Below are positions 1 through 64,000 of a stretch of DNA of 64,000 nt, piece after piece; position 1 is the stretch's first letter, and each line of letters begins with the position of its first letter. Location: contig JALGZK010000017.1 in the NCBI GenBank assembly GCA_025774935.1, forward strand, positions 7,798 to 71,797, given 5' to 3'. Below the pieces are notes generated by a model that searched no databases, had not been told where the DNA came from, and worked only from the letters and a program-made list of their open reading frames with translations. This DNA is from a bacterium. GTDB lineage: Bacteria; Joyebacterota; Joyebacteria; Joyebacterales; Joyebacteraceae. Both the position numbers and the translations under genes were made by a program.

Positions 1-174
1 CCCGCCTTTCTGGCCCCCGTGTCAGCCACAGGGCTCGAGTTCTCCCCGCGTGTCGGTGGTCACGAGGAGCGCAATCTCGAAGGGACCTTCCGGCCGTTCC
101 ACGCGCTCGGTCGTAGCGCAGCCGGCCGCGACGAGGACCGCCAGCACCACGATGAGTCCCCAACGGTTGACCAA
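1..174 (-). CDS. 5' part of a lipoprotein resembling 5'-nucleotidase/metallophosphatase; in-frame TGA, possible selenoprotein
   Basis: The gene runs off the left edge, so only 58 codons are visible. I chose the TTG at 174-172 because a GGAGGTGA Shine-Dalgarno (SD) sequence lies six bases upstream. The product starts with a lipoprotein signal (hydrophobic run ending LVAAGC) and continues TTDTRGELEPCG, then TGA at 24-22, then HGGQKGG. From memory, bacterial metallophosphatase lipoproteins carry a D-x-R/H-G...EPCGC...GG pattern with cysteine exactly where this TGA falls, and the same frame stays protein-like to position 1. Sec at this site is therefore plausible. A genuine stop, a pseudogene or a base error cannot be excluded, because the place for a SECIS hairpin lies outside the window. 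Confidence 0.55.
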
Positions 175-242
175 GGCCTTCACCTCCCTCGATTCCGCAA
201 CTTCGTAAGCTGCATGTGGTTAGACACGTGTGCTACGTGAAC

Positions 243-271
243 ATAATAACACGCACCTGAAAGGGGCGCAA
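243..271 (-). promoter_or_regulatory. Sigma70-type promoter for the lipoprotein gene
   Basis: On the minus strand TTGCGC (271-266) is followed after 17 bases by TATTAT (248-243), about 70 bases upstream of the TTG start at 174. The region between it and the terminator at 401-435 holds nothing else I recognise. Confidence 0.5.
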
Positions 272-400
272 GGTGCATCAAACGGGCCGGATACGGGGAC
301 GGAACGCACGAAACCGATGTCGGCGGAACCGGGAGCAGGCGCCGGGCCGACATGACGGGACCGCCCGTTCCGGGGAGGGCGCCGCCTTGGGCACAGCACA

Positions 401-435
401 CAAAGAAAAACGGGTGGCGCGCAATGCGCCACCCG
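401..435 (-). terminator. Rho-independent terminator of the secreted protein gene 456-1061
   Basis: Perfect 10-bp stem GCGCCACCCG complement (arms 411-420 and 426-435) with a 5-base loop, followed on the minus strand by TTTTTCTTT. It starts about 20 bases after the stop codon. Confidence 0.9.
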
Positions 436-455
436 CTCTCTGGAATGTACTCGTG

Positions 456-1061
456 CTACCGGTACAGGCTCTTGATCGAGCCCCACGTGGCATCCTCGAC
501 CGGCACCGGCGGGACGCAGTCGCCGTCCAGCGGGGGCATGCAGAGGCCGAAGTTACCGGCGTGGCCGTGCGAGTCGATCGACGCGACGCACCACTCGTCG
601 AGCAGGTTCTGGCAGTCCGCGCCGACGGGGCCGTCAACGTCGTGCGCCAGAATCGTGATCGTGCCGGGCGTACCGAGGTACAGGTACGTGACCACCGCAG
701 CGACCAGGACGCCGTTGGCATCCGGGAACTGGCAGTTGGCGCCAGCCGTGATCGCCCAGCCGGGGGCGACTTCGACATCGCCGAAGTCCAGGCCACCGAG
801 CAGGTTCGTCTGGGCGAGCTTGAAGCCGCCGAACGTACGGTCGAACTTGAAGGCAGCGCCGAGCATGCCGCCACCAACGCCGAACTGGTCGAAGCAGACG
901 TAGACGTCGACGGTCGCGTTCGGGGCCGGACAGACTTCGTTCACGACGTCGTTGCCGGTGTCCATGTCGGCGTCGAGGAAGATCGCCAGGTTCGGGTTAT
1001 CATCGGCGAAAGCCGTCGCCGCGAAAGCCAGAACCATCACAACAATCATGAGCCTCTTCAC
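456..1061 (-). CDS. Secreted beta-sandwich protein, family A copy 1, with conserved C-terminal motif
   Basis: 201 aa. The GTG at 1061 has a GGAGG nine bases upstream and gives a clean signal peptide (KRLMIVVMVLAFAATAFA). The mature part is rich in alternating hydrophobic/polar segments and glycine (GGGMLGAAFKFDR, LLGGLDFGDVE, TYLYLGTPGTITI), which I read as a cohesin-like or Ig-like beta-sandwich; this is a fold guess only. Six or so cysteines suggest disulfides outside the cytoplasm. It ends PVEDATWGSIKSLYR, a motif shared with five other secreted proteins here, including two of a different family. Its own promoter and terminator show it is a single-gene unit. Function unknown. Confidence 0.85.
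   Translation of the reverse strand: MKRLMIVVMVLAFAATAFADDNPNLAIFLDADMDTGNDVVNEVCPAPNATVDVYVCFDQFGVGGGMLGAAFKFDRTFGGFKLAQTNLLGGLDFGDVEVAPGWAITAGANCQFPDANGVLVAAVVTYLYLGTPGTITILAHDVDGPVGADCQNLLDEWCVASIDSHGHAGNFGLCMPPLDGDCVPPVPVEDATWGSIKSLYR
711..873. repeat. Near-identical DNA block shared with 1694-1856 (tandem gene duplication)
   Basis: Aligned by eye, 711-873 and the block 983 bases further on differ at about nine positions, mostly third-codon changes. The equivalent parts of 2238-2855 and 4108-4665 are recognisably related but more diverged. This marks a recent duplication or gene conversion between copies 1 and 2 of family A. Confidence 0.8.
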
Positions 1062-1126
1062 GATCTCAAACCTCCGTGCTGAAGGAACAGCCGAAACCAC
1101 ACCAATCGTCAAGCTGCAAGGTCGTC

Positions 1127-1140
1127 GATCACCTCCTCCT
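1127..1140 (-). promoter_or_regulatory. Extra SD-like element in the leader of copy 1
   Basis: AGGAGGAGGTGATC on the minus strand, about 66 bases before the GTG start and additional to the real SD. Equivalent elements stand 66-95 bases ahead of four other secreted-protein genes in this window. Confidence 0.45.
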
Positions 1141-1220
1141 GCTCATCTACATGACAGAGTGTCTCTCGGATGCCAGACGCTCCGAGCGTCAACGCTCCTC
1201 ACACTTTCGCACCTGACCTT

Positions 1221-1249
1221 AGTATAGCACAAGACCTTGGGTTTTGGAA
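1221..1249 (-). promoter_or_regulatory. Sigma70-type promoter for 456-1061
   Basis: TTCCAA (1249-1244), 17-base spacer, TATACT (1226-1221) on the minus strand, in an AT-richer patch. It predicts a leader of about 150 bases. Confidence 0.65.
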
Positions 1250-1383
1250 GAGTTTTTTGTGGCGCTTGGGCGCTCTGCACAGAAGAGACACGAGCGACTC
1301 ACTGTGAGGCGTCAGACGGGACGTGGCACGGGTTCCAGGGAGCGTCCGCGATATTGGATGAATACAGGTAACTAGAACTGAAG

Positions 1384-1414
1384 AGGGGGCGGAGCCCGTC
1401 AGGCTCCTCCCCCT
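1384..1414 (-). terminator. Terminator-like hairpin after family A copy 2
   Basis: Arms 1385-1396 and 1402-1413 pair as GGGGGAGGAGCC with GGCTCCGCCCCC (one mismatch); a short T-containing tract (TCTTCAGTT) follows on the minus strand. It sits 25 bases after the stop codon. Confidence 0.65.
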
Positions 1415-1438
1415 CCGCAACGCTCTCGTGATTCAGAC

Positions 1439-2044
1439 CTACCTGTAGAGGGCCTTGATCGTCCCCCAACTCCGGTCCTCGACCGGCACCGCGGGCACGC
1501 AGTCGCCGTCCGGAGGAGGCATGCAGACGCCGAAGTTGCCGGCGAATCCGTGCGAGTCGAGCGACGCGATGCACCAGTCATCCAGGAGGTTGTCGCAGTC
1601 CGCGCCGACGTGACCGTCGACGTCGTGCGCCAGGATCTGGACGATGCCGGGCGTGCCGAGATACAGGTACTGAACCGAGGCAGCCACCACGACGCCGTTG
1701 GCATCCGGGAACTGGCAGTTGGCGCCGGCCGTGATCGCCCAACCGGGGGCGACTTCGACGTCGCCGAAGTCCAGACCGCCGAGGAGGTTCGTCTGGGCGA
1801 GCTTGAAGCCGGCGAACGTACGGTCGAACTTGAAGGCGGCGCCGAGCATCCCGCCGCCGCCACCGAACTGGTCGAAGCAGACGTAGACCATGATCGTCTC
1901 GTTCGGGTTCGGACAGACCTCGTTCACGACGTCGTTGCCCGTGTCCATGTCGGCATCGAGGAAAATCGCCAACTGCGGGTTCTGATCGGCGAGCGCCGTC
2001 ACCGCCAGCAGCAATACGAGCAGAACTGTGACCAGCTGTCTCAC
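1439..2044 (-). CDS. Secreted beta-sandwich protein, family A copy 2
   Basis: 201 aa, the same length as copy 1 and nearly identical over its middle. The GTG at 2044 follows GGGAGGAG by eight bases; GTG codons further upstream would spoil the signal peptide (RQLVTVLLVLLLAVTALA). The mature domain shares LAIFLDADMDTGNDVVNEVC and YLYLGTPG with copy 1. It ends PVEDRSWGTIKALYR. No convincing promoter lies directly upstream, so it may be read with copy 3 or from a promoter I cannot see. Function unknown. Confidence 0.85.
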   Translation of the reverse strand: MRQLVTVLLVLLLAVTALADQNPQLAIFLDADMDTGNDVVNEVCPNPNETIMVYVCFDQFGGGGGMLGAAFKFDRTFAGFKLAQTNLLGGLDFGDVEVAPGWAITAGANCQFPDANGVVVAASVQYLYLGTPGIVQILAHDVDGHVGADCDNLLDDWCIASLDSHGFAGNFGVCMPPPDGDCVPAVPVEDRSWGTIKALYR

Positions 2045-2169
2045 GCTCACACTCCTCCCTTCTCGCTCCCTCGCCTGGTTACCTCGCCACCCATCGGGGA
2101 CCCGGCATCCCGCAATCACCACCGCCGTTGCCGCGGTGCCTCACGTTCGCCGGGCCCTGAGATGGCGAA

Positions 2170-2198
2170 GGGGGCGGCGCCGACTGCGCTCCGCCCCC
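2170..2198 (-). terminator. GC-rich hairpin after family A copy 3
   Basis: GGGGGCGG (2170-2177) pairs with CCGCCCCC (2191-2198). It stands about 40 bases beyond the stop of 2238-2855. The T-tract is poor (TTCGCC), so termination may be partial. Confidence 0.5.
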
Positions 2199-2237
2199 AT
2201 TGCCACAACGTATTCACTACCCGGTATTAGCAGTAGC

Positions 2238-2855
2238 TTACCGGTACAGAGACTTGATGGCACCCCAGGTCGCGTCCTCGACCGGGCTGATCGGCTCGCA
2301 GTCGCCCGAGGGCGGAGCCATGCAGACGCCGAAGTGGCCGTCAAACTGGTGCGAGACCGTCGACGGGACGCACCACGTGTCGAGGAGGTTGTCGCAGTCG
2401 GAGCCGACAGGACCGTCGACCGGGTGCGCGAGGATCGTGATGGTGCCGGGCACGCCGAGGTACAGGTACGACACCGACGCGGCAATCACGATGCCGGTGG
2501 CGTCCGGGAACACGCAGTTCGCGCCGGCCGTGATGGCCCAGCCACCAGCCTCGACATCACCAAAGTCGAGTCCGCCGAGCAGGTTCGTCTGGGCGAGCTT
2601 GAACCCACCGAACGTGCGCTCGAACATGAAGGCAGCGCCGAGCATGCCGCCGCCAACTCCGTCGCCAGCCGGTCCGAACCTGTCAAAGCAGACGTAGACG
2701 TCAAACGCCGCGTTCGGAGGCGGGCAGATCTGCGTCACGGGCGCCGTACCCGTATCGTTGTCGGAGTCGAGGAAGATCGCGAGGTACGGGTTCTGGTCTG
2801 CGAGCGCCGGGAGGGCGAACGCGAGCACCAGGAGAACAATCAGCAACTTCTTCAT
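2238..2855 (-). CDS. Secreted beta-sandwich protein, family A copy 3
   Basis: 205 aa. The ATG at 2855 has GGAGG seven bases upstream and gives a classical signal peptide (KKLLIVLLVLAFALPALA). The mature domain follows copies 1 and 2 (LGAAFMFERTFGGFKLAQTN, GLDFGDVEAGGWAITAGANC) with a small insertion GPAGDGVGG near residue 70. It ends PVEDATWGAIKSLYR. The leader carries an SD-like element at 2927-2940. Function unknown; a structural or adhesive surface role is a guess from the fold-like pattern. Confidence 0.85.
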   Translation of the reverse strand: MKKLLIVLLVLAFALPALADQNPYLAIFLDSDNDTGTAPVTQICPPPNAAFDVYVCFDRFGPAGDGVGGGMLGAAFMFERTFGGFKLAQTNLLGGLDFGDVEAGGWAITAGANCVFPDATGIVIAASVSYLYLGVPGTITILAHPVDGPVGSDCDNLLDTWCVPSTVSHQFDGHFGVCMAPPSGDCEPISPVEDATWGAIKSLYR

Positions 2856-2926
2856 CGTAGTCCCTCCGTTTCGCACGGAACGGTCATCTTCTCAAGCAGC
2901 TCCACAAGTGGTAAGTAGATGCTCTG

Positions 2927-2940
2927 GCATCACCTCCCCC
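2927..2940 (-). promoter_or_regulatory. Extra SD-like element in the leader of copy 3
   Basis: GGGGGAGGTGATGC on the minus strand about 75 bases before the ATG, followed by a small GATGC/GCATC hairpin. Confidence 0.4.
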
Positions 2941-3053
2941 AGTGGACGTCGGACAAATTCGTTCCATCAAAAGCCTGAGTCGGGAAATAGAACGAAAGCG
3001 CCGTACACCCTCAACGCCACACACCCACGTCCGTGCAACCGGCCAGAACCTCG

Positions 3054-3626
3054 CTACGGAGCTGCGTGTCCGTAGTGAGCCGAGAACAGGATGAAGTCCT
3101 GCAGGCCGATCGCACCGCCGCTCCAGTTGTAGTCGCTGCGGCCGACAACGAGGCCATAATCACCCGAGAACTCGATGAAGTCCTGGAGGTTCAGCCAGTT
3201 GTTGACATCCACGAACAGATCGAACGTCTTGCAGTCCAGGTCGTCACTGTCGTTCAGAACGACCGTATAGATCTGCGCGCCGATCGTGACACCGGGCGTG
3301 GCAATGCTCTCGTCACCAACGACCGTGAAGCGGATCTCGCCATTAGCGTCGGTCTCCGCGTCCACGTTCGCAAACGTGACGTCGCCACCGGTCACCGTGA
3401 AGAAGAAGCTGTTGTACGGAATCCCCTCGATCGGGGTCGTGTCAGCCCTCTTCGCGGTAACAGTGATGTACTCGAAGGCCGGGCCATCGCCAGCAGGGCA
3501 CGTCGTCATACCGAGATCAGGACCGAGATCGCAAGTCGAGAGATCGGGGTCCGGGATTCCGGCGTTAGCGACGCCCGCCGCGAGGACCAGCAGTCCTGCG
3601 AGCACACCGGCAAGCGTTCTTGACAT
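3054..3626 (-). CDS. Secreted protein with C-terminal dockerin-like repeats
   Basis: 190 aa. The ATG at 3626 follows a perfect AAGGAGGT. Residues 1-22 form a signal peptide. The middle looks like an Ig-like or carboxypeptidase-regulatory-like beta domain (residues about 45-130). The C-terminus has two related segments, VDVNNWLNLQDFIEFSGDYG and a second with IGLQDFILFSAHYG, which resemble the paired loops of type I dockerins or the similar calcium-binding repeats often found at the ends of secreted proteins in candidate phyla. It does not carry the LYR-type C-terminal motif of its neighbours. A cohesin-like partner is conceivable, since the neighbouring family A domains look cohesin-like, but this is unproven. 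Confidence 0.8.
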   Translation of the reverse strand: MSRTLAGVLAGLLVLAAGVANAGIPDPDLSTCDLGPDLGMTTCPAGDGPAFEYITVTAKRADTTPIEGIPYNSFFFTVTGGDVTFANVDAETDANGEIRFTVVGDESIATPGVTIGAQIYTVVLNDSDDLDCKTFDLFVDVNNWLNLQDFIEFSGDYGLVVGRSDYNWSGGAIGLQDFILFSAHYGHAAP

Positions 3627-3721
3627 TTTCCTACCTCCTTACAGACAACTCAGACGCTCTGGGATCGCGCTGATGCCCGCGGGTCCACGAGAGACCCGTC
3701 AGGAACATACTCTGCTGCGTC

Positions 3722-3734
3722 GGACCTCCTTTCC
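3722..3734 (-). promoter_or_regulatory. Extra SD-like element in the leader of the dockerin-like gene
   Basis: GGAAAGGAGGTCC on the minus strand, about 95 bases before the ATG and distinct from the AAGGAGGT that serves the start. Confidence 0.45.
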
Positions 3735-3792
3735 ATGTTAGATGTCCGGTCGCTTTGTGGTGTCCTCTGTCTCAAGGCCACCTTCACGGAGC

Positions 3793-3822
3793 ATTATAGC
3801 ACAGCTTCCCTGTGTTTTGCAA
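3793..3822 (-). promoter_or_regulatory. Sigma70-type promoter for 3054-3626
   Basis: TTGCAA (3822-3817), 18-base spacer, perfect TATAAT (3798-3793) on the minus strand; leader of about 160 bases. Confidence 0.75.
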
Positions 3823-3948
3823 GGGGAATCCGACACCACAAAACCCGCAACCGCCTGACAGCCGGGGCTTTGAGGCCTCATGTGAGTGGTTCCCCCCTGG
3901 TGGTCTGCAAGAACTGAGCCCGTGGGTCTATTCGTTGCTCAAAGTGGC

Positions 3949-3991
3949 AAAAACGGGCTCGCCCGCTGGTATCGGTGGGGGGGCGAGCCCG
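3949..3991 (-). terminator. Rho-independent terminator of 4108-4665
   Basis: Perfect stem GGGCTCGCCC/GGGCGAGCCC (arms 3955-3964 and 3981-3990) followed on the minus strand by GTTTTTG. It lies about 115 bases after the stop codon. Confidence 0.85.
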
Positions 3992-4107
3992 AATTCGACA
4001 CCTCACAAAGGTATTATACGATACCCCGCCCGGCCGCGCAAGAGAAATCCGATGACGATTTCGTGCGACAGGTGACGCACATGGCGTCCGCGGAACTACG
4101 TCCGGTC

Positions 4108-4665
4108 CTACCTATACAGACCCTTGATCCCGCTCCAGGTTGAAGCCTCGACCGGGCTCGAGGGCGCGTCGGTGCCCACGCCGAAGTTACTGAAGACGGT
4201 GGCCGTGTCGAGCAGGTTGTCGCAGTCGGAGATCACGAGCCCGTCGACGGGATGCTCCACGATCGTGATGGTGCCGGGCGTCCCCAGGTACAGGTACTGC
4301 ACAGTCGCTAGCATCAGGTATCCGTTGGCATCCGGGAACTGGCACTCGGCCCCGGCCGTGATCGCCCAGCCGCCGGCCTCAACGTCGCCGAAGTCCAGGC
4401 CCGGAAGGAGATTCGTCTGGGCCAGCTTGAACCCGCCGAACGTACGCTCGAACAGGAACGCTGCGCCGAGCGCTCCCCCGCCCGGTCCGAAGTTCTTCGC
4501 GACGACGTACACGTCGATCGTTCCGTTCGGAGCCGGATCGAGCCTGTTGTTCTCAGGCGGCGGCGGGTTGTTCGAGTCGCACCCGATCATGATGTTCGGG
4601 TTCTCGTCCGCCATCGCCGCGGTCGCGATGAACGCGACCAGCACTGCAGCCACCATGAACCTCAT
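4108..4665 (-). CDS. Secreted beta-sandwich protein, family A copy 4 (diverged)
   Basis: 185 aa, shorter than the other copies: the acidic N-terminal part is replaced by GCDSNNPPPPENN and the cysteine-rich part before the C-terminus is reduced. The ATG at 4665 has GGAGGG about ten bases upstream. Signal peptide FMVAAVLVAFIATAAMA. The core (LGAAFLFERTFGGFKLAQTN, YLYLGTPGTITI) is clearly family A. It ends PVEASTWSGIKGLYR. A weak TATAGA box lies near 4790, just past the tRNA, so it may also be reached by read-through. Function unknown. Confidence 0.85.
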   Translation of the reverse strand: MRFMVAAVLVAFIATAAMADENPNIMIGCDSNNPPPPENNRLDPAPNGTIDVYVVAKNFGPGGGALGAAFLFERTFGGFKLAQTNLLPGLDFGDVEAGGWAITAGAECQFPDANGYLMLATVQYLYLGTPGTITIVEHPVDGLVISDCDNLLDTATVFSNFGVGTDAPSSPVEASTWSGIKGLYR

Positions 4666-4752
4666 TGTGTTCCCCTCCCTCCAACGAGGTTGTGATCATC
4701 AACTCATCGCATTCGAGTGCTCTACAAACATCGCAGATGGTCGGTTCGTTCC

Positions 4753-4764
4753 TCACCTCCTTGG
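4753..4764 (-). promoter_or_regulatory. Extra SD-like element in the leader of copy 4
   Basis: CCAAGGAGGTGA on the minus strand, about 87 bases before the ATG. Confidence 0.45.
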
Positions 4765-4835
4765 CCCCAACCACTTCCCGTTCGTTCTCTCTCGCTCTAT
4801 AGGACGTGACAGTCCGGTCGACCTTCAAGCGTCTT

Positions 4836-4912
4836 TGGTGGGCGAAACAGGACTCGAACCTGTGGCCCCCTGCGTGTAAGGCAGGTGCTCTAGCCAACTG
4901 AGCTATTCGCCC
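4836..4912 (-). tRNA. tRNA-Val (anticodon TAC), CCA encoded
   Basis: 77 nt cloverleaf: acceptor GGGCGAA/TTCGCCC, D arm GCTC...GAGC, anticodon stem CCTGC/GCAGG with loop CTTACAC, T arm ACAGG-TTCGAGT-CCTGT, and an encoded 3' CCA. It is the last element downstream of the mltG operon and overlaps the 3' end of the small membrane-protein gene by 23 bases. Confidence 0.95.
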
Positions 4913-5102
4913 GGTCCTCGTCCGCCCCGTCTGCCGAGCGTGCCGGCCGGCCGCCCAGCATGATCCCGAGCGGAATCGCCACGCAGTACCCGACCACGAG
5001 GAGGATCGGGGCCAGCGTGAGCGACCCGGCCGCGAGCGTGAAATAGCCGGCGGCGATCAGCAGGATCCCGCAGGCGAACACTATGAGGTTCTTGGTCGAC
5101 AT
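4890..5102 (-). CDS. Small two-helix membrane protein of unknown function
   Basis: 70 aa with two clear membrane helices (residues about 5-27 and 31-50) and a short charged tail. The last codons read through the 5' part of tRNA-Val, and the stop codon lies inside the tRNA. The start ATG at 5102 has only a weak GGGGTC upstream. It follows mltG by 76 bases on the same strand and resembles the small hydrophobic proteins often found next to such genes, but I cannot name a family. Given its length, overlap and weak SD it might be spurious; the two well-formed helices argue for it. Confidence 0.55.
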   Translation of the reverse strand: MSTKNLIVFACGILLIAAGYFTLAAGSLTLAPILLVVGYCVAIPLGIMLGGRPARSADGADEDRANSSVG

Positions 5103-5178
5103 CTAGACGACCCCGGAAGTAGCGGCCCTCGATGCCCGAGCGCCTGCCCTGCCGATTCCTGCCCGACGGTGCAACCTA

Positions 5179-6336
5179 TCAACCGCCTTCACCACTGTCA
5201 AGCGAAAACTCCCCTGTTTCCGGGCCTTTCGGGACACTCTGGCGGTTGATTCGCTCCCGAGCCCGCACGTGCTCGTTGAAGGTCCTGGTGAAGGTGTGCG
5301 TGCCATCCCCGTTGGCCACGAAGAAGAAATCGTCGCTCCCACGAAGCGGATAGAGCGCGGCTTCGATCGACGCGCGTCCGGGATTCGAGATCGGGCCGGG
5401 CGGGAGTCCCGTGTTCCGGTAGGTGTTGTACGGAGACTCCGCCCTGAGATCCCCGTAGTAGAGCTTCCTGCGGTAGTTCCCCGTCGCGTACCTGACGGTC
5501 GGGTCCGCCTCGAGCCGCCACCCGCTCTCGAGCCGGTTGTGATAGACCGCCGAGATCCGGCTGCGCTCCCTGTCAAACATCGCCTCCGCCTCGATGATCG
5601 ACGCCAGGGTGAGGACCTCGAGTTCGCTCATGCCCAGGCTCTCAGCGCGTGCCGCCCTCCGTTCGTCGAAGACCCGCCGGGTCTGCGCGACCATGATCCT
5701 GATCGCGTCCCGTCCCGTTGTGTTCAGCCTCATCCTGTAGGTGTCGGGGTGCAGGTAGCCCTCTAGTGATGGTGCCGTGATGCCGAGCTCGGTGATGAAG
5801 TCGGGGTCGTGAACGAGGTCCATGAACTCGCCGGCATCGATGCCGAGCGCGCTGTCGAGGAGCGCGGCGATCTCGGCCGCCCGGTAGCCTTCGGGAATCG
5901 TCAGATGCCGCCCGGCCACCTCGCCGTACCTGAGCGCCATCAGCACGTCGAGCTCCGAGAACTGGGGACCGAACTCGTACGCGCCTGCCTGGAGTCTGTC
6001 GGTGAACCTGAACACGCGCGCGGCCAGGACGAACTTGCCCGCGTCGCCCACGAGACCCGCGTCCTCGAGGATGCCCGCGATCTCCCGGACGCTCGCGCCC
6101 TCGGGGACCTCCACGAGAATCCGCGCGTCCGTCTCGTGAACCGAGAGGAGCCAGTGCACCTGGCTGAAGACCGCGAGCAGGAAGAGCCCGGTGACCACCA
6201 CGGCCAGCGCGTCGCGAACGAACCAGAAGCGCCCGTAGCGTCCGCGGTGCTTGACCTCGGCGGCACGACGGCGCGCCGGTCGGCTCTCCTCTCTCCTTCT
6301 GTCGGTACCTTCCGCCAACACTGTCTCTCCGCTCAC
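5179..6336 (-). CDS. mltG: Endolytic murein transglycosylase MltG
   Basis: 385 aa. It cleaves nascent peptidoglycan strands at the inner membrane and sets glycan length. One membrane helix near residues 40-60 (DALAVVVTGLFLLAVF) follows a basic cytoplasmic N-terminus. A LysM-like segment comes next, then the YceG catalytic domain with SIIEAEA (the glutamate is the expected catalytic residue), ADPTVRYA, SPYNTYRNTGLPPGPISNPG and the terminal DDFFFVANGDGTHTF block. I place the start at the GTG whose GTGA overlaps the stop of the preceding rluD-ruvX gene, indicating translational coupling. Confidence 0.93.
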   Translation of the reverse strand: MSGETVLAEGTDRRREESRPARRRAAEVKHRGRYGRFWFVRDALAVVVTGLFLLAVFSQVHWLLSVHETDARILVEVPEGASVREIAGILEDAGLVGDAGKFVLAARVFRFTDRLQAGAYEFGPQFSELDVLMALRYGEVAGRHLTIPEGYRAAEIAALLDSALGIDAGEFMDLVHDPDFITELGITAPSLEGYLHPDTYRMRLNTTGRDAIRIMVAQTRRVFDERRAARAESLGMSELEVLTLASIIEAEAMFDRERSRISAVYHNRLESGWRLEADPTVRYATGNYRRKLYYGDLRAESPYNTYRNTGLPPGPISNPGRASIEAALYPLRGSDDFFFVANGDGTHTFTRTFNEHVRARERINRQSVPKGPETGEFSLDSGEGG

Positions 6337-7733
6337 GGGCCCTTCGGCCTCGCGCCGGCTTCGTCGAGATAGCCCTGCAGGATCACGGACGCGGCGATCT
6401 GGTCGACGCGCCCCTTGCGGCCGCGCGACCTCTCGCCACGCTCCCTCATCACGCGCTCCGCCTCCGCGCTCGAGAGGCGCTCGTCCCGGAGGACGACTCG
6501 CGCCCGGGCGGCGTCCTCGATTGCGACGGCGAGCTCCCGGGCGCGGACCGCCCTCGGGCCGACGCTCCCGTCCATCCGGATCGGGTAGCCGACCACGACC
6601 GTGTCGGCGTCGTGCTCCCGGACGACCTCGGCCACGGCAGCAGCGACGGCGCGGTCGCCCTCCATCTCGAGGGTCGGAAGGGGACTCGCGAGCAGCCTCC
6701 CCTCGTCGCTCAGGGCAAGCCCCACTCGGGCCTCGCCGGGATCGACGCCCACGGCCCTCCGCGACTCGCCGTCGGGGAACCGCAGAAGCGAGAGGAGGCC
6801 GGCGAAGTCGTCGGGCAGTGGCGCTGCGAACCGCATCGACTCGCCCGACGCAGGATGCTCGAAGGCGAGACCTCGTGCGTGGAGCGCCTGCCTCAGAGCG
6901 GCCGCGTTCAGTCTCTTCGCGTCGCGGCGGAAGTGCGGAGGGACGTCTGCGAACGACTTCCGCACGCCGCCGTAGTCGGCGTCCCCGACCACGGGGTGAT
7001 GGAGGTGCGCCACGTGGACGCGGATCTGGTGCGTCCGGCCGGTCCGGGGACTGAGCTCCACCAGGCTCGCCACCGGGTACTCCTCCCTCGCCTTCCAGCC
7101 GGTGACCGCGTCGCGTCCGTCGGTCGTCACCCACATGCGCTTCCTGTCGGACCGGCGGCGCCCGACGGGCTCGTCGATCGTGCCCTCGGTCCCGCCGAGA
7201 CTGCCCCACAGGATCGCGAGGTAGCGCTTGCTCACGCGCCGTTCCTGGAACGCCTCCGCGAGCGCGCGGTGTGCGGCGTCGTTCTTCGCGACGACGATGA
7301 CTCCCGAGGTGTCTCTGTCCAGCCGGTGGACGATCCCCGGGCGAAGGGCGCCGCCCGCTTCGGAGAGCGCCGCGCCGCGGCCGAGGAGCGCGTTCACGAG
7401 CGTCCCCGACGCCGCGCCGGGCGCTGGGTGAACGACCATGCCCGCTGGCTTGTTCACCACGACGATGTCGTCGTCCTCGTACAGCACGTCGAGCGGGATG
7501 TCCTCGGGGTCGGCGCGGAGCGCCTCGAACTCGGGGACGTCGGCCTCGATCACGTCGCCGGGCGCGATCCGCGCGCTCGGCTTCGCCTGCTCGCCGTTCA
7601 GCGTGACCAGGCCCGCGAGGATGATCTCCTTGGCCCGGGTCCTCGAGAGCGAGGGCGTCTGTTCGCCAAGGAAGTGATCGAGCCTGTCCGTCGGTGCGTC
7701 GTCGGGGACCACGAGGACGATCCGGCTCTTCAT
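6333..7733 (-). CDS. Fusion of RluD-type pseudouridine synthase and RuvX/YqgF nuclease
   Basis: 466 aa in one uninterrupted frame. Residues 1-325 are a RluA/RluD-family 23S rRNA pseudouridine synthase: an S4-like N-terminus, then GIVHRLDRDTSG (catalytic Asp near 140) and RTGRTHQIRVH near 230-240. Residues 326-466 are a complete RuvX/YqgF RNase H-like domain: AVGVDPGEARVGLA, VVGYPIRMDGS, RDERLSSAEAER and DQIAASVILQGYL. Normally these are separate proteins of about 320 and 140 aa. The start ATG overlaps the lspA stop (ATGA), and the end overlaps mltG (GTGA). I see no frameshift-prone run at the joint. It links rRNA modification with 16S rRNA processing. Confidence 0.9.
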   Translation of the reverse strand: MKSRIVLVVPDDAPTDRLDHFLGEQTPSLSRTRAKEIILAGLVTLNGEQAKPSARIAPGDVIEADVPEFEALRADPEDIPLDVLYEDDDIVVVNKPAGMVVHPAPGAASGTLVNALLGRGAALSEAGGALRPGIVHRLDRDTSGVIVVAKNDAAHRALAEAFQERRVSKRYLAILWGSLGGTEGTIDEPVGRRRSDRKRMWVTTDGRDAVTGWKAREEYPVASLVELSPRTGRTHQIRVHVAHLHHPVVGDADYGGVRKSFADVPPHFRRDAKRLNAAALRQALHARGLAFEHPASGESMRFAAPLPDDFAGLLSLLRFPDGESRRAVGVDPGEARVGLALSDEGRLLASPLPTLEMEGDRAVAAAVAEVVREHDADTVVVGYPIRMDGSVGPRAVRARELAVAIEDAARARVVLRDERLSSAEAERVMRERGERSRGRKGRVDQIAASVILQGYLDEAGARPKGP

Positions 7734-8305
7734 GACGAGTCCCGGTCGGAGGGCGCGTCGAGGCGCGGGTCGGGCGCCCCGCCCCCGTCGAGCACGGGTC
7801 GGGAGAAGAACACGAGGTTGACGGCCAGCAGGATGACGCCGACCGTGATGGCGCTGTCGGCGATGTTGAAGGCGGGCCACCTGAGCTCGCCGAACCCGAA
7901 GTCCAGGAAGTCGACGACGGCGCCGGAACGCACGCGGTCGATGAGGTTCCCGACGGCGCCGCCCAGGACGAGCCCGAAGGCGAGCTGCTCCCAGCGCTTC
8001 ATGCGGGCGATCTCGCGCCTGAACGCGATGATCGCGATGGCGGCGGCGAGCGAGATGACGATAAACCACGTGCCGCGGCCCCGGAACATCCCGAAGGCCG
8101 CGCCCGTGTTCTCGGTTCGTGTCAGGCGGAAGAACGAGCCCCAGACGTCCACGGACTCGCCCATACGCATTGTGCGGACGACCAGCCCCTTGACGATGCG
8201 ATCGGACACGACGATGACGAGGGCGGTCGCGAACAGCCTGAGCTGCGCGCCGACGACGCCCCGACGAATCGGGGCGGCCGCCGGGCTAGCGCTCGAGCGA
8301 TCCAT
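7730..8305 (-). CDS. lspA: Lipoprotein signal peptidase II
   Basis: 191 aa inner-membrane aspartic protease that removes the signal peptide of lipidated prolipoproteins. Four hydrophobic helices are visible. The two conserved aspartates sit in GGAVGNLIDRV and WPAFNIADSAIT; NTGAAFGM is also family-typical. The N-terminus is about 20 residues longer than usual. The start overlaps the preceding DksA-type gene by 20 bases and the end overlaps rluD-ruvX, so the three are probably coupled. It would process lipoproteins such as the one at the left edge of the window. Confidence 0.95.
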   Translation of the reverse strand: MDRSSASPAAAPIRRGVVGAQLRLFATALVIVVSDRIVKGLVVRTMRMGESVDVWGSFFRLTRTENTGAAFGMFRGRGTWFIVISLAAAIAIIAFRREIARMKRWEQLAFGLVLGGAVGNLIDRVRSGAVVDFLDFGFGELRWPAFNIADSAITVGVILLAVNLVFFSRPVLDGGGAPDPRLDAPSDRDSS

Positions 8306-8669
8306 TCTCCTCGGCCTTCTTGCAATCGATGCAGAGGCGCGCGTGCGGCACGACCTCTAGCCGCGGCTTCTGGATCTGCTTGCCGCAACCGAGGCAGCAC
8401 CCGTACGTCCCGTCCCTGAGCCGCGCGATCGCCTCGTCGATATGATAGAGGAGCCTGCCCTCGGCGGACGCCATGTGGTACGCCTTCTCCCTCTCTTCGG
8501 CATCGCTGGCCTGATCCGCCATGTGCACCGAGTAGGCGGAGAGATCGCCCGCCGCGTCCCGTTGCGAGTTGTTGAAGATCTTGTCCTCGAAGTGGCCGAG
8601 TTCCTTCATCAGCTTCAGCCGCTCCTCGATGAGCCGCTCCTCGAAGTGCTTGATGTCCCTCTTGTTCAC
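8286..8669 (-). CDS. DksA/TraR-family zinc-finger protein
   Basis: 127 aa. A coiled-coil N-terminal half (residues about 5-85, rich in E, K and L) is followed by a C4-type zinc finger, CCLGCG...CIDC, near residues 93-118. DksA-type proteins enter the RNA polymerase secondary channel and modulate initiation with ppGpp. The coiled-coil tip here reads MADQASDAEEREKAY; an aspartate pair as in classical DksA is not obvious, so its activity may differ. The GTG start follows GGAGGTGA. It sits between ileS and lspA in a housekeeping operon. Confidence 0.88.
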   Translation of the reverse strand: MNKRDIKHFEERLIEERLKLMKELGHFEDKIFNNSQRDAAGDLSAYSVHMADQASDAEEREKAYHMASAEGRLLYHIDEAIARLRDGTYGCCLGCGKQIQKPRLEVVPHARLCIDCKKAEENGSLER

Positions 8670-8712
8670 TTTTCACCTCCGGCGCGAGAGCTCCGGGGTC
8701 TCCCCGGCCGCC

Positions 8713-11700
8713 TCACTCAGACCGCGCCACGGCGATCCTCGCCCGTTCACCGTTCACGTCCCATTCACGCTCGAGGTCGCCAGCCTCCTTGCTCTCGACG
8801 ATGCTCTCCGCCAGCGTCTCCTTCGCGACTCGCGCCGCGAAGCACTCCATTGCCGCCTTGAGCCTCGGCCCCGCCTCGTAGTAGACGTGGATCCTGTCCA
8901 CAACGTCGAAGCCGGCCTCCTTCCTCATGAACTGTATCTTGTTGATCATCTCACGCGCGAACCCCTCGTCCCTCAGCTCGTCGGTGATCTCGGTGTCGAG
9001 CCCCACGGTGAGGTCGCCGTCGGACTGGACAGCGAGCCCCTCCCTCGCCACGCTCTCGATCTCGACGTCCGAGGGCTCGACGACCGCGACGTCCTCACCC
9101 ACGGGCACGTTCACGTTCGAACCTCCGCCGAGCGCCGCGACGTCCTCGGGAGGCATGCTCTTGATCGCCTCCGCGACGACGTTCACGTCCTTCCCGTGCT
9201 TCGGCCCGAGAGCGGGGAAGACCGGCACCGCTCTGAGCTGCGAGAGGTCGTCGCCCTCCGCCCACACGAGCTCCTTCACGTTCAGCTCCGCAAGGATGAG
9301 CTCCGAGAGCGCGGCCACGCCCTCCCTCCGCTCCTCCGCGACGCCCGCAACGTGGATCGTCGAGAGGGGCTGCCTCACCTTGAGCCCGACCGCGTTCCTC
9401 GCGGCCCGCCCGAGGACTACCACCGACCTCGCCGCCTCCATCGCGGCCTCGAGCTCCTCGTCGATCGCCCCGGCCTCCGGGAAGTCGCAGAGGTGCACGC
9501 TCGCAGGACCCTCGAGATTCCCGCCCTCACGGAGCCTGCGGTAGACCGCGTCCGAGAGGAACGGCGCCGCGGGGGCCATGGCCTTCGCCGTCGCGAGGAG
9601 CGCCTCGTGGAGCGTCGAGTAGGCCGACATCTTGTCCTCGTCCATCTCGCCCTTCCAGAACCGGGAACGCGACAGCCGCACGTACCAGTTCGAAAGGTCC
9701 TCGATGACGAACGTCTGGAGCCTCCTTACCGCCTTCGTGATGTCGTACGACTCCATGCTCGCCCGCGCCGCCGCGATCGCGCTCGCCGTGCGCGAAGCGA
9801 TCCAGCGGTCGATCACGGGTCGCCGCTCGGGCGGCACGGAGTGCTCAGACGGGTCGAACCCGTCGATATTCGCATAGAGCGAAAAGAAGCTGTAGGTGTT
9901 CCTGAGAGTGTCCAGGAACCTGCCCGCGACCTCCTTCGGGCCGTTCTCGTCGAACCGGGTCGCGAGCCACGGCGGACTCGTGGACATGAGGTACCAACGG
10001 AGCGCGTCGGCACCGTCCCGATCCATGATCGCGAACGAGTCGGCGATGTTGCCGACCGACTTCGACATCTTCTTGCCCTCGATGTCGAGAACCATGTCGT
10101 TCACGACGCAGCGCTTGAACGACGACTGGCCGGAGATGATCGTGGAGATCGCGAGGAGCGAGTAGAACCACCCGCGCGTCTGGTCGACGCCCTCGGCGAT
10201 GAAGTCGGCCGGGAAGTGCGTCTCGAACACCTCCTCGTTCTCGAACGGCCAGTGGAACTGCGCGTACGGCATGCTCCCCGTGTCGAACCAGCAGTCGATC
10301 ACCTCGGGCGTCCGGGTCATCACGCCCCCACACTTCCCGCACGAGAGCTTGACCTCGTCGACCCAAGGCTTGTGGAGGTCGATGTCGTCGTGGAACCCCT
10401 CGACGGCCCTCTCCCCGAGCTCCGCGACGCTCCCGACGCTCGTCCTCTCCCCGCACGCGTCGCAGATCCAGATGTTCAGAGGCGTGCCCCAGTACCGGTC
10501 TCGCGAGACCGCCCAGTCGACGTTGTTCTCGAGCCAGTCCCCGAGACGGTTCAGGCCGATCTCCTTCGGGTGCCAGTCGATCTCGCGGTTGATCCTGAGC
10601 ATGTCGTCCTTGAACTGCGTCGTCTTCACGTACCAGGAGTTCCTCGCGTAATACACCAGCGGCGAGTCGCACCGCCAGCAGAACGGATACGTGTGCACGA
10701 TCGTCCCGCTCTTGTAGAGGAGGCCGCGCTCCTCGAGGTCCTCGAGGATCAGGGGGTCCGCGTCCTTGATGAACATCCCGGCCCAGGGCTTCACCTCAGC
10801 CGTGAGCTTCCCCGCCTCGTCGACGGGCTGCACGAACGGCAGGTCGTGTTCCCTCCCGACGCGGTAGTCGTCCTCGCCGAACGCGGGCGCGACGTGAACG
10901 ATGCCCGTGCCGTCCTCGAGCGTGACGAAGTCGCCGCTCAGAACGTAGTGGCCCTTCTTGTCAACGGGCACGAACGAGTAGAGCGGCTCGTACTCCTTCC
11001 CCATGAGGTCGAGACCCATGCACCTGTCGACGACCTCGTGGTCCTCCTCGATCACGGAGAGGAGCGCCTCTGCCAGGATGAGGTTCTCGTCCCCGACCTT
11101 CACCTTGACGTAGTTCTCTGTCGGGGCGACGGCGAGTGCGACGTTCGAGATGAGCGTCCACGGCGTCGTCGTCCAGACGAGGAACGACGTGTCGGGCTCG
11201 TCCTTGAGACGCATCCTCACGAAGACCGATGGGTCCTTCGCGTCGGCGTAGCCCTGCGCGACCTCGTGGCTCGAGAGCGGCGTCCCGCAGCGCGGGCAGT
11301 ACGGGAGGATCTTGTGGCCGAGATAGATGAGGTCCCGGTCCCACATGTTCTTGAGGATGTGCCAGACGGACTCGATGTAGTCGTTCGTGCAGGTGACGTA
11401 CGGATCCGAGAGATCGATCCAGTACGCCATGCGCCTGGTGAGGCGGTCCCACTCGTCCTTGTACACGAAGACGCTCGAGCGGCAGCTTGCCGCGAACTCG
11501 GCGACGCCGTAGTCCTCGATGTCGTCCTTCGTCTCGAGTCCGAGTTGCTTCTCCACTTCGATCTCGACGGGGAGACCGTGCGTGTCCCAGCCGGCCTTCC
11601 GTTCGACGAGGTGGCCGGTCATCGTCTTGTAGCGACAGACGATGTCCTTGACCGTCCGGGCGAGAACGTGGTGCGCCCCCGGGTGTCCGTTCGCGGTGGG

Positions 11701-11844
11701 CGGCCCCTCATAGAAGACAAACCGGGGCGCTCCCGAGCGTCCGGTGACGCTCTCCTGGAAGGTCCCCTCGGCCTCCCAGCGCTCGAGCGTCTCAACCTCG
11801 AGCTCCGGGAGCGACTGCCCTTTTGGAAACTCTCTGTAAGGCAT
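8713..11844 (-). CDS. ileS: Isoleucyl-tRNA synthetase
   Basis: 1043 aa class I synthetase, long like the eukaryote-type IleRS. The HIGH-type signature is NGHPGAHHVLAR near residue 55, KMSKS is present in DIEGKKMSKSVGN, and the editing domain lies between them (WTTTPWTL...). Zinc-ligand motifs CPRCG and CDACG/CGKCGG are present. I use the ATG at 11844 (MPYREFPKG) rather than upstream in-frame codons because it matches the usual N-terminus. No T-box-like leader is evident in the 80 bases between it and the upstream phosphorylase gene. Confidence 0.96.
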   Translation of the reverse strand: MPYREFPKGQSLPELEVETLERWEAEGTFQESVTGRSGAPRFVFYEGPPTANGHPGAHHVLARTVKDIVCRYKTMTGHLVERKAGWDTHGLPVEIEVEKQLGLETKDDIEDYGVAEFAASCRSSVFVYKDEWDRLTRRMAYWIDLSDPYVTCTNDYIESVWHILKNMWDRDLIYLGHKILPYCPRCGTPLSSHEVAQGYADAKDPSVFVRMRLKDEPDTSFLVWTTTPWTLISNVALAVAPTENYVKVKVGDENLILAEALLSVIEEDHEVVDRCMGLDLMGKEYEPLYSFVPVDKKGHYVLSGDFVTLEDGTGIVHVAPAFGEDDYRVGREHDLPFVQPVDEAGKLTAEVKPWAGMFIKDADPLILEDLEERGLLYKSGTIVHTYPFCWRCDSPLVYYARNSWYVKTTQFKDDMLRINREIDWHPKEIGLNRLGDWLENNVDWAVSRDRYWGTPLNIWICDACGERTSVGSVAELGERAVEGFHDDIDLHKPWVDEVKLSCGKCGGVMTRTPEVIDCWFDTGSMPYAQFHWPFENEEVFETHFPADFIAEGVDQTRGWFYSLLAISTIISGQSSFKRCVVNDMVLDIEGKKMSKSVGNIADSFAIMDRDGADALRWYLMSTSPPWLATRFDENGPKEVAGRFLDTLRNTYSFFSLYANIDGFDPSEHSVPPERRPVIDRWIASRTASAIAAARASMESYDITKAVRRLQTFVIEDLSNWYVRLSRSRFWKGEMDEDKMSAYSTLHEALLATAKAMAPAAPFLSDAVYRRLREGGNLEGPASVHLCDFPEAGAIDEELEAAMEAARSVVVLGRAARNAVGLKVRQPLSTIHVAGVAEERREGVAALSELILAELNVKELVWAEGDDLSQLRAVPVFPALGPKHGKDVNVVAEAIKSMPPEDVAALGGGSNVNVPVGEDVAVVEPSDVEIESVAREGLAVQSDGDLTVGLDTEITDELRDEGFAREMINKIQFMRKEAGFDVVDRIHVYYEAGPRLKAAMECFAARVAKETLAESIVESKEAGDLEREWDVNGERARIAVARSE

Positions 11845-11885
11845 TCTCTGTCTCTCCCCCGTCGGGGGGCCGTCCGTACCGGCGA

Positions 11886-11912
11886 GGCGCCCCGACGAAT
11901 CGTCGGGCGCCT
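11886..11912 (-). other. Intergenic hairpin between purine nucleoside phosphorylase and ileS
   Basis: GGCGCCCCGACGA pairs with TCGTCGGGCGCC with one bulged base. No T-run follows, so it is unlikely to be a full terminator. It may stabilise or process the mRNA. Confidence 0.4.
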
Positions 11913-11923
11913 TGCGGGCCCGA

Positions 11924-12754
11924 CTACATCTCGGCAATCATCCTGAACACGAGTTGCGTGAGGTTCGGTTCGGCCTTGCGCGCGATCTTGAGAATCTCGC
12001 GGTGGCTCGCGGGCTCTAGCGCGTCCGGCAGGCACAGGTCGGTCACGACCGCGAAGCCCGCGACGCGCATCTTCCCGTGGATCGCGACGATGTTCTCGGC
12101 GACCATCGACATGCTGACGACGTCGCCGCCGATCATTCTGAGGAACCTGTACTCCGCGGCCGTCTCGAGATTGGGCCCCGCGACCCCGATGAAGACACCC
12201 TTCCGCAGCTGGATCTTCTCGTCGAGCGCGATCTCCTCGGCGAGCTTCACGTACTCGCGGTCGTAGGGCTGGGACATGTCGGGGAACCGCGGACCCAGAC
12301 TATCGTCGTTCGGTCCGATGAGCGGGTTGTCGCCCGTGAGGTTGATCTGGTCGACGATCGCGACGATGTCGCCCTTCTCGTGGAGGGGGTTCATTCCGCC
12401 CGCCGCGCACGTCAGGATGAGCTTCCGCGCTCCCAGCGCCCTCAGGACGCGGATCGGGAAGGTCACCTCCTGCATCGTGTAGCCCTCGTAGTAATGGACG
12501 CGGCCGTTCATGAGGGCGACGCGCTTCCGGCCGATCTTCCCGAGCACGAGCTCGCCGGCGTGCCCCTCGACACCCGACTTCGGGAAGTGCGGGATCTTGT
12601 CGAAGGGGATCGTCGCCTCGACCTCCATGTGGCTCGACAGGTTCCCGAGGCCGCTTCCGAGAACCACTGCGACCTGGGGCTTCAGGGCCGTCTTCTTCCT
12701 TATGAAGGAGACGGCCTTGTCGATCTTCTGCGAGAGCGTCAGCGTTTTGGCCAT
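11924..12754 (-). CDS. Purine nucleoside phosphorylase (PNP/MTAP family)
   Basis: 276 aa. Converts purine ribonucleosides and phosphate to the base and ribose-1-phosphate. Trimeric-type PNP motifs are visible: VVLGSGLGNL (phosphate loop) at about 30, GVEGHAGELVLG near 61-72, GRVHYYEGY near 84-92, LTCAAGGMN near 113-121, and GPNLETAAEYRFLRMIGGDVVSMSMV near 190-215. Good SD (GGAGGTGG) before the ATG. It lies between yggT and ileS in the housekeeping operon. Substrate preference cannot be decided by eye. Confidence 0.92.
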   Translation of the reverse strand: MAKTLTLSQKIDKAVSFIRKKTALKPQVAVVLGSGLGNLSSHMEVEATIPFDKIPHFPKSGVEGHAGELVLGKIGRKRVALMNGRVHYYEGYTMQEVTFPIRVLRALGARKLILTCAAGGMNPLHEKGDIVAIVDQINLTGDNPLIGPNDDSLGPRFPDMSQPYDREYVKLAEEIALDEKIQLRKGVFIGVAGPNLETAAEYRFLRMIGGDVVSMSMVAENIVAIHGKMRVAGFAVVTDLCLPDALEPASHREILKIARKAEPNLTQLVFRMIAEM

Positions 12755-12812
12755 TCTTCCACCTCCGCGCCGGGGTGCTACGCCCGGCTGCTGCGCCGGA
12801 GTGCCGCCCCGG

Positions 12813-13115
12813 CTACTGCGCCCGCTCCGCGAGCTGGTAGAGCGTGCGCACGAGGAACTTCTGCACGAAGTAGAGCGCGAAGAACGCGATGATCGGCGAC
12901 AGGTCGAACCCGCCCTGGACGAGAATCGGGAATCTCCTTCTGAGCCTCCCGAGGAGCGGTTCGGTGATCCGCCTCAGGAAGAGCACGATCGGGTGCATCG
13001 ACCTCGGCGCAAACCACGACACCACGACCACCGCAAAGATCGCGAGGATGTAGAGGAAGACCGCGATGTCGATGATCTGCGCGAGCGCGCTCAGGAGGTT
13101 CGCCAGCACGAACAT
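12813..13115 (-). CDS. yggT: YggT-family integral membrane protein
   Basis: 100 aa with two hydrophobic stretches (residues about 5-36 and 70-90) joined by the family-typical SWFAPRSMHPIVLFLRRITEPLL. YggT proteins occur next to yggS in many bacteria and are linked to envelope or division functions (SepG/YlmG relatives). GGAGGAGG precedes the ATG. Confidence 0.9.
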   Translation of the reverse strand: MFVLANLLSALAQIIDIAVFLYILAIFAVVVVSWFAPRSMHPIVLFLRRITEPLLGRLRRRFPILVQGGFDLSPIIAFFALYFVQKFLVRTLYQLAERAQ

Positions 13116-13158
13116 CCGCCCTCCTCCGTCGGCCGTCCGGCGTCAGCGCGCCGGCCCT

Positions 13159-13845
13159 TCAGCCCCTCTCGCCGAAGATCGCCCGGCCGACCCGCACGAT
13201 CGTGGCGCCCTCCTCGATCGCGACCTCGAAGTCGTTCGTCATCCCCATCGACAGGTGCTCCATCGAGACGCCCGGGATGACCCTCTCCTCGATCTCATTC
13301 CTGATCTCACGAAGCTCCCGGAAGCAGGGCCTGACGTCCTCCGGATCGGGCAGGAAGGCTCCGATCGTCATGAGGCCCCGGATGGCGAGGCCGCGGAGAT
13401 CGGCCATCTCCTCGACGGCGGCCATGACCTCCCCCGGCGGGAGCCCGTACTTCGTTTCCTCGCCGGAGGTGTTCACCTCGACGAGGACGTCGATCATCGT
13501 CCCCCGGGCCTCGCAGCGCGTGGAGATCTCGCGCGCGAGACGGAGGCTGTCGACCGACTGGATCATGTCGAAGAGCTCGAGCGCCTTCTTGACCTTGTTG
13601 GTCTGAAGATGCCCGACGAGGTGCTTCTCGACCGACGGCAGGTCTTCCCCGAGCTTCCGCTCGGCCTCCTGCACGCGGTTCTCGCCGATGCAGGTGACGC
13701 CGGCCTCGATGGCCTCCACGATCTTCGGAAGCTCGACCGTCTTCGTCACAGCGACGAGGGCGACCTCCTCCGGATCGCGAAGGGCCCGTTCGGCCGCAGC
13801 TGCGATCCGCTCCCGCACGTGGAGAACGTTCTCGTGAATGCCCAT
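13159..13845 (-). CDS. yggS: Pyridoxal-phosphate homeostasis protein YggS/PLPBP
   Basis: 228 aa single-domain PLP barrel. The PLP lysine is K35 in AVTKTV; GENRVQEA, HLVGHLQTNKVK and MEHLSMGMTNDFEVAIEEGATIVRVGRAIFGERG are diagnostic. It is first in the operon, behind the promoter at 13888-13916. Confidence 0.95.
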   Translation of the reverse strand: MGIHENVLHVRERIAAAAERALRDPEEVALVAVTKTVELPKIVEAIEAGVTCIGENRVQEAERKLGEDLPSVEKHLVGHLQTNKVKKALELFDMIQSVDSLRLAREISTRCEARGTMIDVLVEVNTSGEETKYGLPPGEVMAAVEEMADLRGLAIRGLMTIGAFLPDPEDVRPCFRELREIRNEIEERVIPGVSMEHLSMGMTNDFEVAIEEGATIVRVGRAIFGERG

Positions 13846-13887
13846 GCCCGGGACGTCCCCCCGGTCAGCCCTCGTTGTGAACCATGT

Positions 13888-13916
13888 ATTATAGCCGCCG
13901 GTCCGGCGAACGGCAA
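13888..13916 (-). promoter_or_regulatory. Sigma70-type promoter of the yggS-to-mltG housekeeping operon
   Basis: TTGCCG (13916-13911), 17-base spacer, perfect TATAAT (13893-13888) on the minus strand, about 45 bases upstream of yggS. A weaker plus-strand candidate for mvhD (TTGTGC 14015, TACTCT 14038, spacer 17) lies 120 bases away. Confidence 0.75.
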
Positions 13917-14120
13917 CGTCAAACCGGCGCGTCCGGTCGGGCCCTGGAAGCCACGAAAGGCCCTAAACATGGGCCCGTTCCGGTCTCCGGACCCCCCGCG
14001 GCGCCGGATGCGGCTTGTGCATGAGGCCCCCTCGTGGTACTCTCGTTGGGCTGCGCCGCGCTCACTCGCGGCGTGACTCACGTCCGAATCCCTGCGACCG
14101 TCGACCCCGAGGAGCGACGA

Positions 14121-14621
14121 ATGGCCGGTTCGAAACCCGACGAGTTCAAGCCCAGAGTCATCGTCTTCTGCTGCAACTGGTGCGCGTACGCGGGCGCCGA
14201 CCTGGCGGGGGTGTCGAGGATGAAGATCAGCCCTCACTTCCGCGTGGTCAGGACGATGTGCTCCGGCAGGGTCGACCCCGAGCTCATCCTCCAGGCGTTC
14301 GTGAACGGAGCGGACGGCGTCATGGTGGCCGGCTGCCACCCGGGGGACTGCCACTATCTCGAGGGGAACTACAGGGCCATGCGGCGGGTGGCGTTCCTGA
14401 AGAAGCTCCTCGAGTCGATGGGGATGGACCCCCGGCGGCTCGAGCTTCAGTGGGTCTCCGCCGGCGAGGGAGCGAGGTTCCAGGAGGTGGTGAACGAGTT
14501 CGTCGGGACCGTGAAGAGCCTCGGACCCAACCCCCACGGACCCGCGGACGAGGAGCCGGCTCCGAACCCCGAGACCGCGGGGAGTCCGGAAGCGACCGAA
14601 CGGGAGCGCGCGAGCGTCTGA
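14121..14621 (+). CDS. MvhD-type [2Fe-2S] electron-transfer protein
   Basis: 166 aa. MvhD (F420-non-reducing hydrogenase iron-sulfur subunit D) passes electrons from a hydrogenase or formate dehydrogenase to heterodisulfide reductase HdrA. The family core is clear: VIVFCCNWCAYAGADLAGVSRM near the N-terminus, VRTMCSGRVDPELILQAFVNGADGVMVAGCHPGDCHYLEGNY in the middle (conserved cysteines). A proline/glutamate-rich tail of about 25 residues is extra. GAGGAGCGACGA gives the SD for the ATG at 14121. It is the only plus-strand gene between 1 and 54 kb, alone between divergent yggS and a convergent thiolase. Hdr-like partners are encoded at 43-51 kb. Confidence 0.88.
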   Translation: MAGSKPDEFKPRVIVFCCNWCAYAGADLAGVSRMKISPHFRVVRTMCSGRVDPELILQAFVNGADGVMVAGCHPGDCHYLEGNYRAMRRVAFLKKLLESMGMDPRRLELQWVSAGEGARFQEVVNEFVGTVKSLGPNPHGPADEEPAPNPETAGSPEATERERASV

Positions 14622-14664
14622 CGCGGGTAGACGGTCGCCGCCGCGCACACAAGCGATACGCAGA

Positions 14665-14696
14665 CGGGGGGAACCGATCCGGCTCCCCCCGCTTTC
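14665..14696. terminator. Terminator between convergent mvhD and the 39-kb catabolic cluster
   Basis: CGGGGGGA (14665-14672) pairs with TCCCCCCG (14684-14691) and is followed on the plus strand by CTTTCATCT. It probably serves mvhD and, less well, the end of the minus-strand cluster. Confidence 0.65.
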
Positions 14697-14738
14697 ATCT
14701 GTTCCGCCGCCACGGGCGAGGCCCGGGACGCGGAGTCG

Positions 14739-15986
14739 CTACTGGACCTTCCTGAAGACGCACGACACGACGGTGCGGTCGTTCCCACCCATCGAGATCA
14801 TGAGGCCGTACGGCTTCGAGGAGTCGATCTCGATCGACTGCCCGTCGGGCTTCCCCGTGAACTGCATCGCGATGTCGGCCGCCTGCCGGACTCCCGTCCC
14901 GCCGGTGTAGTGGCCGTACCCGATGAGTCCGCCGGAGAGGTTCGTCGGAACCTCGCCGTCCGGCGCCGTCTTTCCTGCCGCCACGAAGTCGGGCGACTCG
15001 CCGTAGCCGCAGAACCCGGCCGCCTCGAGCGAGAGCATCCCGCCGATCGTGAAACAGTCGTGGACCTCGAGCATGCCGATGTCCTTCGGAGTCACGCCCG
15101 CCATCTCCATCGCGTTCGCCACCGCGCGCGCCGACGTCGTGAGCTTCGTCTGGTCCTCGGGGTCCTTCGAGATGTCAGCGACCACCTGCCCGTACCCGAC
15201 GAGCTCGACGGCGTCCTTCCTGTCGACTCCGAGCCTGTCGAGCCCCTCCTCCGAAGCGAAGATCACAGCCGACGCGCCGTCGGATACCTTCGAGCAGTCG
15301 TAGACGTTGATGTGTCCGCAGAACGCGTTCGCGTTGCACGGCGTCATGCCGGCCGCGTAGAGGTCCTCGATCGAGTTGTGGTACTCCTGTGCCTTCGGGC
15401 ACTGCCGGGCGTTCAGGACCGCCCGTTCGTACCATCTCGCCATGGCCTCGCGCGTCCGCTCGGCGCCGAACTTCTCGCTCGCCGCGCAGGCGCGGTCCGA
15501 GAACTTCGCCGGGAAGAAGTAGGCGTGCCCGGACTTCCTCTGGGTCACGTAGTGTCCCGCGCCCGCCAGGATGTCCGCTCCGTAGACCGCCTTGACCGTG
15601 TTCTGGACCTCGAACCCGACGGCGAGAACGCTGTCAGCCATCCCCGAAAGCACCGTCTTCGCCGCGGTCACGAGCCCCAGGCCTCCCGATCCGCACGCGC
15701 CCTCGACCCGGACGAGCGGCTTGTACTCGAGCGAGGGGTCGATCATCGGCATCACGGCCGCGAGGTTCCCCTGCTTGTTGAACCGCGCCGCCATGAAGTT
15801 CGAGACCACGCCCTCGTCGATGTTCGCCGCGTCGTTGACCTGAGCGATCGCCCCCTGCCCCGCTTCCTTGATGTAGTGCTCGATGCCCGGACGCGGCTTC
15901 TTCGGATGGAACTCCTTCCGTCCCGTGCCGAGGGAGATCGTGTTGTAGCCTGCCGTCACGTAGACGGGCTTCGTGAGATTCTTCAT
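14739..15986 (-). CDS. Thiolase (acetyl-CoA acyltransferase, SCP-x/archaeal-like)
   Basis: 415 aa. Cleaves 3-ketoacyl-CoA with CoA, the last step of beta-oxidation. The nucleophilic cysteine is C98 in RVEGACGSGG; EVHDCF and GGLIGYGHYTGGTG near the C-terminus carry the catalytic histidine region, where the usual GHP is GHY. The start ATG overlaps the stop of the 3-hydroxyacyl-CoA dehydrogenase gene by four bases, so the two are coupled and likely act in sequence. It is the last gene of the 39-kb cluster. Chain-length preference cannot be read from the sequence. Confidence 0.9.
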   Translation of the reverse strand: MKNLTKPVYVTAGYNTISLGTGRKEFHPKKPRPGIEHYIKEAGQGAIAQVNDAANIDEGVVSNFMAARFNKQGNLAAVMPMIDPSLEYKPLVRVEGACGSGGLGLVTAAKTVLSGMADSVLAVGFEVQNTVKAVYGADILAGAGHYVTQRKSGHAYFFPAKFSDRACAASEKFGAERTREAMARWYERAVLNARQCPKAQEYHNSIEDLYAAGMTPCNANAFCGHINVYDCSKVSDGASAVIFASEEGLDRLGVDRKDAVELVGYGQVVADISKDPEDQTKLTTSARAVANAMEMAGVTPKDIGMLEVHDCFTIGGMLSLEAAGFCGYGESPDFVAAGKTAPDGEVPTNLSGGLIGYGHYTGGTGVRQAADIAMQFTGKPDGQSIEIDSSKPYGLMISMGGNDRTVVSCVFRKVQ

Positions 15987-17362
15987 CGCGTCCCTCCCAC
16001 CTTGTCGGTCACGAGCTCCACGTACTCGTTCACGGGCCCGTAGAGATGGTAGAAGCCGTTCGTGAGGACGCCGTTCACGACGTCGGCCGACTCCGCGACG
16101 CCGTCGGCGACGAGCTTCTCGCCTATCTCCTTCGAGCGCACGAGGTAGGCGCGAGCGAGCCCGGCCCCGAGCGTGTCGGTCGTCGCGAGGTTCCCGAAGT
16201 AGGCCGCGAGCTTGTCGTCCTTCTTCGGGTCCATGAGGAGCGCTCGCCAGGGCGCCAGTCCGTCGGGTGGACCGCCGAGCTTCTCGTCGAGCTTCGACGT
16301 CCAGTCGCCGTCCGCGAAGAGCGCGTAGCCGCCCTTCGAGAGATCGTAGACTCCCGCGGGCCGCCCCTTCTCGTACTTGAGAACCCCGTCCTTCTGCGCG
16401 CCCGAGGCATACTGACCGCCGAGGACCCCGCCGTCGGCCATGCGGTCGAGGAGGTCGTCCCTGAGCGTCTCTCCGTCGATGTGCTCGGTCATGACCTTCA
16501 TGATGAACCGGCAGACGTCAACGCCGACGTAGTCGACGAGCTGGAAGATGCCCATCGGCCGAACAAGGAGGTCTTGGCTGACCTTGTTCACGACGTAGAC
16601 GGCCTCGGCCTCGGACATCGACTCCTCGGCCATGAGCCTCTTGACCTCCGACGTCGCGTGGAGGATGTCGCGCATGAAGTGCCCGTTCCCGATGAAGCCG
16701 GCGATGTCGTTCGCAGGAAAGACCTTCTTCCTGAGACGCTTCGCAAGCTCACGACCCGTCTCCACGGCGTCGGGCTTCGTCGACGATGTAGTGATGAGCT
16801 CGAGGAGCCTCTGGACCGCCGGGGGGTTGTAGAAGTGGTAGCCGACGATGCGACCCCCGAGCCCCACGCCCTCGTCCAGGACCTTGATCGGGATGGACGA
16901 CGTGTTCGTGAGGTAGTAGGCGTCCGGGTCGACGAGCTTGTCCAGCTTCGTGAGGACGTCGATCTTGATGCCCTCGTTCTCGATGATCGCCTCGAAGACG
17001 AGGCGCGCGCCCTCCGCCGCCTCGAGCGTCGTGCTCGGCCTCAAGACCGAGAGGGCGTCCTCCACGAACGCGGCGATGACGTCGTAGTTCTCAACGAGGT
17101 CGTCGCGGTCCGCGTAGAGCTCCCTCAGGGGCACGATGCTCTTCTCCGCCGCCTTCGTGAGCTGGGCGCGAAGATAGCCGAGGAGCCCCGTGAGAGCTTC
17201 CTCGTTCACGTCGATCACGTGAAGGACGTATGTCCTGTCCTTGTTCTCCGGCTTGAGTTTCGCTGTGGCCATCTCCTGCGCGAGGAGGAGGGCGATGCCG
17301 CTGCCCATCTTCCCCGCCGCGCCGAGCACGGCCACGTTCTCCAGCCTGGTGTCAAGATCCAC
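15983..17362 (-). CDS. 3-hydroxyacyl-CoA dehydrogenase
   Basis: 459 aa. Oxidises (S)-3-hydroxyacyl-CoA with NAD+. The N-terminal Rossmann motif is VAVLGAAGKMGSGIALLLAQ. The family motif GRIVGYHFYNPPAVQRLLELI contains the catalytic His, and NTSSIPI and GFIGNGHFMRDIL follow. The C-terminal half is longer than in classical short-chain enzymes (about 280-320 aa) and diverges after residue 340. Its end overlaps the thiolase start, giving a dehydrogenase-thiolase pair for beta-oxidation of straight-chain or 2-methyl acyl-CoAs. Confidence 0.9.
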   Translation of the reverse strand: MDLDTRLENVAVLGAAGKMGSGIALLLAQEMATAKLKPENKDRTYVLHVIDVNEEALTGLLGYLRAQLTKAAEKSIVPLRELYADRDDLVENYDVIAAFVEDALSVLRPSTTLEAAEGARLVFEAIIENEGIKIDVLTKLDKLVDPDAYYLTNTSSIPIKVLDEGVGLGGRIVGYHFYNPPAVQRLLELITTSSTKPDAVETGRELAKRLRKKVFPANDIAGFIGNGHFMRDILHATSEVKRLMAEESMSEAEAVYVVNKVSQDLLVRPMGIFQLVDYVGVDVCRFIMKVMTEHIDGETLRDDLLDRMADGGVLGGQYASGAQKDGVLKYEKGRPAGVYDLSKGGYALFADGDWTSKLDEKLGGPPDGLAPWRALLMDPKKDDKLAAYFGNLATTDTLGAGLARAYLVRSKEIGEKLVADGVAESADVVNGVLTNGFYHLYGPVNEYVELVTDKVGGTR

Positions 17363-17439
17363 GCGTCGCTCCTTTCACAGGATGCTGGGACACGGTGTCG
17401 ACTTGCTCCATTTCAACTCACACTCGGCCGGGCCAACGA

Positions 17440-18063
17440 TCAGCCCCCGCCGGTCTCTTCTCGTCTCCCCGCCTCGGACGTCGGGGCCTCCGCGCCCTCG
17501 AGGGGCTCCTCCGGGTCGAAGCAGTGTCGGCACCGCGCCTCGTACGCCTCGGACGCGCCGACGACGACCCTCTCTCTCGAGGGGATGATGCGCTGGGTCC
17601 GGTTCGCGGGCTTCCCGCACTGCATGCAGACGGCCAGCGTCTTCGTGAGGTACTCCGCGACCGCGAGGAGTGCGGGCATGGGCTCGAAGGGGCGTCCCAG
17701 GTAGTCCTGATCGAGCCCGGCGACGATCACGCGAACGCCCGAGTTGGCCAGCGTCTCGCAGACCTCGACGAGATGCGGTCCCATGAACTGCGCCTCGTCG
17801 AGCCCGACCACCTGGACGTCCGGTCCCACGTAGTCGAGGACCTCTCGCGCGTCGCCGATCCGGATCGACTCGATGCGGCGCTCGTCGTGCGAGACGATGT
17901 CCTCCTCGTCGTACCGGTCGTCGATCCTCGGCTTGAACGCGAGCACCTTCTGCTTCGCTATCTTCGCGCGCCTGAGCCTCCGGATAAGCTCCTCGCTCTT
18001 CCCGGAGAACATGCTCCCGCAGATGACCTCGATCCAGCCCGTGTCGTCGTGTCTGTCGGTCAT
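17440..18063 (-). CDS. tdk: Thymidine kinase
   Basis: 207 aa type II thymidine kinase. P-loop [15 protein letters not shown] near residue 16, VVGLDEAQF (Walker B region with the catalytic Glu), and a zinc-binding pair CMQCG...CRHC. Short acidic tail. A salvage gene inside the catabolic cluster with no obvious link to its neighbours; it follows birA by 30 bases. Confidence 0.95.
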
Positions 18064-18093
18064 GCTCTTCTCCTGGCTTCCCCGCTCTCCCGG

Positions 18094-18888
18094 TCAGAGA
18101 CGCGGTGCGAGCGTCACGTCGCCGTGCCAGATCTCGACACGACTCCCTTCCTCCTCGATGACGAGGGCGCCCTCCGGGGACACGTCGACGACACCCCCCG
18201 CGTGCCGCTCTCCGCCGCTGTCGACCTCGATCCGCCGTCCGAGCGTCGCCGAGAGGGAGCGCCAGCGCTCCCGCATCGCCGCGAGACCTCCGTTCAGGTA
18301 CGAGAGGTAGTCCTCCTCGAACCTCGTCAGGACGGCGGCGAGCACCGCATCGCGGTCGGCCTCGGCGCCGGTCAGGATCCGGAGCGAGGTCGCGGTCCCC
18401 CGGATGTCCAGCGGGAAGTCGTCCTCCGTCTGGTTGACGTCGATCCCGATCCCGACGACCGCGCTCTCCACCGGGTCCCCCTGAGTCGCCCCCGCTTCGA
18501 CGAGGACGCCACCGAGCTTCCTTCCGCCGGCGACGATGTCGTTCGGCCACTTGACGCCGACGTCGGCACCCGTCGCGCTCCGGAGCGCCTCCGCCACCGA
18601 GAGTGCGGTCACGATCGACAGGGCGCTGACTCGATCCGCTGGAAGGCCGGGGCTCAGGAGCACGGACGCCCAGACACCCATCCCGGCGGGCGAGTGCCAC
18701 GAGCGACCCGCGCGGCCGCGGCCGCCCGTCTGCTCGTCGGAGACGATGACGCTGCCCTCGGGCTCGCCACGGGCGGCGAACTCCCAGCAGACGGCGTTGG
18801 TCGAGACGACGGAGGAATAGCGGTGGATCCTCCGTCCGACGAACCTCGTCTCCAGCCCGAGGTCGAGTTCCGCGGGCGGCGAGCTCAT
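18094..18888 (-). CDS. birA: Biotin-[acetyl-CoA-carboxylase] ligase, no DNA-binding domain
   Basis: 264 aa. Makes biotinyl-AMP and attaches biotin to carrier proteins. Motifs: SSVVSTNA, TGGRGRAGRSWHSPAGMGVWASVL (biotinyl-AMP site), VKWPNDIVAGGRKLGGVLVE, and a C-terminal SH3-like domain. The winged-helix repressor domain of bifunctional BirA is absent. The start ATG overlaps the upstream dehydrogenase stop (ATGA). Two separate biotin carrier proteins in the same cluster (23287-23799 and 33892-34395) are its likely substrates. Confidence 0.93.
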   Translation of the reverse strand: MSSPPAELDLGLETRFVGRRIHRYSSVVSTNAVCWEFAARGEPEGSVIVSDEQTGGRGRAGRSWHSPAGMGVWASVLLSPGLPADRVSALSIVTALSVAEALRSATGADVGVKWPNDIVAGGRKLGGVLVEAGATQGDPVESAVVGIGIDVNQTEDDFPLDIRGTATSLRILTGAEADRDAVLAAVLTRFEEDYLSYLNGGLAAMRERWRSLSATLGRRIEVDSGGERHAGGVVDVSPEGALVIEEEGSRVEIWHGDVTLAPRL

Positions 18889-19961
18889 CCGCACGAGCTC
18901 CGCGCCCTGCCGGAGAGGCTCCCGACCCGGCTGATCCGCTCTTCGGCGACCGCGCTCGCGGCCTCGGCCGTGCTGATGCCGCGCTCGCGAGAGAGGGCGA
19001 AGACCTTCTTGAGCACCTTGTAGATGTTCTCGGAGCGCCGCTTCGCGCGGTCCTCGCTGAACCCCGCGATCTCCTCCGTCACCGCGATGAGCGCGCCCGA
19101 GTTGAACACGAAGTCGGGCGCGTAGAGGATCCCGCGGTCGATGAGGAGGTTCACGTGTTCGGGCTGGGCGAGCTGGTTGTTCGCGAGTCCCGCGACGATC
19201 GCGCACCTCAGGCGGGGGATCGTCGAGGAGTCGAGGACCTCGCCCACGGCACACGGACTCCAGATGTCGCACTCGACGTCGTAGATCGCATCCGGATCCA
19301 CGAGCTCGATCCCGAGCTCTTCGCGCGCCCGGTCCGCGGCCGGCGCGTCGACGTCGCTCCCCACCACACGCGCGCCCTCCCCCACGAGCTGGCGGGAGAA
19401 CTCCACGCCCCCGCGCCCGAGTCCCTGGATAGCGACCGTGAGCCCCGAGAGCACCGGCTCCTTCCCCGCCTCCTCCAGGCACGCCCTGAGCCCGCGGAGT
19501 GCCCCGTGCACCGTTACCGGCGAGACGTCCCCGCATCCTCCGTACGCCTCGTGGAGGCCGACCACGTGATCAGTCGCCACGCGTATGAGCTGCATGTCCT
19601 CGACGTCGGTCCCGAGACCCTGCGACGTGATGTAGCGCCCGTTCAGGCTCTCGATCTGCCTCCCGAGCGCCCGGAAGAGCGCCTCGCTCTTGTCCGCCGC
19701 GGGGTCGCCTATGATGACGGCCGAGCCCCCGCCGAAGTTGAGCCCGGCGGCCGCGGCCTTGTAGGTCATCGCGTGTGAGAGCTTGAGGGCGTCCTCGAGC
19801 GCGTCGTCCTCGCGGTCGTACTCCCGCATGCGCGTCCCGCCGATGGCGGGACCGAGGACGGTGCTGTGGATCGCCACGACGCCGCGGAGACCCGCGACCT
19901 CGTCGTACGCGAACGCGACCTGCTCGTGCTCGAACTCCTCGAGAGCCTTGAAGATCTCCAT
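18885..19961 (-). CDS. Glu/Leu/Phe/Val dehydrogenase-family protein lacking catalytic Lys80 (paralog 1)
   Basis: 358 aa, collinear with leucine dehydrogenase. The substrate-binding lysine is present at K68 (AMTYKAAAAGLNF), but the catalytic lysine of the GGGK motif is Ser at position 80 (FGGGSAVIIGDP), and the AED segment before VGT reads SQG, losing the catalytic Asp. The Rossmann domain (VAIQGLGRGGVEFSRQL) is intact and SPCAVG is present. It may bind NAD and be a regulatory or partner subunit, or use another chemistry. GGAGACGCAG precedes the ATG. A second paralog with the opposite pattern lies at 30675-31754. Confidence 0.85.
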   Translation of the reverse strand: MEIFKALEEFEHEQVAFAYDEVAGLRGVVAIHSTVLGPAIGGTRMREYDREDDALEDALKLSHAMTYKAAAAGLNFGGGSAVIIGDPAADKSEALFRALGRQIESLNGRYITSQGLGTDVEDMQLIRVATDHVVGLHEAYGGCGDVSPVTVHGALRGLRACLEEAGKEPVLSGLTVAIQGLGRGGVEFSRQLVGEGARVVGSDVDAPAADRAREELGIELVDPDAIYDVECDIWSPCAVGEVLDSSTIPRLRCAIVAGLANNQLAQPEHVNLLIDRGILYAPDFVFNSGALIAVTEEIAGFSEDRAKRRSENIYKVLKKVFALSRERGISTAEAASAVAEERISRVGSLSGRARSSCG

Positions 19962-20023
19962 CTGCGTCTCCGATCGGCGTGGCGTGTGCTCGCGCGGCCC
20001 TAACCGCGCGACGCCGCGTGCCG

Positions 20024-20812
20024 CTAGTCCTTCTTCTTCCGCTTCCAGGCGGGGTCCCTCTTCTCGAAGAACGCCGCGATGCCCTCGTGTGCGTCGCCGA
20101 TCCCGAAGCAAAGCCCGAAGACCTCTGCCTCGTAGGCGCTGCCGGTCTCGAGGCCGGCGCCCGCGCCCTTGTTCACGCACGCCTTCACGAGCGCGATGGC
20201 CGCGGGACCGTTGGACGCGATCGCCCCCGCCATCTCCTTCGCCGCGTCCACGAGTTCGTCCGGCTCGACGACCCTGTTGACGAGGCCGTACGAGAGAGCG
20301 GTGGGCGCGTCGATCGGCTTGCCAACGAGCAGAAGCTCCTTCGCCCGGCCGAACCCAACGAGCCTCGGGAGACGCTGCGTTCCGGCGAACCCGGGCGTCA
20401 ACCCGAGCGTGACCTCCGGCTGCCCCATCTTCGCCTTCGACGAGGCGATCCGGACGTCACACGCCATGGCGATCTCGAGTCCGCCCCCGAGAGCGTATCC
20501 GTTGATCGCCGCGATGACCGGCTTGGACAGGTTCTCGATCGCCGCAAACGCCTTCTGGCCCAGCTTCGACGCCTCCCGCGCCTCCATGCCCCCCATCTCC
20601 GAAAGCTCCGCGATGTCCGCGCCGGCGACGAACGCCTTGCCGGCCCCGGTCAGGACGACGGCGCCAATGTCGTCGTCCTCCTCGATCTCCATCATCGCGT
20701 GGATGAGCTCTCTCATCGTCTCGCCGTTCAGGGCGTTCAGAGCGTCGGGCCTGTTGATGGTCACGACCGCGGTCAGCCCGTCCCTCTCGATGGTGATGTT
20801 CTTGAAGGTCAT
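20024..20812 (-). CDS. Enoyl-CoA hydratase (crotonase)
   Basis: 262 aa. Hydrates trans-2-enoyl-CoA to 3-hydroxyacyl-CoA. Oxyanion-hole segments GKAFVAGADIAEL and GYALGGGLEIAMACD, and both catalytic glutamates in place (GQPEVTLGLTPGFAGTQRL and GRAKELLLVG). The ATG at 20812 has GAGGAGGAG upstream; a longer N-terminus would be atypical. Together with 15983-17362 and 14739-15986 it completes a beta-oxidation spiral. Confidence 0.93.
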   Translation of the reverse strand: MTFKNITIERDGLTAVVTINRPDALNALNGETMRELIHAMMEIEEDDDIGAVVLTGAGKAFVAGADIAELSEMGGMEAREASKLGQKAFAAIENLSKPVIAAINGYALGGGLEIAMACDVRIASSKAKMGQPEVTLGLTPGFAGTQRLPRLVGFGRAKELLLVGKPIDAPTALSYGLVNRVVEPDELVDAAKEMAGAIASNGPAAIALVKACVNKGAGAGLETGSAYEAEVFGLCFGIGDAHEGIAAFFEKRDPAWKRKKKD

Positions 20813-20921
20813 CACTCCTCCTCTTGCAGAAACGGATTCGGTTGCCACAGTGGTATCAGGCATCGGTGTCGCGCCTCAGTTCGGTCTCTTGGTCGCAGGT
20901 CCCGGCCCCCCGGGCCCATCG

Positions 20922-22037
20922 TCACAGCTCGGCGGTCGCCCCCTCGACGGTCTCAGGGTAGTTCTTGGCCTCCTCCTCCCCGCGGAGGACGCGGAGGCAG
21001 CCGTGCGCCAGGGCCTCGAGCTCGTCCTCGCCGGGAACGAGTACCACCTTCCCGATCGACGACACGCGCGCCCGGATGCCCTCGGTGATGCGCTCGGACC
21101 TCGCGAGTCCACCGGTCAGGACGATCGCGTCGACCTCTCCCTTGAGGACCGTCGCCATCGCCCCGATCTCCTTGGCGATCTGGTAGATCATGGCGTCGAG
21201 GACCCGGGCGGCGCGCTCGTCCCCCTTCGCGGCAAGTTCCTCGACCTCCTTCGCGTCCTTCGTGCCCAGGTAGCCCATGAGCCCGCCCTGCCCCACGAGC
21301 TTCTTCATGATGACGGACTCGTCATACTCGCCGGAGAAGCACAGCTTGAGGAGATCGACGGTGGGGAGCCCGCCGGCGCGCTCGGGCGTGAAGGGGCCCG
21401 CGGAGAGCGCGTTGCTGACGTCGACCATCCGCCCCTTCCCGATCGCGCAGATGCTGATGCCCCCTCCGAGGTGCGCGACGACGAGGCTCGTCTCGCGGAG
21501 CTTCTTGCCGAGCTGCTTCGCGACGGTCCGCGCGGTGGCCTTGACGTTCAGGGCGTGCACGAGGCTCGTGCGCCGGATCTCCGGCATCCCCGAGTAGCGA
21601 GCCACGATGTCGAGCTCGTCGACGCAGGGCGGGTCGACAATGAACGCATCGATCCCGAAGTCCCACGCAATCCCGTACGCGAGCACCGCGCCCAGGTTCG
21701 ACGGGTGCTCCCCCGCGACAGCCTCCCGGGCGTCCGCGATCATCCGCTCGTTGACGCGGTACGTGCCGCTGACGGTCGGGTTGAAGAGACCTCCGCGACC
21801 GACCACCGCCGTCAGCGAGTTCAGCGCGACGTCACTGTCGCCCAGGAACTCGAGGATGAGCGCCTTCCTGTACTCGTACTGGTCCCAGACCGTCGGGAAC
21901 CGGCCGAGCTCGAGGACGCTGTGCTCGACGGAGTCCTCGAAACGGCACTCCTCGCCCTCGAAGACGGCGAGCTTCGTCGAGGTCGACCCCGGGTTCAGAA
22001 CGAGTATGAGCTCGTTGCCCTTCTTGGATTTGTCCAT
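20922..22037 (-). CDS. buk: Butyrate kinase
   Basis: 371 aa acetokinase-family enzyme: acyl-phosphate + ADP to carboxylate + ATP (reversible). ASKHA motifs LVLNPGSTSTKLAVFEGEE, VVGRGGLFNPTVSGTYRVN, VVAHLGGGISICAIGKGRMVDV and DAIVLTGGLARSE. No phosphotransbutyrylase is seen in the window. In this cluster it could release ATP from butyryl-, isobutyryl- or isovaleryl-phosphate, or activate those acids. Confidence 0.93.
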   Translation of the reverse strand: MDKSKKGNELILVLNPGSTSTKLAVFEGEECRFEDSVEHSVLELGRFPTVWDQYEYRKALILEFLGDSDVALNSLTAVVGRGGLFNPTVSGTYRVNERMIADAREAVAGEHPSNLGAVLAYGIAWDFGIDAFIVDPPCVDELDIVARYSGMPEIRRTSLVHALNVKATARTVAKQLGKKLRETSLVVAHLGGGISICAIGKGRMVDVSNALSAGPFTPERAGGLPTVDLLKLCFSGEYDESVIMKKLVGQGGLMGYLGTKDAKEVEELAAKGDERAARVLDAMIYQIAKEIGAMATVLKGEVDAIVLTGGLARSERITEGIRARVSSIGKVVLVPGEDELEALAHGCLRVLRGEEEAKNYPETVEGATAEL

Positions 22038-22104
22038 CGCGTTTCTCTTCCCGATCCGCGGACCCGGTGGGCCGCAAGGACGGCGCGGCGGCCGCCGTGC
22101 CGGA

Positions 22105-23262
22105 TCAGTAACCCCTCTCCTTGTAGATCTCGCGCTGAATGAGGAACTTCATGATCTCCGCGGTCCCGCCGCCGATCGTCATGAGGCGGGCGTCGCGGTA
22201 GAGCTGCTCCGCCTTGCTCTCCTTCATGTAGCCGATCCCGCCCAGCACCTGGAGCGCCTCGGAGGCGATCTCCTGGGCGGCGGTGGTCGCGAATAGCTTC
22301 GCGGCCGCTCCCTGCCGGCTCGCGGGCAACCCCTTCTCGATCATGCGGGCCGCCTCGAGCGTGAGGAGTCTGGCCGCGTCGATCCTGACGGCCATGTCGG
22401 CGATCTTGAAGCTCACGCCTTCGAACATGCGGATCTGACGTCCGAACTGCTCGCGCTCGGTCGAGTGCTCGACGGCGAGTTCGAGCGCCGCCCGCGAGTA
22501 GCCGACGGCGCCGGCTGCGAGCGAAGTTCGCTCGGTATCGAGCTCGTCCATGAGGATCGAGAACCCCTTGTTCTCCTCTCCCAGGAGCGCGGACGCCGGG
22601 ATCCTCGCGTCCTCGAACTTGAGGTGCGAGACCTTGAGTCCCCGCATCCCCATGAGATCGTAGTCCTTCACGACGCTGAACCCAGGTGTGTCGGTCTCGA
22701 AGATGAACGCGCTCATGCCCTTCCGGGCCTTCACAGAGGTGTCGGTAACCGCGAAGAGGAGGATGTAGTCGGCGAGGCTCCCGTTCGTGATGAAGCGCTT
22801 CTCTCCGTTGATGACGTACTCGTCCCCGTCGCGCACCGCCTGCGTCTTCATCCCCGCCGTGTCGGACCCGACGTCGGGCTCCGTGATCCCGATCGCTCCG
22901 ATCCTGCCGCCAGCGACGATCGACGGGAGGTACTTCCTCCGCTGCTCGTCGTTCCCGAACTTGTTCACGGGCGGCGCGAAGTAGACCGACGTCACGCCGC
23001 GAGTCACGTCGAGCATGGGGCAGACCGCGGAGATCTCCTCCGCTATGATCGTCTCCGCGACCATTCCCTTTCCCGTCCCCCCGTACTCGGCAGGGAGGAG
23101 GGCTCCCATGTAGCCTGCCTCCCCCACCCGCTTGAGGAGCTCGCGCGGGTACTCCCCGCTCTCCTCGATCGCGTCGGCCTCGGGCGCGACCACGATCTCG
23201 GCGAACTTCCTCACTTCTTCCCTGAACGCGTTTTCCTCGTCGGTGTAGAGAACGCTCAGCAT
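22105..23262 (-). CDS. Acyl-CoA dehydrogenase, isovaleryl-CoA-type active site
   Basis: 385 aa flavoprotein donating electrons to ETF. GAIGITEPDVGSDTAGM and ALQVLGGIGYMKE are family signatures. The usual YEGT glutamate is absent (TIGGGTAEIM); instead a Glu occurs in ELDTERTSLAAGA, the helix-G position used by isovaleryl-CoA and long-chain dehydrogenases. Next to a methylcrotonyl-CoA carboxylase set, this favours isovaleryl-CoA dehydrogenase of leucine breakdown, though another branched substrate is possible. Confidence 0.88.
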   Translation of the reverse strand: MLSVLYTDEENAFREEVRKFAEIVVAPEADAIEESGEYPRELLKRVGEAGYMGALLPAEYGGTGKGMVAETIIAEEISAVCPMLDVTRGVTSVYFAPPVNKFGNDEQRRKYLPSIVAGGRIGAIGITEPDVGSDTAGMKTQAVRDGDEYVINGEKRFITNGSLADYILLFAVTDTSVKARKGMSAFIFETDTPGFSVVKDYDLMGMRGLKVSHLKFEDARIPASALLGEENKGFSILMDELDTERTSLAAGAVGYSRAALELAVEHSTEREQFGRQIRMFEGVSFKIADMAVRIDAARLLTLEAARMIEKGLPASRQGAAAKLFATTAAQEIASEALQVLGGIGYMKESKAEQLYRDARLMTIGGGTAEIMKFLIQREIYKERGY

Positions 23263-23286
23263 TGCGCTTCCTTTCGCTCCCGCGCG

Positions 23287-23799
23287 CTATCCGTCCGATT
23301 CGTTCGGTTCGATCTCGATCATAGCTTCCGTCGTGCCGACCGAGTCGCCCGCCGCGACGTTCACCTTCGCGACGACTCCGTCGATCGGGGACCGGACGTC
23401 GTGCTCCATCTTCATCGCCTCGACGATGACAAGGCTCTGACCGGTCGTGACTTGCTCGCCCTCTGAGACGGCGAGCTTGACGACCGCCCCGGGCATCGGG
23501 GCCTTGATCCTCCCGCTCCCGCCGACGGCGCTTCCCGATCCCGCGAACGACTCGTCGTCTCCCGCTCCGGTTTCGAGGACGAAGCTCCGTCCGTCGATCC
23601 AGACGGCGAGGCCGCCGTCGCGGCGCGCGACCCTCGCGGTGTGAGAGCGGCCGTCGACCAGGAGCGAGATCACGCCGCCCTCGGCGCGCTGCCAGTCGAC
23701 GTCGTACGATCGCTCGTCGACGGTGACGTGAGCCTCGGGCTTACGCCCGTCGGTCCTCACCCTGTGCTTCCGCCCGCCGATCAGGAACTCGAAGTCCAC
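23287..23799 (-). CDS. Biotin carrier protein with BT-like domain (split alpha subunit of methylcrotonyl-CoA carboxylase)
   Basis: 170 aa. The C-terminal 75 residues are a biotinyl domain with the biotin lysine in VEAMKMEHDV. The N-terminal 90 residues form short beta strands (FEFLIGGRKHRVRT, SYDVDWQ, WIDGRSFVLE) like the BT domain that joins the biotin carboxylase and carrier in one-piece alpha subunits. The partner carboxylase is the next upstream gene (23863-25368). A glycine/serine linker (GSGSAVGGSGRIK) separates the two parts. Confidence 0.88.
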   Translation of the reverse strand: MDFEFLIGGRKHRVRTDGRKPEAHVTVDERSYDVDWQRAEGGVISLLVDGRSHTARVARRDGGLAVWIDGRSFVLETGAGDDESFAGSGSAVGGSGRIKAPMPGAVVKLAVSEGEQVTTGQSLVIVEAMKMEHDVRSPIDGVVAKVNVAAGDSVGTTEAMIEIEPNESDG

Positions 23800-23862
23800 G
23801 TGGTCTCCCCGTGTGTCCGCGATGTGTCGGCGTCGCGCGTCGATCGCGCCCCGCCGCTCGGT

Positions 23863-25368
23863 CTATCTACCGCCGCCCACGCGCCATCCGCCGAGCGTGT
23901 CCCACGGCGACGGCGCCCTCTCCGTCAAGACGGAACCGGTCGAAGTCTCCGACGAGAGCGCGAGTGCGCCGGCGATGAGGGCGACGTCCGCGAGGGCGTC
24001 GTCCGCCCCGGCCGCCCCGTCGCCGCCCCAGTCCCGCATGTGCTTCTCGATGAAATCGGTCTGCGTGTCCCCCGCGGCGAACGCGGGGTTCTCGATGATC
24101 GCCTTCAGGTACTCGACCGTCGTCTCGATGCCGAGGATCGTCGTCTCCGAGAGCGCCCGCAGCATGCGGTGCCTCGCCGCTTCCCGGTCGCCAGCGTGCA
24201 CGATGAGCTTCGAGAGGATCGGGTCGTAGTGGACCGGTACGTCCCAGCCCTCGTAGATCCCGCAGTCGTGTCTTACGCCAGGACCGGACGGCTCGCGGAA
24301 CAGCGTCACGGTCCCGGCCGACGGCAGGAAGTCGTTCCGCGGGTCCTCCGCGTAGATCCGGCACTCGATCGCGTGTCCGCGCTGGACGAGGTCTTCCTGA
24401 GCGAGGTCGAGCCGTTCGCCCGACGCGATCAGGATCTGCTCTCTCACGATGTCGACGCCCGTCACGAACTCGGTGACGGGATGCTCGACCTGCACGCGCG
24501 CGTTCACCTCGAGGAAGTAGAAGTGGCCGTCCTCGTCGAGCAGGAACTCGACGGTGCCCGCGTTCGTGTAGCCGACCGCGCGCGCGGCGCGCACCGCGGT
24601 CTCGCCCATGCGGTTCCTGAGCTCGGGGTCGAGCGCCGTCGACGGCGACTCCTCGACGATCTTCTGGTGGCGCCGCTGTATCGAGCACTCGCGCTCGAAG
24701 AGGTGCACGACGTTCCCGTGCGTGTCGGCGAGGACCTGGAACTCGACGTGACGCGGCCGCTCGATGAGCTTCTCGATGTAGACCGTGTCGTCCCCGAACG
24801 CGGACTTCGCGACGCGGCTCGACGCTTCGAGCGCTCCGGCGAGGTCGCCCTCGGCGCGCACGACAGTCATCCCCTTGCCGCCCCCGCCCGCCGAGGCCTT
24901 GACGAGGACGGGGTAACCCATCTCCGCGGCCTTCGACGTGTACTCGGCGAGGTCCTCGCCTTTCCCGAGCATGCCCGGGATGATCGGCACGCCCTCGGCC
25001 TTCATCGTCTCGCGCGAACGGATCTTGTCGCCGACGAGCGAGAGCGCCTCCGAAGTCGGACCGATGAACGTGATCCCCGCCTCCTCGCACGCCGCAGCGA
25101 ACCTGCTGTTCTCGGCCAGGAACCCGTAGCCAGGGTGGATTGCGTCGGCGCCTACCTTCCGCGCGGCCGCGATGACGGCGTCGATGTCCAGGTAGCTCTC
25201 GAGCGCCGGGGCCGGGCCGACGTGGACCGCCTCCTCGGCCTCGAGCACGTGGAGGGAGGCGCGGTCTGCGTCCGAGTAGATGGCGGCCGACGGGACCCCC
25301 ATGTCGCGGCAGGCCCTGATGACCCTGACGGCGATCTCGCCGCGGTTGGCCACGAGGATCTTATCCAT
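23863..25368 (-). CDS. Biotin carboxylase subunit (methylcrotonyl-CoA carboxylase alpha, split)
   Basis: 501 aa. Carboxylates biotin with ATP and bicarbonate. N-terminal ILVANRGEIAVRVIRA, ATP-grasp VLVKASAGGGGKGM, FERECSIQRRHQK and EVNARVQVEHPVTE are all present. The tail PWDTLGGWRVGG resembles the linker that leads into the BT domain of full-length alpha subunits, where the gene is cut; BT and carrier are the separate gene downstream. It overlaps the upstream hydratase gene by eight bases. Assignment to methylcrotonyl-CoA rests on the neighbouring beta subunit. Confidence 0.9.
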   Translation of the reverse strand: MDKILVANRGEIAVRVIRACRDMGVPSAAIYSDADRASLHVLEAEEAVHVGPAPALESYLDIDAVIAAARKVGADAIHPGYGFLAENSRFAAACEEAGITFIGPTSEALSLVGDKIRSRETMKAEGVPIIPGMLGKGEDLAEYTSKAAEMGYPVLVKASAGGGGKGMTVVRAEGDLAGALEASSRVAKSAFGDDTVYIEKLIERPRHVEFQVLADTHGNVVHLFERECSIQRRHQKIVEESPSTALDPELRNRMGETAVRAARAVGYTNAGTVEFLLDEDGHFYFLEVNARVQVEHPVTEFVTGVDIVREQILIASGERLDLAQEDLVQRGHAIECRIYAEDPRNDFLPSAGTVTLFREPSGPGVRHDCGIYEGWDVPVHYDPILSKLIVHAGDREAARHRMLRALSETTILGIETTVEYLKAIIENPAFAAGDTQTDFIEKHMRDWGGDGAAGADDALADVALIAGALALSSETSTGSVLTERAPSPWDTLGGWRVGGGR

Positions 25369-26170
25369 CGGACCCCCCGTCGCTCTTCGCCATCCACCGT
25401 GGCTTCCGCTTCTCGAGGAACGCGGTCATGCCCTCCTGGCCCTCGTCGGAGACGCGGACCTCGGCGATGACCTTCGCGGTGTAGCTCTTCGCCTCCTCGA
25501 GAGGCATCTCCCGCACGTTGTCGAGGAGCTCCTTGCAGACACGGAGCGCCTCGGGTCCGCTCGAGATGAGGCGACCGACGACCTCCCCGACGTACTCGTC
25601 CAGTTCGTCCTCGTCGGCGACGTCGTTCACGAGGCCGAGGCGGTAGGCCTTCTTCGCCTTCATCCGCTCCCCCGAGAGGAAGAACTCGCGGCACGCGCCG
25701 GGACCCGCCCGCATGATCACGTAGGGCGAGATGCACGCCGGAACGAGACCGATCTTGACCTCCGAGAGGCTGATGACGGCCTTCTTCGACGCGATGACTA
25801 TGTCGTTCGCCGCCATGAGCCCCGCGCCGCCGCCGATCGCGTAGCCGTTCACGCGCGCGACGGTCGGCTTCCGGAGCTTGTGGATGAGCTCCATCACGTC
25901 CGAGATCTTGAGGCTGTCGGCGAGGTTCTCGTCGAACGAGTAGTTCACCGTGTGCTTCATGTAGTTCAGGTCGGCGCCGGCGCAGAACGAGTTCCCCTCG
26001 CCCGTGAGGACGACGACGCGCACGCCGGGGTCGTCCTCGAGCTTCCGGTACGCGTCGAGGAGCTCGTCGAGCATGACGTCGTTGAACGCGTTCTTGACCT
26101 CCGGGCGCGAGAGCGTGACCGTGGCCACCTGGTCCTCGACCCCGACCCTGATCGTCGTGTAGTCGCTCAT
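25361..26170 (-). CDS. Enoyl-CoA hydratase family, probable methylglutaconyl-CoA hydratase
   Basis: 269 aa crotonase fold: GNSFCAGADLNYM, GYAIGGGAGLMAANDIVIA. The segment SEVKIGLVPACISPYVI is typical of LiuC-type methylglutaconyl-CoA hydratases rather than classical crotonases (PGxGGTQRL). It lies between the beta and alpha subunits of methylcrotonyl-CoA carboxylase, exactly the step that follows them in leucine degradation. Product would be HMG-CoA. Confidence 0.87.
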   Translation of the reverse strand: MSDYTTIRVGVEDQVATVTLSRPEVKNAFNDVMLDELLDAYRKLEDDPGVRVVVLTGEGNSFCAGADLNYMKHTVNYSFDENLADSLKISDVMELIHKLRKPTVARVNGYAIGGGAGLMAANDIVIASKKAVISLSEVKIGLVPACISPYVIMRAGPGACREFFLSGERMKAKKAYRLGLVNDVADEDELDEYVGEVVGRLISSGPEALRVCKELLDNVREMPLEEAKSYTAKVIAEVRVSDEGQEGMTAFLEKRKPRWMAKSDGGSDG

Positions 26171-26208
26171 GCGTTCGCGTTCCTCCGGCGCGGGGCGACC
26201 CGCGCGGG

Positions 26209-27816
26209 CTACATCCTGAAGACCCCGTACTTCTGGTCGGGGATCGGCGCGTTCAGTGCCATCGCGATCCCGAGCGCGAGGGCCGACCGCGTGTCGAGCG
26301 GATCGATGATGCCGTCGTCCCAGAGCCGGGCCGTAGAGTAGTATGCCGCCGCCTCGTGCTCGTACCGCTCGAGCACGGGCTTCATGAACTCCTGCTGCTC
26401 CTCGGGCGTCATCTCTTTCCCCTGCTTCTTGAGCTGACGCATCTTGACGGTGAGGAGGACGTTCGCCGCCTGCTCGCCGCCCATGACGCAGATCTTCGCG
26501 TTCGGCCACATCCAGAGGAGCCTCGGGTCGTACGCGCGGCCGCACATGCCGTAGTTGCCCGCGCCGTACGAGCCGCCTACGATCACCGTGAACTTCGGGA
26601 CGTCGGCGTTCGCGACGGCGTGAACGAGCTTCGCGCCGTCGCTCGCGATGGCGCCGTGCTCGTACTCCCGACCGACGATGAACCCCGTGATGTTCTGGAG
26701 GAAGATCAACGGGATCTTCCTCATCGTGCACAGCTCGATGAAGTGCGCGCCCTTCTTGGCGCTCTCGGAGAACAGGACGCCGTTGTTGGCGAGGATCCCG
26801 ACCGGGTAGCCCATGATGCGCGCGAACCCGGTGACGAGGGTGATGCCGTAGAGCTCCTTGAACTCGTGGAAGCGGCTGCCGTCCACGAGGCGCGCGATGA
26901 CTTCCCGCATGTCGAACGGCTTCCGGAGGTCCGGCGGTACGATCCCGTAGAGCTCGTCGGGGTCGTACGCGGGGTCCTCGGGCGCGCTCACGCCGAGTTC
27001 GAACCGCTTTGGCGGGTCGAGGTTCTCGACCACGTTCCGCGCGATCGCGAGCGCGTGCTCGTCGTTCAGGGCGTAGTGGTCGGTAACGCCGGATATCCGG
27101 CAGTGCACGTCCGCGCCGCCCAGCTCCTCGGCCGTCACCTCCTCCCCCGTCGCGGCCTTCACGAGAGGCGGGCCCCCGATGAAGATCGTGCCCTGCTCCT
27201 TCACGATCACCGTCTCATCGCTCATCGCGGGAACGTACGCCCCCCCCGCCGTGCACGAGCCCATCACGATCGAGATCTGCGGGACGCCCATGGCTGAGAG
27301 CTTGGCCTGGTTGTAGAAGATCCGGCCGAAATGCTCCTTGTCGGGGAACGTCCCCGACTGGTGCGGCAGGAATATGCCTCCCGAGTCCACGAGGTAGACG
27401 CAGGGAAGCCTGTTCTCCATCGCGACATCCTGCGCGCGCACGTGCTTCTTGATGGTCATCGGGAAGTACGTGCCACCCTTAACCGTCGCGTCGTTCGCGA
27501 CCACGAGGACCTCGCGACCGTGCACCCGCCCGACCCCCGTCACCATCCCGGCCTGGGGCGCCTCGTTGTCGTACATGTCGTAGGCCGCGAGCGGCGAGAG
27601 CTCGACGAACGGCGTGTTCGGGTCGAACAGCTTCTCGAGCCGCTCACGGACGAGGAGCTTCCCGCGCTTCTTGTGGCGCTCGCGCTGCGACTCGGGACCG
27701 CCCAGGCTCACGCGCTCGAGGCGCTCCCTGAACTCCCCGACCACCTCGAGCATCCGGGCCCGGTTTTCCCGGAACTCGGCGCTCTTCGTGTCGACTTTGC
27801 TCTCGATCCGGTACAT
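26209..27816 (-). CDS. Methylcrotonyl-CoA carboxylase carboxyltransferase (beta) subunit
   Basis: 535 aa. Transfers the carboxyl group from carboxybiotin to 3-methylcrotonyl-CoA. Crotonase-type N and C halves; [37 protein letters not shown] and [19 protein letters not shown] match the MCC-beta/acyl-CoA carboxylase pattern, distinct from the propionyl-type subunit at 36022-37572. Heads the carboxylase-hydratase-carboxylase block of the leucine pathway. Confidence 0.92.
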
Positions 27817-27888
27817 CGGTCGGACCTCTTCCTGTTCGGGCCTCGTGCGGGTCCCGTTCGGGCATCGCGGTCGCCGCGCGTACGCTCG

Positions 27889-28284
27889 CTACTTGTCCGG
27901 CACGAACTTGTAGCCGTAGCAGAGGATCCCCGCCTCGCCTTCCTCGCGGATCTTCCGGAACTCGATCTTGATCGGCAGACCGACCTCGAGGTCGTCGAAG
28001 TCTACGTCGGCGATCTGGCCGGTCATGCGAACACCGCCCTCGAGCTCCACGATCCCCATCGCGTAGGGCGTCTGTTCGCAGAACTCCGACGGTCCAACGC
28101 GAATCACCGTGTAGGTCAGGAGCTTCCCGCGGTCGTCGAGCTTGATCTCCTCGAACTCGCGTCCGCCACAGCCCGAGCAGACGACCCGCGGCGGGAAGAA
28201 CTGCGCGCCGCAGTCGGTGCACTTCTCCGCCTCGAGACGGTAACGCTGGGGAATCCCCCTCCAGTACTTCGCTGATGTCGACAT
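27889..28284 (-). CDS. DUF35 zinc-ribbon/OB-fold protein
   Basis: 131 aa. Zinc ribbon CTDCG...CSGCG near residues 22-40 followed by an OB fold (LLTYTVIRVGP...YAMGIVELEGGVRMTGQI). In archaea this protein bridges acetoacetyl-CoA thiolase and HMG-CoA synthase into one complex with a shared CoA site. The thiolase and synthase genes are the next two upstream here, so the same complex is expected. Cytosolic. Confidence 0.92.
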   Translation of the reverse strand: MSTSAKYWRGIPQRYRLEAEKCTDCGAQFFPPRVVCSGCGGREFEEIKLDDRGKLLTYTVIRVGPSEFCEQTPYAMGIVELEGGVRMTGQIADVDFDDLEVGLPIKIEFRKIREEGEAGILCYGYKFVPDK

Positions 28285-28359
28285 CCGTTGTCCTCCGTGA
28301 CTCCTGGGAACTGTTCTCGTCGGGGCGCCCGGCCGGGAGCCCCGCTCCTCCCTGGGACT

Positions 28360-29517
28360 CTACACCTTCCCAAGGATGTGCGCGACGCACGACCCGCCGG
28401 TGCCGCCCATGTTCTGGGTCATGCCTACCTTCGCTCCCTCGACCTGGCGCTCGCCGGCGTCTCCCCTGAGCTGCTTCACGGTCTCGACGATCTGAGCGAT
28501 ACCGGTCGCGCCGACTGGGTGGCCCTTCGACTTGAGGCCCCCTGACGGATTCACCGGAATGCGTCCGCCCATGGCGGTCTCGCCGCTCGGCGCGCCCGTT
28601 CCGCCCTTCCCCTTCTCGAAGAACCCGAGCGCCTCGATGACCGCGATCTCCGCGATCGTGAAGCAGTCGTGGACCTCGACGAAGTCGATGTCGGCGGGCG
28701 TGAGCCCCGCACCCTTGTACGCGACCTCTCCGGCCTTGGCGACCGCCGAGAGCCACGTCAGGTCCTGCCGCGAGTGGAGCGCGATCGAGTCGGTCGCGTG
28801 CGCCGACGAAAGGATCTTGACCGGAGCCTTGTGGCTCAAGTCCTTGGCCATGTCGAGCGGACAGAGGATCGCGCCGGCCGCGCCGTCGGTGATCGGCGAG
28901 CAGTCGAGGATCGTGAGCGGATCCGCGATCATGACCGAGTTCAGGACCTGGTCGACCGTCACCTCGAACGGGTACTGCGCGAGCGGGTTCTTCGCTCCGT
29001 TCTTGTGGTTCTTGACGGAGACCTCCGCCAGCTGCTCTCGCGTCGTCCCGTACGCGTGCATGTGCGCGACCGCGAGCAGCGCGTAGAGGCCCGGGAAGGT
29101 GATGCCGTGGTAGACCTCGTACTCGGCGTCGGCCGCCGTGGAAAGCGCGTACGTCGCTCCGGCGCCGTCGACGTCGGTCATCTTCTCGACGCCGCTCGCG
29201 AGCACGATGTCATTCGCGCCCGAGGCCACGTCGAAGTACGCCTGCCTGAATGCCGCGCCTCCCGAGGCGCAGGCGCTCTCGACGCGGAGCGCCGGGATCG
29301 GCGCGACGCCGAGGTAGTCGGCGAGGAGCGACCCCAGGTGCTCCTGCCCGACGAAGAGGCCGCTCGTCATGCAGCCTACGTACATCGAGTCGATGTGGTC
29401 GACGCCCGCGTCGTCGATCGCGAGCATCGCGGATTCGGTGAAGATGTCGCGGAGGGATTTCTCCCACAGCTCCCCCCACTTCTGCATCCCCACGCCGATG
29501 ACTGCCACGTCCCTCAT
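28360..29517 (-). CDS. Thiolase, archaeal acetoacetyl-CoA thiolase type
   Basis: 385 aa. Nucleophilic cysteine C83 in [17 protein letters not shown] near 290, [17 protein letters not shown] with the catalytic His, and a C-terminal [12 protein letters not shown]. This is the form that partners archaeal HMG-CoA synthase and DUF35, which flank it. It can run either way: condensation of two acetyl-CoA or thiolysis of acetoacetyl-CoA. Confidence 0.92.
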
Positions 29518-29575
29518 GTGATGTCTCCTGTCGGTTCGGTTCCAGCCAGTGTCCGTTCGTCGAGTCGCGTGTCGG

Positions 29576-30619
29576 CTACTCGCCCATCCGGATCTTCCGG
29601 CGGTACTTCGCGTAGGTCCCGTACTCGATGTAGGTCTTCTTGTCGAGGAGCTCCCTCGTCCCAGGGGCGACGTTCCTGACTTCGTCGATCCTGTCGGTCA
29701 CCTCGAACACGAACCCGTCGCTGCCCGCGCCGGAGCCGTAGCTGACCATGAGGACCATGTCGCCCGGCTTCGCAACGTCGAGCGTCGCCGTGAGACCCAT
29801 CGGGGAGCTGCCCGAGTAGGTGTTCCCGAGGGTCGGCGAGAGCCAGCCCGGATCGATTTGCTCCTTCGTGAACCCGAGCATCTTGCCGACCCTCTGCGGG
29901 AACTTCCCGTTGGGCTGATGGAAGACCACGTACGCGAAGTCCTTCGGCTCCATCTTCACCTTCGCCATGATACCCTTCGCGCACCCCATGATGTGCTTGA
30001 AGTACGCGGGCTCGCCGGTGAACCTGCCGGCGTGCCGCGGGTAGTGCATGTAGCTTCGGCGCCAGAAGTCGGGCGTGTCGGTCATGAACGAGTAAGTCTC
30101 GATGACCTTCGCGACTCCGGGGTCGCGCCCGATGACGAACGACGCGGCGCCCGCGGCGGCCGAGTACTCGAGCGCGTCGCTCGGGGCGCCCTGCGACGTG
30201 TCCGCCCCGACGGCGAGCCCGTACTCGATCTTCTCCGAGTCCACGAGTCCCATGCAGACGAACATCGCCTCCGACCCGGCCTTACACGCGAACTCGAAGT
30301 CGGCGCAGTGGACCTCCGGCGTCGCGCCGATCGCTTCCGCGAGCACGGTGCCGGACGGCTTGACCGCGTAGGGGTGCGATTCCGAACCGACGTAGACCGC
30401 CCCGATCTTCGACGGGTCGATCTCCGCCCTCGTGAGCGCGTGCTTCGTCGCCTCGACCGACATCGTGATGACGTCCTGATCGGGCGACGGCACGGATTTC
30501 TCCTGAAGCATCAGACCGCGCTTGTAGCTCGGCGCGTCCGCCCCCCAGACCTTGGCGATCTCTTCCACCTTGATCCTGTTCCGGGGCATGTAAGCGCCGT
30601 AACCGATGATCCCTGCCAT
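29576..30619 (-). CDS. Hydroxymethylglutaryl-CoA synthase, archaeal type
   Basis: 347 aa. Joins acetyl-CoA and acetoacetyl-CoA to HMG-CoA. Starts [13 protein letters not shown]; catalytic cysteine C112 in [35 protein letters not shown] and [12 protein letters not shown] follow. With thiolase and DUF35 it forms the archaeal trio. Archaea use it for mevalonate, but no other mevalonate gene is here; the adjacent genes are for leucine degradation, whose product is HMG-CoA. It may therefore run in reverse in this cluster. Confidence 0.92.
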
Positions 30620-30674
30620 GTAGACCTCGCTTCCTCCCTCTGAATCCCGCGCCGGCCCACTGCCGGCGACTGAG

Positions 30675-31754
30675 CTAGCACATGATGTTGCGAACGAGCT
30701 GTATTCTGCCGACCCTCCACGCCGCGTTCGAGACCGCGACATTGTACGGGGTCGTGTTCTCTTTCTTCGCCGTCGTGATGATGTCGGCCATCACGTCGTA
30801 GACGCGCCTCGCCTCCTCCAGCAGGCGCTCGCGCGGTGCGCCGCGGAGGTGGGGCTCGGTCTGGTAGAGCTCCGCTCCGGCGATCACGAAGTCGGGAGCG
30901 TAGATGATCCCGCGGTCCTTGAGGACGTCCGCGTGGTGCGGTTCCTCGAGGATGTCGGAGGCACACCCCGCGACGATCCTGCACTGGAGCTGCGGGATCG
31001 TCTCGTCGTTCAGGATCCTCCCGATCGCGCACGGCGACAGGACGTCGCACTCTGTCCTGAGAATGGCGTCGGGCCGGACGATCGTGATGTCGGGGTAGTC
31101 CTCCTCCACTTCCTTCAGTCGCTCGTAGTAGTCGTCCTGCACTTCCTTCAGGCGGTCGTACCGGACATCGGTGATCGTGATCTCTGCCCCCTCCTCGGCG
31201 AGCTTGCCGACCAGGAACGCTCCCACCTTCCCCACGCCCTGAACCGCCACGCGGAGCCCCTTCAGACTCGACGTGCCCTTGAGGTCGCGGACGCAGGCCT
31301 TCATCCCCCAAAGGACGCCCATGCCCGTGATCTCGTGGCTCCCCGCCATCGGCACGACGCTCGTGGTCTCGCGCCGCACGTGGAGGAAGTCCCGGTCGGA
31401 CGTCCCGAACGCCGGGTAGGTGACGAAGAGCCCCTTCAGCCCCTCGACGAACCGCCCGAACGCGCGGTAGTAGGCCTCGTCGATCTCCTGCCCCTCCTCG
31501 GCCATGAGGATCGCCTTCCCCCCGCCCATGTCCGACTCGAACGACGCGCTCTGGTAGGTCATCATCTCCGAGAGCCTCAGCGCGTCGAAGATCGCCTCGT
31601 CCTCACTGCCGTACTCCATGAGCCGCGTGCCGCCGACCGACGTACCGAGCGTCGTGTCGTGGATGGCGATGATCGCCCGGAGGCCGGTCGGCCGGTTGAA
31701 GCAGAAGATCAGCTGCTCGTGGCGGCTCTTCTTCATGCGGTCGAAGATGCTCAT
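30675..31754 (-). CDS. Glu/Leu/Phe/Val dehydrogenase-family protein lacking Lys68 (paralog 2)
   Basis: 359 aa, collinear with leucine dehydrogenase and with the paralog at 18885-19961. Here the substrate lysine is Gln68 (MMTYQSASFES) while the catalytic-type lysine K80 is kept (MGGGKAILM); the AED segment reads YPA. The Rossmann motif VAVQGVGKVGAFLVGKL is intact. It has an insertion of about 20 charged residues (DRLKEVQDDYYERLKEVEED) in the nucleotide domain. The ATG overlaps the epimerase stop (ATGA). Probably not an ordinary amino-acid dehydrogenase. Confidence 0.85.
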   Translation of the reverse strand: MSIFDRMKKSRHEQLIFCFNRPTGLRAIIAIHDTTLGTSVGGTRLMEYGSEDEAIFDALRLSEMMTYQSASFESDMGGGKAILMAEEGQEIDEAYYRAFGRFVEGLKGLFVTYPAFGTSDRDFLHVRRETTSVVPMAGSHEITGMGVLWGMKACVRDLKGTSSLKGLRVAVQGVGKVGAFLVGKLAEEGAEITITDVRYDRLKEVQDDYYERLKEVEEDYPDITIVRPDAILRTECDVLSPCAIGRILNDETIPQLQCRIVAGCASDILEEPHHADVLKDRGIIYAPDFVIAGAELYQTEPHLRGAPRERLLEEARRVYDVMADIITTAKKENTTPYNVAVSNAAWRVGRIQLVRNIMC

Positions 31755-32185
31755 TCCTCTTCGAACTCCTTCTTGTCGCACATCTCGGTCATCGCGCCGA
31801 ACGTGCTCTTCGGGTGAAGGAATGCGATGCGGCCTCCCTCGATTCCCGGTTTCGGCTTCTCGTCGACCACCCGGAAGCCCGCTGCCTCTGCGGCGGCGAG
31901 CCCTTCCTCGAGATCGGGGACCTCATACGCGAGGTGGTGAAAACCCGGGCCCCGCTTCTCGAGGAAGTCCATGATGGGGCCGGGCCCCAGCGGCTCGATC
32001 ACCTCCACCATCACGTCCCCGGCCCTGAGGAACGCGGCCTTGACCCCGTGGAGCTCGGACTCCTCGACCTTCACTACCTCGAGGCCGAGGAGGTCGACGT
32101 AGAGGCGGAGCGCCTCGTCGACGCTCTCGACCACGAACGACACGTGGTCGATCTTCCTGGCCTTCGTCGTCGGTGCGTGCGGCAT
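31751..32185 (-). CDS. mce: Methylmalonyl-CoA epimerase
   Basis: 144 aa glyoxalase-fold (VOC) metalloenzyme. KIDHVSFVVESVDEALRLY, GPGFHHLAYEVPDLEE and a C-terminal RIAFLHPKSTFGAMTEMCD supply the metal ligands (H, H, E) typical of the family. It interconverts (S)- and (R)-methylmalonyl-CoA, between propionyl-CoA carboxylase and the mutase. It lies 14 bases downstream of the mutase gene. Confidence 0.93.
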   Translation of the reverse strand: MPHAPTTKARKIDHVSFVVESVDEALRLYVDLLGLEVVKVEESELHGVKAAFLRAGDVMVEVIEPLGPGPIMDFLEKRGPGFHHLAYEVPDLEEGLAAAEAAGFRVVDEKPKPGIEGGRIAFLHPKSTFGAMTEMCDKKEFEEE

Positions 32186-32199
32186 TCCGGTCTCCGCTC

Positions 32200-33861
32200 C
32201 TACCACAGGCCGCCTGCGGGTCGGTACCTTCCGAACACTTCCTCGACCGCCGCCGACATCTCCCCCAGGGTCGCGCGGGCCCTCGCGCACTCGATGACGG
32301 CCGGCATGGTCGGGGTGCCGCTCCGGGCGTCGGCGGTCAGCCGCGCGAGCGCCCCGTCCACCTTCGACGCGTCGCGGCCGGCCCTGAGCTCCGCGAGCGC
32401 CTCGGACTTCGATTCCCGGAGCGCCGGGTCGACCCGGAGGATCTCCATGCGCGTGGGCTCGTCGATCTCGTAGCGGTTCACTCCGACGACGACCCGCGCC
32501 CCCTCCTCGATCTCCTTCTGCTGCCGGTACGCGCTCTGCGCGATCGACTTCTGGTAGTAGCCGCTCTCGATCGCGGCGGTGGCGCCGCCCATCCCGTCGA
32601 TCTTCTCGAGCTCGGCCGAAGCCTCGCGCTCGATCTCGCCGGTCAGCCACTCGACGTAGTACGAGCCACCGAGCGGATCGACCACGTTCGCGACGCCGGA
32701 CTCCTCGGCGATCACCTGCTGGGTCCGGAGCGCGATCCGCGCGCTCTCCTCGGTCGGGAGCGCCAGCGCCTCGTCGCGCGAGTTCGTGTGGAGCGACTGC
32801 GTCCCGCCGAGCACGGCCGCGAGCGCCTGCACGGCCACCCGGACGACGTTCACCTCGGGCTGCTGCGCCGTGAGGCTCACGCCTGCGGTCTGCGTGTGGA
32901 ACCTGAGCATCTGCGCGCGCGGCGACTCGACTCCGAAACGGTCCCGCACGATCCTCGCCCACATCCTCCTCGCGGCCCGCATCTTCGCGACCTCTTCGAA
33001 GAGGTCGTTGTGGGCGTCGAAGAAGAACGAGAGCCTTCCCGCGAACTTCTCGAGGTCGAGCCCCCGCTCCCTCGCCGCCTCGACGTAGGCGACGGCGTCG
33101 GCGAGCGTGAACGCGAGCTCCTGCGCCGCGGTCGAGCCGGCCTCGCGGATGTGATAGCCCGAGACCGATATCGTGTTCCATTTCGGGACCTCGGCGCCGC
33201 AGTACTCGCAGAGGTCCATGGCGAACCCGACCGACTCCCGAGGCGGATAGGCGTAGGTTCCGCGCGCGGCATACTCCTTCAGGATGTCGTTCTGAACCGT
33301 CCCGCGGAGCTCGGCCGCGGCCACTCCCTGCTCCTCGGCGACTACGAGGTACATGCCCATGACGAAGGGCGCCGTCGCGTTGATCGTCATCGAGGTCGAG
33401 ACCTCGCCGAGCGGGATCCCCTCGAAGAGGGTCTTCATGTCCTCGACCGAGCAGATCGAGACGCCGACTCGCCCGACCTCGCCCTCCGCCATGTCGTGGT
33501 CGGCGTCGTAGCCCATCTGCGTCGGGAGGTCGAAGGCGACGGAGAGCCCGGTCTGGCCCTGCTCGAGAAGGTAGCGGAACCGTCTGTTCGTCTCCGCTGC
33601 CGTCCCGAACCCCGCGTACTGCCTCATCGTCCAGAGGCGGCCGCGGTACATCGTCGGCTGGACGCCCCGCGTGAACGGGTACTCCCCGGGGAACCCGAGA
33701 TCGTCGCCGAGGGTCGAAGGCTGGTCGTCCTCGGTGTAGAGCCCGTCGACCTCGACACCCGACTGCGTCGGGAACGCGCCCTTCCGCTCGGGGAACCGCT
33801 CGAGCGTCCGCCTGAGCGTCGTCTCCTCCCAGCGCTTCCGCTCCGCGTTCCCCTTCGCCAC
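32200..33861 (-). CDS. Methylmalonyl-CoA mutase large (catalytic) subunit, no B12 domain
   Basis: 553 aa. Rearranges (R)-methylmalonyl-CoA to succinyl-CoA with adenosylcobalamin. The specificity pair known from Propionibacterium (Tyr89, Arg207) is present as Y82 (TMRQYAGF) and R200 (KEYAARGTY); Q190 and H237 also align. The B12-binding domain is missing; the separate protein at 39680-40087 can supply it. I use GTG 33861, preceded by GGGGAGAGC, rather than GTG 33891, which abuts the previous stop codon. Confidence 0.92.
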
Positions 33862-33891
33862 CTGCTCTCCCCGCCCGGATGCGCCGGGCAC

Positions 33892-34395
33892 CTACTCGAT
33901 CACGACGAGGTCCTCGCCCTGGGTCACGCCCTGGCCGACCTCGACCTTGATCTCCTTCACGACCCCGCCGCCGGCGCTCTTGAGCTCGTTCTCCATCTTC
34001 ATCGCCTCGAGCGTGACGACTCCTTCTCCGGGCTCGACGGTGCCGCCGACCTCCACCGCTATTCCGACGACGATGCCGGGCATGGGCGCCCTCAGCACCT
34101 CGCCCCGCACCTCCTCGTCCCCGCCTCCCGCCGCCGCGAGTCTGAGCGCCCGCTCGTCCATCACGCGGGCGTCGTACGTCGACCCGTCGAGGACGATCTG
34201 GTAGATCCTGTCCTTCCTGTGGACCGACACCTCGAACGACTTGTCACCCAGGAGGAGCGAGTAGACCGGCGACCGGCCGATCCGGACGAGGTCGACCGGC
34301 TGCGTCTCGTCGCCGAGCGTGACCTTCGCACCCTCGTCGCTCTTCTCGACCTCGAGTTCGATCTTCCTGTCGGCGATCTCGACCTGGTACTTCAC
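33892..34395 (-). CDS. Biotin carrier protein with BT-like domain (split alpha subunit of propionyl-CoA carboxylase)
   Basis: 167 aa. C-terminal biotinyl domain with biotin lysine in LEAMKMENEL; N-terminal beta-rich segment (YQVEIADRKIELEVE, VYSLLLGDKSFEVSVH, YQIVLDGSTYDARV) like a BT domain. GTG 34395 follows GGAGGG. It sits directly after its carboxylase partner (34470-35996), the same split arrangement as in the methylcrotonyl set. Confidence 0.88.
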   Translation of the reverse strand: MKYQVEIADRKIELEVEKSDEGAKVTLGDETQPVDLVRIGRSPVYSLLLGDKSFEVSVHRKDRIYQIVLDGSTYDARVMDERALRLAAAGGGDEEVRGEVLRAPMPGIVVGIAVEVGGTVEPGEGVVTLEAMKMENELKSAGGGVVKEIKVEVGQGVTQGEDLVVIE

Positions 34396-34469
34396 GTGTC
34401 CCTCCGCGGTGTCTCGTCGTCGGTGCGCGCGGGCCTCTTCCAGGCATCCGCCTGTCAGCGAGGAGCCGG

Positions 34470-35996
34470 CTACTTGAGGTGGAGCTGCCAGCCTCCCCAC
34501 GTCCTCCGCTCGGGCGGCTGCCGCCAGCCGCCTCGCGATGTGCCGGCCCCCGCTCCGACTGCGAGCGGCTGCGCCTCCTCTCGCTCCGCGTCGCGCACGA
34601 GCGCTGCGGCCACGGCCGCGACCTCGGGAAGCGGGAGCGTCCTGCCCGTGTACGTCGGGAAGAAGACCTCGTCGACGTACGACGTGTCGAAGTCTCCGCT
34701 CCGGAAGGCCTCGCTCTCCATCACGGCCTTGTGGAACGGGATCGTCGTCTTGATGCCCTCGATGTTGTACTCGGAGAGGGCGCGCCGCATCCTCTCGATC
34801 GCCTGGTCTCTCGTGGGCGCCCACGCCAGGAGCTTGGAGACGAGCGGGTCGTAGTAGATCGGCACGTCGAACCCGGCGTGGATGCCGCTCTCGACCCGGA
34901 CGCCGGGGCCCGCGGGCTCCCTCATCCGCTCGATGAGACCGGTCGAAGGGAAGAAGTTGTTCTCGGGATCCTCGGCGCAGATCCGGCACTCGATCGCGGA
35001 GCCTCTGTGGAAGACGTCGAGCTGGCGGAACGAGAGCTCCTCGCCCGCCGCCACGCGGAGCTGCTCCCTGACGAGGTCGATGCCCGTCACGAGCTCCGTC
35101 ACCGGGTGCTCGACCTGGAGCCGCGCGTTCACCTCCAGGAAGTAGAACTCGCGGTTCGCGTCGAGCAGGAACTCGATCGTTCCGGCGTTGACGTACCCCG
35201 AGGCCTTCGCCGCCTTGACCGCCGCCTCCCCCATCTTCGCTCGGAGGCTCTTCGTGAGCGCGGTCGACGGCGACTCTTCCACGAGCTTCTGGTGGCGCCT
35301 CTGGATCGAGCACTCGCGCTCGCCCAGGTGCACGACATTCCCGTGGCTGTCGGCGATGATCTGAAACTCGACGTGGCGAGGTTTCTCGATGAGCTTCTCG
35401 AGGTAGATGCGGTCGTCGGCGAACGCACTCCCGGCCTCCGAGCGGGCCGCCCTCGCGGCGGCCGCGAGCTCGTCCTTCGAGAATATGGCGCGCATCCCCT
35501 TGCCGCCGCCGCCCGCCGCCGCCTTGAGCATGACGGGGAACCCGATCCGCTCCGCCTCGGCCTGGATCTCATCGTCGTCCGAGAGCGGACGGTCGCCGCC
35601 CGGCACGACGGGGATCCCCGCCGCGACCATCGTCTTCCGCGCCTCCATCTTGTCGCCGACGAGCGCGATGGTCCTGCTCGAGGGACCAATGAAGACGACG
35701 CCCGCGTCCTCGCACGCGCGCGCGAATCCGGCGTTCTCCGCGAGGAACCCGTATCCCGGGTGGATGGCCTCGGCGCCTATCTTCTTCGCGTGGTCGACGA
35801 TCGCGTCGATCTTGAGGTAGCTCTCGCCCGGGGCCGGCGGCCCAATGAGGTGGGCCTCGTCCGCCTGGCGGACGTGGCGCGAGGAGCGGTCGGCCTCCGA
35901 GTAGATGGCGGCGGAGGATATCTCGAGCTCCCGTAGCGCACGGATGACCCTGATCGCGATCTCGCCTCGGTTGGCTACCAGCACCTTCTTGAACAT
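34470..35996 (-). CDS. Biotin carboxylase subunit (propionyl-CoA carboxylase alpha, split)
   Basis: 508 aa. KVLVANRGEIAIRVIRAL, VMLKAAAGGGGKGM (ATP-grasp), GERECSIQRRHQK, EVNARLQVEHPVTE. The tail ends TWGGWQLHLK, like the linker preceding the BT domain of one-piece alpha subunits, so the cut is at the same place as in 23863-25368. It precedes its carrier protein and follows the propionyl-type beta subunit. Confidence 0.9.
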   Translation of the reverse strand: MFKKVLVANRGEIAIRVIRALRELEISSAAIYSEADRSSRHVRQADEAHLIGPPAPGESYLKIDAIVDHAKKIGAEAIHPGYGFLAENAGFARACEDAGVVFIGPSSRTIALVGDKMEARKTMVAAGIPVVPGGDRPLSDDDEIQAEAERIGFPVMLKAAAGGGGKGMRAIFSKDELAAAARAARSEAGSAFADDRIYLEKLIEKPRHVEFQIIADSHGNVVHLGERECSIQRRHQKLVEESPSTALTKSLRAKMGEAAVKAAKASGYVNAGTIEFLLDANREFYFLEVNARLQVEHPVTELVTGIDLVREQLRVAAGEELSFRQLDVFHRGSAIECRICAEDPENNFFPSTGLIERMREPAGPGVRVESGIHAGFDVPIYYDPLVSKLLAWAPTRDQAIERMRRALSEYNIEGIKTTIPFHKAVMESEAFRSGDFDTSYVDEVFFPTYTGRTLPLPEVAAVAAALVRDAEREEAQPLAVGAGAGTSRGGWRQPPERRTWGGWQLHLK

Positions 35997-36021
35997 GATG
36001 TCGTCCGTGCCTCCTCGAGGG

Positions 36022-37572
36022 CTAGAGCGGGATGTTCCCGTGCTTCCTGGGCGGGTTCGAGTCTCTCTTGTTCGCGAGCATCCGGAGCGCGTCGATGACG
36101 ACGGGCCTCGTGTCGCGCGGCTTGATCACTCGGTCGAGGAACCCCGCGGCCGCCGCGATGTAGGGGCTCGAGAACTTCTCCTTGAACTCGTCGACGAGCT
36201 TCTTCCTGAGCGCTTCGGGATCGTCCGCCGCGCCGAGCTCCTTTCGGAAGAGGACGTTGACGGCGCCCTCCGCGCCCATGACGGCGATCTCCGACGTCGG
36301 CCACGCGAGGTTCACGTCGCCCCTGATGTGCTTGCTGCTCATGACGACGTACGCGCCGCCGTACGCCTTCCTCGTGATGATCGTGATCTTCGGGACGGTC
36401 GCCTCGCAGTACGCGTAGAGGAGCTTCGCGCCGTGCCTGATGATCCCGCCGAACTCCTGCCCCGTTCCCGGCAGGAATCCCGGCACGTCGGTGAACGTGA
36501 TGAGCGGGATGTTGAACGCGTCGCAGAACCGGACGAACCTCGCGCCCTTGACCGACGAGTCGATGTCGAGGACGCCCGCGAGCGCGGCGGGCTGGTTCGC
36601 GATGATCCCGACGGGACGGCCGTCCATGCGCGCGAACCCGACGACGATGTTCGGGGCGAAGTCACGGTGCACCTCGAGGAAGTCGCGGTCGTCGACTACC
36701 CGCAGAATCACGTCCTTCATGTCGTACGGCTTGTTCGGGTTGTCGGGCACGATCTCGTCGAGCTCGGGGTCACGGCGCTCGGGGTCGTCGGTCGGGTCCT
36801 TGCTCGGCGGGTCCTCCGCGTTGTTCGACGGGAGGAACGAGAGGAGCTCCCGGATCTGCGAGAGACAGGCAGCCTCGCTGTCGGAGTTGAAGTGCGCGAC
36901 GCCGCTCTTCGTGTTGTGGACCGGCGCCCCGCCGAGCTCCTCGTGCGTCACCTCTTCGTGCATGACCGTCTTGATGACGTCAGGCCCGGTGAGGAACATG
37001 TAGCTCGTCTTGTTCACCATGAAGACGAAGTCGGTGATGGCCGGCGAGTAGACGGCGCCGCCCGCACACGGCCCCATGATCGCCGAGATCTGCGGGACGA
37101 CGCCCGAGGCCAGCACGTTCCGGAGGAAGAACTCGGCATACCCGGCGAGGCTCCAGACGCCCTCCTGGATGCGCGCGCCGCCGGAGTCGTTGAGGCCGAC
37201 GACCGGCGCCCCGTTCTTCATCGCGAGGTCCATGATCTTGCAGATCTTCTCTCCGTGCGCCATCGAGAGCGAGCCGCCGAACACGGTGAAGTCCTGCGCG
37301 AAGACGTAGACGAGCCTCCCGTCGACCGTCCCGTACCCCGTCACCACCCCGTCGCCCGGGATCCTCTTCTTCTCCATGTCGAAGTCGGTGCAGCGGTGGG
37401 TCACGAACGGGTCGAGCTCGCGGAAGCTGCCCTCGTCGAGGAGGAGGTCGAGCCGCTCCCTGGCGGTGAGCTTGCCGGCGGCGTGCTGCTTCTCGATGCG
37501 CTTCTCACCGCCGCCCAGCAGGGTCTCCTTCGTTCGCTCTTCGAGCTCCTTCATCTTCTCTTCTATCGACAT
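36022..37572 (-). CDS. pccB: Propionyl-CoA carboxylase carboxyltransferase (beta) subunit
   Basis: 516 aa. Converts propionyl-CoA to (S)-methylmalonyl-CoA with carboxybiotin. [72 protein letters not shown] and [13 protein letters not shown] are typical of the PccB family. The C-terminus [11 protein letters not shown] is also typical. It heads the beta / carboxylase / carrier / mutase / epimerase block that takes propionyl-CoA to succinyl-CoA. Confidence 0.94.
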
Positions 37573-37606
37573 CGCTACCGGCCCCTTCTCGATTGAGGGA
37601 AGAACC

Positions 37607-38491
37607 TCACGCGTCGGAGAGGTCCTCGAACGCGTACCTGCCCCTCTCGTCCTTCGTGATGCGGCCGACGTTCCCGTCGACGTCGTGGTCGAGGATGACG
37701 ATCCAGTCGCCGGCGACCGCCTGTGCGAGGAGCTTCTCCTTCTGCTCGATGACCTCGAGCGGGAAGGTGTCGACGCCCGCGACGTACGGAACGCGTACGT
37801 GGTGCCTCCCCGGAATGAGGTCGGCCGGGTAGACCGCCGTTCCGTCGGGCGTCTCTATCAGCACCATCGTGTGCCCGGCCGTGTGGCCGCCGGTCCGCAC
37901 CATCGTGACACCGGGGGCGACCTCGTGTCGGTCGCCGACGAGATCGAGCTGCCCCGCCTCCTCGATGGGAACGAAGTCGTCCGTGCGGTACGCGGCTCTG
38001 CTCCGGGCGTCCGGCTCGAGCGCGTCCGCCCACTCCCGCTCGTTCACGTGGTAGCACGCGTTCGGGAACGCGGGCTCGACGCCCCCGGTCCCGTCCCGAG
38101 TCGCTCCGGCGGCGTGGTCCGCGTGGAGGTGCGTGAGGACGACCGTGTCGATGTCCTCGGGCGCGAATCCCATCCGCCGGAGAGCCGTCTCCACGTTTCT
38201 GTCGGGGTCGAACGCGAAAATCCTGAGGTCCTTCTTGGTGTGCCTCGCCCCGAACCCGACGTCGACCAGGATCTTCCTGCCGTCGGTCTCGATGAGGAGC
38301 GGCGAGAGCGAGAGCCTGATGCGGTTCTGGTCGTCGGCCGGGACGAGCGCCTCCCAGATGATCTTGGGGACGGCTCCGAACATCGCGCCGCCGTCGTAGA
38401 GGCACTCCCCCGCGTCGAGGCTCGTGAGCTTCACTCCCCCGAGTGTCACCGTGAGGTCCGTCATGCTCACACCCGTCGCTCCCCCGCTCAT
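37607..38491 (-). CDS. Metallo-beta-lactamase-fold hydrolase
   Basis: 294 aa. The metal site HLHADHAAG and later [18 protein letters not shown] and ILDHDVDG give a complete MBL pattern for a two-metal hydrolase. Its position between an acyl-CoA dehydrogenase and PccB suggests an acyl-CoA thioesterase or a lactone/thioester hydrolase of the pathway, but that is inference. The ATG at 38491 overlaps the dehydrogenase stop (ATGA); an internal ATG at 38464 is an alternative. Confidence 0.85.
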
Positions 38492-39639
38492 CCCCTGAGC
38501 TCCCAGCCGGCCACCACGAGCTTCTGGATCTCGGAGGTCCCCTCGATGATCTCGGTCACGCGCGCGTCGCGGAAGTAGCGCTCGACGGGGTGGAGATCCG
38601 CGACGACGCCCGAGCCGCCGTGAACCTGCACGGCCTTCGACGCTACGAACGAGGCGGTCTCAGACGCGAAGAGCTTCGCCTGCGCTGCGATCTCGCCGTA
38701 CGGGGCTCCTTCGTCCATGGTCGCCGCCGCCTGGTATGTGAGCGCGCGGGCGGCTTCGAGCCGCGTGGCCATCTCCGCGATCATGAGCTGGACCGCCTGG
38801 AACTTCGCGATGGGGCGCCCGCCCGTCACGCGGGAGAGCGCGTAGGCCTTCGACGCCTCGAGCGCGGCCTGACCGATACCGACGGCCATGGCTGCGGCTC
38901 CGATCCTGCCGCCGTCGAGGACCCCGAGCGCCATCCTCATGCCCTTCCCGCGCTTGCCGATCACGTGCGCCGCGGGGATGCGCATGCCGTCGAAGACGAG
39001 CTTCCCCACCGGCGCGGCCTTCAGACCGATCTTGATTCCTGCGCTCTCGGGCGCGAACCCATCCGCGTGCTCCGCCTCGACGAGGAGCGCGCTCATCTCG
39101 TCGCGCTTCGTGACCTTCCCGTCCTTCTCGACCGCGGTCTCGCCCGTGATCGCGAAGAGGACGATGACGTCGGCGATGGGGCCGTTCGTGATGTACATCT
39201 TCGTGCCGGTGGCGACGAAGTGGTCGCCTTCCTCAGGCGCGCGCGTGGGCGTCGTCGGGTCGAGCTCGGTGAGCGCGAACGCGCCGAGCTTCTTCTTCGC
39301 GAGCTCCGGAAGGACGTGCGCCTTTATCTCGTCGGACGCGTGCTCCGCGAGGAGCGCGACGCAGAGTGAGCTGTGGATGGACATCACGAGCGCCGTGCTC
39401 GCGTCGCAGCGCGCGAGCTCCTCGACAGCGGTCACGTACTCGAGCGCGCTCGCCCCTCGCCCGCCGAACTCCGTCGGCGCGAGGAGCCCCATCATCCCGG
39501 CTTCGAACATCGCGTCGAGCGCCGCCCGGTCGTACCTCCCGACCTTGTCCATGCCCGCCGCGCGCGGAGCGATCTCCCGCTCTGCGAACTCCCGCGCCCA
39601 CGCGCGGATCTCGCGCTGCTTCTCGCTCAGATCGAACAT
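38488..39639 (-). CDS. Acyl-CoA dehydrogenase, short/branched-chain type
   Basis: 383 aa. GAFALTELDPTTPT (flavin loop), YITNGPIADV, AVQVHGGSGVVADLHPVERYFRDARVTEIIEGTSEIQ with the catalytic Glu in the EGT position. This is the butyryl/isobutyryl/2-methylbutyryl-type arrangement, unlike the copy at 22105-23262. Electrons go to ETF (48348-50111). It is coupled to the MBL-fold hydrolase gene. Confidence 0.9.
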   Translation of the reverse strand: MFDLSEKQREIRAWAREFAEREIAPRAAGMDKVGRYDRAALDAMFEAGMMGLLAPTEFGGRGASALEYVTAVEELARCDASTALVMSIHSSLCVALLAEHASDEIKAHVLPELAKKKLGAFALTELDPTTPTRAPEEGDHFVATGTKMYITNGPIADVIVLFAITGETAVEKDGKVTKRDEMSALLVEAEHADGFAPESAGIKIGLKAAPVGKLVFDGMRIPAAHVIGKRGKGMRMALGVLDGGRIGAAAMAVGIGQAALEASKAYALSRVTGGRPIAKFQAVQLMIAEMATRLEAARALTYQAAATMDEGAPYGEIAAQAKLFASETASFVASKAVQVHGGSGVVADLHPVERYFRDARVTEIIEGTSEIQKLVVAGWELRG

Positions 39640-39679
39640 CGTGTCCTCGTCCGGCGCGGTCCGGGCGGCCCGTCCGATG

Positions 39680-40087
39680 CTACGCGCCGCGCTTCTGCGC
39701 GACCGCTTCCTTGATGTACGTGACGATGTCGCGCGTGTCGGTGCCCGGGCCGAAGAGCCGGTCGACGCCCATGCCGACGAGCTTCTCCATGTCCTCGTCG
39801 GGGATGATCCCCCCGCCCGTCACGATCACGTCGTCGGCGCCCTTCTCCTTCAGGAGCTCGAGCACCCGCGGGAACATCGTCATGTGCGCGCCCGAGAGGA
39901 TGCTCATCGCGACGACGTCCACGTCCTCCTGGACTGCCGCGTTGACGATCATCTCGGGGGTCTGGTGGAGGCCGGTGTAGATGACCTCCAGCCCGCCGTC
40001 CCGGAGAGCGCTCGCCACGACCTTCGCGCCGCGGTCGTGGCCGTCGAGCCCGGGCTTGGCGACCAGTACTCGGATTCTCTGTGGCAT
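39680..40087 (-). CDS. Cobalamin-binding small subunit of acyl-CoA mutase
   Basis: 135 aa. DGHDRG near residues 15-20 carries the histidine that coordinates cobalt, [18 protein letters not shown] and [14 protein letters not shown] complete the B12-binding Rossmann fold. It is the only such subunit in the window while there are two large subunits (32200-33861 and 41565-43238), so it may serve both or chiefly the nearer isobutyryl-type one. Confidence 0.93.
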
Positions 40088-40118
40088 CGTTGGTGCTTCC
40101 TCCGCTCGTCTCTCCCGC

Positions 40119-41552
40119 CTAGTTCGGCGGCTCGTAGGGATCGGGAGTACCGGGCCGGATGGGTGGTTCCTTCTGGAGCGACATAACGTGGTCCGTAAGG
40201 AGTTGCCCCGCCGGCCAGCGGATCCAGCCCGCCCTGATCCACTGCGGATCGAGCGGGTTCTCTTCCTTCGGGTCGGTGTGGAGATCGTAGACGAGAGGCA
40301 CCGGATACTCTTTGAGGGGCTCGCCCCACGCACGGTCGAGCTCCTTGAAGACCATTTTCCAGTTCCGCCACTTCACGCCGAAGATTTCGCTCCCGACGTA
40401 GACGATGACGCCCTCGCGGTTCGACTTCTCGTGACCACCCGTGAAGAAGTCGAGCTGGTCGATGCTGTCGATGACGCGGTCGTCGGGCACGTCGCCTCCG
40501 ACCGCACTGGCAAACGTCGCGAAGAGGTCCACCTCGTGGACGATCTCGTTACTGACGAGCCCCTCGGGAACGTTCCCGGGCCACCGCATGAGGAACGGCA
40601 CCCGAAGCGAGCCCTCGTAGCCTGTGAAGTAGGTGCTCCGCCACGGCCCGCTGAACCCGTGCCACGGCACCTGCGCGTCGGGCCCGTTGTCGGCGGTGAA
40701 GATGAAGATCGTCTCGTCCCGGATGCCGAGCCGGTCGACCTCGTCGAGGAGCATGCCGACGTAGACGTCGAGCTGTGCAAGAACATCGGCGAAGTCGCCG
40801 TTCCCCGTCTTCCCCGCGAAGTCCGGGTGCGGCGTGAACGGCATGTGCGTCTGCGTGTAGGGCAGGTAGAGGAAGAACGGTCTCTCGGCTTCGACCTGGC
40901 GCCGCATGAAGTCGATCGACAGCTCGGTCAGCTCGCCGTCGATGAGGGCGCGCTCCTCGAGGTCGTATACGCGGAGGTTCGCGGGCTCCTCGCCCCTCAC
41001 GCCTTCCATGATGTGCTCGGGATGCGCGAACGGATGTGAGTCGGGCCTGAAGCGGCTGTCGTTGGGCCAGAACGCCTCGTCCGAGGAGTTCGGGATCCCG
41101 TACCACTCGTCGAACCCCTGGTCCGTGGGGTATCTCCCCTCCGTGTGACCGAGGTGCCACTTGCCGAACATGCCGGTCGCGTAGCCCGCGTCCGAGAGCA
41201 TCTCGGCCATCGTGTACTCCCACTGCGTGAGGCCGTAGATCGGCGACTCGATCGGGATTGACGCGTTCCCCGTGCGGATGGCGTAGCGCCCCGTGAGGAT
41301 CGCGGCCCTGCTTGGCGTGCACTGGGCTTCCACGTTGAAGTTCGTGAGCCGGATGCCCTCCGACGCGAGCTTGTCGAGCCGGGGCGTCGGCGCCCCGCGG
41401 ATGATCCCGCCGCCATAGCAGCCGAGCTCCCCATACCCGAAGTTGTCCATGAAGATGAGGACGATGTTCGGCTTGGACGCGGCCTGCGCGGCCGCGGGCT
41501 TGAGCGCGAACGTCGCGGCTAGAAGCCCGAAGACGGCCATGAGGAACTTCAT
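40119..41552 (-). CDS. Secreted type I sulfatase (arylsulfatase family)
   Basis: 477 aa with a cleavable signal peptide ([12 protein letters not shown]...AQA). Hydrolyses sulfate esters. The formylglycine site is C78 in [34 protein letters not shown] and TADNGPD give the metal and sulfate ligands. It needs a formylglycine-generating enzyme not seen here. Its place between the B12 subunit and a mutase gene, inside a cluster of cytosolic acyl-CoA genes, is odd. Base use resembles the neighbours, so recent transfer is not evident. Confidence 0.92.
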
Positions 41553-41564
41553 CGTCTCCCCCTT

Positions 41565-43238
41565 TCACCCGTTGGGGTGAGGCAGGACCTCCCGGAGGAC
41601 CCCGATCATCTCCCCGATCGTGGCGTACACCCGGGAGCACTGAACGAAGTGTGGCATCAGGTTGTCGGTGCCCTCGGCCGCGGCGCGGAGTCCCGCGAGG
41701 GCTTTCGTGACCGCTGCGTCGTCGCGCTCCGTCCTCACCTGTGCGAGCACCTCCCGCTGCCGCTCCGCAACGTCCGCGCCGATCTTCAGGAGCTCGATCT
41801 TGATCTCCTCGCCCTCGTCGACGTGTTCGTTCACGCCGACGATTACCTGGCGGTTCTCCTCGATCGCTCGCTGGTACCGGAACGCGGCCTTCGCGATGTC
41901 GCGCTGGAAGAACCCCTTCTCGATCGCCGGGATGACGCCGCCGAGCTTCTCGATCTTGTCGAAGTAGTCGCGGCAGCCTTCCTCCATCCTGTTCGTGAGC
42001 GCCTCGACGTAGTACGACCCGCCGAGGGGGTCGATCACGTTCGGGACGCCGGACTCGTGCGCGATGACCTGCTGGGTCCGGAGGGCTACGTGCACGGCCT
42101 CTTCGGAAGGGAGCGCGAGCGACTCGTCCATCGAGTTCGTGTGGAGGCTCTGCGTTCCGCCCATCACGGCGGCCAGCGCCTCGAGCGCGGTCCGGACGAC
42201 GTTGTTGAACGGCTGCTGCGCTGTAAGGCTGCAGCCCGCCGTCTGCGTGTGGAACCGCATGAGCCACGACCGGGGGTCCTTCGCCCCGTACTTCTCCTTC
42301 ATGTCGGTCGCCCAGATCCGTCTCGCGGCGCGGAACTTCGCGACCTCCTCGAAGAAATCCATGTGCGAGTTGAAGAAGAACGAGAGTCTCGGCGCGAACT
42401 CGTCGACGTCCATCCCGGCCGCGATGCCGGCCTCGACGTAGGCGAACCCGTCGGCGAGCGTGAACGCGAGCTCCTGGAGCGCGGTCGAGCCCGCCTCGCG
42501 GATGTGGTAGCCGCTGATCGATATCGTGTTCCACTGCGGGACGTCGGTCGCGCAGTACTGCATGATGTCGGTGATGATCCGCATCGAGGGCTCGGGCGGG
42601 AAGATCCAGCTCTTCTGCGCGATGTACTCCTTGAGGAGGTCGTTCTGGATCGTGCCGCGCAGCTTCTTCGAGTCGACGCCCTGTTTCTCCCCCACGCAGA
42701 TGTACATGGCGAGGAGCACGGCCGCGGGAGCATTGATCGTCATCGACGTCGAGACCTTGTCGAGCGGAATCCCGTCGAAGAGGGTCTCCATGTCGCGGAG
42801 CGAATCGATCGCGACGCCGCACACGCCCACCTCGCCCTCCGCCCGTTCGTGGTCGGAGTCGTAGCCCATGATCGTCGCGAGATCGAAGGCGACCGAGAGC
42901 CCGGTCTGCCCGTGCTCGAGCAGGAACTTGTACCGTCTGTTCGAGTCCTCGGGCGTTCCGAACCCCGAGAACTGCCGCATCGTCCAGAGGCGGCCGCGGT
43001 ACATGTTGTGGCGGACCCCCCGCGTGTACGGGTACTCGCCGGGGAACCCGAGGTCGTTCAGGTAGTCGAGATCCGCGACGTCGTCAGGTGTGTAGAGGAG
43101 GTCGACCTCCTCGCCGGAGACCGACGTGAACTCGGCGTCGCGCTGGCGGGACGACTCGGTGGCGTTCCCCTCCCAGGCCTTCCTCGCACCAGCGACATCG
43201 CCGGTTCCGCTCTTCTTCGTGGTGTCAACGTCCGCCAT
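41565..43238 (-). CDS. Acyl-CoA mutase large subunit with isobutyryl-CoA mutase signature
   Basis: 557 aa. Same fold as 32200-33861 and also without a B12 domain. The two residues that distinguish isobutyryl-CoA mutase from methylmalonyl-CoA mutase (Phe and Gln in place of Tyr89 and Arg207) are Phe90 (TMRQFSGF) and Gln208 (KEYIAQKSW). Q198 and [11 protein letters not shown] are conserved. It likely interconverts isobutyryl- and n-butyryl-CoA, linking valine catabolism with beta-oxidation. GGGAGG precedes the ATG, and the gene overlaps the upstream NuoG-HdrA gene by 14 bases. Confidence 0.88.
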
Positions 43239-44997
43239 CGCTGCCTCCCATGAGAGCGACGACCTGGGCCAGGAGCTGGTCAGACGAGAAGTGCGCCATC
43301 GAGATCGTGCCCGAAGGACACGCCGCCGCGCACGTGCCGCAGCCCTTGCAGAGCGCCTCGTTGCAGCTCGACACGTCCTTCTCCTCGTCGAGCGTGAGAG
43401 CGCCGTAAGGGCAGACGGAGATGCAGATCCTGCAGCCTGCGCAGAGGTCCTCGTCGATCGAGCACGAGAGAGCCTCGACCGTGACCGTGCCCTTCGACAT
43501 CGGGATGATCGCCGAGGACGCTGCGGCCTTCGCCTGGGCGACCGTGTCGGGGATGTCCTTCGGCCCCTGGCAGCAGCCGGCGAGGTAGATGCCCTCGCTC
43601 GCGGTGTCGACGGGACGGAGTTTCGGGTGGGCCTCCATGAGGAAGTTGTCCTGGGAGCAGCAGAGCTTGAGCGCGTTCGCGAGGCGTCCGGTGCCCTCGC
43701 GAGGGACGAGCCCCGCCGCCAGGACGACGAGGTCGGCCTCGACGTCAAGCGGCTCGCCCTCGAGCGTGTCCTCGCCCCGAACGACCAGTCGGTCCTTCCT
43801 CTTGTAGATCTCGGAGACGCTCCCGCGCCGGTAGATGACCCCCTCCTTCCGCACGCGGTCGTAGAACTCCTCGAACCCCTTCCCGAACGCCCGGATGTCC
43901 ATGTAGAAGACCGTCACGTTCGCGTCGGGGATCTTCTCCTTCACGAGGTGCGCCTGCTTCGCAGTGAACATGCAGCAGACGCGCGAGCAGTACTCGTTCC
44001 CCACGGTCTCGTCGCGCGAGCCCACGCACTGGATGAACACGACGTCCTTGGGCTTCTTCCCCGCGATCACGATCTCTCCTGTCGTCGGACCCGACGCCGA
44101 GCAGATTCGCTCCATCTCGAGCCCGGTGATCACGTTCTCGTACGAGGCGTACCCGAGCTCGGGCTTGAGGCAGGGGTCGAACTCGTCGAAGCCCGTCGCG
44201 ACGACGACCGTTCCGACCTGAAGCGGCTCCTCCCGCTCCTCCATCTCGTAGTCGATCGCGTCGGGACCACAGACCTTCTCGCACACGCCGCAGGTGCCCA
44301 GGGTCTTCTTCAGGCAGTGCTCGTCGTCGAGCACGGGGACCGCGGGGACCGCCTGCGGGAACGGGAGGTAGATCGACGACCTCGAGACGAGACGGGTGTC
44401 GAACTCGGACGCGAGCGGCCGGGGCGTGAGGTCGGTGATGAGCCCGAGGTCGATCGCGTCGGTCGGGCAGATGAACTCGCACGCGCCGCAGGCGATGCAG
44501 ACCTCCGACTTCTCGGCATACGGCGTGGCGATCGCGCGGTTGTCGCCTCGCCCGCGGAACGCGAGCGCTCCGGCTCCTACGACGTCGCGGCACATGCGGA
44601 CGCAGAGCCCGCACATGATGCAGCGGTTGTCGCTCCGGTCCTCGGGCGTCCGGAACGGGGTCCCCTCGATCCCGAGCTTCGCCGCGAGGTCGCGGATCTC
44701 GACCGCGTCCGGCGCTTCGGCGAGCATGAGCTCGACGACGAACCGCCGCGCCTTCCGGACCATCTCGGAGTCGGTCCGGACCTCGCCCTCCCACGCGGGG
44801 TAGGTGCACGCCGGGTGCAGCCTCGACTTCCCCTTCCAGATCGTCTCCACCACGCAGACCCGGCACGCGCCGTACGGGGTGAGCCCCCGGTAGGTGCAGA
44901 GCGTCGGGATCTCGATCCCGAGCTCGACGGCCGCCTCGAGCACGGTCCGGTTCTGGTCGGCCTCTATCTCGTGTCCGTCGATGATCAGGAGACCCAT
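43225..44997 (-). CDS. NuoG-like N-terminus fused to the C-terminal half of HdrA
   Basis: 590 aa. Residues 1-75: [2Fe-2S] ferredoxin domain (C34, C45, C48, C64). Residues 120-180: two [4Fe-4S] clusters ([22 protein letters not shown]), as in NuoG/HydA-type subunits but without the NuoG His-Cys3 cluster. From about residue 195 it is Hdr[64 protein letters not shown], then two terminal [4Fe-4S] clusters (519-529 and 550-560) and [11 protein letters not shown]. The N-terminal FAD-motif half of HdrA is missing here and is found on 46968-48311. I chose ATG 44997 (MGLLIIDG), with AGAGG upstream. Confidence 0.88.
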
Positions 44998-45064
44998 TCC
45001 CGGTGTTCCTCTCGTTCCTTTGGTGTCCATGGCTTCGCGGCGCGGGCGCCCGGCGCCCCCGCCG

Positions 45065-46918
45065 CTACTCGATCTTGATCGCGTCGAACTTGCAGGACTC
45101 GAAGCAGATGCCGCACTTGATGCACTCGTCCTGGTCGATCGCGTGGACCTTCTTGGGCTCGCCCTCGATGCACTCCTGCGGGCACTTCTTCGCGCATACG
45201 GTGCAGCCGGTGCAGGCGTCGGCGATCACGCTGTACGTGACGAGCGCCTTGCAGACCCCGGCCGGGCAGCGCTTCTCCTCGATGTGCGCGCGGTACTCGT
45301 CCTTGAAGTACCGGAGGGTCGTCAGGACCGGGTTCTGCGCGGTCGAGCCGAGCTGGCAGAGAGCGGTCTGTTCGAGACCCCACGAGAGGTACTCGAGCTC
45401 GTCGATGTGCCTGGCCTCCCCGTTTCCGTCGCAGATGTCTGAGAGTATCGCGTGCATCTGGCGAAGGCCCTCGCGGCACGGGGTGCACTTCCCGCACGAC
45501 TCGTCCTTCAGAAACCCGACGAAGTACTTCGCGATGTCGACCATGCAGTTCCTGTCGTCCATCACGATCATGCCGCCCGAGCCCATCATCGATCCCGCCT
45601 CGGTGAGGCGGTCGAAGTCGACCTCGAGGTCGAGGAGGTCGGCCGGGATGCAGCCCCCGGAGGGCCCTCCCGTCTGGACCGCCTTGAACTCGCGCCCGCC
45701 GCGGATGCCGCCGCCGATGTCGTCGACGATCTCGCGGAGCGTGACGCCCATCGGGACCTCGACGAGACCGGTGTTCACGACTTTGCCCACGAGCGAGAAG
45801 ATCTTCGTGCCCTTGCTCCCCTCGGTTCCGATCTCGGCGAACCAGTCTGCGCCCTTGTCGACGATCAGGGGCACGTTCGCCCAAGTCTCGACGTTGTTGA
45901 GGACCGTCGGGCGCATGCGGAGCCCGCGCTCCACCGTGTGGATGTGCTTCGGCCTCGGCTCGCCTGGGCGTCCCTCGATCGACGCCATGAGCGCGGTCGA
46001 TTCGCCGCAGACGAACGCGCCGCCCCCGCGCGCCACCGACACGTCGAACGCGAACCCTGTGCCGAGGATGTTCTCTCCGAGGAGCCCCGCCGCGCGCGCG
46101 TCGTCGAGGGCGCGGGTGAAGTTCGCGACCGCGAGCGGGTACTCCTCGCGGACGTAGATGTAGCCCTCGTTCACTCCGAGGGCGAACGCGCCGATCACCA
46201 TCCCTTCGAGGACGCTGTGCGGGTTACCCTCGAGGATGCTCCTGTCCATGTACGCGCCGGGGTCGCCCTCGTCCGCGTTGCAGATGAGGTAGCGCGTGTC
46301 CCCGGGCGCCTTCAGGCACGACTCCCACTTCTTCCCGGTCGGGAAGCCCCCGCCGCCCCTCCCGCGGAGACCTGACGACTTCACGGCCGCCACGATCTCG
46401 TCGGGCATCATCGAGCCGAGCGCCTTCGCCAGCGGCGCGTATCCACCGATCGCGACGTAGTCCTCGATGCTCGTGGGATCGAGAACGCCGTTCCTGCCGA
46501 GGATGAGCCGCGTCTGGTGCTTGTAGAACGGAACGTCCTCCTCGCGGACGATCTTCTCGCCGGACGCGGAGTCGACGTAGAGGAGCCGCTCGACGAGACC
46601 GTCGCCCACGACGGATGTTTCGACGACCTCAGGAACGTCCTCGGGCTTGACCTGCTGGTAGAGCGTGCCGCCGGGCTGGATGACGACGAGCGGTCCCCTC
46701 TCGCAGAACCCGTGGCACCCCGTCGTCAGCACGCGGACCTTCGACGCGAGGCCTCGCGATTCGACCTCCTCACGGAACGCCTCCGCGACCTTCCCGCCGC
46801 CGCATGCGATGCAGCCGGTACCGCAGCAGACCGCGACCACGCGCGCGCCCGGATCCCGCTCCTTCAGGATCTCCTTCCGCGCCTTGTCGAGGTCTGCGAT
46901 GTCCTTGACGTGCCTCAT
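45065..46918 (-). CDS. NuoF-type NADH-binding flavoprotein subunit
   Basis: 617 aa. N-terminal thioredoxin-like [2Fe-2S] domain (VCCGTGCIACGGG...TTGCHGFCERGP), then the NuoF core: GLRGRGGGGFPTGKKWE (FMN/NADH), NADEGDPGAYMDR, ESCGKCTPCREG ([4Fe-4S]); then a two-cluster ferredoxin tail (CTGCTVCAKKCP, CIKCGICFESC). This is the HydB/HndC architecture of soluble NAD-linked bifurcating enzymes. It lies between the two HdrA-half fusions and should be the NAD(H) site of the complex. The ATG at 46918 has GGAAGGAA upstream. Confidence 0.94.
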   Translation of the reverse strand: MRHVKDIADLDKARKEILKERDPGARVVAVCCGTGCIACGGGKVAEAFREEVESRGLASKVRVLTTGCHGFCERGPLVVIQPGGTLYQQVKPEDVPEVVETSVVGDGLVERLLYVDSASGEKIVREEDVPFYKHQTRLILGRNGVLDPTSIEDYVAIGGYAPLAKALGSMMPDEIVAAVKSSGLRGRGGGGFPTGKKWESCLKAPGDTRYLICNADEGDPGAYMDRSILEGNPHSVLEGMVIGAFALGVNEGYIYVREEYPLAVANFTRALDDARAAGLLGENILGTGFAFDVSVARGGGAFVCGESTALMASIEGRPGEPRPKHIHTVERGLRMRPTVLNNVETWANVPLIVDKGADWFAEIGTEGSKGTKIFSLVGKVVNTGLVEVPMGVTLREIVDDIGGGIRGGREFKAVQTGGPSGGCIPADLLDLEVDFDRLTEAGSMMGSGGMIVMDDRNCMVDIAKYFVGFLKDESCGKCTPCREGLRQMHAILSDICDGNGEARHIDELEYLSWGLEQTALCQLGSTAQNPVLTTLRYFKDEYRAHIEEKRCPAGVCKALVTYSVIADACTGCTVCAKKCPQECIEGEPKKVHAIDQDECIKCGICFESCKFDAIKIE

Positions 46919-46967
46919 GCTGTTCCTTCCGTGTGGTCTGTCGTCCGCCGCCCGGACGGAGCGCTGG

Positions 46968-48311
46968 TCACGCGCCCGCGTGGGCCGCGAAGACGTCGTC
47001 GGTCCCACCGGGTGCCACGGAGTGGTACTCGTTGTCCATCACGACCACCGGGCCGAGCGCGCAGCATCCCAGGCAGTTCACCGTGAGAAGAGTGTAGGCG
47101 AGGTCGTCGGTCGTCTCTCCCGGACCGATCCCGAGCCGGCGCTCTAACTCTTCGAGCACGCGCACCGCGCCGCGCGCGTGGCAGGCGGTGCCCATGCAGA
47201 CCTTGATGATCTGTTTCCCGCGAGGCTCGAGGCTGAACGAGGTGTAGAACGACGCCACGTGGTAGATCGTCGCCGGCGGGATGCCGAGCCGGAACGACAC
47301 GTACTTGAGCGCGTCGACCGGCAGGTAGTTGTACTCGATGTTCACGTCCTGGAGGATCTGGATGAGCTCCTCCGCGTCTGCGCCGTGCTCCGCGATGATC
47401 TCGTCGAGCTTCCCCCGGTCTCCATCCGCGAGGTCGCGTGGGATGCCCGGCGGCTCGCGGAGCTGCGGCACGTTCCTAATCGGACACTCGGCGTAGCAGA
47501 GCCCGCAGTTCGTGCACTTGTCGATGTCGACGTAGCGCGCCTTCCTCGTGATGGTCGCCGTGAAGTTCCCGATGTACCCCTCGGTCTCCTTGATCTCGGA
47601 GTAGGTCATGAGGTCGATGTTCGGGTGCCTCCCTGCGTCGACCATCTTCGGGGTCAGGATGCAGGCCGAGCAGTCGAGCGTCGGGAACGTCTTGTCCAGC
47701 TGCGCCATGCGTCCGCCGATCGTCGCGTCCTTCTCGACGAGGTGGACGCGGTACCCCGCCTCGGCGATGTCGAGCGCGGACTGGATGCCCGCGATGCCGC
47801 CGCCCACGACCAGCGCCTCCGGGATGACGGGGACCTCCCGCTCGATGAGGGGCTTCAAGTGCGTCGCCCGCGCGGCCGCGGCCCGGACGAGGTCGATCGC
47901 CTTCTCGGTCGCCGCCTCCGGGTCCTCGGTGATCCACGAGCACTGCTCGCGGATGTTGGCCATATCGAAGAGGTACTGGTTCACGCCGGCGTCGGCGAGG
48001 GCCGCCCGGAAGGTCGGCTCGTGCATCCTCGGAGAGCACGCGGCGACAACGACCGCCGTGAGATCGTTCTTCTCGATGTCTTCCTTGATGAGCGTCTGGC
48101 CGGGGTCGGAGCACATGTACGGGTAGGTCTTCGAGACGACGACGTTCGGGAACGTCGACGCGACCTCCGCCACCCTCCTCACGTCAACCATGTAGGCGAT
48201 GTTGATCCCGCAGTGGCAGACGTAGACGCCGACCCTGGGTTCCCTCTCGAGAGCGGGCCCGGCGTTTCTCGTCCCGCCGCCTTCCGCCGGCGAGCGGTCT
48301 TCCTTGGCCAT
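46968..48311 (-). CDS. N-terminal half of HdrA fused to NuoE
   Basis: 447 aa. Residues 25-280 are the N-terminal part of HdrA: VGVYVCHCG, MCSDPGQ, ACSPRMHEPTFR, FDMANIREQCSW, the FAD motif VVGGGIAGIQSALD at 168-181, IGGRMAQLDKTFPTLDCSAC and a [4Fe-4S] site (C266, C269, C272, C276). HdrA stops at about 280; residues 300-447 are a full NuoE thioredoxin-like [2Fe-2S] domain (C372, C377, C413, C417). The missing HdrA continuation is on 43225-44997. AAGGAG precedes the ATG. Confidence 0.88.
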   Translation of the reverse strand: MAKEDRSPAEGGGTRNAGPALEREPRVGVYVCHCGINIAYMVDVRRVAEVASTFPNVVVSKTYPYMCSDPGQTLIKEDIEKNDLTAVVVAACSPRMHEPTFRAALADAGVNQYLFDMANIREQCSWITEDPEAATEKAIDLVRAAAARATHLKPLIEREVPVIPEALVVGGGIAGIQSALDIAEAGYRVHLVEKDATIGGRMAQLDKTFPTLDCSACILTPKMVDAGRHPNIDLMTYSEIKETEGYIGNFTATITRKARYVDIDKCTNCGLCYAECPIRNVPQLREPPGIPRDLADGDRGKLDEIIAEHGADAEELIQILQDVNIEYNYLPVDALKYVSFRLGIPPATIYHVASFYTSFSLEPRGKQIIKVCMGTACHARGAVRVLEELERRLGIGPGETTDDLAYTLLTVNCLGCCALGPVVVMDNEYHSVAPGGTDDVFAAHAGA

Positions 48312-48347
48312 TCGTGTCTCCTTCGAAGCGCGAAGGCCGCGCCCGTT

Positions 48348-49322
48348 CTAGGCGCGGAGCTCGGTGATCTTCTCGGTCAGGGCCGGAACGACCTTCATGA
48401 GGTCGCCCACGATGCCGTAGTGCGCCGCCTGGAAGATGGGGGCCTTCGGGTCCTTGTTGATCGCGACGATGGTCTCGGCGGACTTCATGCCGGCCACGTG
48501 CTGGAACTGCCCGGAGACGCCGATCGCGACGTAGAGTTTCGGCTTGACGGTCTTCCCGGACGAACCGACCTGACGGTCCTTCGGGAGCCACCCGGCGTCG
48601 ACGACTGGGCGCGAGCACGCGACGACCCCGCCCAGGAGCTCGGCGAGGCCGGTGATCAAGGGCATGTTCTCCTCTTCCTTGATCCCTCGGCCGATGGCGA
48701 TGACCACGTCCGACTTCGTGATGTCGACCTCGCCCGCGGCGGCCTCGACGTACTCGACGAACCGGCGGAACGCGGGCTCATCGGGGACCTCGGTGTCGAG
48801 GGCAACGACGCTCCCGCCGCGCGAGGCCTCCTCCGGTGCGAAGGCGGCGGGTCGAACCGTCACGAGGCTGATCGCGGCGCCGCCGAACCCCACCCGCTCG
48901 TTGACCTTCCCGCCGTACGTCTGCCGGGTCCCCACGAGGTCGGACCCTTCGACCGCGAGGTCGATGACGTCTGACGCGAGCGGGGCGTCGAGCGCGACCG
49001 CGAGGCTGGGAGCCAGGTCGACGCCGAACGCGGTGTGGCCGATCATAACGACCGACGGCTCCCGCCCCCGGATGACGTCGGCCAGAACCGGCTGATAGAC
49101 TGCCGAGTTGTAGTGCGCGAACCCATCGTGATCGCGGACGAGGACCTCGTCGGCCTGCTGCGCGAGCCTCTCCGCGAGATCGCCAACGCCCGATCCGAGA
49201 AGGACCGCGGCGACCTTCGTCCCGGACGCGTCGGCCACTCCCCTCGCGTGCGCGAGCATCTCGAAGGTCACGTCCTTGAGTTCGCCGTTCAGGTGTTCAG
49301 CGAGGACAAGCACGTCGTTCAT
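48348..49322 (-). CDS. etfA: Electron transfer flavoprotein alpha subunit
   Basis: 324 aa. C-terminal FAD-binding signature [23 protein letters not shown]...[11 protein letters not shown] is intact; the N-terminal ETF domain is normal. The ATG abuts the etfB stop. It receives electrons from the three acyl-CoA dehydrogenases of the cluster and hands them on; no membrane ETF:quinone oxidoreductase is in the window, but Fe-S genes flank it on both sides. Confidence 0.95.
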
Positions 49323-50111
49323 CTACGCGAATCCCTTCTCTTTGAGAACGTCGGCAAGCTTCGTGGACGCCTCGGCGGGCGTCCCGTCGAGGATCTCCGC
49401 ACCCTCGCCGGCCGGCGGGTAGTCGAGTCCAAGGAGCGTCGTCTTCGAGCCCGCCTTCCCGGCCTCGGCGGTGTCGAGACCGAGGTCGGACGCGGCCTTC
49501 GTGTCGATGTCGCGCTTGGCCGCCTTCGCGATCCCCATGATCGAGGCGTAGCGGGGCTCGTTGATGCCGGTCTGGATCGTCACGACGGCGGGGAGCTTGA
49601 TCTCGAGCTTCTCCAGGAGCCCGCCCTCGAGCTCGCGTCCGACGGTCACGGCGCCGTCGCCGATCTCCATCTCGGTGACGTACGTGGCGTGCGGCACGCC
49701 GAGCATCTCGGCGAGCGTGACGCCGACCTGGGTCATCCCGTCGTCCGACGCCATGCACCCTGTGAGAACCAGGTCGTACTCCATCCCGCCGATGGCCTTG
49801 GCGAGCGCGTTCGCCGTCGCCCACGCGTCCCCGCCATCGAACGCCGGGTCAGCGAGGCGGACCGCCTCGGTCGCGCCCTTCGCCATGCACATCCGGAGGA
49901 CCTCCTCGGAGGAGTCCGGACCGAGCGTGATCACGGTGACCTCGCCGTCCCTGTCCTCCTTGATGAGGAGCGCCTCCTCGAGCGCGTAGTTGTCGGACTC
50001 GTTGATCTGGAGAGGAAGCCCCTCCATCTCGATGCCGCTCCCGTCTGAGGCGATCCTGACGTCGGCCTCGGCGGTGTCCGGCACCTGTTTCACGCATACG
50101 ACGATGTTCAT
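49323..50111 (-). CDS. etfB: Electron transfer flavoprotein beta subunit
   Basis: 262 aa. NIVVCVKQVPDT start, NYALEEALLIKE, TGCMASDDGMTQVGVTLAEMLG (nucleotide loop) and LPAVVTIQTGINEPRYAS are ETF-beta hallmarks. Whether it is a bifurcating type with a second FAD cannot be settled by eye. The ATG at 50111 is chosen because it gives the standard MNIVVCVKQ start. Confidence 0.95.
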   Translation of the reverse strand: MNIVVCVKQVPDTAEADVRIASDGSGIEMEGLPLQINESDNYALEEALLIKEDRDGEVTVITLGPDSSEEVLRMCMAKGATEAVRLADPAFDGGDAWATANALAKAIGGMEYDLVLTGCMASDDGMTQVGVTLAEMLGVPHATYVTEMEIGDGAVTVGRELEGGLLEKLEIKLPAVVTIQTGINEPRYASIMGIAKAAKRDIDTKAASDLGLDTAEAGKAGSKTTLLGLDYPPAGEGAEILDGTPAEASTKLADVLKEKGFA

Positions 50112-50169
50112 GCGTTCGGTCTCCTCCTGTCGGGCCGGAGGGGCGAAGAGCCCTCCCGTCCCAGGGCTG

Positions 50170-51291
50170 CTAGAGCGCCATCGCGGCGAGCTCGGCGAGG
50201 TCGAGTATCTCGATCTTCCCCTCGCAGCCACTCGTCTTCACCGCGTCCTCGAGGGTCAGGAGGCAGAACGGACACGCGGTCACGAGTGTGTCCGCTCCGA
50301 GCTCGACGGCGTCCTTGACCCGCGTGTCGGCGAGACGCTCGCCCCTCTCGTCCTCCGCCTCGACCCACATCCTCCCGCCGCCGCCTTCGCAGCAGAGGGC
50401 GCGCTCGCGGGAACGGTCGAGGTCCTCGAACTCGACACCCGAGATGCGTTCGATCACGCTCCGGGGCTCGTCGAAGATCGCGTTGTGCTTCCCGAGGAAG
50501 CAGGGGTCGTGGTACGTCACCTTCCGCTCCACGCTTCCCTTGAACGCGAGCTTCCCTTCGTCGAGAAGCCCCGCGAGGTACTGCGAGTAGTGCACGACCT
50601 CGTCCGCGACGCCGCCGTACTCGTTCAGGAGCGTGTTCATGCAGTGGGGCGAGCTCGTCACGACCGCGTCGATCGAGTGGCTGGCGAACGCTTCTCGGTT
50701 CCCCTCGACGAGAAGCTCGAAGAGCCCCTCCTCTCCCATCCGCTTGACCTCGTTCCCGCAGCACGACTCGGCTGCGCCCAGGGTCGAGTAGCCGACGCCG
50801 GCCGCCTCGTAGAGACGGACGAGCGCCCGGGCGACGTCCTGGCACCGGGGATCGTAGGCCGGCGTGCACCCGACGTACCAGAGGAGCGGGACGGCGTCGC
50901 CGTCTCCCGCGACCGGAACGTCGAGTTCGTCTGCCCACTCGGTCCTCTTCTCCCTGCCCCGGCCCCACGGGTTCCCGTGCTTGAACGTGCTCTCGAGCGC
51001 GTCCCTGATCGTAGGCGAGACCTTCCCCCGCTCGATCGAGGAACCGCGAAGCCCAATCAGAAGTTCCATGGGCTTCACGCCCTTCGGGCAGCGCTCCGTG
51101 CACGTCGCGCACGTGGTGCAGCTCCAGGCCTCCGGACGTTCGTGCGCGCCCTTCGGGGCCGGCCCGATGAGCCCGTCGTAGACGACCTTCCGCACATTCA
51201 GATACGTGCGGAGCGACACCGGGCAACCCGCCGTGCACCTCCCGCACTGGATGCAGCCGAGGAGCTCGTACTTGTCAGCAAGTGATGGCAT
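50170..51291 (-). CDS. HdrD-like soluble iron-sulfur protein (two [4Fe-4S] plus two CCG domains)
   Basis: 373 aa without membrane helices. Two [4Fe-4S] motifs (C13-C16-C19-C23, C58-C61-C64-C68) correspond to HdrC. Two CCG domains correspond to HdrB: the first has C142, C177-C178 and a single C217; the second is complete (C264, C300-C301, C340-x2-C343). Such proteins reduce disulfides or accept electrons from ETF; the ETF-linked relatives I know carry membrane helices, absent here. It sits between etfBA and an acyl-CoA dehydrogenase, so an ETF-to-Hdr/Nuo link is likely. Confidence 0.9.
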   Translation of the reverse strand: MPSLADKYELLGCIQCGRCTAGCPVSLRTYLNVRKVVYDGLIGPAPKGAHERPEAWSCTTCATCTERCPKGVKPMELLIGLRGSSIERGKVSPTIRDALESTFKHGNPWGRGREKRTEWADELDVPVAGDGDAVPLLWYVGCTPAYDPRCQDVARALVRLYEAAGVGYSTLGAAESCCGNEVKRMGEEGLFELLVEGNREAFASHSIDAVVTSSPHCMNTLLNEYGGVADEVVHYSQYLAGLLDEGKLAFKGSVERKVTYHDPCFLGKHNAIFDEPRSVIERISGVEFEDLDRSRERALCCEGGGGRMWVEAEDERGERLADTRVKDAVELGADTLVTACPFCLLTLEDAVKTSGCEGKIEILDLAELAAMAL

Positions 51292-51340
51292 GTGTCAGCA
51301 CCGGTCCTGTGGTGGTTGCTGTTCGTCCCGCCCGGGCGAG

Positions 51341-52483
51341 CTACTTGAGCTCGTTCCGCGCGATGACGAGCTTCTGGATCTGGCTCGTCCCCTCGTAGAT
51401 CTCGATGATCTTCGCGTCCCTGTACATCCTCTCGACGGCGTACTCCTTCGAGTAACCGTAGCCGCCGTGAATCTGGACGGCCTTCCTCGTCACGTCGACC
51501 ACGATCTCCGCGGCGAAGTACTTCGCCATCGCGGCCTCGCGCGTGAACCTCTTGGCGCCAGCGTCCTTCATCGAGGCGGACCGGTAGACGAGGAGCCTCG
51601 CGGCGTCGATCTTGGTCGCCATGTCGGCGATCATGTCCTGGATCATCTCGAACTCGGCGATGGGCTTCCCGAACTGCTGCCGCTCCTTCGCGTACTTCAC
51701 CGAGGCGTCCAGGGCGCCCTGCGCGATGCCGACTCCCTGCGCGCCGATGTCGATCCTCGAGACGTCCAGCGTGGTCATGACGACCTTGAACCCCTGCCCC
51801 TCCTCACCCAGCAGGTTCTCCTTCGGGACCATGCAGTCGTCGAAGATGAGTTCGGTGTTGCCGGTGGCGCGGATGCCCATGAGGTTCTCGTGCTTCCCGA
51901 TCGAGAACCCCGGGAAGTCCTTCTCGACGATGAAGGTGCTCATCCCCTTGTGCCGGGCGGAAGGGTCGGTGTACGCGAACACGATGAAGAGCCCCGCCGC
52001 CTCCGCATTCGTGATCCAGCACTTCGTCCCGTTCAGCCTGTAGTGGTCGCCCTCGAGGACCGCGGTCGTCTCCATCGACGCGGGGTCCGACCCGGCGTTC
52101 GGCTCGGTGATGCCGATGGCGCCGAGCGCCTTCCCGGACGCGAGCATCGGGAGGTACTTCTTCTTCTGCTCCTCGGTCCCGAACTGGAAGATCGGGAACG
52201 TGGCGAGCGAGTTATTCACCGCGGTGATCACGCCGGTCGAAGCGCAGACCCGCGAGATCTCCTCGACGATGATCGCGAGCGTGGTGAAGTCCATTCCCGC
52301 TCCGCCGTACTCCTCGGGAATCACGACGCCGAGGAGCCCCAGCTCCGCCATCTTCTTCATGGTCGCGTGAGGGAACTCGCGAGACTCGTCGATCTCCGCG
52401 GCGATGGGCTCGATCTCGTTCATGGCGAACTCGCGCACCATGTCGCGGACCATCTTTTGGTCCTGGCTCAAGCTGAAGTCCAT
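51341..52483 (-). CDS. Acyl-CoA dehydrogenase (short-chain type)
   Basis: 380 aa, the most classical of the three: GAIGITEPNAGSDPASM, CWITNAEAAGLF, AVQIHGGYGYSKEYAVERMYRDAKIIEIYEGTSQIQ with the catalytic Glu in YEGT. Butyryl- or 2-methylbutyryl-CoA would be a typical substrate. It is directly upstream of the HdrD-like and ETF genes, the natural electron acceptors. Confidence 0.93.
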   Translation of the reverse strand: MDFSLSQDQKMVRDMVREFAMNEIEPIAAEIDESREFPHATMKKMAELGLLGVVIPEEYGGAGMDFTTLAIIVEEISRVCASTGVITAVNNSLATFPIFQFGTEEQKKKYLPMLASGKALGAIGITEPNAGSDPASMETTAVLEGDHYRLNGTKCWITNAEAAGLFIVFAYTDPSARHKGMSTFIVEKDFPGFSIGKHENLMGIRATGNTELIFDDCMVPKENLLGEEGQGFKVVMTTLDVSRIDIGAQGVGIAQGALDASVKYAKERQQFGKPIAEFEMIQDMIADMATKIDAARLLVYRSASMKDAGAKRFTREAAMAKYFAAEIVVDVTRKAVQIHGGYGYSKEYAVERMYRDAKIIEIYEGTSQIQKLVIARNELK

Positions 52484-52525
52484 TCCCTCGGGCTCCTTTC
52501 GTTTCCCGTGGAGGCGGACCGCGGT

Positions 52526-53497
52526 CTACTCGCCGCGCCCGCCCGAGCCGATCCTGTCGAGTACGTCCCTTGCGATCTCGTAGGGGGAACGGTGTCCCCT
52601 CGTAACGTCTCCCACCATTCCGTCGAGGCCGGCCTCGCCTCCCATCCGTTCGAGCAGCTGGCGTTCGAGAGCGTCGACCACGATCGCGCGGACCTGCGAC
52701 TTGAAGTGCGCGCGGCGCCGCTCCTCGAAGAGCCCCGCCGACTTGAGGAACTCGCGGTGCGACTCGATGGCGGCCGCGAGCTCGGGGATGCCGTCGCCGG
52801 TCGTGGCCGTCGTCTGGACCACCGGGGGCGACCAGCCTGTGCCCTCGTCCTTGAGCGAGAGCATCGACTGAAGCTCCGCGACAGTCATCTCGGCGCCCTC
52901 GCGGTCCGCCTTGTTGACGACGAAGACCTCCCCGATCTCCATGAGCCCGGCCTTCATCGCCTGGATGCTGTCGCCCGACTCGGGCACGAGCACGATGACC
53001 GTCGTATCCGCGGCCTCCGCGATGTCGAGCTCCGACTGCCCGACCCCCACGGTTTCGAGGATGACGAAGTCGAGCCCGTAGGCGTCCATCGCGGCGGCGA
53101 CGCTGGGGGCCGCTCGGGAGAGCCCCCCGAGCCCCCCTCGGGTCGCCATGCTCCTGATGAAGACACCCTCGCGGGTGCCGAGGCGCTGCATCCTGATGCG
53201 GTCGCCCAGGAGCGCCCCGCCGGTGAACGGGCTCGTCGGGTCGACGGCCACGATGCCGACGGAGCCCCCTGCGTCGAGATAGTGCCCTGTGAGCCCGTCG
53301 ACGAGCGTGCTCTTGCCCGCCCCGGGCGGACCCGAGATCCCGATCCGGTAGGCGGAGCCGACGCTCGGGTAGACGGCATCGAGAAGCGCGTAGCCGCGTT
53401 CGTCCTCGTCCTCGATCCAGGAGATCGCTCTCGCGAGCGCGACGGTGTCTCCGCTCAACACCCGCTCGACGAGAACGTCGACGGCAACGTCCCTCAC
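52526..53497 (-). CDS. meaB: MeaB/ArgK-family GTPase, acyl-CoA mutase chaperone
   Basis: 323 aa. G3E GTPase that guards delivery and repair of adenosylcobalamin in methylmalonyl-/isobutyryl-CoA mutase. P-loop GISGPPGAGKSTLVDGL, VDPTSPFTGGALLGDRIRM, ETVGVGQSE, VVNKAD. I use GTG 53497 (GAGGGGG upstream); the extra N-terminal residues of the longer frame are Arg/Pro-rich and unlike the family. Confidence 0.93.
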   Translation of the reverse strand: MRDVAVDVLVERVLSGDTVALARAISWIEDEDERGYALLDAVYPSVGSAYRIGISGPPGAGKSTLVDGLTGHYLDAGGSVGIVAVDPTSPFTGGALLGDRIRMQRLGTREGVFIRSMATRGGLGGLSRAAPSVAAAMDAYGLDFVILETVGVGQSELDIAEAADTTVIVLVPESGDSIQAMKAGLMEIGEVFVVNKADREGAEMTVAELQSMLSLKDEGTGWSPPVVQTTATTGDGIPELAAAIESHREFLKSAGLFEERRRAHFKSQVRAIVVDALERQLLERMGGEAGLDGMVGDVTRGHRSPYEIARDVLDRIGSGGRGE

Positions 53498-53534
53498 GTC
53501 GTCCCCCTCGGCCCGCCCTCTCGGCGGGCGCGGG

Positions 53535-54062
53535 TTAGAACTCGATCCCCTCGCGCGCCTCGACACCGGCGTCGTAGTGGTGCTTGATCTTCAGCACCTC
53601 ACTCACGAGGTCGGCCACCATCACGATCTCCGGATGCGCCGACCGACCCGTGAGGACGAGCTCGACGTGCGGGGGGCGTTCCCCGATCAGCTCCAGCACC
53701 TGCTTCAGGCTGACGAGACCGAAGTCGAGGGCGACGTTGATCTCGTCGAGAACGACGAGGTCGTGCTCGCCGCCCGTGATGACCTCGCGCGCCCTCGCCA
53801 GGCCGGCCTGGGCGAGATCGACGTCGACCTGCGGCGGGTTCTGCTTGTCGACGAACTCGTCGCGGCCGGACTGCTCGATGACGAACCCCGACAGGGCGCG
53901 AGCCGAGTCGAGCTCCCCGTAGTTCGAGCTTCCCTTCATGAACTGGATCACGTAGACGCTGAGCCCGTGGCCGACGGCGCGGAGGGCCAGACCGAGCGCG
54001 GCGGTCGTCTTGCCCTTCCCGTCGCCGGTATAGACCTGCACGGTTCCGTGCCTCTCCGGCAC
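53535..54062 (-). CDS. cobO: Cob(I)alamin adenosyltransferase (CobO/BtuR type)
   Basis: 175 aa. Makes adenosylcobalamin from cob(I)alamin and ATP. P-loop VYTGDGKGKTTAALGLALRAVGHG, VLDEINVALDFGLV, ELVLTGRSAHPEIVMVADLVSE and a final basic/acidic stretch are diagnostic. GTG start with GGAGG seven bases upstream. It is the first gene of the 39-kb cluster, placing coenzyme synthesis and loading (with MeaB) ahead of the mutases. Confidence 0.94.
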   Translation of the reverse strand: MPERHGTVQVYTGDGKGKTTAALGLALRAVGHGLSVYVIQFMKGSSNYGELDSARALSGFVIEQSGRDEFVDKQNPPQVDVDLAQAGLARAREVITGGEHDLVVLDEINVALDFGLVSLKQVLELIGERPPHVELVLTGRSAHPEIVMVADLVSEVLKIKHHYDAGVEAREGIEF

Positions 54063-54177
54063 AGGCGCCTCCAGGAACGGGGTGGCTATCCGGCCTCAGA
54101 AGGCCTGGGACTCGTTATCCGAGACGCGCGGGCGTCGGCGGGCGCCCGCGCGGGATGGCATGCTCTAGAGCCCCGAA

Positions 54178-54206
54178 ATACTATCAGAAGCGGCGATTCC
54201 CGTCAA
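54178..54206 (-). promoter_or_regulatory. Sigma70-type promoter of the 39-kb catabolic cluster
   Basis: TTGACG (54206-54201), 17-base spacer, TAGTAT (54183-54178) on the minus strand, followed by a leader of about 110 bases to cobO. It is the only strong promoter I see upstream of the 33 co-directional genes. Confidence 0.75.
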
Positions 54207-54316
54207 GAAGGAGTCCCATCTCCCCCCCCGGGCCGCGGGGACGTGCCCGATCGGCGACCATCGGCCGTTCTATGAATCTCTGTTCACTAGATTGTGCGAA
54301 GATGTCGAAAAAGTCC

Positions 54317-54346
54317 TTGCCATCCGGAGTCTGGAAGTGGTATGAT
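54317..54346 (+). promoter_or_regulatory. Sigma70-type promoter of the secreted protein 54633-55157
   Basis: TTGCCA (54317-54322), 18-base spacer, TATGAT (54341-54346). It predicts an unusually long leader of about 280 bases. Confidence 0.65.
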
Positions 54347-54532
54347 AGCGACGTTGGAAGCTCCCCTGCTTTTCGAGGGGGAAGCCTCAGACGTATGACT
54401 GTACAGGCGGTGACAGAGCGGTCCCCGCGCGAGCGAGGGACTGTCGGCAGACAACATGCGCTGCAGCGAGAGCCGGCGGTTCCGTGCGGGGTCCGCAGGA
54501 ATCGTACGAGTCACCTCAACTCAGCGCGTGTG

Positions 54533-54567
54533 ATCCGGTGAAAGGAGGTGAGCGAGGGACACCGGAT
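54533..54567 (+). promoter_or_regulatory. Leader hairpin with a perfect SD sequence in the loop
   Basis: ATCCGGTG (54533-54540) pairs with CACCGGAT (54560-54567); the 19-base loop contains AAAGGAGGTGA, 82 bases ahead of the real start and separate from its SD. A GTG at 54548 could start a leader reading frame that overlaps the gene. Possible standby or regulatory site. Confidence 0.45.
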
Positions 54568-54632
54568 TCGCAGCAAGAGTGTGTTGTTCCGCGGAACTGA
54601 AGCCAGTGAGTTGAGAGTAGGAGGCGGGAGAG

Positions 54633-55157
54633 ATGAAGAAGCTGCTAATTGCTATTGCGATCCTCGCCATCGCGGCCCCGGCCATGGCTCGCGAGATCGA
54701 GGGCGCGTTCGTGGATCTGGTCGACCCGGCGGCGAATGAGCTCATCCCCGGTGCGACCATGACCCTGAAGTTCATCGTCCAGAACGATTCGAGTGACGCC
54801 GAATGGCTCACCGACGTTCACATCGCGTTCCCCGACGGGTTCGTCCTCCACGAGAGCACGATGGCCTACGACATGATCGTGGCCGGCCGGCCGAGCTGGG
54901 ACCAGTATGTCCCGCCGGTTGACCACACGGCCATCTGGGAGGACAACAACGGTGGCTGGGGCGAGGTCTACAGCACCGAGTTCACGCACGTCTACATCGA
55001 CGTGACGATCCCCGACCAGCTCTACGGCTGCATCTACTGGTCGCTGTGGGGAGACGAGTACGGCGACGAGCCCCACTGGGTCTGCGGCTGCATCGACGTC
55101 GGCTTCAGCCCGGTCGAGGATGCGACGTGGGGTGCGATCAAGGCGATGTACAGGTAG
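54633..55157 (+). CDS. Secreted protein, family B copy 1, with conserved C-terminal motif
   Basis: 174 aa. AGGAGG before the ATG; signal peptide KKLLIAIAILAIAAPAMA. The mature part is a single beta-rich domain (GATMTLKFIVQNDSSDAEWL, DVHIAFPDGFVLHES, then an aromatic DNNGGWGEVYSTEF region), unlike family A. It is homologous to 55675-56196. It ends SPVEDATWGAIKAMYR, the same C-terminal motif as family A. Own promoter and strong terminator. Function unknown. Confidence 0.87.
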   Translation: MKKLLIAIAILAIAAPAMAREIEGAFVDLVDPAANELIPGATMTLKFIVQNDSSDAEWLTDVHIAFPDGFVLHESTMAYDMIVAGRPSWDQYVPPVDHTAIWEDNNGGWGEVYSTEFTHVYIDVTIPDQLYGCIYWSLWGDEYGDEPHWVCGCIDVGFSPVEDATWGAIKAMYR

Positions 55158-55190
55158 TCCGAGCGCTCAACAAGCAGTACTGCTTTCCGA

Positions 55191-55224
55191 GAGCCCCGGC
55201 CATGTGGCCGGGGCTCTTCCTTTT
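55191..55224 (+). terminator. Rho-independent terminator of family B copy 1
   Basis: Perfect 11-bp stem GAGCCCCGGCC/GGCCGGGGCTC (55191-55201, 55206-55216), 4-base loop, then TTCCTTTT. Confidence 0.92.
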
Positions 55225-55408
55225 CACGTGCGCCTCTCCGACGGCCTCGTCGGCTGCTCCCGGGCACCGTTGCCCCCGGGGTCCCGGGCTCCGGGCGGCC
55301 ACGACCAGCAGGGGTCGGCAGGGCCCGCCGCAGGGATCCCAGCGCCGTCTCCCGGCTTCTCGCCCCTCCCACGCCCTCCAGACCCCCCCAGGGGCCTCAT
55401 CCTAACTC

Positions 55409-55437
55409 TTGACAAGTTCTGATACTCGTGATATCCT
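55409..55437 (+). promoter_or_regulatory. Sigma70-type promoter of family B copy 2
   Basis: Perfect TTGACA (55409-55414), 17-base spacer, TATCCT (55432-55437); leader of about 230 bases. Confidence 0.75.
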
Positions 55438-55580
55438 GATTATAGAGGGATGGCGACTCTCTGATTCAGACGGGCCATCGGGCCCACGGTTCGAGGGACA
55501 CAATCCACGATCTCGACTGCCCTGCTCCTCTCAGGGGAGCGCAGCAATGGAAGGAGGGCAGCCCGGGATAAGAGCAAGTC

Positions 55581-55609
55581 GACGGCACCGCGCCGAGCGC
55601 GATGCCGTC
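55581..55609 (+). promoter_or_regulatory. Long leader hairpin before family B copy 2
   Basis: GACGGCA/TGCCGTC outer stem and CGCGC/GCGCG inner stem separated by one C-A mismatch, loop CGA. No T-run follows, so it is a leader structure rather than a terminator. Confidence 0.5.
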
Positions 55610-55674
55610 TGTTCACAGGTGGACCGGCTGCAGTCTCGCAGCCCCAAGTGCAGGTAGTACGAAGGAGGACGACG

Positions 55675-56196
55675 ATGAAGGTCCTGATGGTAGCGATCAC
55701 GATTCTGGCGCTCACGTTCGCCGCCGGCGCGCGTGAGATCGACGGCGCGTACGTGTCCCTGACGTCGCCCGCGCCGCTCGACATCGTCCCGGCGACGGTG
55801 ATGACGTTCATCTTCTGGGTCCAGAACGACTCAGGCGACGCGGAGTGGCTCAGCAACATCCATATCACGTTCCCCGACGGCTTCAATCTCGTGGAGGGCT
55901 CGATGGGATTCGCCGAGATCGCCACAGGCCGACCCAGCTTCGACATGACCGTCAGCGGACAGACGGCTCAGTGGGACGACAACGACGGCGGCTACGGCGA
56001 GATCTACAGCACCGAGGGCACGGAGGTGTGGGTCGACGCGTTCGTCCCGGGCTGCTACGAGTGCGGCGAGCTCTACTGGGAACTCTGGGGTGACGTCTGG
56101 GGCGCGGAGCCTCACTACGTCGACGGGGTCATCGACCTCTGCCCCTCGCCCGTCGAGGAGTCGACTTGGGGATCCATCAAGGCGCTCTACAGGTAG
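55675..56196 (+). CDS. Secreted protein, family B copy 2, with conserved C-terminal motif
   Basis: 173 aa. GAAGGAGG before the ATG; signal peptide VLMVAITILALTFAAGA. Homologous to 54633-55157: REIDGAYVSL, FIFWVQNDSGDAEWL, NIHITFPDGFNLVEG, DDNDGGYGEIYSTEG, and the late ELYWELWGD segment. It ends SPVEESTWGSIKALYR. Its terminator is shared with the converging tmRNA gene. Function unknown. Confidence 0.87.
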   Translation: MKVLMVAITILALTFAAGAREIDGAYVSLTSPAPLDIVPATVMTFIFWVQNDSGDAEWLSNIHITFPDGFNLVEGSMGFAEIATGRPSFDMTVSGQTAQWDDNDGGYGEIYSTEGTEVWVDAFVPGCYECGELYWELWGDVWGAEPHYVDGVIDLCPSPVEESTWGSIKALYR

Positions 56197-56227
56197 GACC
56201 ACACCCGCGACGCGATCCGAGACGAAG

Positions 56228-56262
56228 AAAGGCCCCGGCATGGACTGCCGGGGCCTTTCACA
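56228..56262. terminator. Bidirectional terminator shared by family B copy 2 and tmRNA
   Basis: Perfect 13-bp stem AAAGGCCCCGGCA/TGCCGGGGCCTTT (56228-56240, 56246-56258). The A/T ends give a short T-tract on either strand. It lies 31 bases after the plus-strand stop and just beyond the tmRNA CCA end. Confidence 0.88.
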
Positions 56263-56264
56263 TA

Positions 56265-56623
56265 TGGTGGAGGCGGCGGGAGTCGAACCCGCGTCCGAAA
56301 GCGATTCCACACGGACCTCTACATGCTTAGCCCGATCTTTGGATCTCGCCCCCCGGGTCTCCAATGGGCGGGATACCCGGCGAGCCAGCCACCGTATAGA
56401 GTTCGCCTCCTCACCCAGCGGCAAAGCTCGGAGACTATCCCGTGTAAGCGACGCCCCATCCCGGCCCCACGGGCAAAACCGGGTGGGACGCGTCCGCTCT
56501 AGTTAGCAGACGTATGCCGGCTGGTAGTCGGCAGTTGAAAAGTCCCCGTTTGTTTAACGAGCCAACGGGACCTCGGCATGCCATCCGTGTTTCTCTCACC
56601 CCCGTCGAAACCGGATCGCCCCC
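56265..56623 (-). ncRNA. ssrA: Transfer-messenger RNA
   Basis: 359 nt. The 5' end GGGGGCGATCCGGTTTCGAC and the 3' end GGACGCGGGTTCGACTCCCGCC...TCCACCA form the tRNA-like domain (acceptor GGGGGCG/CGCCTCC, encoded CCA). PK1 is GUCCCGUU/AACGGGGAC. The resume codon is most likely GCC at 56532, giving the tag ADYQPAYVC followed by TAA (56505-56503) and TAG. The tag ends in VC rather than the usual AA. Rescues stalled ribosomes together with SmpB (not in this window). Confidence 0.95.
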
Positions 56624-56668
56624 ATATGTCGATATCAATGAGCTCTGGCGCTTCTCCGCGCCAACTTT

Positions 56669-56697
56669 AATCTACCGCAGTCCTCGCGGGGAGTCAA
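56669..56697 (-). promoter_or_regulatory. Sigma70-type promoter of ssrA
   Basis: TTGACT (56697-56692), 17-base spacer, TAGATT (56674-56669) on the minus strand. The short leader to 56623 contains a GGCGC/GCGCC hairpin and would be removed by RNase P. Confidence 0.75.
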
Positions 56698-56719
56698 GGT
56701 GTCGGGCGGCCGGGCGGGG

Positions 56720-57094
56720 TCAGTCGAGGTCGCGCTGCGAGAGCGCGCGGAAGTACTGGTACCTCACGCCGTCGCGCTCGACGAGCGCTTCGAACGCTTC
56801 CCTGATGCGATCCGGGTTCGTGATGGCCGGATCGTACTCGACGATCGCGGAGTTGTTGCGAGCGTAGGTCGTGACGCTGATCATCCCCGGCACCTCGGCG
56901 GTCATCTTCACGAATCCCATGGACGTGCCGCGGCACCGGACTCCCTCGACGATGTACTCGACCGTGCCCACCTCCGCCGGGCGCTCCACATCGAACGGGA
57001 AGTGGAGCGTCGGCACCCGGTACAGGTTCGCTGTGGCGAACGCCGCGACGACGAGCACCGCGATCGCTGCGGGGATGATGACCGCCTTTCGCAT
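56720..57094 (-). CDS. Membrane-anchored HMA-like protein, metal-site cysteine pair incomplete
   Basis: 124 aa. N-terminal signal anchor (residues 1-24). The rest follows the ferredoxin-like heavy-metal-associated fold: VEYIVEGVRCRGTSMGFVKM, then GMISVTTYARNNSAIVEYDPAITNPDRIREAFE. The usual CxxC is CRGT, with only one cysteine, so metal binding would differ from classical HMA domains. It follows the NapH-like Fe-S protein gene by about 60 bases, suggesting a joint redox or metal-related role in the envelope. Confidence 0.75.
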   Translation of the reverse strand: MRKAVIIPAAIAVLVVAAFATANLYRVPTLHFPFDVERPAEVGTVEYIVEGVRCRGTSMGFVKMTAEVPGMISVTTYARNNSAIVEYDPAITNPDRIREAFEALVERDGVRYQYFRALSQRDLD

Positions 57095-57152
57095 GATGTG
57101 TCTTCCTTCCCCGACGTCGGCCGCGACTCAGGCGGCCGCGCAGTTCCCGCTG

Positions 57153-57929
57153 CTACTTCCCGTAGCAGGACAGCTCGAGCGCTCCCGACTCCGGACACTC
57201 TGACACGCAGTCGAGGCAGTTGGTGCAGTTGCGGGCGGTCACCTCGATCTCTCGCGAGACCGGGATCTGGTGCGGGCACACCCGGTCGCACTCTCCGCAC
57301 TCCGTGCAGGCTTCGGGGTTCCGCCGGACGCGGAGCCCGCCGTAGCGGGAGAGCGGGTCCATGACGGCGCCGAGCGGGCAGAGGTAGCGGCACCAGAAGA
57401 ACGGAACGAGCACCGCGGCCGCGAGGATCGCGAAGAGGATGTAGAAGCTGAACGCGGCGGTCCCGTGTCCGCCCCACGTGAACAGGATGTAGAACGGGTC
57501 GTACGCGCGGAACCCGAGGTCGCCCTTCCAGACGGTCCACGTGAGCAGGAGCACCAGGACGAGCACGACGTAGCGGAGGTTCATCGCCCAGCGGTCGCCG
57601 CGGTCGGGCAGGTGGAACGACCGGCCGAAGACCTTCCGGCCCGCGCGGGAGAGCCACTCGCTCACTGTCCCGAACGGGCAGACCCAGCTGCAAAACGACT
57701 TCTTCGTCGCGATCGTGAGCACGAAGAGGGACACCATGAGGGACACGTTGAGCTCGGTAAGCCGGCACGTGTACTGGCCGTACCGCGCGAGCGGTAAGAG
57801 CGCTGCAACGCCCCCGAATGGGCAGTACGCCTCGCAGGTGTTCGGCGTCAGCCCGGCGATCCCCCTCGCCATGAGGACGACCGTGCCGGCCAGAAACGCG
57901 ATCTGAACGAGTGTCCTGAGAACCCTCAC
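57153..57929 (-). CDS. NapH/NosR-like polytopic ferredoxin
   Basis: 258 aa with about five membrane helices. Three CxxxCP-type motifs (CEAYCPFGG, CSWVCPFG, CRYLCPLGA) lie near membrane ends, and two C-terminal [4Fe-4S] clusters follow (CTECGECDRVCP, CTNCLDCVSECP). Relatives pass electrons across or along the membrane to periplasmic reductases or thiol systems. GTGA overlap with the upstream epimerase gene. The specific partner is unknown; the HMA-like protein downstream is a candidate. Confidence 0.88.
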   Translation of the reverse strand: MRVLRTLVQIAFLAGTVVLMARGIAGLTPNTCEAYCPFGGVAALLPLARYGQYTCRLTELNVSLMVSLFVLTIATKKSFCSWVCPFGTVSEWLSRAGRKVFGRSFHLPDRGDRWAMNLRYVVLVLVLLLTWTVWKGDLGFRAYDPFYILFTWGGHGTAAFSFYILFAILAAAVLVPFFWCRYLCPLGAVMDPLSRYGGLRVRRNPEACTECGECDRVCPHQIPVSREIEVTARNCTNCLDCVSECPESGALELSCYGK

Positions 57930-58864
57930 GCACCCTCTCCCACGGCTTCAGCCCACATCGACTCGAGCGACTCGCGGAGCCCGATCCGGGGCTCCCACCC
58001 GAGCTCCTTGATCTTCGAGATGTCCGCGCGCATGACCGGCACGTCGATCTCCCTGAGTCGGGCGTCCTCGATCTCGACCGGCACGTCGACGCCCGCGACG
58101 GAGAGGAGCTCGTCGATGACCTCCCGAACGGAGACGTCGCGGCCTGAAGCCACATTATACACGGAGCCTACTTCCCCGCGCTCGAGAATCGCGTCGAGGG
58201 CCCCCACGGCGTCCCGGACGTCGACGAAGTCGCGCCGCGCCGTCACGAGCCCGACGTTCAGGCGGTCGGCTCCGCCCTCGCGGACTCCCGCCAGCTGCCG
58301 GACGAACGTCATGGGGACGAGGCCCTCCGGCTGCCCCGGGCCGAGGAGGTTGAAGATGCGCGCGAGGGCAATCGGGAGTCCGGAGCCTGCCGACATCGAG
58401 AGCGCCACGTACTCCTGCGCGACCTTGCTCACCGCGTAGGCCGTCACGGGACGGAGGGGCTGCTTCTCGGGAACGGGAAGGTCCCCGTCACCGATCACGC
58501 CGTACATCGCGGCCGAGCCCACCTGCACGATGCGGGTGTCCGTGAGACCAGCCGCCGAGAGCGCGCCGTACAGCCTCGCCGTGCCGACGACGTTGACGTC
58601 GAGGTAGAGATCGAGGTCGGCGCCGCCGATCAGGCTCGCGAGATGGACGACCCCGGTCGGCCTGCTCTCGCCGACGAGCGCCCGCACGGCGCCGCGGTCG
58701 CGGAGGTCGACCTTCCGGTAGTGGTCGCATGCGAGTCCGCCCGGGTCGGGCCGCTCGCTCGTCGCCCAGAGCTCGGTGACGGGATGGGACTCCCGGAGGT
58801 GCCGGAGCGTCCAGGCCCCGACGAAGCCGGTGGCGCCCGTCACGAGCACGCGGTCGTACGTCAT
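57926..58864 (-). CDS. NAD-dependent sugar-nucleotide epimerase/dehydratase
   Basis: 312 aa extended SDR. VTGATGFVGAWTLRHL (NAD site), VHLASLIGGAD, catalytic YAVSKVAQEY, and ARIFNLLGPGQ. The C-terminal substrate domain looks like GDP-4-keto-6-deoxymannose reductase or UDP-glucose 4-epimerase relatives; I cannot choose between them. Part of the surface-polysaccharide set 57926-63947. Confidence 0.88.
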   Translation of the reverse strand: MTYDRVLVTGATGFVGAWTLRHLRESHPVTELWATSERPDPGGLACDHYRKVDLRDRGAVRALVGESRPTGVVHLASLIGGADLDLYLDVNVVGTARLYGALSAAGLTDTRIVQVGSAAMYGVIGDGDLPVPEKQPLRPVTAYAVSKVAQEYVALSMSAGSGLPIALARIFNLLGPGQPEGLVPMTFVRQLAGVREGGADRLNVGLVTARRDFVDVRDAVGALDAILERGEVGSVYNVASGRDVSVREVIDELLSVAGVDVPVEIEDARLREIDVPVMRADISKIKELGWEPRIGLRESLESMWAEAVGEGA

Positions 58865-58912
58865 CGATGAGCTTCCCTCTTGGAAGTCAGTGAGCAGATG
58901 CGGTCGGCGGGC

Positions 58913-59620
58913 TCAGCCCAGGAGCCGTTTGCGTATCTTCTCGAAGTCCTCGTTCGCGCGGTCGTAGTCGTCGGGCCGGCCGATGTCGAGCCAGTAACCG
59001 TCGTACGGGTAGGCCCGGACGTCGAGTCCCCTCTCGATGCTCGCGATCATGAGCTCGTCGAAGCCGAACGGTCCGGACTCGGGCACGAGGTCCATGACGG
59101 ACCTGCTGAACGCGTAGATCCCCATGCTGACGCTGAACCGCTCGTGCGGTTTCTCGACGAACTCGGTAAGCCGCCGCGTCTCCGCGTCAAACCCGAGCAC
59201 GCCGAAGTCGATCGTGACCTCGCGCTCGTACGTCGCGATCGTCGCGACCGCGCCGCTCTCGACGTGCGCGCGGAAGATCGCGGCGTAGTCGAGGTCGGTC
59301 AGGAGATCCCCGTTCATGACGAGGAAGTCCTCCGGTAGATCCTCGATGAGCCGGAGCGGGGCGATCGTGCCCAGCGGTTCGTCCTCGACCGAGTAGTCGA
59401 CCGAGAGCCCCCACTTCCCACCGTCCCCGAAGTAGGCCATGAGGAGGTCCGCCATGTGCCCGACGGTCATCGTGGCGCGCTCGCACCCGGACGCGGCGAG
59501 CCTCCGTAGCACGATCTCGAGGATCGGCATGTCGCCGAGCGGAACGAGGGGCTTCGGGATCGTCGACGTGAACGGCTTGAGCCGCGTGCCCTTCCCTCCT
59601 GCCAGGATGATCGCGCGCAT
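58913..59620 (-). CDS. Sugar-phosphate nucleotidyltransferase
   Basis: 235 aa. AIILAGGKGTRLKPFTSTIPKPLVPLG is the nucleotide/metal signature; VMNGDLLTDLDY and FVEKPH follow. No C-terminal left-handed helix, so it is a short mannose-1-phosphate guanylyl- or glucose-1-phosphate uridylyl-type enzyme. It makes the activated sugar for the neighbouring SDR enzymes. ATG 59620 starts the MRAIILAGG block directly. Confidence 0.9.
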   Translation of the reverse strand: MRAIILAGGKGTRLKPFTSTIPKPLVPLGDMPILEIVLRRLAASGCERATMTVGHMADLLMAYFGDGGKWGLSVDYSVEDEPLGTIAPLRLIEDLPEDFLVMNGDLLTDLDYAAIFRAHVESGAVATIATYEREVTIDFGVLGFDAETRRLTEFVEKPHERFSVSMGIYAFSRSVMDLVPESGPFGFDELMIASIERGLDVRAYPYDGYWLDIGRPDDYDRANEDFEKIRKRLLG

Positions 59621-59658
59621 CGTCGTTCTCCCGCCGCGCGGTTGAATCGTCGGCGCGG

Positions 59659-60651
59659 CTAGATCGTGTACTCCTCGGGCCGGTAGAGTTCTTGGTGCGT
59701 TCTCACGAACTCGATCGTTCGGGCCAGCCCCTCGTCGAGCGACACCTGCGGCGTCCATCCGAGGAGCTTCTTCGCCTTCGCGTTCGCGCAGACGAGCCGC
59801 ATCACCTCGCTCTTGTCGGGTCGGACCCTCGCGTCCTTCGAGACGATCGTCGCGTCAGGGTTCACCTGATCCACGATCTTCTGTGCGAGGTCTCCGATCG
59901 ATATCGCCCGGCCGTTCCCCACGTTGACCGTCTCGCCGAGCGCACGGTCCGTGCTGCTAACGGCGACGAACCCGCGAGCCGTGTCCTCGACGAAGGTGAG
60001 GTCGCGCTCGGGATCGAGCGCGCCGAGCTCGACTACGTCGCTGCCGGAGACGAGCTGCGAGATGATCGTGGGGATGACGGCGCGCGCGGACTGGCGCGGA
60101 CCGTAGGTGTTGAACGGACGGATGGTCGCCACCGGCACTCCGAAGCTCCGGAAGTAGCTCTCGGCGAGCTTGTCGGCGCCGATCTTGGTGGCGCTGTAGG
60201 GCGACTGGCCCTGGAGCGGATGTTCCTCGTCGATAGGGATGTAGAGCGCGGTCCCGTACGCCTCGCTCGTGGAGGTGTGCACCATTCGCGGAACGTCGTG
60301 GCGGCGCACGGCGTCGAGCACGTTGATCGTGCCGATGACGTTCGTCGCGACGTAGCTCCGGGGAGCGGTGTAGCTGTAGGGGATCCCGATCAGGGCCGCC
60401 AGGTGGAAGACGCACTCGCATCCGCTAACTGCCTCGTCGACCGACCCGGAGTCCTCGACGTTGCCCATGATCACCGTCACGCGCTCGAGCTCGGCGGGCG
60501 TCAGGAACCTCAGGTTCCCCCAGTCGTTCCTGCTGTTGTAGTGCACGAACGCGCGGACGCGCGCGCCGCCGGCCGCAAGGTACCCGGCCAGGTGGCTCCC
60601 GATGAACCCCCCCGCGCCCGTGACGAGAACCTCTTTGCCTTCCCAGATCAT
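59659..60651 (-). CDS. Sugar-nucleotide 4,6-dehydratase-like SDR (LegB/GMD-like)
   Basis: 330 aa. VLVTGAGGFIGSHLAGYL, FHLAALIGIPYSYTAPRSYVATNVIGT, HTSTSEAYGTA, catalytic YSATKIGADKLAES, FNTYGPRQSARAVIPTIISQ. The last motif is typical of LegB-type UDP-N-acetylglucosamine 4,6-dehydratases of legionaminic-acid pathways and of GDP-mannose 4,6-dehydratases. No sialic-acid-type synthase is in the window, so the exact sugar is open. Confidence 0.88.
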   Translation of the reverse strand: MIWEGKEVLVTGAGGFIGSHLAGYLAAGGARVRAFVHYNSRNDWGNLRFLTPAELERVTVIMGNVEDSGSVDEAVSGCECVFHLAALIGIPYSYTAPRSYVATNVIGTINVLDAVRRHDVPRMVHTSTSEAYGTALYIPIDEEHPLQGQSPYSATKIGADKLAESYFRSFGVPVATIRPFNTYGPRQSARAVIPTIISQLVSGSDVVELGALDPERDLTFVEDTARGFVAVSSTDRALGETVNVGNGRAISIGDLAQKIVDQVNPDATIVSKDARVRPDKSEVMRLVCANAKAKKLLGWTPQVSLDEGLARTIEFVRTHQELYRPEEYTI

Positions 60652-60686
60652 GTGCGTCTCCGTGCGTGTCGGTCGTGCCGTGCGTG

Positions 60687-61757
60687 TCAGTTCCTGCGCG
60701 CGACGTCGTCGTAGATCCCGACCAGCGCCTCCAGGTTCGCGTCGGCCTCTTCCCTCGCGTCCGCGCCGTCGGCGCGTCCTCCCGCGAGGGCCCCCTCGAG
60801 CTTCACAATCATATCCGGAACCTCACCCTTCCGGTAGAGGATTACGCCCTCAGGCCGAAACGGCGTGTCGCTCGCGACGGTCGGCAATCCGAGCGACAAC
60901 GCCTCCCGCACCGACATCGAGTCGCCGTCGACGAGCGTGCTCCGTAGGAACGCGTCCGAGCGAGCGAGAAGCGCGACAAAGCTCGGGATGTCGCGCGCCA
61001 CGAGCACGTGCCCGGAGAGCCCCTCCTCCTCGATCACCCGCTCGAGCTCTTCCTCGTACGCGGAGTTCCCGTACCGGGTCATCACGACGACGAACCCGAC
61101 GTCCGGGTGCCTCTCGCGGAGCCCCGCGATGCCTCGGACCGCTCCGACGAGGTCGTACTCCTCCGATGCAGCGCCCGTCGTGCTCACGACGGGGGTCCTC
61201 GAACCGACGAAGCGCTCCACGTCCTCCGGCAGCGGACCCGCCGCCCCCGCGTCGAACGGGAACGTGTTGCTGATCCTCCGCATCGGCGTCCCCGGCGCGA
61301 GCATCCCGACCGCCCGTTCGATCTCCTCGTTGCACGGCAGAAGCACCGACGCCTTCGAGAGCGCGAACCGCGCGAAGCTCCGCTTCGCTCCGCGGAGGGA
61401 GCCCACGAACTCGGCGAACGCTCCGCCGACGAACGAGACGACCATCTTCCTCCGGGTGAACCCCGCGAGGACGAGACAGACCGACGCCATCCAGAACGAA
61501 CGGTAGCTAGACGAGAGGACGTGGAAGACGTCTGCCTCCGAGCCCGCGAGCGCACGCCAGAGCTGCCAGACTTCGTGTGCGCGGTTTGCGTCGTCGAAGT
61601 CGACGACGTTCTCGCCCGCGGGAGTCCCGTGGCCGAGGTTCCAGACGGTCACCGGGATTCCCGCGGCGCCGAGGGCGGACTCCATCTGCGCCATCAGCGT
61701 GGCCACGCCACCGTACGGCGGCGGGTAGTGGCCGATCAGCGTGACCCTCGTCGACAT
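60687..61757 (-). CDS. Glycosyltransferase, GT-B fold
   Basis: 356 aa. N-terminal GHYPPPYGGVATLMAQM is the glycine-rich acceptor/donor loop of GT4-like enzymes; the C-terminal half has VVVMTRYG, LLARSDAFLRSTLVDGDSMSVREALSLGLPTVASD, where the usual EGxxxxxxEA motif is DGDSMSVREA. Cytosolic, likely adds a sugar to the polysaccharide made by this gene set. Confidence 0.87.
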   Translation of the reverse strand: MSTRVTLIGHYPPPYGGVATLMAQMESALGAAGIPVTVWNLGHGTPAGENVVDFDDANRAHEVWQLWRALAGSEADVFHVLSSSYRSFWMASVCLVLAGFTRRKMVVSFVGGAFAEFVGSLRGAKRSFARFALSKASVLLPCNEEIERAVGMLAPGTPMRRISNTFPFDAGAAGPLPEDVERFVGSRTPVVSTTGAASEEYDLVGAVRGIAGLRERHPDVGFVVVMTRYGNSAYEEELERVIEEEGLSGHVLVARDIPSFVALLARSDAFLRSTLVDGDSMSVREALSLGLPTVASDTPFRPEGVILYRKGEVPDMIVKLEGALAGGRADGADAREEADANLEALVGIYDDVARRN

Positions 61758-61799
61758 CGTCTGCTCCGCGCCGGAGACACCCGCCGGGGACGCGCCCCT

Positions 61800-63947
61800 C
61801 TAGTACAGCTTGAGGAGCTGCCTGGTCCTCATGGACTCGACCGCCCTGAACGTGGCGAGCATCCCCGCGTAGATCTCGCCGAACGGGATCGGAGAGGGCT
61901 TCCCCTCCCTCACCACCGCGAGGAACGCCGCCATCATCTCCGGCTGTCCCTTGTTCTGGCCGGCGAGCTTCTTCGCCGCAGGCTTTCCCGTCCCGTAGAT
62001 CTTGAGTCCCTTGAAGTCGGTGAGGACGCCCGTTGTGCCGGCCCTGTTGACCTCGATGTACTCCTTCGGGAGCCCCTTCGAGCCGTTCGCGAAGTACGAC
62101 ACGGTGCCGACCGAGCCGTTCTCAAACCTCAGCACGATCGCGACCGTGTCCTCGAGGTGCGAGGGCTCGTTCATGACGGCCGCGCTGACCTCCACGGGGA
62201 GCGAGCCGTTCATGAAGATGAGGTAGTCGACGAAATGGCACGCCTCGCCGATGATCCTGCCGCCGCCGATGTCGGGGTCCTGCATCCAGTGGTCCGCGGG
62301 CATCGCTCCGGCGTTCACACGGTAGAGCATCGACATCGGCCCGTCGCCGACCGCCTCCTTGAGGGCGGTCGTCAGGGGCGAGAACCGGCGGTTGTACCCG
62401 ACCATGAGCGCCCCCGCCTTCCCCTCGGCTGCGAGGCTCTCGTACGCCCCCGCGATCTCGTCGAGCTCACCTGCATTCAGGCAGAGCGGCTTCTCGACGA
62501 AGACGTTCCGCCCTGTCGTGAGCGCCTTGAGCGCGTACCTCGCGTGGGAGTCGTGACGCGTCGCGACGAAGACCGTGTCGATCGCGTCGTCGCTCCAGAT
62601 GACGTCCTCGTCCGAGGTCGCGATCTCGAATCCGTAGCGGTCCGCGACCGACCTGCCGCCGGTACCGGTCGCCGTCATGACGGCGCGGAGAACCGGGCCC
62701 TTGCCCGCGAGCTGCGGCAGGAGGTTCCCCTGCGCGTAGCTCCCGGCGCCGATGAACGCGATGACGGGCTTGCCCGTCGCACGCGTCCCCGCGACCTCGA
62801 CGGTCACCCCGGGCTCGCGCTTCTCGGACTCGTACTCGATGACGATGCCGAGGAACGGCTCGTCCTTCCCGAGGATCATGTCATACGCGTCGGCGGCCTC
62901 GTCGAGCTTGAACGTGTGGGTCGAGACGTAGCCGATGTCGATCTTCCCGGACGCCAGGAGCTCCTGGAACGCCTGCATGTTCCGGTTCTCGGTCCACCGG
63001 ACGTAGGCGGCCGGGTAGTCGATCCCACGTTCCTCGTAGAGCGGGTCGTAGCGACCCGGGCCGTAGGAGCACGAGAGCCTGAGGTCGACCTCCTTCTTGT
63101 AGTAGGTGTCCTGGTCGAACCCCGTGCCGATCCACCCGACGATGACGACCCTCCCCTTCCTCCTCGCGAGGGCTCCCCCGAGGTTGATCGGCCCTTCGCT
63201 CTCGGTTCCCGCCGTGATGAGGACCGCGTCCGCGCCGATCCCCCCGGTGAGCTCGGCGATCTTCTCCTCGAGCCCCGGCTCGTCCGTCGTGAACGCGTGG
63301 TCGGCGCAGTGCTTTCGGGCCAGCTCCACGGCCGAGGGCACGACGTCGATGCCGATCACGCGCACGCCGCTCGCCCGGAGCATGAGGCACGTCAGGTGCC
63401 CGATGAGACCGAGTCCGATGACGACCGCCGTCTCGCCGAGCCTGAGGTCGGCCTGACGGATCCCCTGGAGCGCGATCGCGCCGACGGTGTTGTACGACGC
63501 GTCCTTCGTGTTCGCGCCGGGAGGGAGCTTGACACAGAGGTTCGCCGGGACCACGTCGTACTCCGCGTGGTTCGCGTAGTCCTTGCCGCCGCACGCCACC
63601 AGGTCGCCGGGCCCGAACCCCTTCACGTCCGGCGCCACCTCCACCACCTCCCCCGCCACGCTGTAACCGAGCGGCGAGTGCGCGTCGAGCTTCTTCATGA
63701 CGTCACGGTACGTCTGGACGGGGCCCTTCTGCTTCACGGTGTCGATGACCTGCTTGAGGTCCTTCGGCCGAGAGCGCGCCTTGCCGACGTAGCTCATCCT
63801 CGCCGTCGTCACGGTCCCCGACTCCGTCCCGGCGCTGATCACCGAGTAGTGCACTCGCACGAGAACCGTCCCCGGTGCCAGCACCGGCACAGGGACGTCG
63901 AGGATCTGGAGCTTCCCGTCCTTGAGCTTCTGCGTCAGTTGCTTCAT
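61800..63947 (-). CDS. Bi-domain oxidoreductase: zinc-type alcohol dehydrogenase fused to Gfo/Idh/MocA
   Basis: 715 aa. Residues 1-375 are a medium-chain dehydrogenase (SVISAGTESGTV, GYSVAGEVVEVAPDV, VIGLGLIGHLTCLML for NAD). Residues 390-715 are a Gfo/Idh/MocA oxidoreductase (AFIGAGSYAQGNLLPQL, FVATRHDSHARYALKAL, FVEKPLCLN, GEACHFVDYLIF). This known fusion occurs in exopolysaccharide/heparinase-type loci. It probably oxidises a sugar nucleotide. Confidence 0.92.
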   Translation of the reverse strand: MKQLTQKLKDGKLQILDVPVPVLAPGTVLVRVHYSVISAGTESGTVTTARMSYVGKARSRPKDLKQVIDTVKQKGPVQTYRDVMKKLDAHSPLGYSVAGEVVEVAPDVKGFGPGDLVACGGKDYANHAEYDVVPANLCVKLPPGANTKDASYNTVGAIALQGIRQADLRLGETAVVIGLGLIGHLTCLMLRASGVRVIGIDVVPSAVELARKHCADHAFTTDEPGLEEKIAELTGGIGADAVLITAGTESEGPINLGGALARRKGRVVIVGWIGTGFDQDTYYKKEVDLRLSCSYGPGRYDPLYEERGIDYPAAYVRWTENRNMQAFQELLASGKIDIGYVSTHTFKLDEAADAYDMILGKDEPFLGIVIEYESEKREPGVTVEVAGTRATGKPVIAFIGAGSYAQGNLLPQLAGKGPVLRAVMTATGTGGRSVADRYGFEIATSDEDVIWSDDAIDTVFVATRHDSHARYALKALTTGRNVFVEKPLCLNAGELDEIAGAYESLAAEGKAGALMVGYNRRFSPLTTALKEAVGDGPMSMLYRVNAGAMPADHWMQDPDIGGGRIIGEACHFVDYLIFMNGSLPVEVSAAVMNEPSHLEDTVAIVLRFENGSVGTVSYFANGSKGLPKEYIEVNRAGTTGVLTDFKGLKIYGTGKPAAKKLAGQNKGQPEMMAAFLAVVREGKPSPIPFGEIYAGMLATFRAVESMRTRQLLKLY

Positions 63948-63956
63948 GCGGTTCCT

Positions 63957-64000
63957 CTACTTTGTGAGTTTCGCCGGCGCCCCCTCGGGCGCCTCGTTCG
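63957..64000 (-). CDS. 3' end of an upstream minus-strand gene
   Basis: Fourteen visible codons read NEAPEGAPAKLTK and then TAG, ending 9 bases before the ATG of the bi-domain oxidoreductase. The tight spacing suggests a co-transcribed polysaccharide gene beyond the window. Too short to identify; one other frame is open as well. Confidence 0.45.
   Translation of the reverse strand, partial: NEAPEGAPAKLTK

Follow-up and report, generated by a model that had tools for sequence, protein, structure and literature searches.

A probable nuoEFG insertion within hdrA predicts a two-chain HdrA in an Etf-linked operon of the Joyebacteraceae

What becomes of HdrA, a flavoprotein capable of splitting electron pairs, when its gene is cut in two by a complete set of NADH-oxidising genes? 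After such a cut, two proteins have to come together to make HdrA. We followed up a locus of this kind in a 64,000-nucleotide stretch of a Joyebacteraceae genome (contig JALGZK010000017.1; hereafter the window, with positions counted from its first letter). Two fusion ORFs, both open and uninterrupted, flank nuoF in the order HdrA-N::NuoE, NuoF, NuoG::HdrA-C. The methylmalonyl-CoA mutase (MCM) gene overlaps the end of NuoG::HdrA-C, and its place downstream of hdrA is conserved whether hdrA is intact or split. The features of the locus are as follows.

51341..52483, minus strand: acyl-CoA dehydrogenase, which opens the conserved block and lies upstream of EtfD (PF00441/PF02771; synteny)
50170..51291, minus strand: EtfD/HdrD-like iron-sulfur protein, 373 aa, soluble form (PF02754 twice, Fer4_8)
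49323..50111, minus strand: EtfB (PF01012, E=1.9e-42; PDB matches are EtfB of several complexes)
48348..49322, minus strand: EtfA (PF01012 and PF00766)
46968..48311, minus strand: HdrA-N::NuoE fusion, P0001, 447 aa (profiles, structure model)
47478..48239, minus strand: HdrA N-terminal half, with N-terminal domain, FAD Rossmann motif, C214/C217 and [4Fe-4S] motif I (HdrA2 profile 1-256; 5odc alignment)
47484..47516, minus strand: motif I of the inserted ferredoxin domain, P0001 C266, C269, C272 and C276 (invariant in 7 fusions)
46971..47414, minus strand: NuoE/BfuC domain of P0001 (PF01257, E=5.1e-43; 9mqx_C, Z 18.2)
45065..46918, minus strand: NuoF/BfuB, P0003, 617 aa, with Trx-like [2Fe-2S] domain, FMN/NAD domain and C-terminal 2x[4Fe-4S] (B2 ligands conserved)
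43225..44997, minus strand: NuoG::HdrA-C fusion, P0002, 590 aa (profiles, structure model)
44446..44997, minus strand: NuoG/HoxU-like N-terminal domain of P0002, with [2Fe-2S] and two [4Fe-4S] (profile; 9mqx_A, Z 23.0)
43228..44406, minus strand: HdrA C-terminal half, with motif II, FAD domain (E296, K347) and C-terminal ferredoxin (HdrA2 profile 253-641; 5odc alignment)
44269..44316, minus strand: motif II of the inserted ferredoxin domain, P0002 C228, C236, C239 and C243 (invariant in 11 fusions and 44 sequences)
41565..43238, minus strand: MCM large subunit (PF01642, E=1.5e-227; synteny)

Do the two pieces add up to one HdrA? Against the NCBIfam HdrA2 profile (777 positions; curated cut-off, 1100 bits), residues 26-279 of P0001 match positions 1-256 (385 bits) and residues 191-583 of P0002 match positions 253-641 (476 bits), complementary pieces that overlap by about 4 profile positions. 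Neither chain alone reaches the cut-off, and the full set of HdrA domains (N-terminal, FAD, inserted ferredoxin and C-terminal ferredoxin) is supplied only by both chains together. Residues 303-431 of P0001 are NuoE (PF01257, E=5e-43), and residues 1-183 of P0002 form the [2Fe-2S] plus 2x[4Fe-4S] N-terminal domain of HoxU/HydA/NuoG. The original prediction, which read P0001 as HdrA from its start to a [4Fe-4S] site followed by NuoE, and the two pieces as one HdrA with almost no overlap and NuoF between them, is borne out by this HMM mapping. Its reading of P0002 as NuoG-like and then HdrA also stands, with one correction: HdrA restarts at about residue 191-198, slightly ahead of the [12 protein letters not shown] motif that had been given as the starting point.

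The residues expected of a working HdrA are divided over the two chains. E356 and K409 of HdrA are reported to be key to bifurcation (PMC12054007). In the 5odc alignment, P0002 E296 and K347 correspond to E356 and K409 of M. wolfeii HdrA, P0002 C324, C337, C341 and C342 to its C386, C399, C403 and C404, and P0001 C217 to its C197. The FAD/bifurcation residues and the cysteines of the FAD-proximal cluster are all kept. Both halves are under purifying selection, with dN/dS of 0.19 and 0.23, and G008, a genome from a different genus, carries the same three split genes at 81-89% identity.

Could the halves nevertheless be dead or repurposed ferredoxin or docking domains on NuoE and NuoG, which rebuild no FAD site and leave bifurcation to a complete HdrA elsewhere? 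A profile search found five complete HdrA genes in the genome (one each at C12, C18 and C30 and two at C27), and there are other settings in which HdrA pieces transfer electrons, an example being 6tjr, a truncated HdrA-like protein that P0002 also matches. However, the FAD motif, the equivalents of E356 and K409 and every FAD-proximal cysteine are retained on different chains, both halves are under selection, and the orthologues in the same operon of relatives are full HdrAs. A complete HdrA forming the real complex had been named as grounds for abandoning the original prediction; such genes exist, but the stretches examined around them yielded neither EtfA nor EtfB, and the profile search of the genome found no other Etf-linked HdrA. 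We judge repurposing to be very unlikely. It remains conceivable that the chains work as separate proteins with incomplete HdrA pieces, against which the selection on both chains argues.

Structure models of the single chains agree with the profile mapping of both fusions. Residues 23-259 of the P0001 model resemble HdrA 2-239 (5odc; Z 25.2, rmsd 4.3), and residues 296-447 the Bfu C subunit (9mqx_C, Z 18.2). In P0002, residues 193-590 resemble HdrA 258-654 (5odc; Z 27.3, rmsd 9.1 over 384 residues; against 8rwn, rmsd 2.5 over 308 residues) and residues 1-218 the Bfu A subunit (9mqx_A, Z 23.0). With a pTM of only about 0.5 for each model, the domain arrangement within each chain is not fixed.

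How did the split arise? In three other members of the family (G001, a congener, G003 and G005), the same operon, in the order acyl-CoA dehydrogenase, EtfD-like protein, EtfB, EtfA, HdrA and MCM, has an intact hdrA encoding a full HdrA at this place. Because the orthologous locus of these relatives is intact, a cassette inserted in hdrA describes the locus better than the two swapped pieces of the original prediction, whose central proposal, an HdrA rebuilt with NuoEFG, is otherwise favoured by the complementarity, conservation and selection described above. We consider it likely that a nuoEFG cassette lies inside hdrA, that HdrA is remade from two chains and that the product is a soluble ETF:NAD(H)(ferredoxin) oxidoreductase. 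An in-frame landing of the cassette would explain the gene order.

Alternatively, the split may be ancestral in the family, the intact hdrA of the relatives having been restored or imported with no insertion gained by the window. The EtfB-EtfA-HdrA block has indeed moved between lineages, since it is only 67-73% identical between the window and congener G001, where MCM is 91% identical, and is shared with G008 across genera at 82-90%. In contrast, intact HdrA is the common form, the HdrAs of the window and G008 nest inside the intact f1 HdrAs with 100/100 support, and an ancestral split would require that the three genes be lost exactly and hdrA joined up again, more than once. We regard this history as unlikely, and the data do not prove the direction of change, gain or loss of the insertion, on the f1 branch.

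The same split recurs well beyond this family, and the reciprocal fusion for which the original prediction named no parallel is not unique. Of the 242 genomes sampled, 13 encode NuoG::HdrA-C fusions, a prevalence that applies to this sample, and such fusions are also present in named bacteria and archaea among the matches listed, an incomplete list that gives no prevalence. An upstream HdrA N piece is present at 16 of 17 NuoG::HdrA-C loci, and the order HdrA-N, NuoE, NuoF, NuoG::HdrA-C is kept in unrelated genomes. In one independent lineage (G153) the order is EtfB-EtfA-HdrA-N::NuoE-NuoF-NuoG::HdrA-C-HdrD. A search of viral contigs found nothing. This recurrence disposes of the idea that assembly or frameshift errors joined unrelated genes, to which we give practically no credence: all the genomes concerned appear to be draft assemblies, but the same junctions are seen across many independent genomes, and in two of the lineages EtfAB genes lie alongside. 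The three genes shared with G008 and the selection on both halves likewise argue that the fusions are not sequencing errors.

Did the split arise once? A single ancient split HdrA-NuoEFG could have spread, with later recombination with resident hdrA giving the appearance of independent origins. The insertion site is identical, and split forms of several lineages share a CPxRN/Y-like edge. However, AU tests reject a single clade both for the split HdrAs together (p=1.7e-5) and for the four closest (p=4e-8), the N and C halves placed separately both put the window and G008 with intact f1 HdrA, and NuoF of split loci is intermixed in the tree with NuoF not fused to HdrA. Sliding identity of the window HdrA falls toward the junction, whether the comparison is with intact or with split forms; the junction-proximal parts are no closer to other split forms than to intact ones, and their arrival with the cassette from another split system is unsupported. 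A single origin therefore appears doubtful, and since the split hdrAs do not form one clade, repeated origin at one site is probable from these sequence comparisons.

What kind of NADH module was inserted? By profiles, NuoF starts with a thioredoxin-like [2Fe-2S] domain and ends in a ferredoxin, and the BfuB set of PF01512 (51K), PF10531 (SLBB), PF10589 (NADH_4Fe-4S) and PF00037 (ferredoxin) is present, as is the BfuC domain PF01257 on P0001. All five B2-cluster ligands (C438, C476, H525, C531 and C536 in 7t2r_B numbering) are conserved in the P0003 alignment. The NAD-linked NuoEFG of the original prediction can thus be refined, by its motifs, to the Bfu/HydABC type. NuoF is sister to the NuoF that another locus in this family, a Bam-like cluster, encodes, and NuoG is only 39% identical to the Bam-like module, so the cassette donor is not settled.

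The Bfu family catalyses reversible bifurcation among NAD(H), ferredoxin and a third substrate (PMC9304861). The window shares its complete BfuB and BfuC cofactor motifs and, as in Bfu Type 1, has a BfuA-like [2Fe-2S] plus 2x[4Fe-4S] domain bearing an extra redox module. Unlike in that family, half an HdrA serves as the third-substrate module, and the remaining half is fused to BfuC; the available text of PMC9304861 makes no mention of an HdrA module fused to BfuA. The benzoyl-CoA reductase complex BamB-I (Bam-Bfu) likewise combines an HdrA-type module with Bfu-type BamGHI, but its HdrA and NuoEFG-like subunits are described there as separate. The window instead has Etf/EtfD and acyl-CoA dehydrogenase, and the neighbours tested (acyl-CoA dehydrogenases, Etf, MCM, MeaB, CobO and carboxyltransferase) include no BamB or BamC. 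HdrABC-MvhAGD (5odc) and FlxABCD-HdrABC share the HdrA core, FAD residues and clusters, whereas their HdrA is intact and partnered by HdrBC/Flx rather than by Etf/EtfD and welded NuoEFG. Desulfotignum phosphitoxidans associates NuoEFG, HdrA and EtfAB at the gene level in nuoEFG-hdrA-mvhD-etfAB transcription units, but the available description (PMC4046663), our basis for this comparison, mentions no split or fusion.

A precedent, among the nearest known systems together with the Bam complexes and the Bfu enzymes, is the GltD/NfnB inserted in type III HdrA (PMC12054007) and in HdrA 9-11 of ANME-1 (PMC9012536); HdrL of Desulfobacterium autotrophicum is a predicted Hdr/glutamate synthase fusion (PMC2702500). 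In type III HdrA and HdrA 9-11 too, an NAD(P)H-binding module lies in the inserted ferredoxin domain and is proposed to redirect the arm to NADH, which we count as precedent for a cassette insertion. In contrast to that one extra domain in a continuous polypeptide, the window has NuoE, NuoF and NuoG on three cistrons and HdrA on two chains; profiles found no GltD between the halves, which places the locus outside type III HdrA. A literature search by term, with the main HdrA-module review outside it, returned no description of HdrA split around NuoEFG, and priority is uncertain.

We propose that the Bfu-type cassette lies in frame in the loop that separates motif I from motif II in the inserted ferredoxin domain, directly downstream of motif I, and that two polypeptides from one operon refold as one HdrA. 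The first would give the FAD Rossmann part and motif I. Motif II would come from the second, together with the residues that tune the FAD, the cluster next to the FAD and the C-terminal ferredoxin. We infer that the two chains assemble, that they hold clusters in trans, that each rebuilt HdrA binds one FAD, and that electrons take a route in which the ferredoxin arm, which serves free ferredoxin in ordinary HdrA, is welded by the split to NuoG/NuoF. From operon context, the complex probably also includes EtfAB and the EtfD/HdrD-like protein. The latter has two [4Fe-4S] and two CCG domains by profile and best matches an iron-sulfur-binding reductase in the PDB (9ojn_A, E=2e-62); the nearest PDB EtfBs include bifurcating as well as plain ones. 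EtfAB-EtfD systems, which couple beta-oxidation to the respiratory chain (PMC13083937), similarly set EtfAB and an EtfD-like Fe-S/CCG protein beside acyl-CoA dehydrogenase, but the window EtfD is a short protein encoded beside HdrA-NuoEFG, and of the mycobacterial chain of 1042 residues it matches a part only. Together these proteins would serve acyl-CoA dehydrogenation in a propionyl/methylmalonyl-CoA operon, confurcating electrons from ETF and reduced ferredoxin to NADH or running in reverse; we lean slightly toward acyl-CoA oxidation.

More generally, and tentatively, at a little below even chances, the inserted-ferredoxin loop of HdrA may be a recurrent socket for NAD(P)H modules, into which whole NuoEFG has entered independently several times, with a 2x[4Fe-4S] domain ligated by both chains and Bfu and HdrA bifurcation sites united with EtfAB in a single soluble assembly. 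By recurring at one site, the split marks a place at which HdrA can be interrupted, and the related split loci in bacteria and archaea offer several systems for tests. The architecture predicts which HdrA arm meets NADH, which pieces touch NuoE/NuoG and which cysteines ligate the shared clusters. These loci bear on how NADH feeds HdrA and on how anaerobes may pass electrons from acyl-CoA back to NAD+ with no membrane complex involved. Insertion of an NADH module is apparently a way of wiring HdrA to NADH, and in a two-chain HdrA, fusion of the ferredoxin arm to that module would fix the electron route in covalent structure.

Both fusion proteins in the window are encoded by uninterrupted open reading frames, which are separated by one gene:

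46968-48311, minus strand: P0001, HdrA-N::NuoE fusion, 447 aa
45065-46918, minus strand: NuoF (BfuB)
43225-44997, minus strand: P0002, NuoG::HdrA-C fusion, 590 aa

Profile matches place HdrA2 positions 1-256 on P0001 residues 26-279, the remainder being NuoE, and positions 253-641 on P0002 residues 191-583, downstream of a HoxU/HydA/NuoG-like domain (residues 1-183; [2Fe-2S] and 2x[4Fe-4S]). In structural alignments, AlphaFold2 models of P0001 and P0002 (mean pLDDT 87.6 and 85.5; pTM 0.51 and 0.53) match residues 2-239 and 258-654 of M. wolfeii-type HdrA, respectively, which complement each other, and also match subunits C and A of a Bfu enzyme, of the HydABC-like bifurcating family. HdrA 240-257, with [4Fe-4S] motif I of the inserted ferredoxin domain, is covered by sequence alone and lies outside the structural alignments. 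The original prediction therefore holds in that an HdrA start runs into NuoE, a NuoG-like start runs into HdrA, the pieces make one full HdrA almost without overlap, and NuoF is encoded between them.

It had also claimed that the HdrA pieces were swapped onto NuoE and the NuoG-like protein; the split stands, but an insertion describes it better than a swap, because relatives carry an intact hdrA (∼660-690 aa) between the same neighbors. In two genomes of the same family (G003 and G005), the order is acyl-CoA dehydrogenase, EtfD-like, EtfB, EtfA, hdrA, methylmalonyl-CoA mutase (MCM) large subunit, MCM B12 subunit, acyl-CoA dehydrogenase, metallo-hydrolase-like, and carboxyltransferase; the congener G001 shares it, but its contig starts inside EtfB. 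The window and G008, the latter from another genus of the family, carry HdrA-N::NuoE, NuoF, and NuoG::HdrA-C between these neighbors. The break falls directly after the CP closing motif I, HdrA restarts at the segment corresponding to NEFD...YxPFPQAVP, and nothing of HdrA is lost. The arrangement is thus best read as an insertion into hdrA. From acyl-CoA dehydrogenase through MCM, the window's genes overlap or are 0-67 bases apart, with Shine-Dalgarno-like sequences upstream of most starts, as expected of one operon. A sulfatase gene (40119-41552) separates the two MCM subunit genes, as in G001; no match was found there in G003, G005, or G008.

In the HdrA tree, the window and G008 nest among intact family HdrAs (support 100/100), as does each half separately. 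EtfB-EtfA-HdrA identity is 82-90% between the window and G008 versus about 70-73% between the window and G001, whose MCM is 91% identical; the Etf/HdrA block has thus either moved between family lineages or undergone replacement in G001, which leaves more than one candidate branch for the insertion. On the G001 contig (L047, G001:C128, 1-3556), a sharp identity boundary between EtfB-EtfA-HdrA and the adjacent MCM suggests block replacement. The NuoF of the window and G008 is sister (100/100) to that of a same-family Bam-like cluster (L050, L181), whereas the window NuoG is 58% identical to a split system in genome G020 and 39% to the Bam-like cluster. The cluster's NuoE (L050, 4326-5345) has, judged by eye, an apparent N-terminal response-regulator-like extension.

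Between the window and G008, dN/dS is 0.19 for HdrA-N and 0.23 for HdrA-C, with dS unsaturated, which argues that both halves are functional; values for NuoE, NuoF, and NuoG are 0.28, 0.14, and 0.21. Less probably, a complete HdrA elsewhere could form the real complex. The genome does hold five further complete HdrA genes; no EtfA or EtfB was found around them in the stretches examined, and the only other EtfA found in the genome is distant (42%). An HdrA reading frame in this genome (G000:C12:33532-35880) has an in-frame TGA, and similar TGAs in relatives' HdrA genes suggest a selenocysteine HdrA.

The same architectures occur in other genomes. Full-length NuoG::HdrA-C proteins number 17, in 13 of 242 sampled genomes and 9 families, separated from the remaining matches by a clean score gap (339 to 267 bits). 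Matches listed for either or both fusions include archaea (an uncultured archaeon and an Altiarchaeales archaeon) and MAGs labeled Fibrobacterota, Sedimentisphaerales, Spirochaetes, Desulfobacterales, Cloacimonadota, Glassbacteria, Anaerolineales, Clostridiales, and Vicinamibacterales. The split loci show four arrangements.

Arrangements of split HdrA loci (G, genomes; L, excerpted loci; C, contig)
1: EtfAB/HdrD context; window, G008, G153
2: HdrCB context with HdrA-N::NuoE; G020, Glassbacteria
3: HdrCB context with free HdrA-N, the cassette in several including accessory genes like those of hydrogenase clusters; L068, L166
4: tandem HdrA, FAD part alone on NuoE; own contig C27, L051-L059, L161, L164

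By eye, cassettes within split-HdrA operons (L166, 4727-7650; L161, 10679-13548; L068, 10796-14260) contain genes for CBS, PHP-like, and histidine-kinase-type ATPase proteins that resemble those usual in [FeFe]-hydrogenase clusters. The second, paralogous system in the window's own genome (G000:C27, about 55157-61408; L035, 2157-8408) comprises HdrA FAD part::NuoE, NuoF, and a 1129-aa protein joining NuoG::HdrA-C to a second HdrA, beside fumarate reductase-like, HdrB-like, and two intact HdrA genes. The HdrA tree requires five split/intact changes, all forced by starred branches (bootstrap range, 5-5), which are gains or losses rather than a direct count of insertions. A single clade of all split HdrAs was rejected (AU test). 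Several independent insertions nevertheless seem more likely than the exact restoration of an intact hdrA time after time.

Related systems have been published, including HdrA with inserted GltD/NfnB (PMC12054007, PMC9012536), HdrL of D. autotrophicum (PMC2702500), Bam and Bfu complexes (PMC9304861), and nuoEFG-hdrA operons (PMC4046663). A 1477-aa HdrA at L045 (10107-14540) is similar to the published type III/HdrL layout: it carries an insert that, by eye, is a GltD-like NAD(P)-binding domain, and a second HdrA comes next. We found no description of an HdrA broken around NuoEFG in the available text of this literature, so the split would be a variant beyond the published arrangements, with priority uncertain.

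By alignment, M. wolfeii HdrA C386, C399, C403, and C404, the FAD-proximal cluster ligands in the 5odc structure, correspond to P0002 C324, C337, C341, and C342. C197, with a role in the partner subunit's cluster according to PMC9012536, is P0001 C217, and the key flavin residues E356 and K409 (PMC12054007) are P0002 E296 and K347. With key residues divided between the chains, the flavin site would lie at the P0001/P0002 interface. The usual pattern in two-cluster ferredoxins is that three cysteines of one motif and a single cysteine of the other ligate each cluster; motif I is on P0001 and motif II on P0002, and by this rule both clusters of the inserted domain are predicted to be ligated by the two chains together. 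The best match of the EtfD-like protein is 9ojn, an iron-sulfur-binding reductase, presumably the mycobacterial EtfD of PMC13083937. NuoF keeps all five ligands named for the unusual Bfu B2 cluster (PMC9304861), marking it as Bfu-type.

The EtfD-like protein and EtfAB would join acyl-CoA dehydrogenase to HdrA, replacing HdrBC. The most economical route would be EtfAB - EtfD - HdrA FAD - inserted ferredoxin - NuoG - NuoF - NAD(H), leaving NuoF and HdrA's C-terminal ferredoxin as candidate ferredoxin sites. From potentials of -10 mV for crotonyl-CoA, -280 mV for NADH, and -500 mV for ferredoxin (PMC9304861), we simply infer that the coupled reaction would lie within about 50 mV of equilibrium, so electron flow may be possible in either direction.
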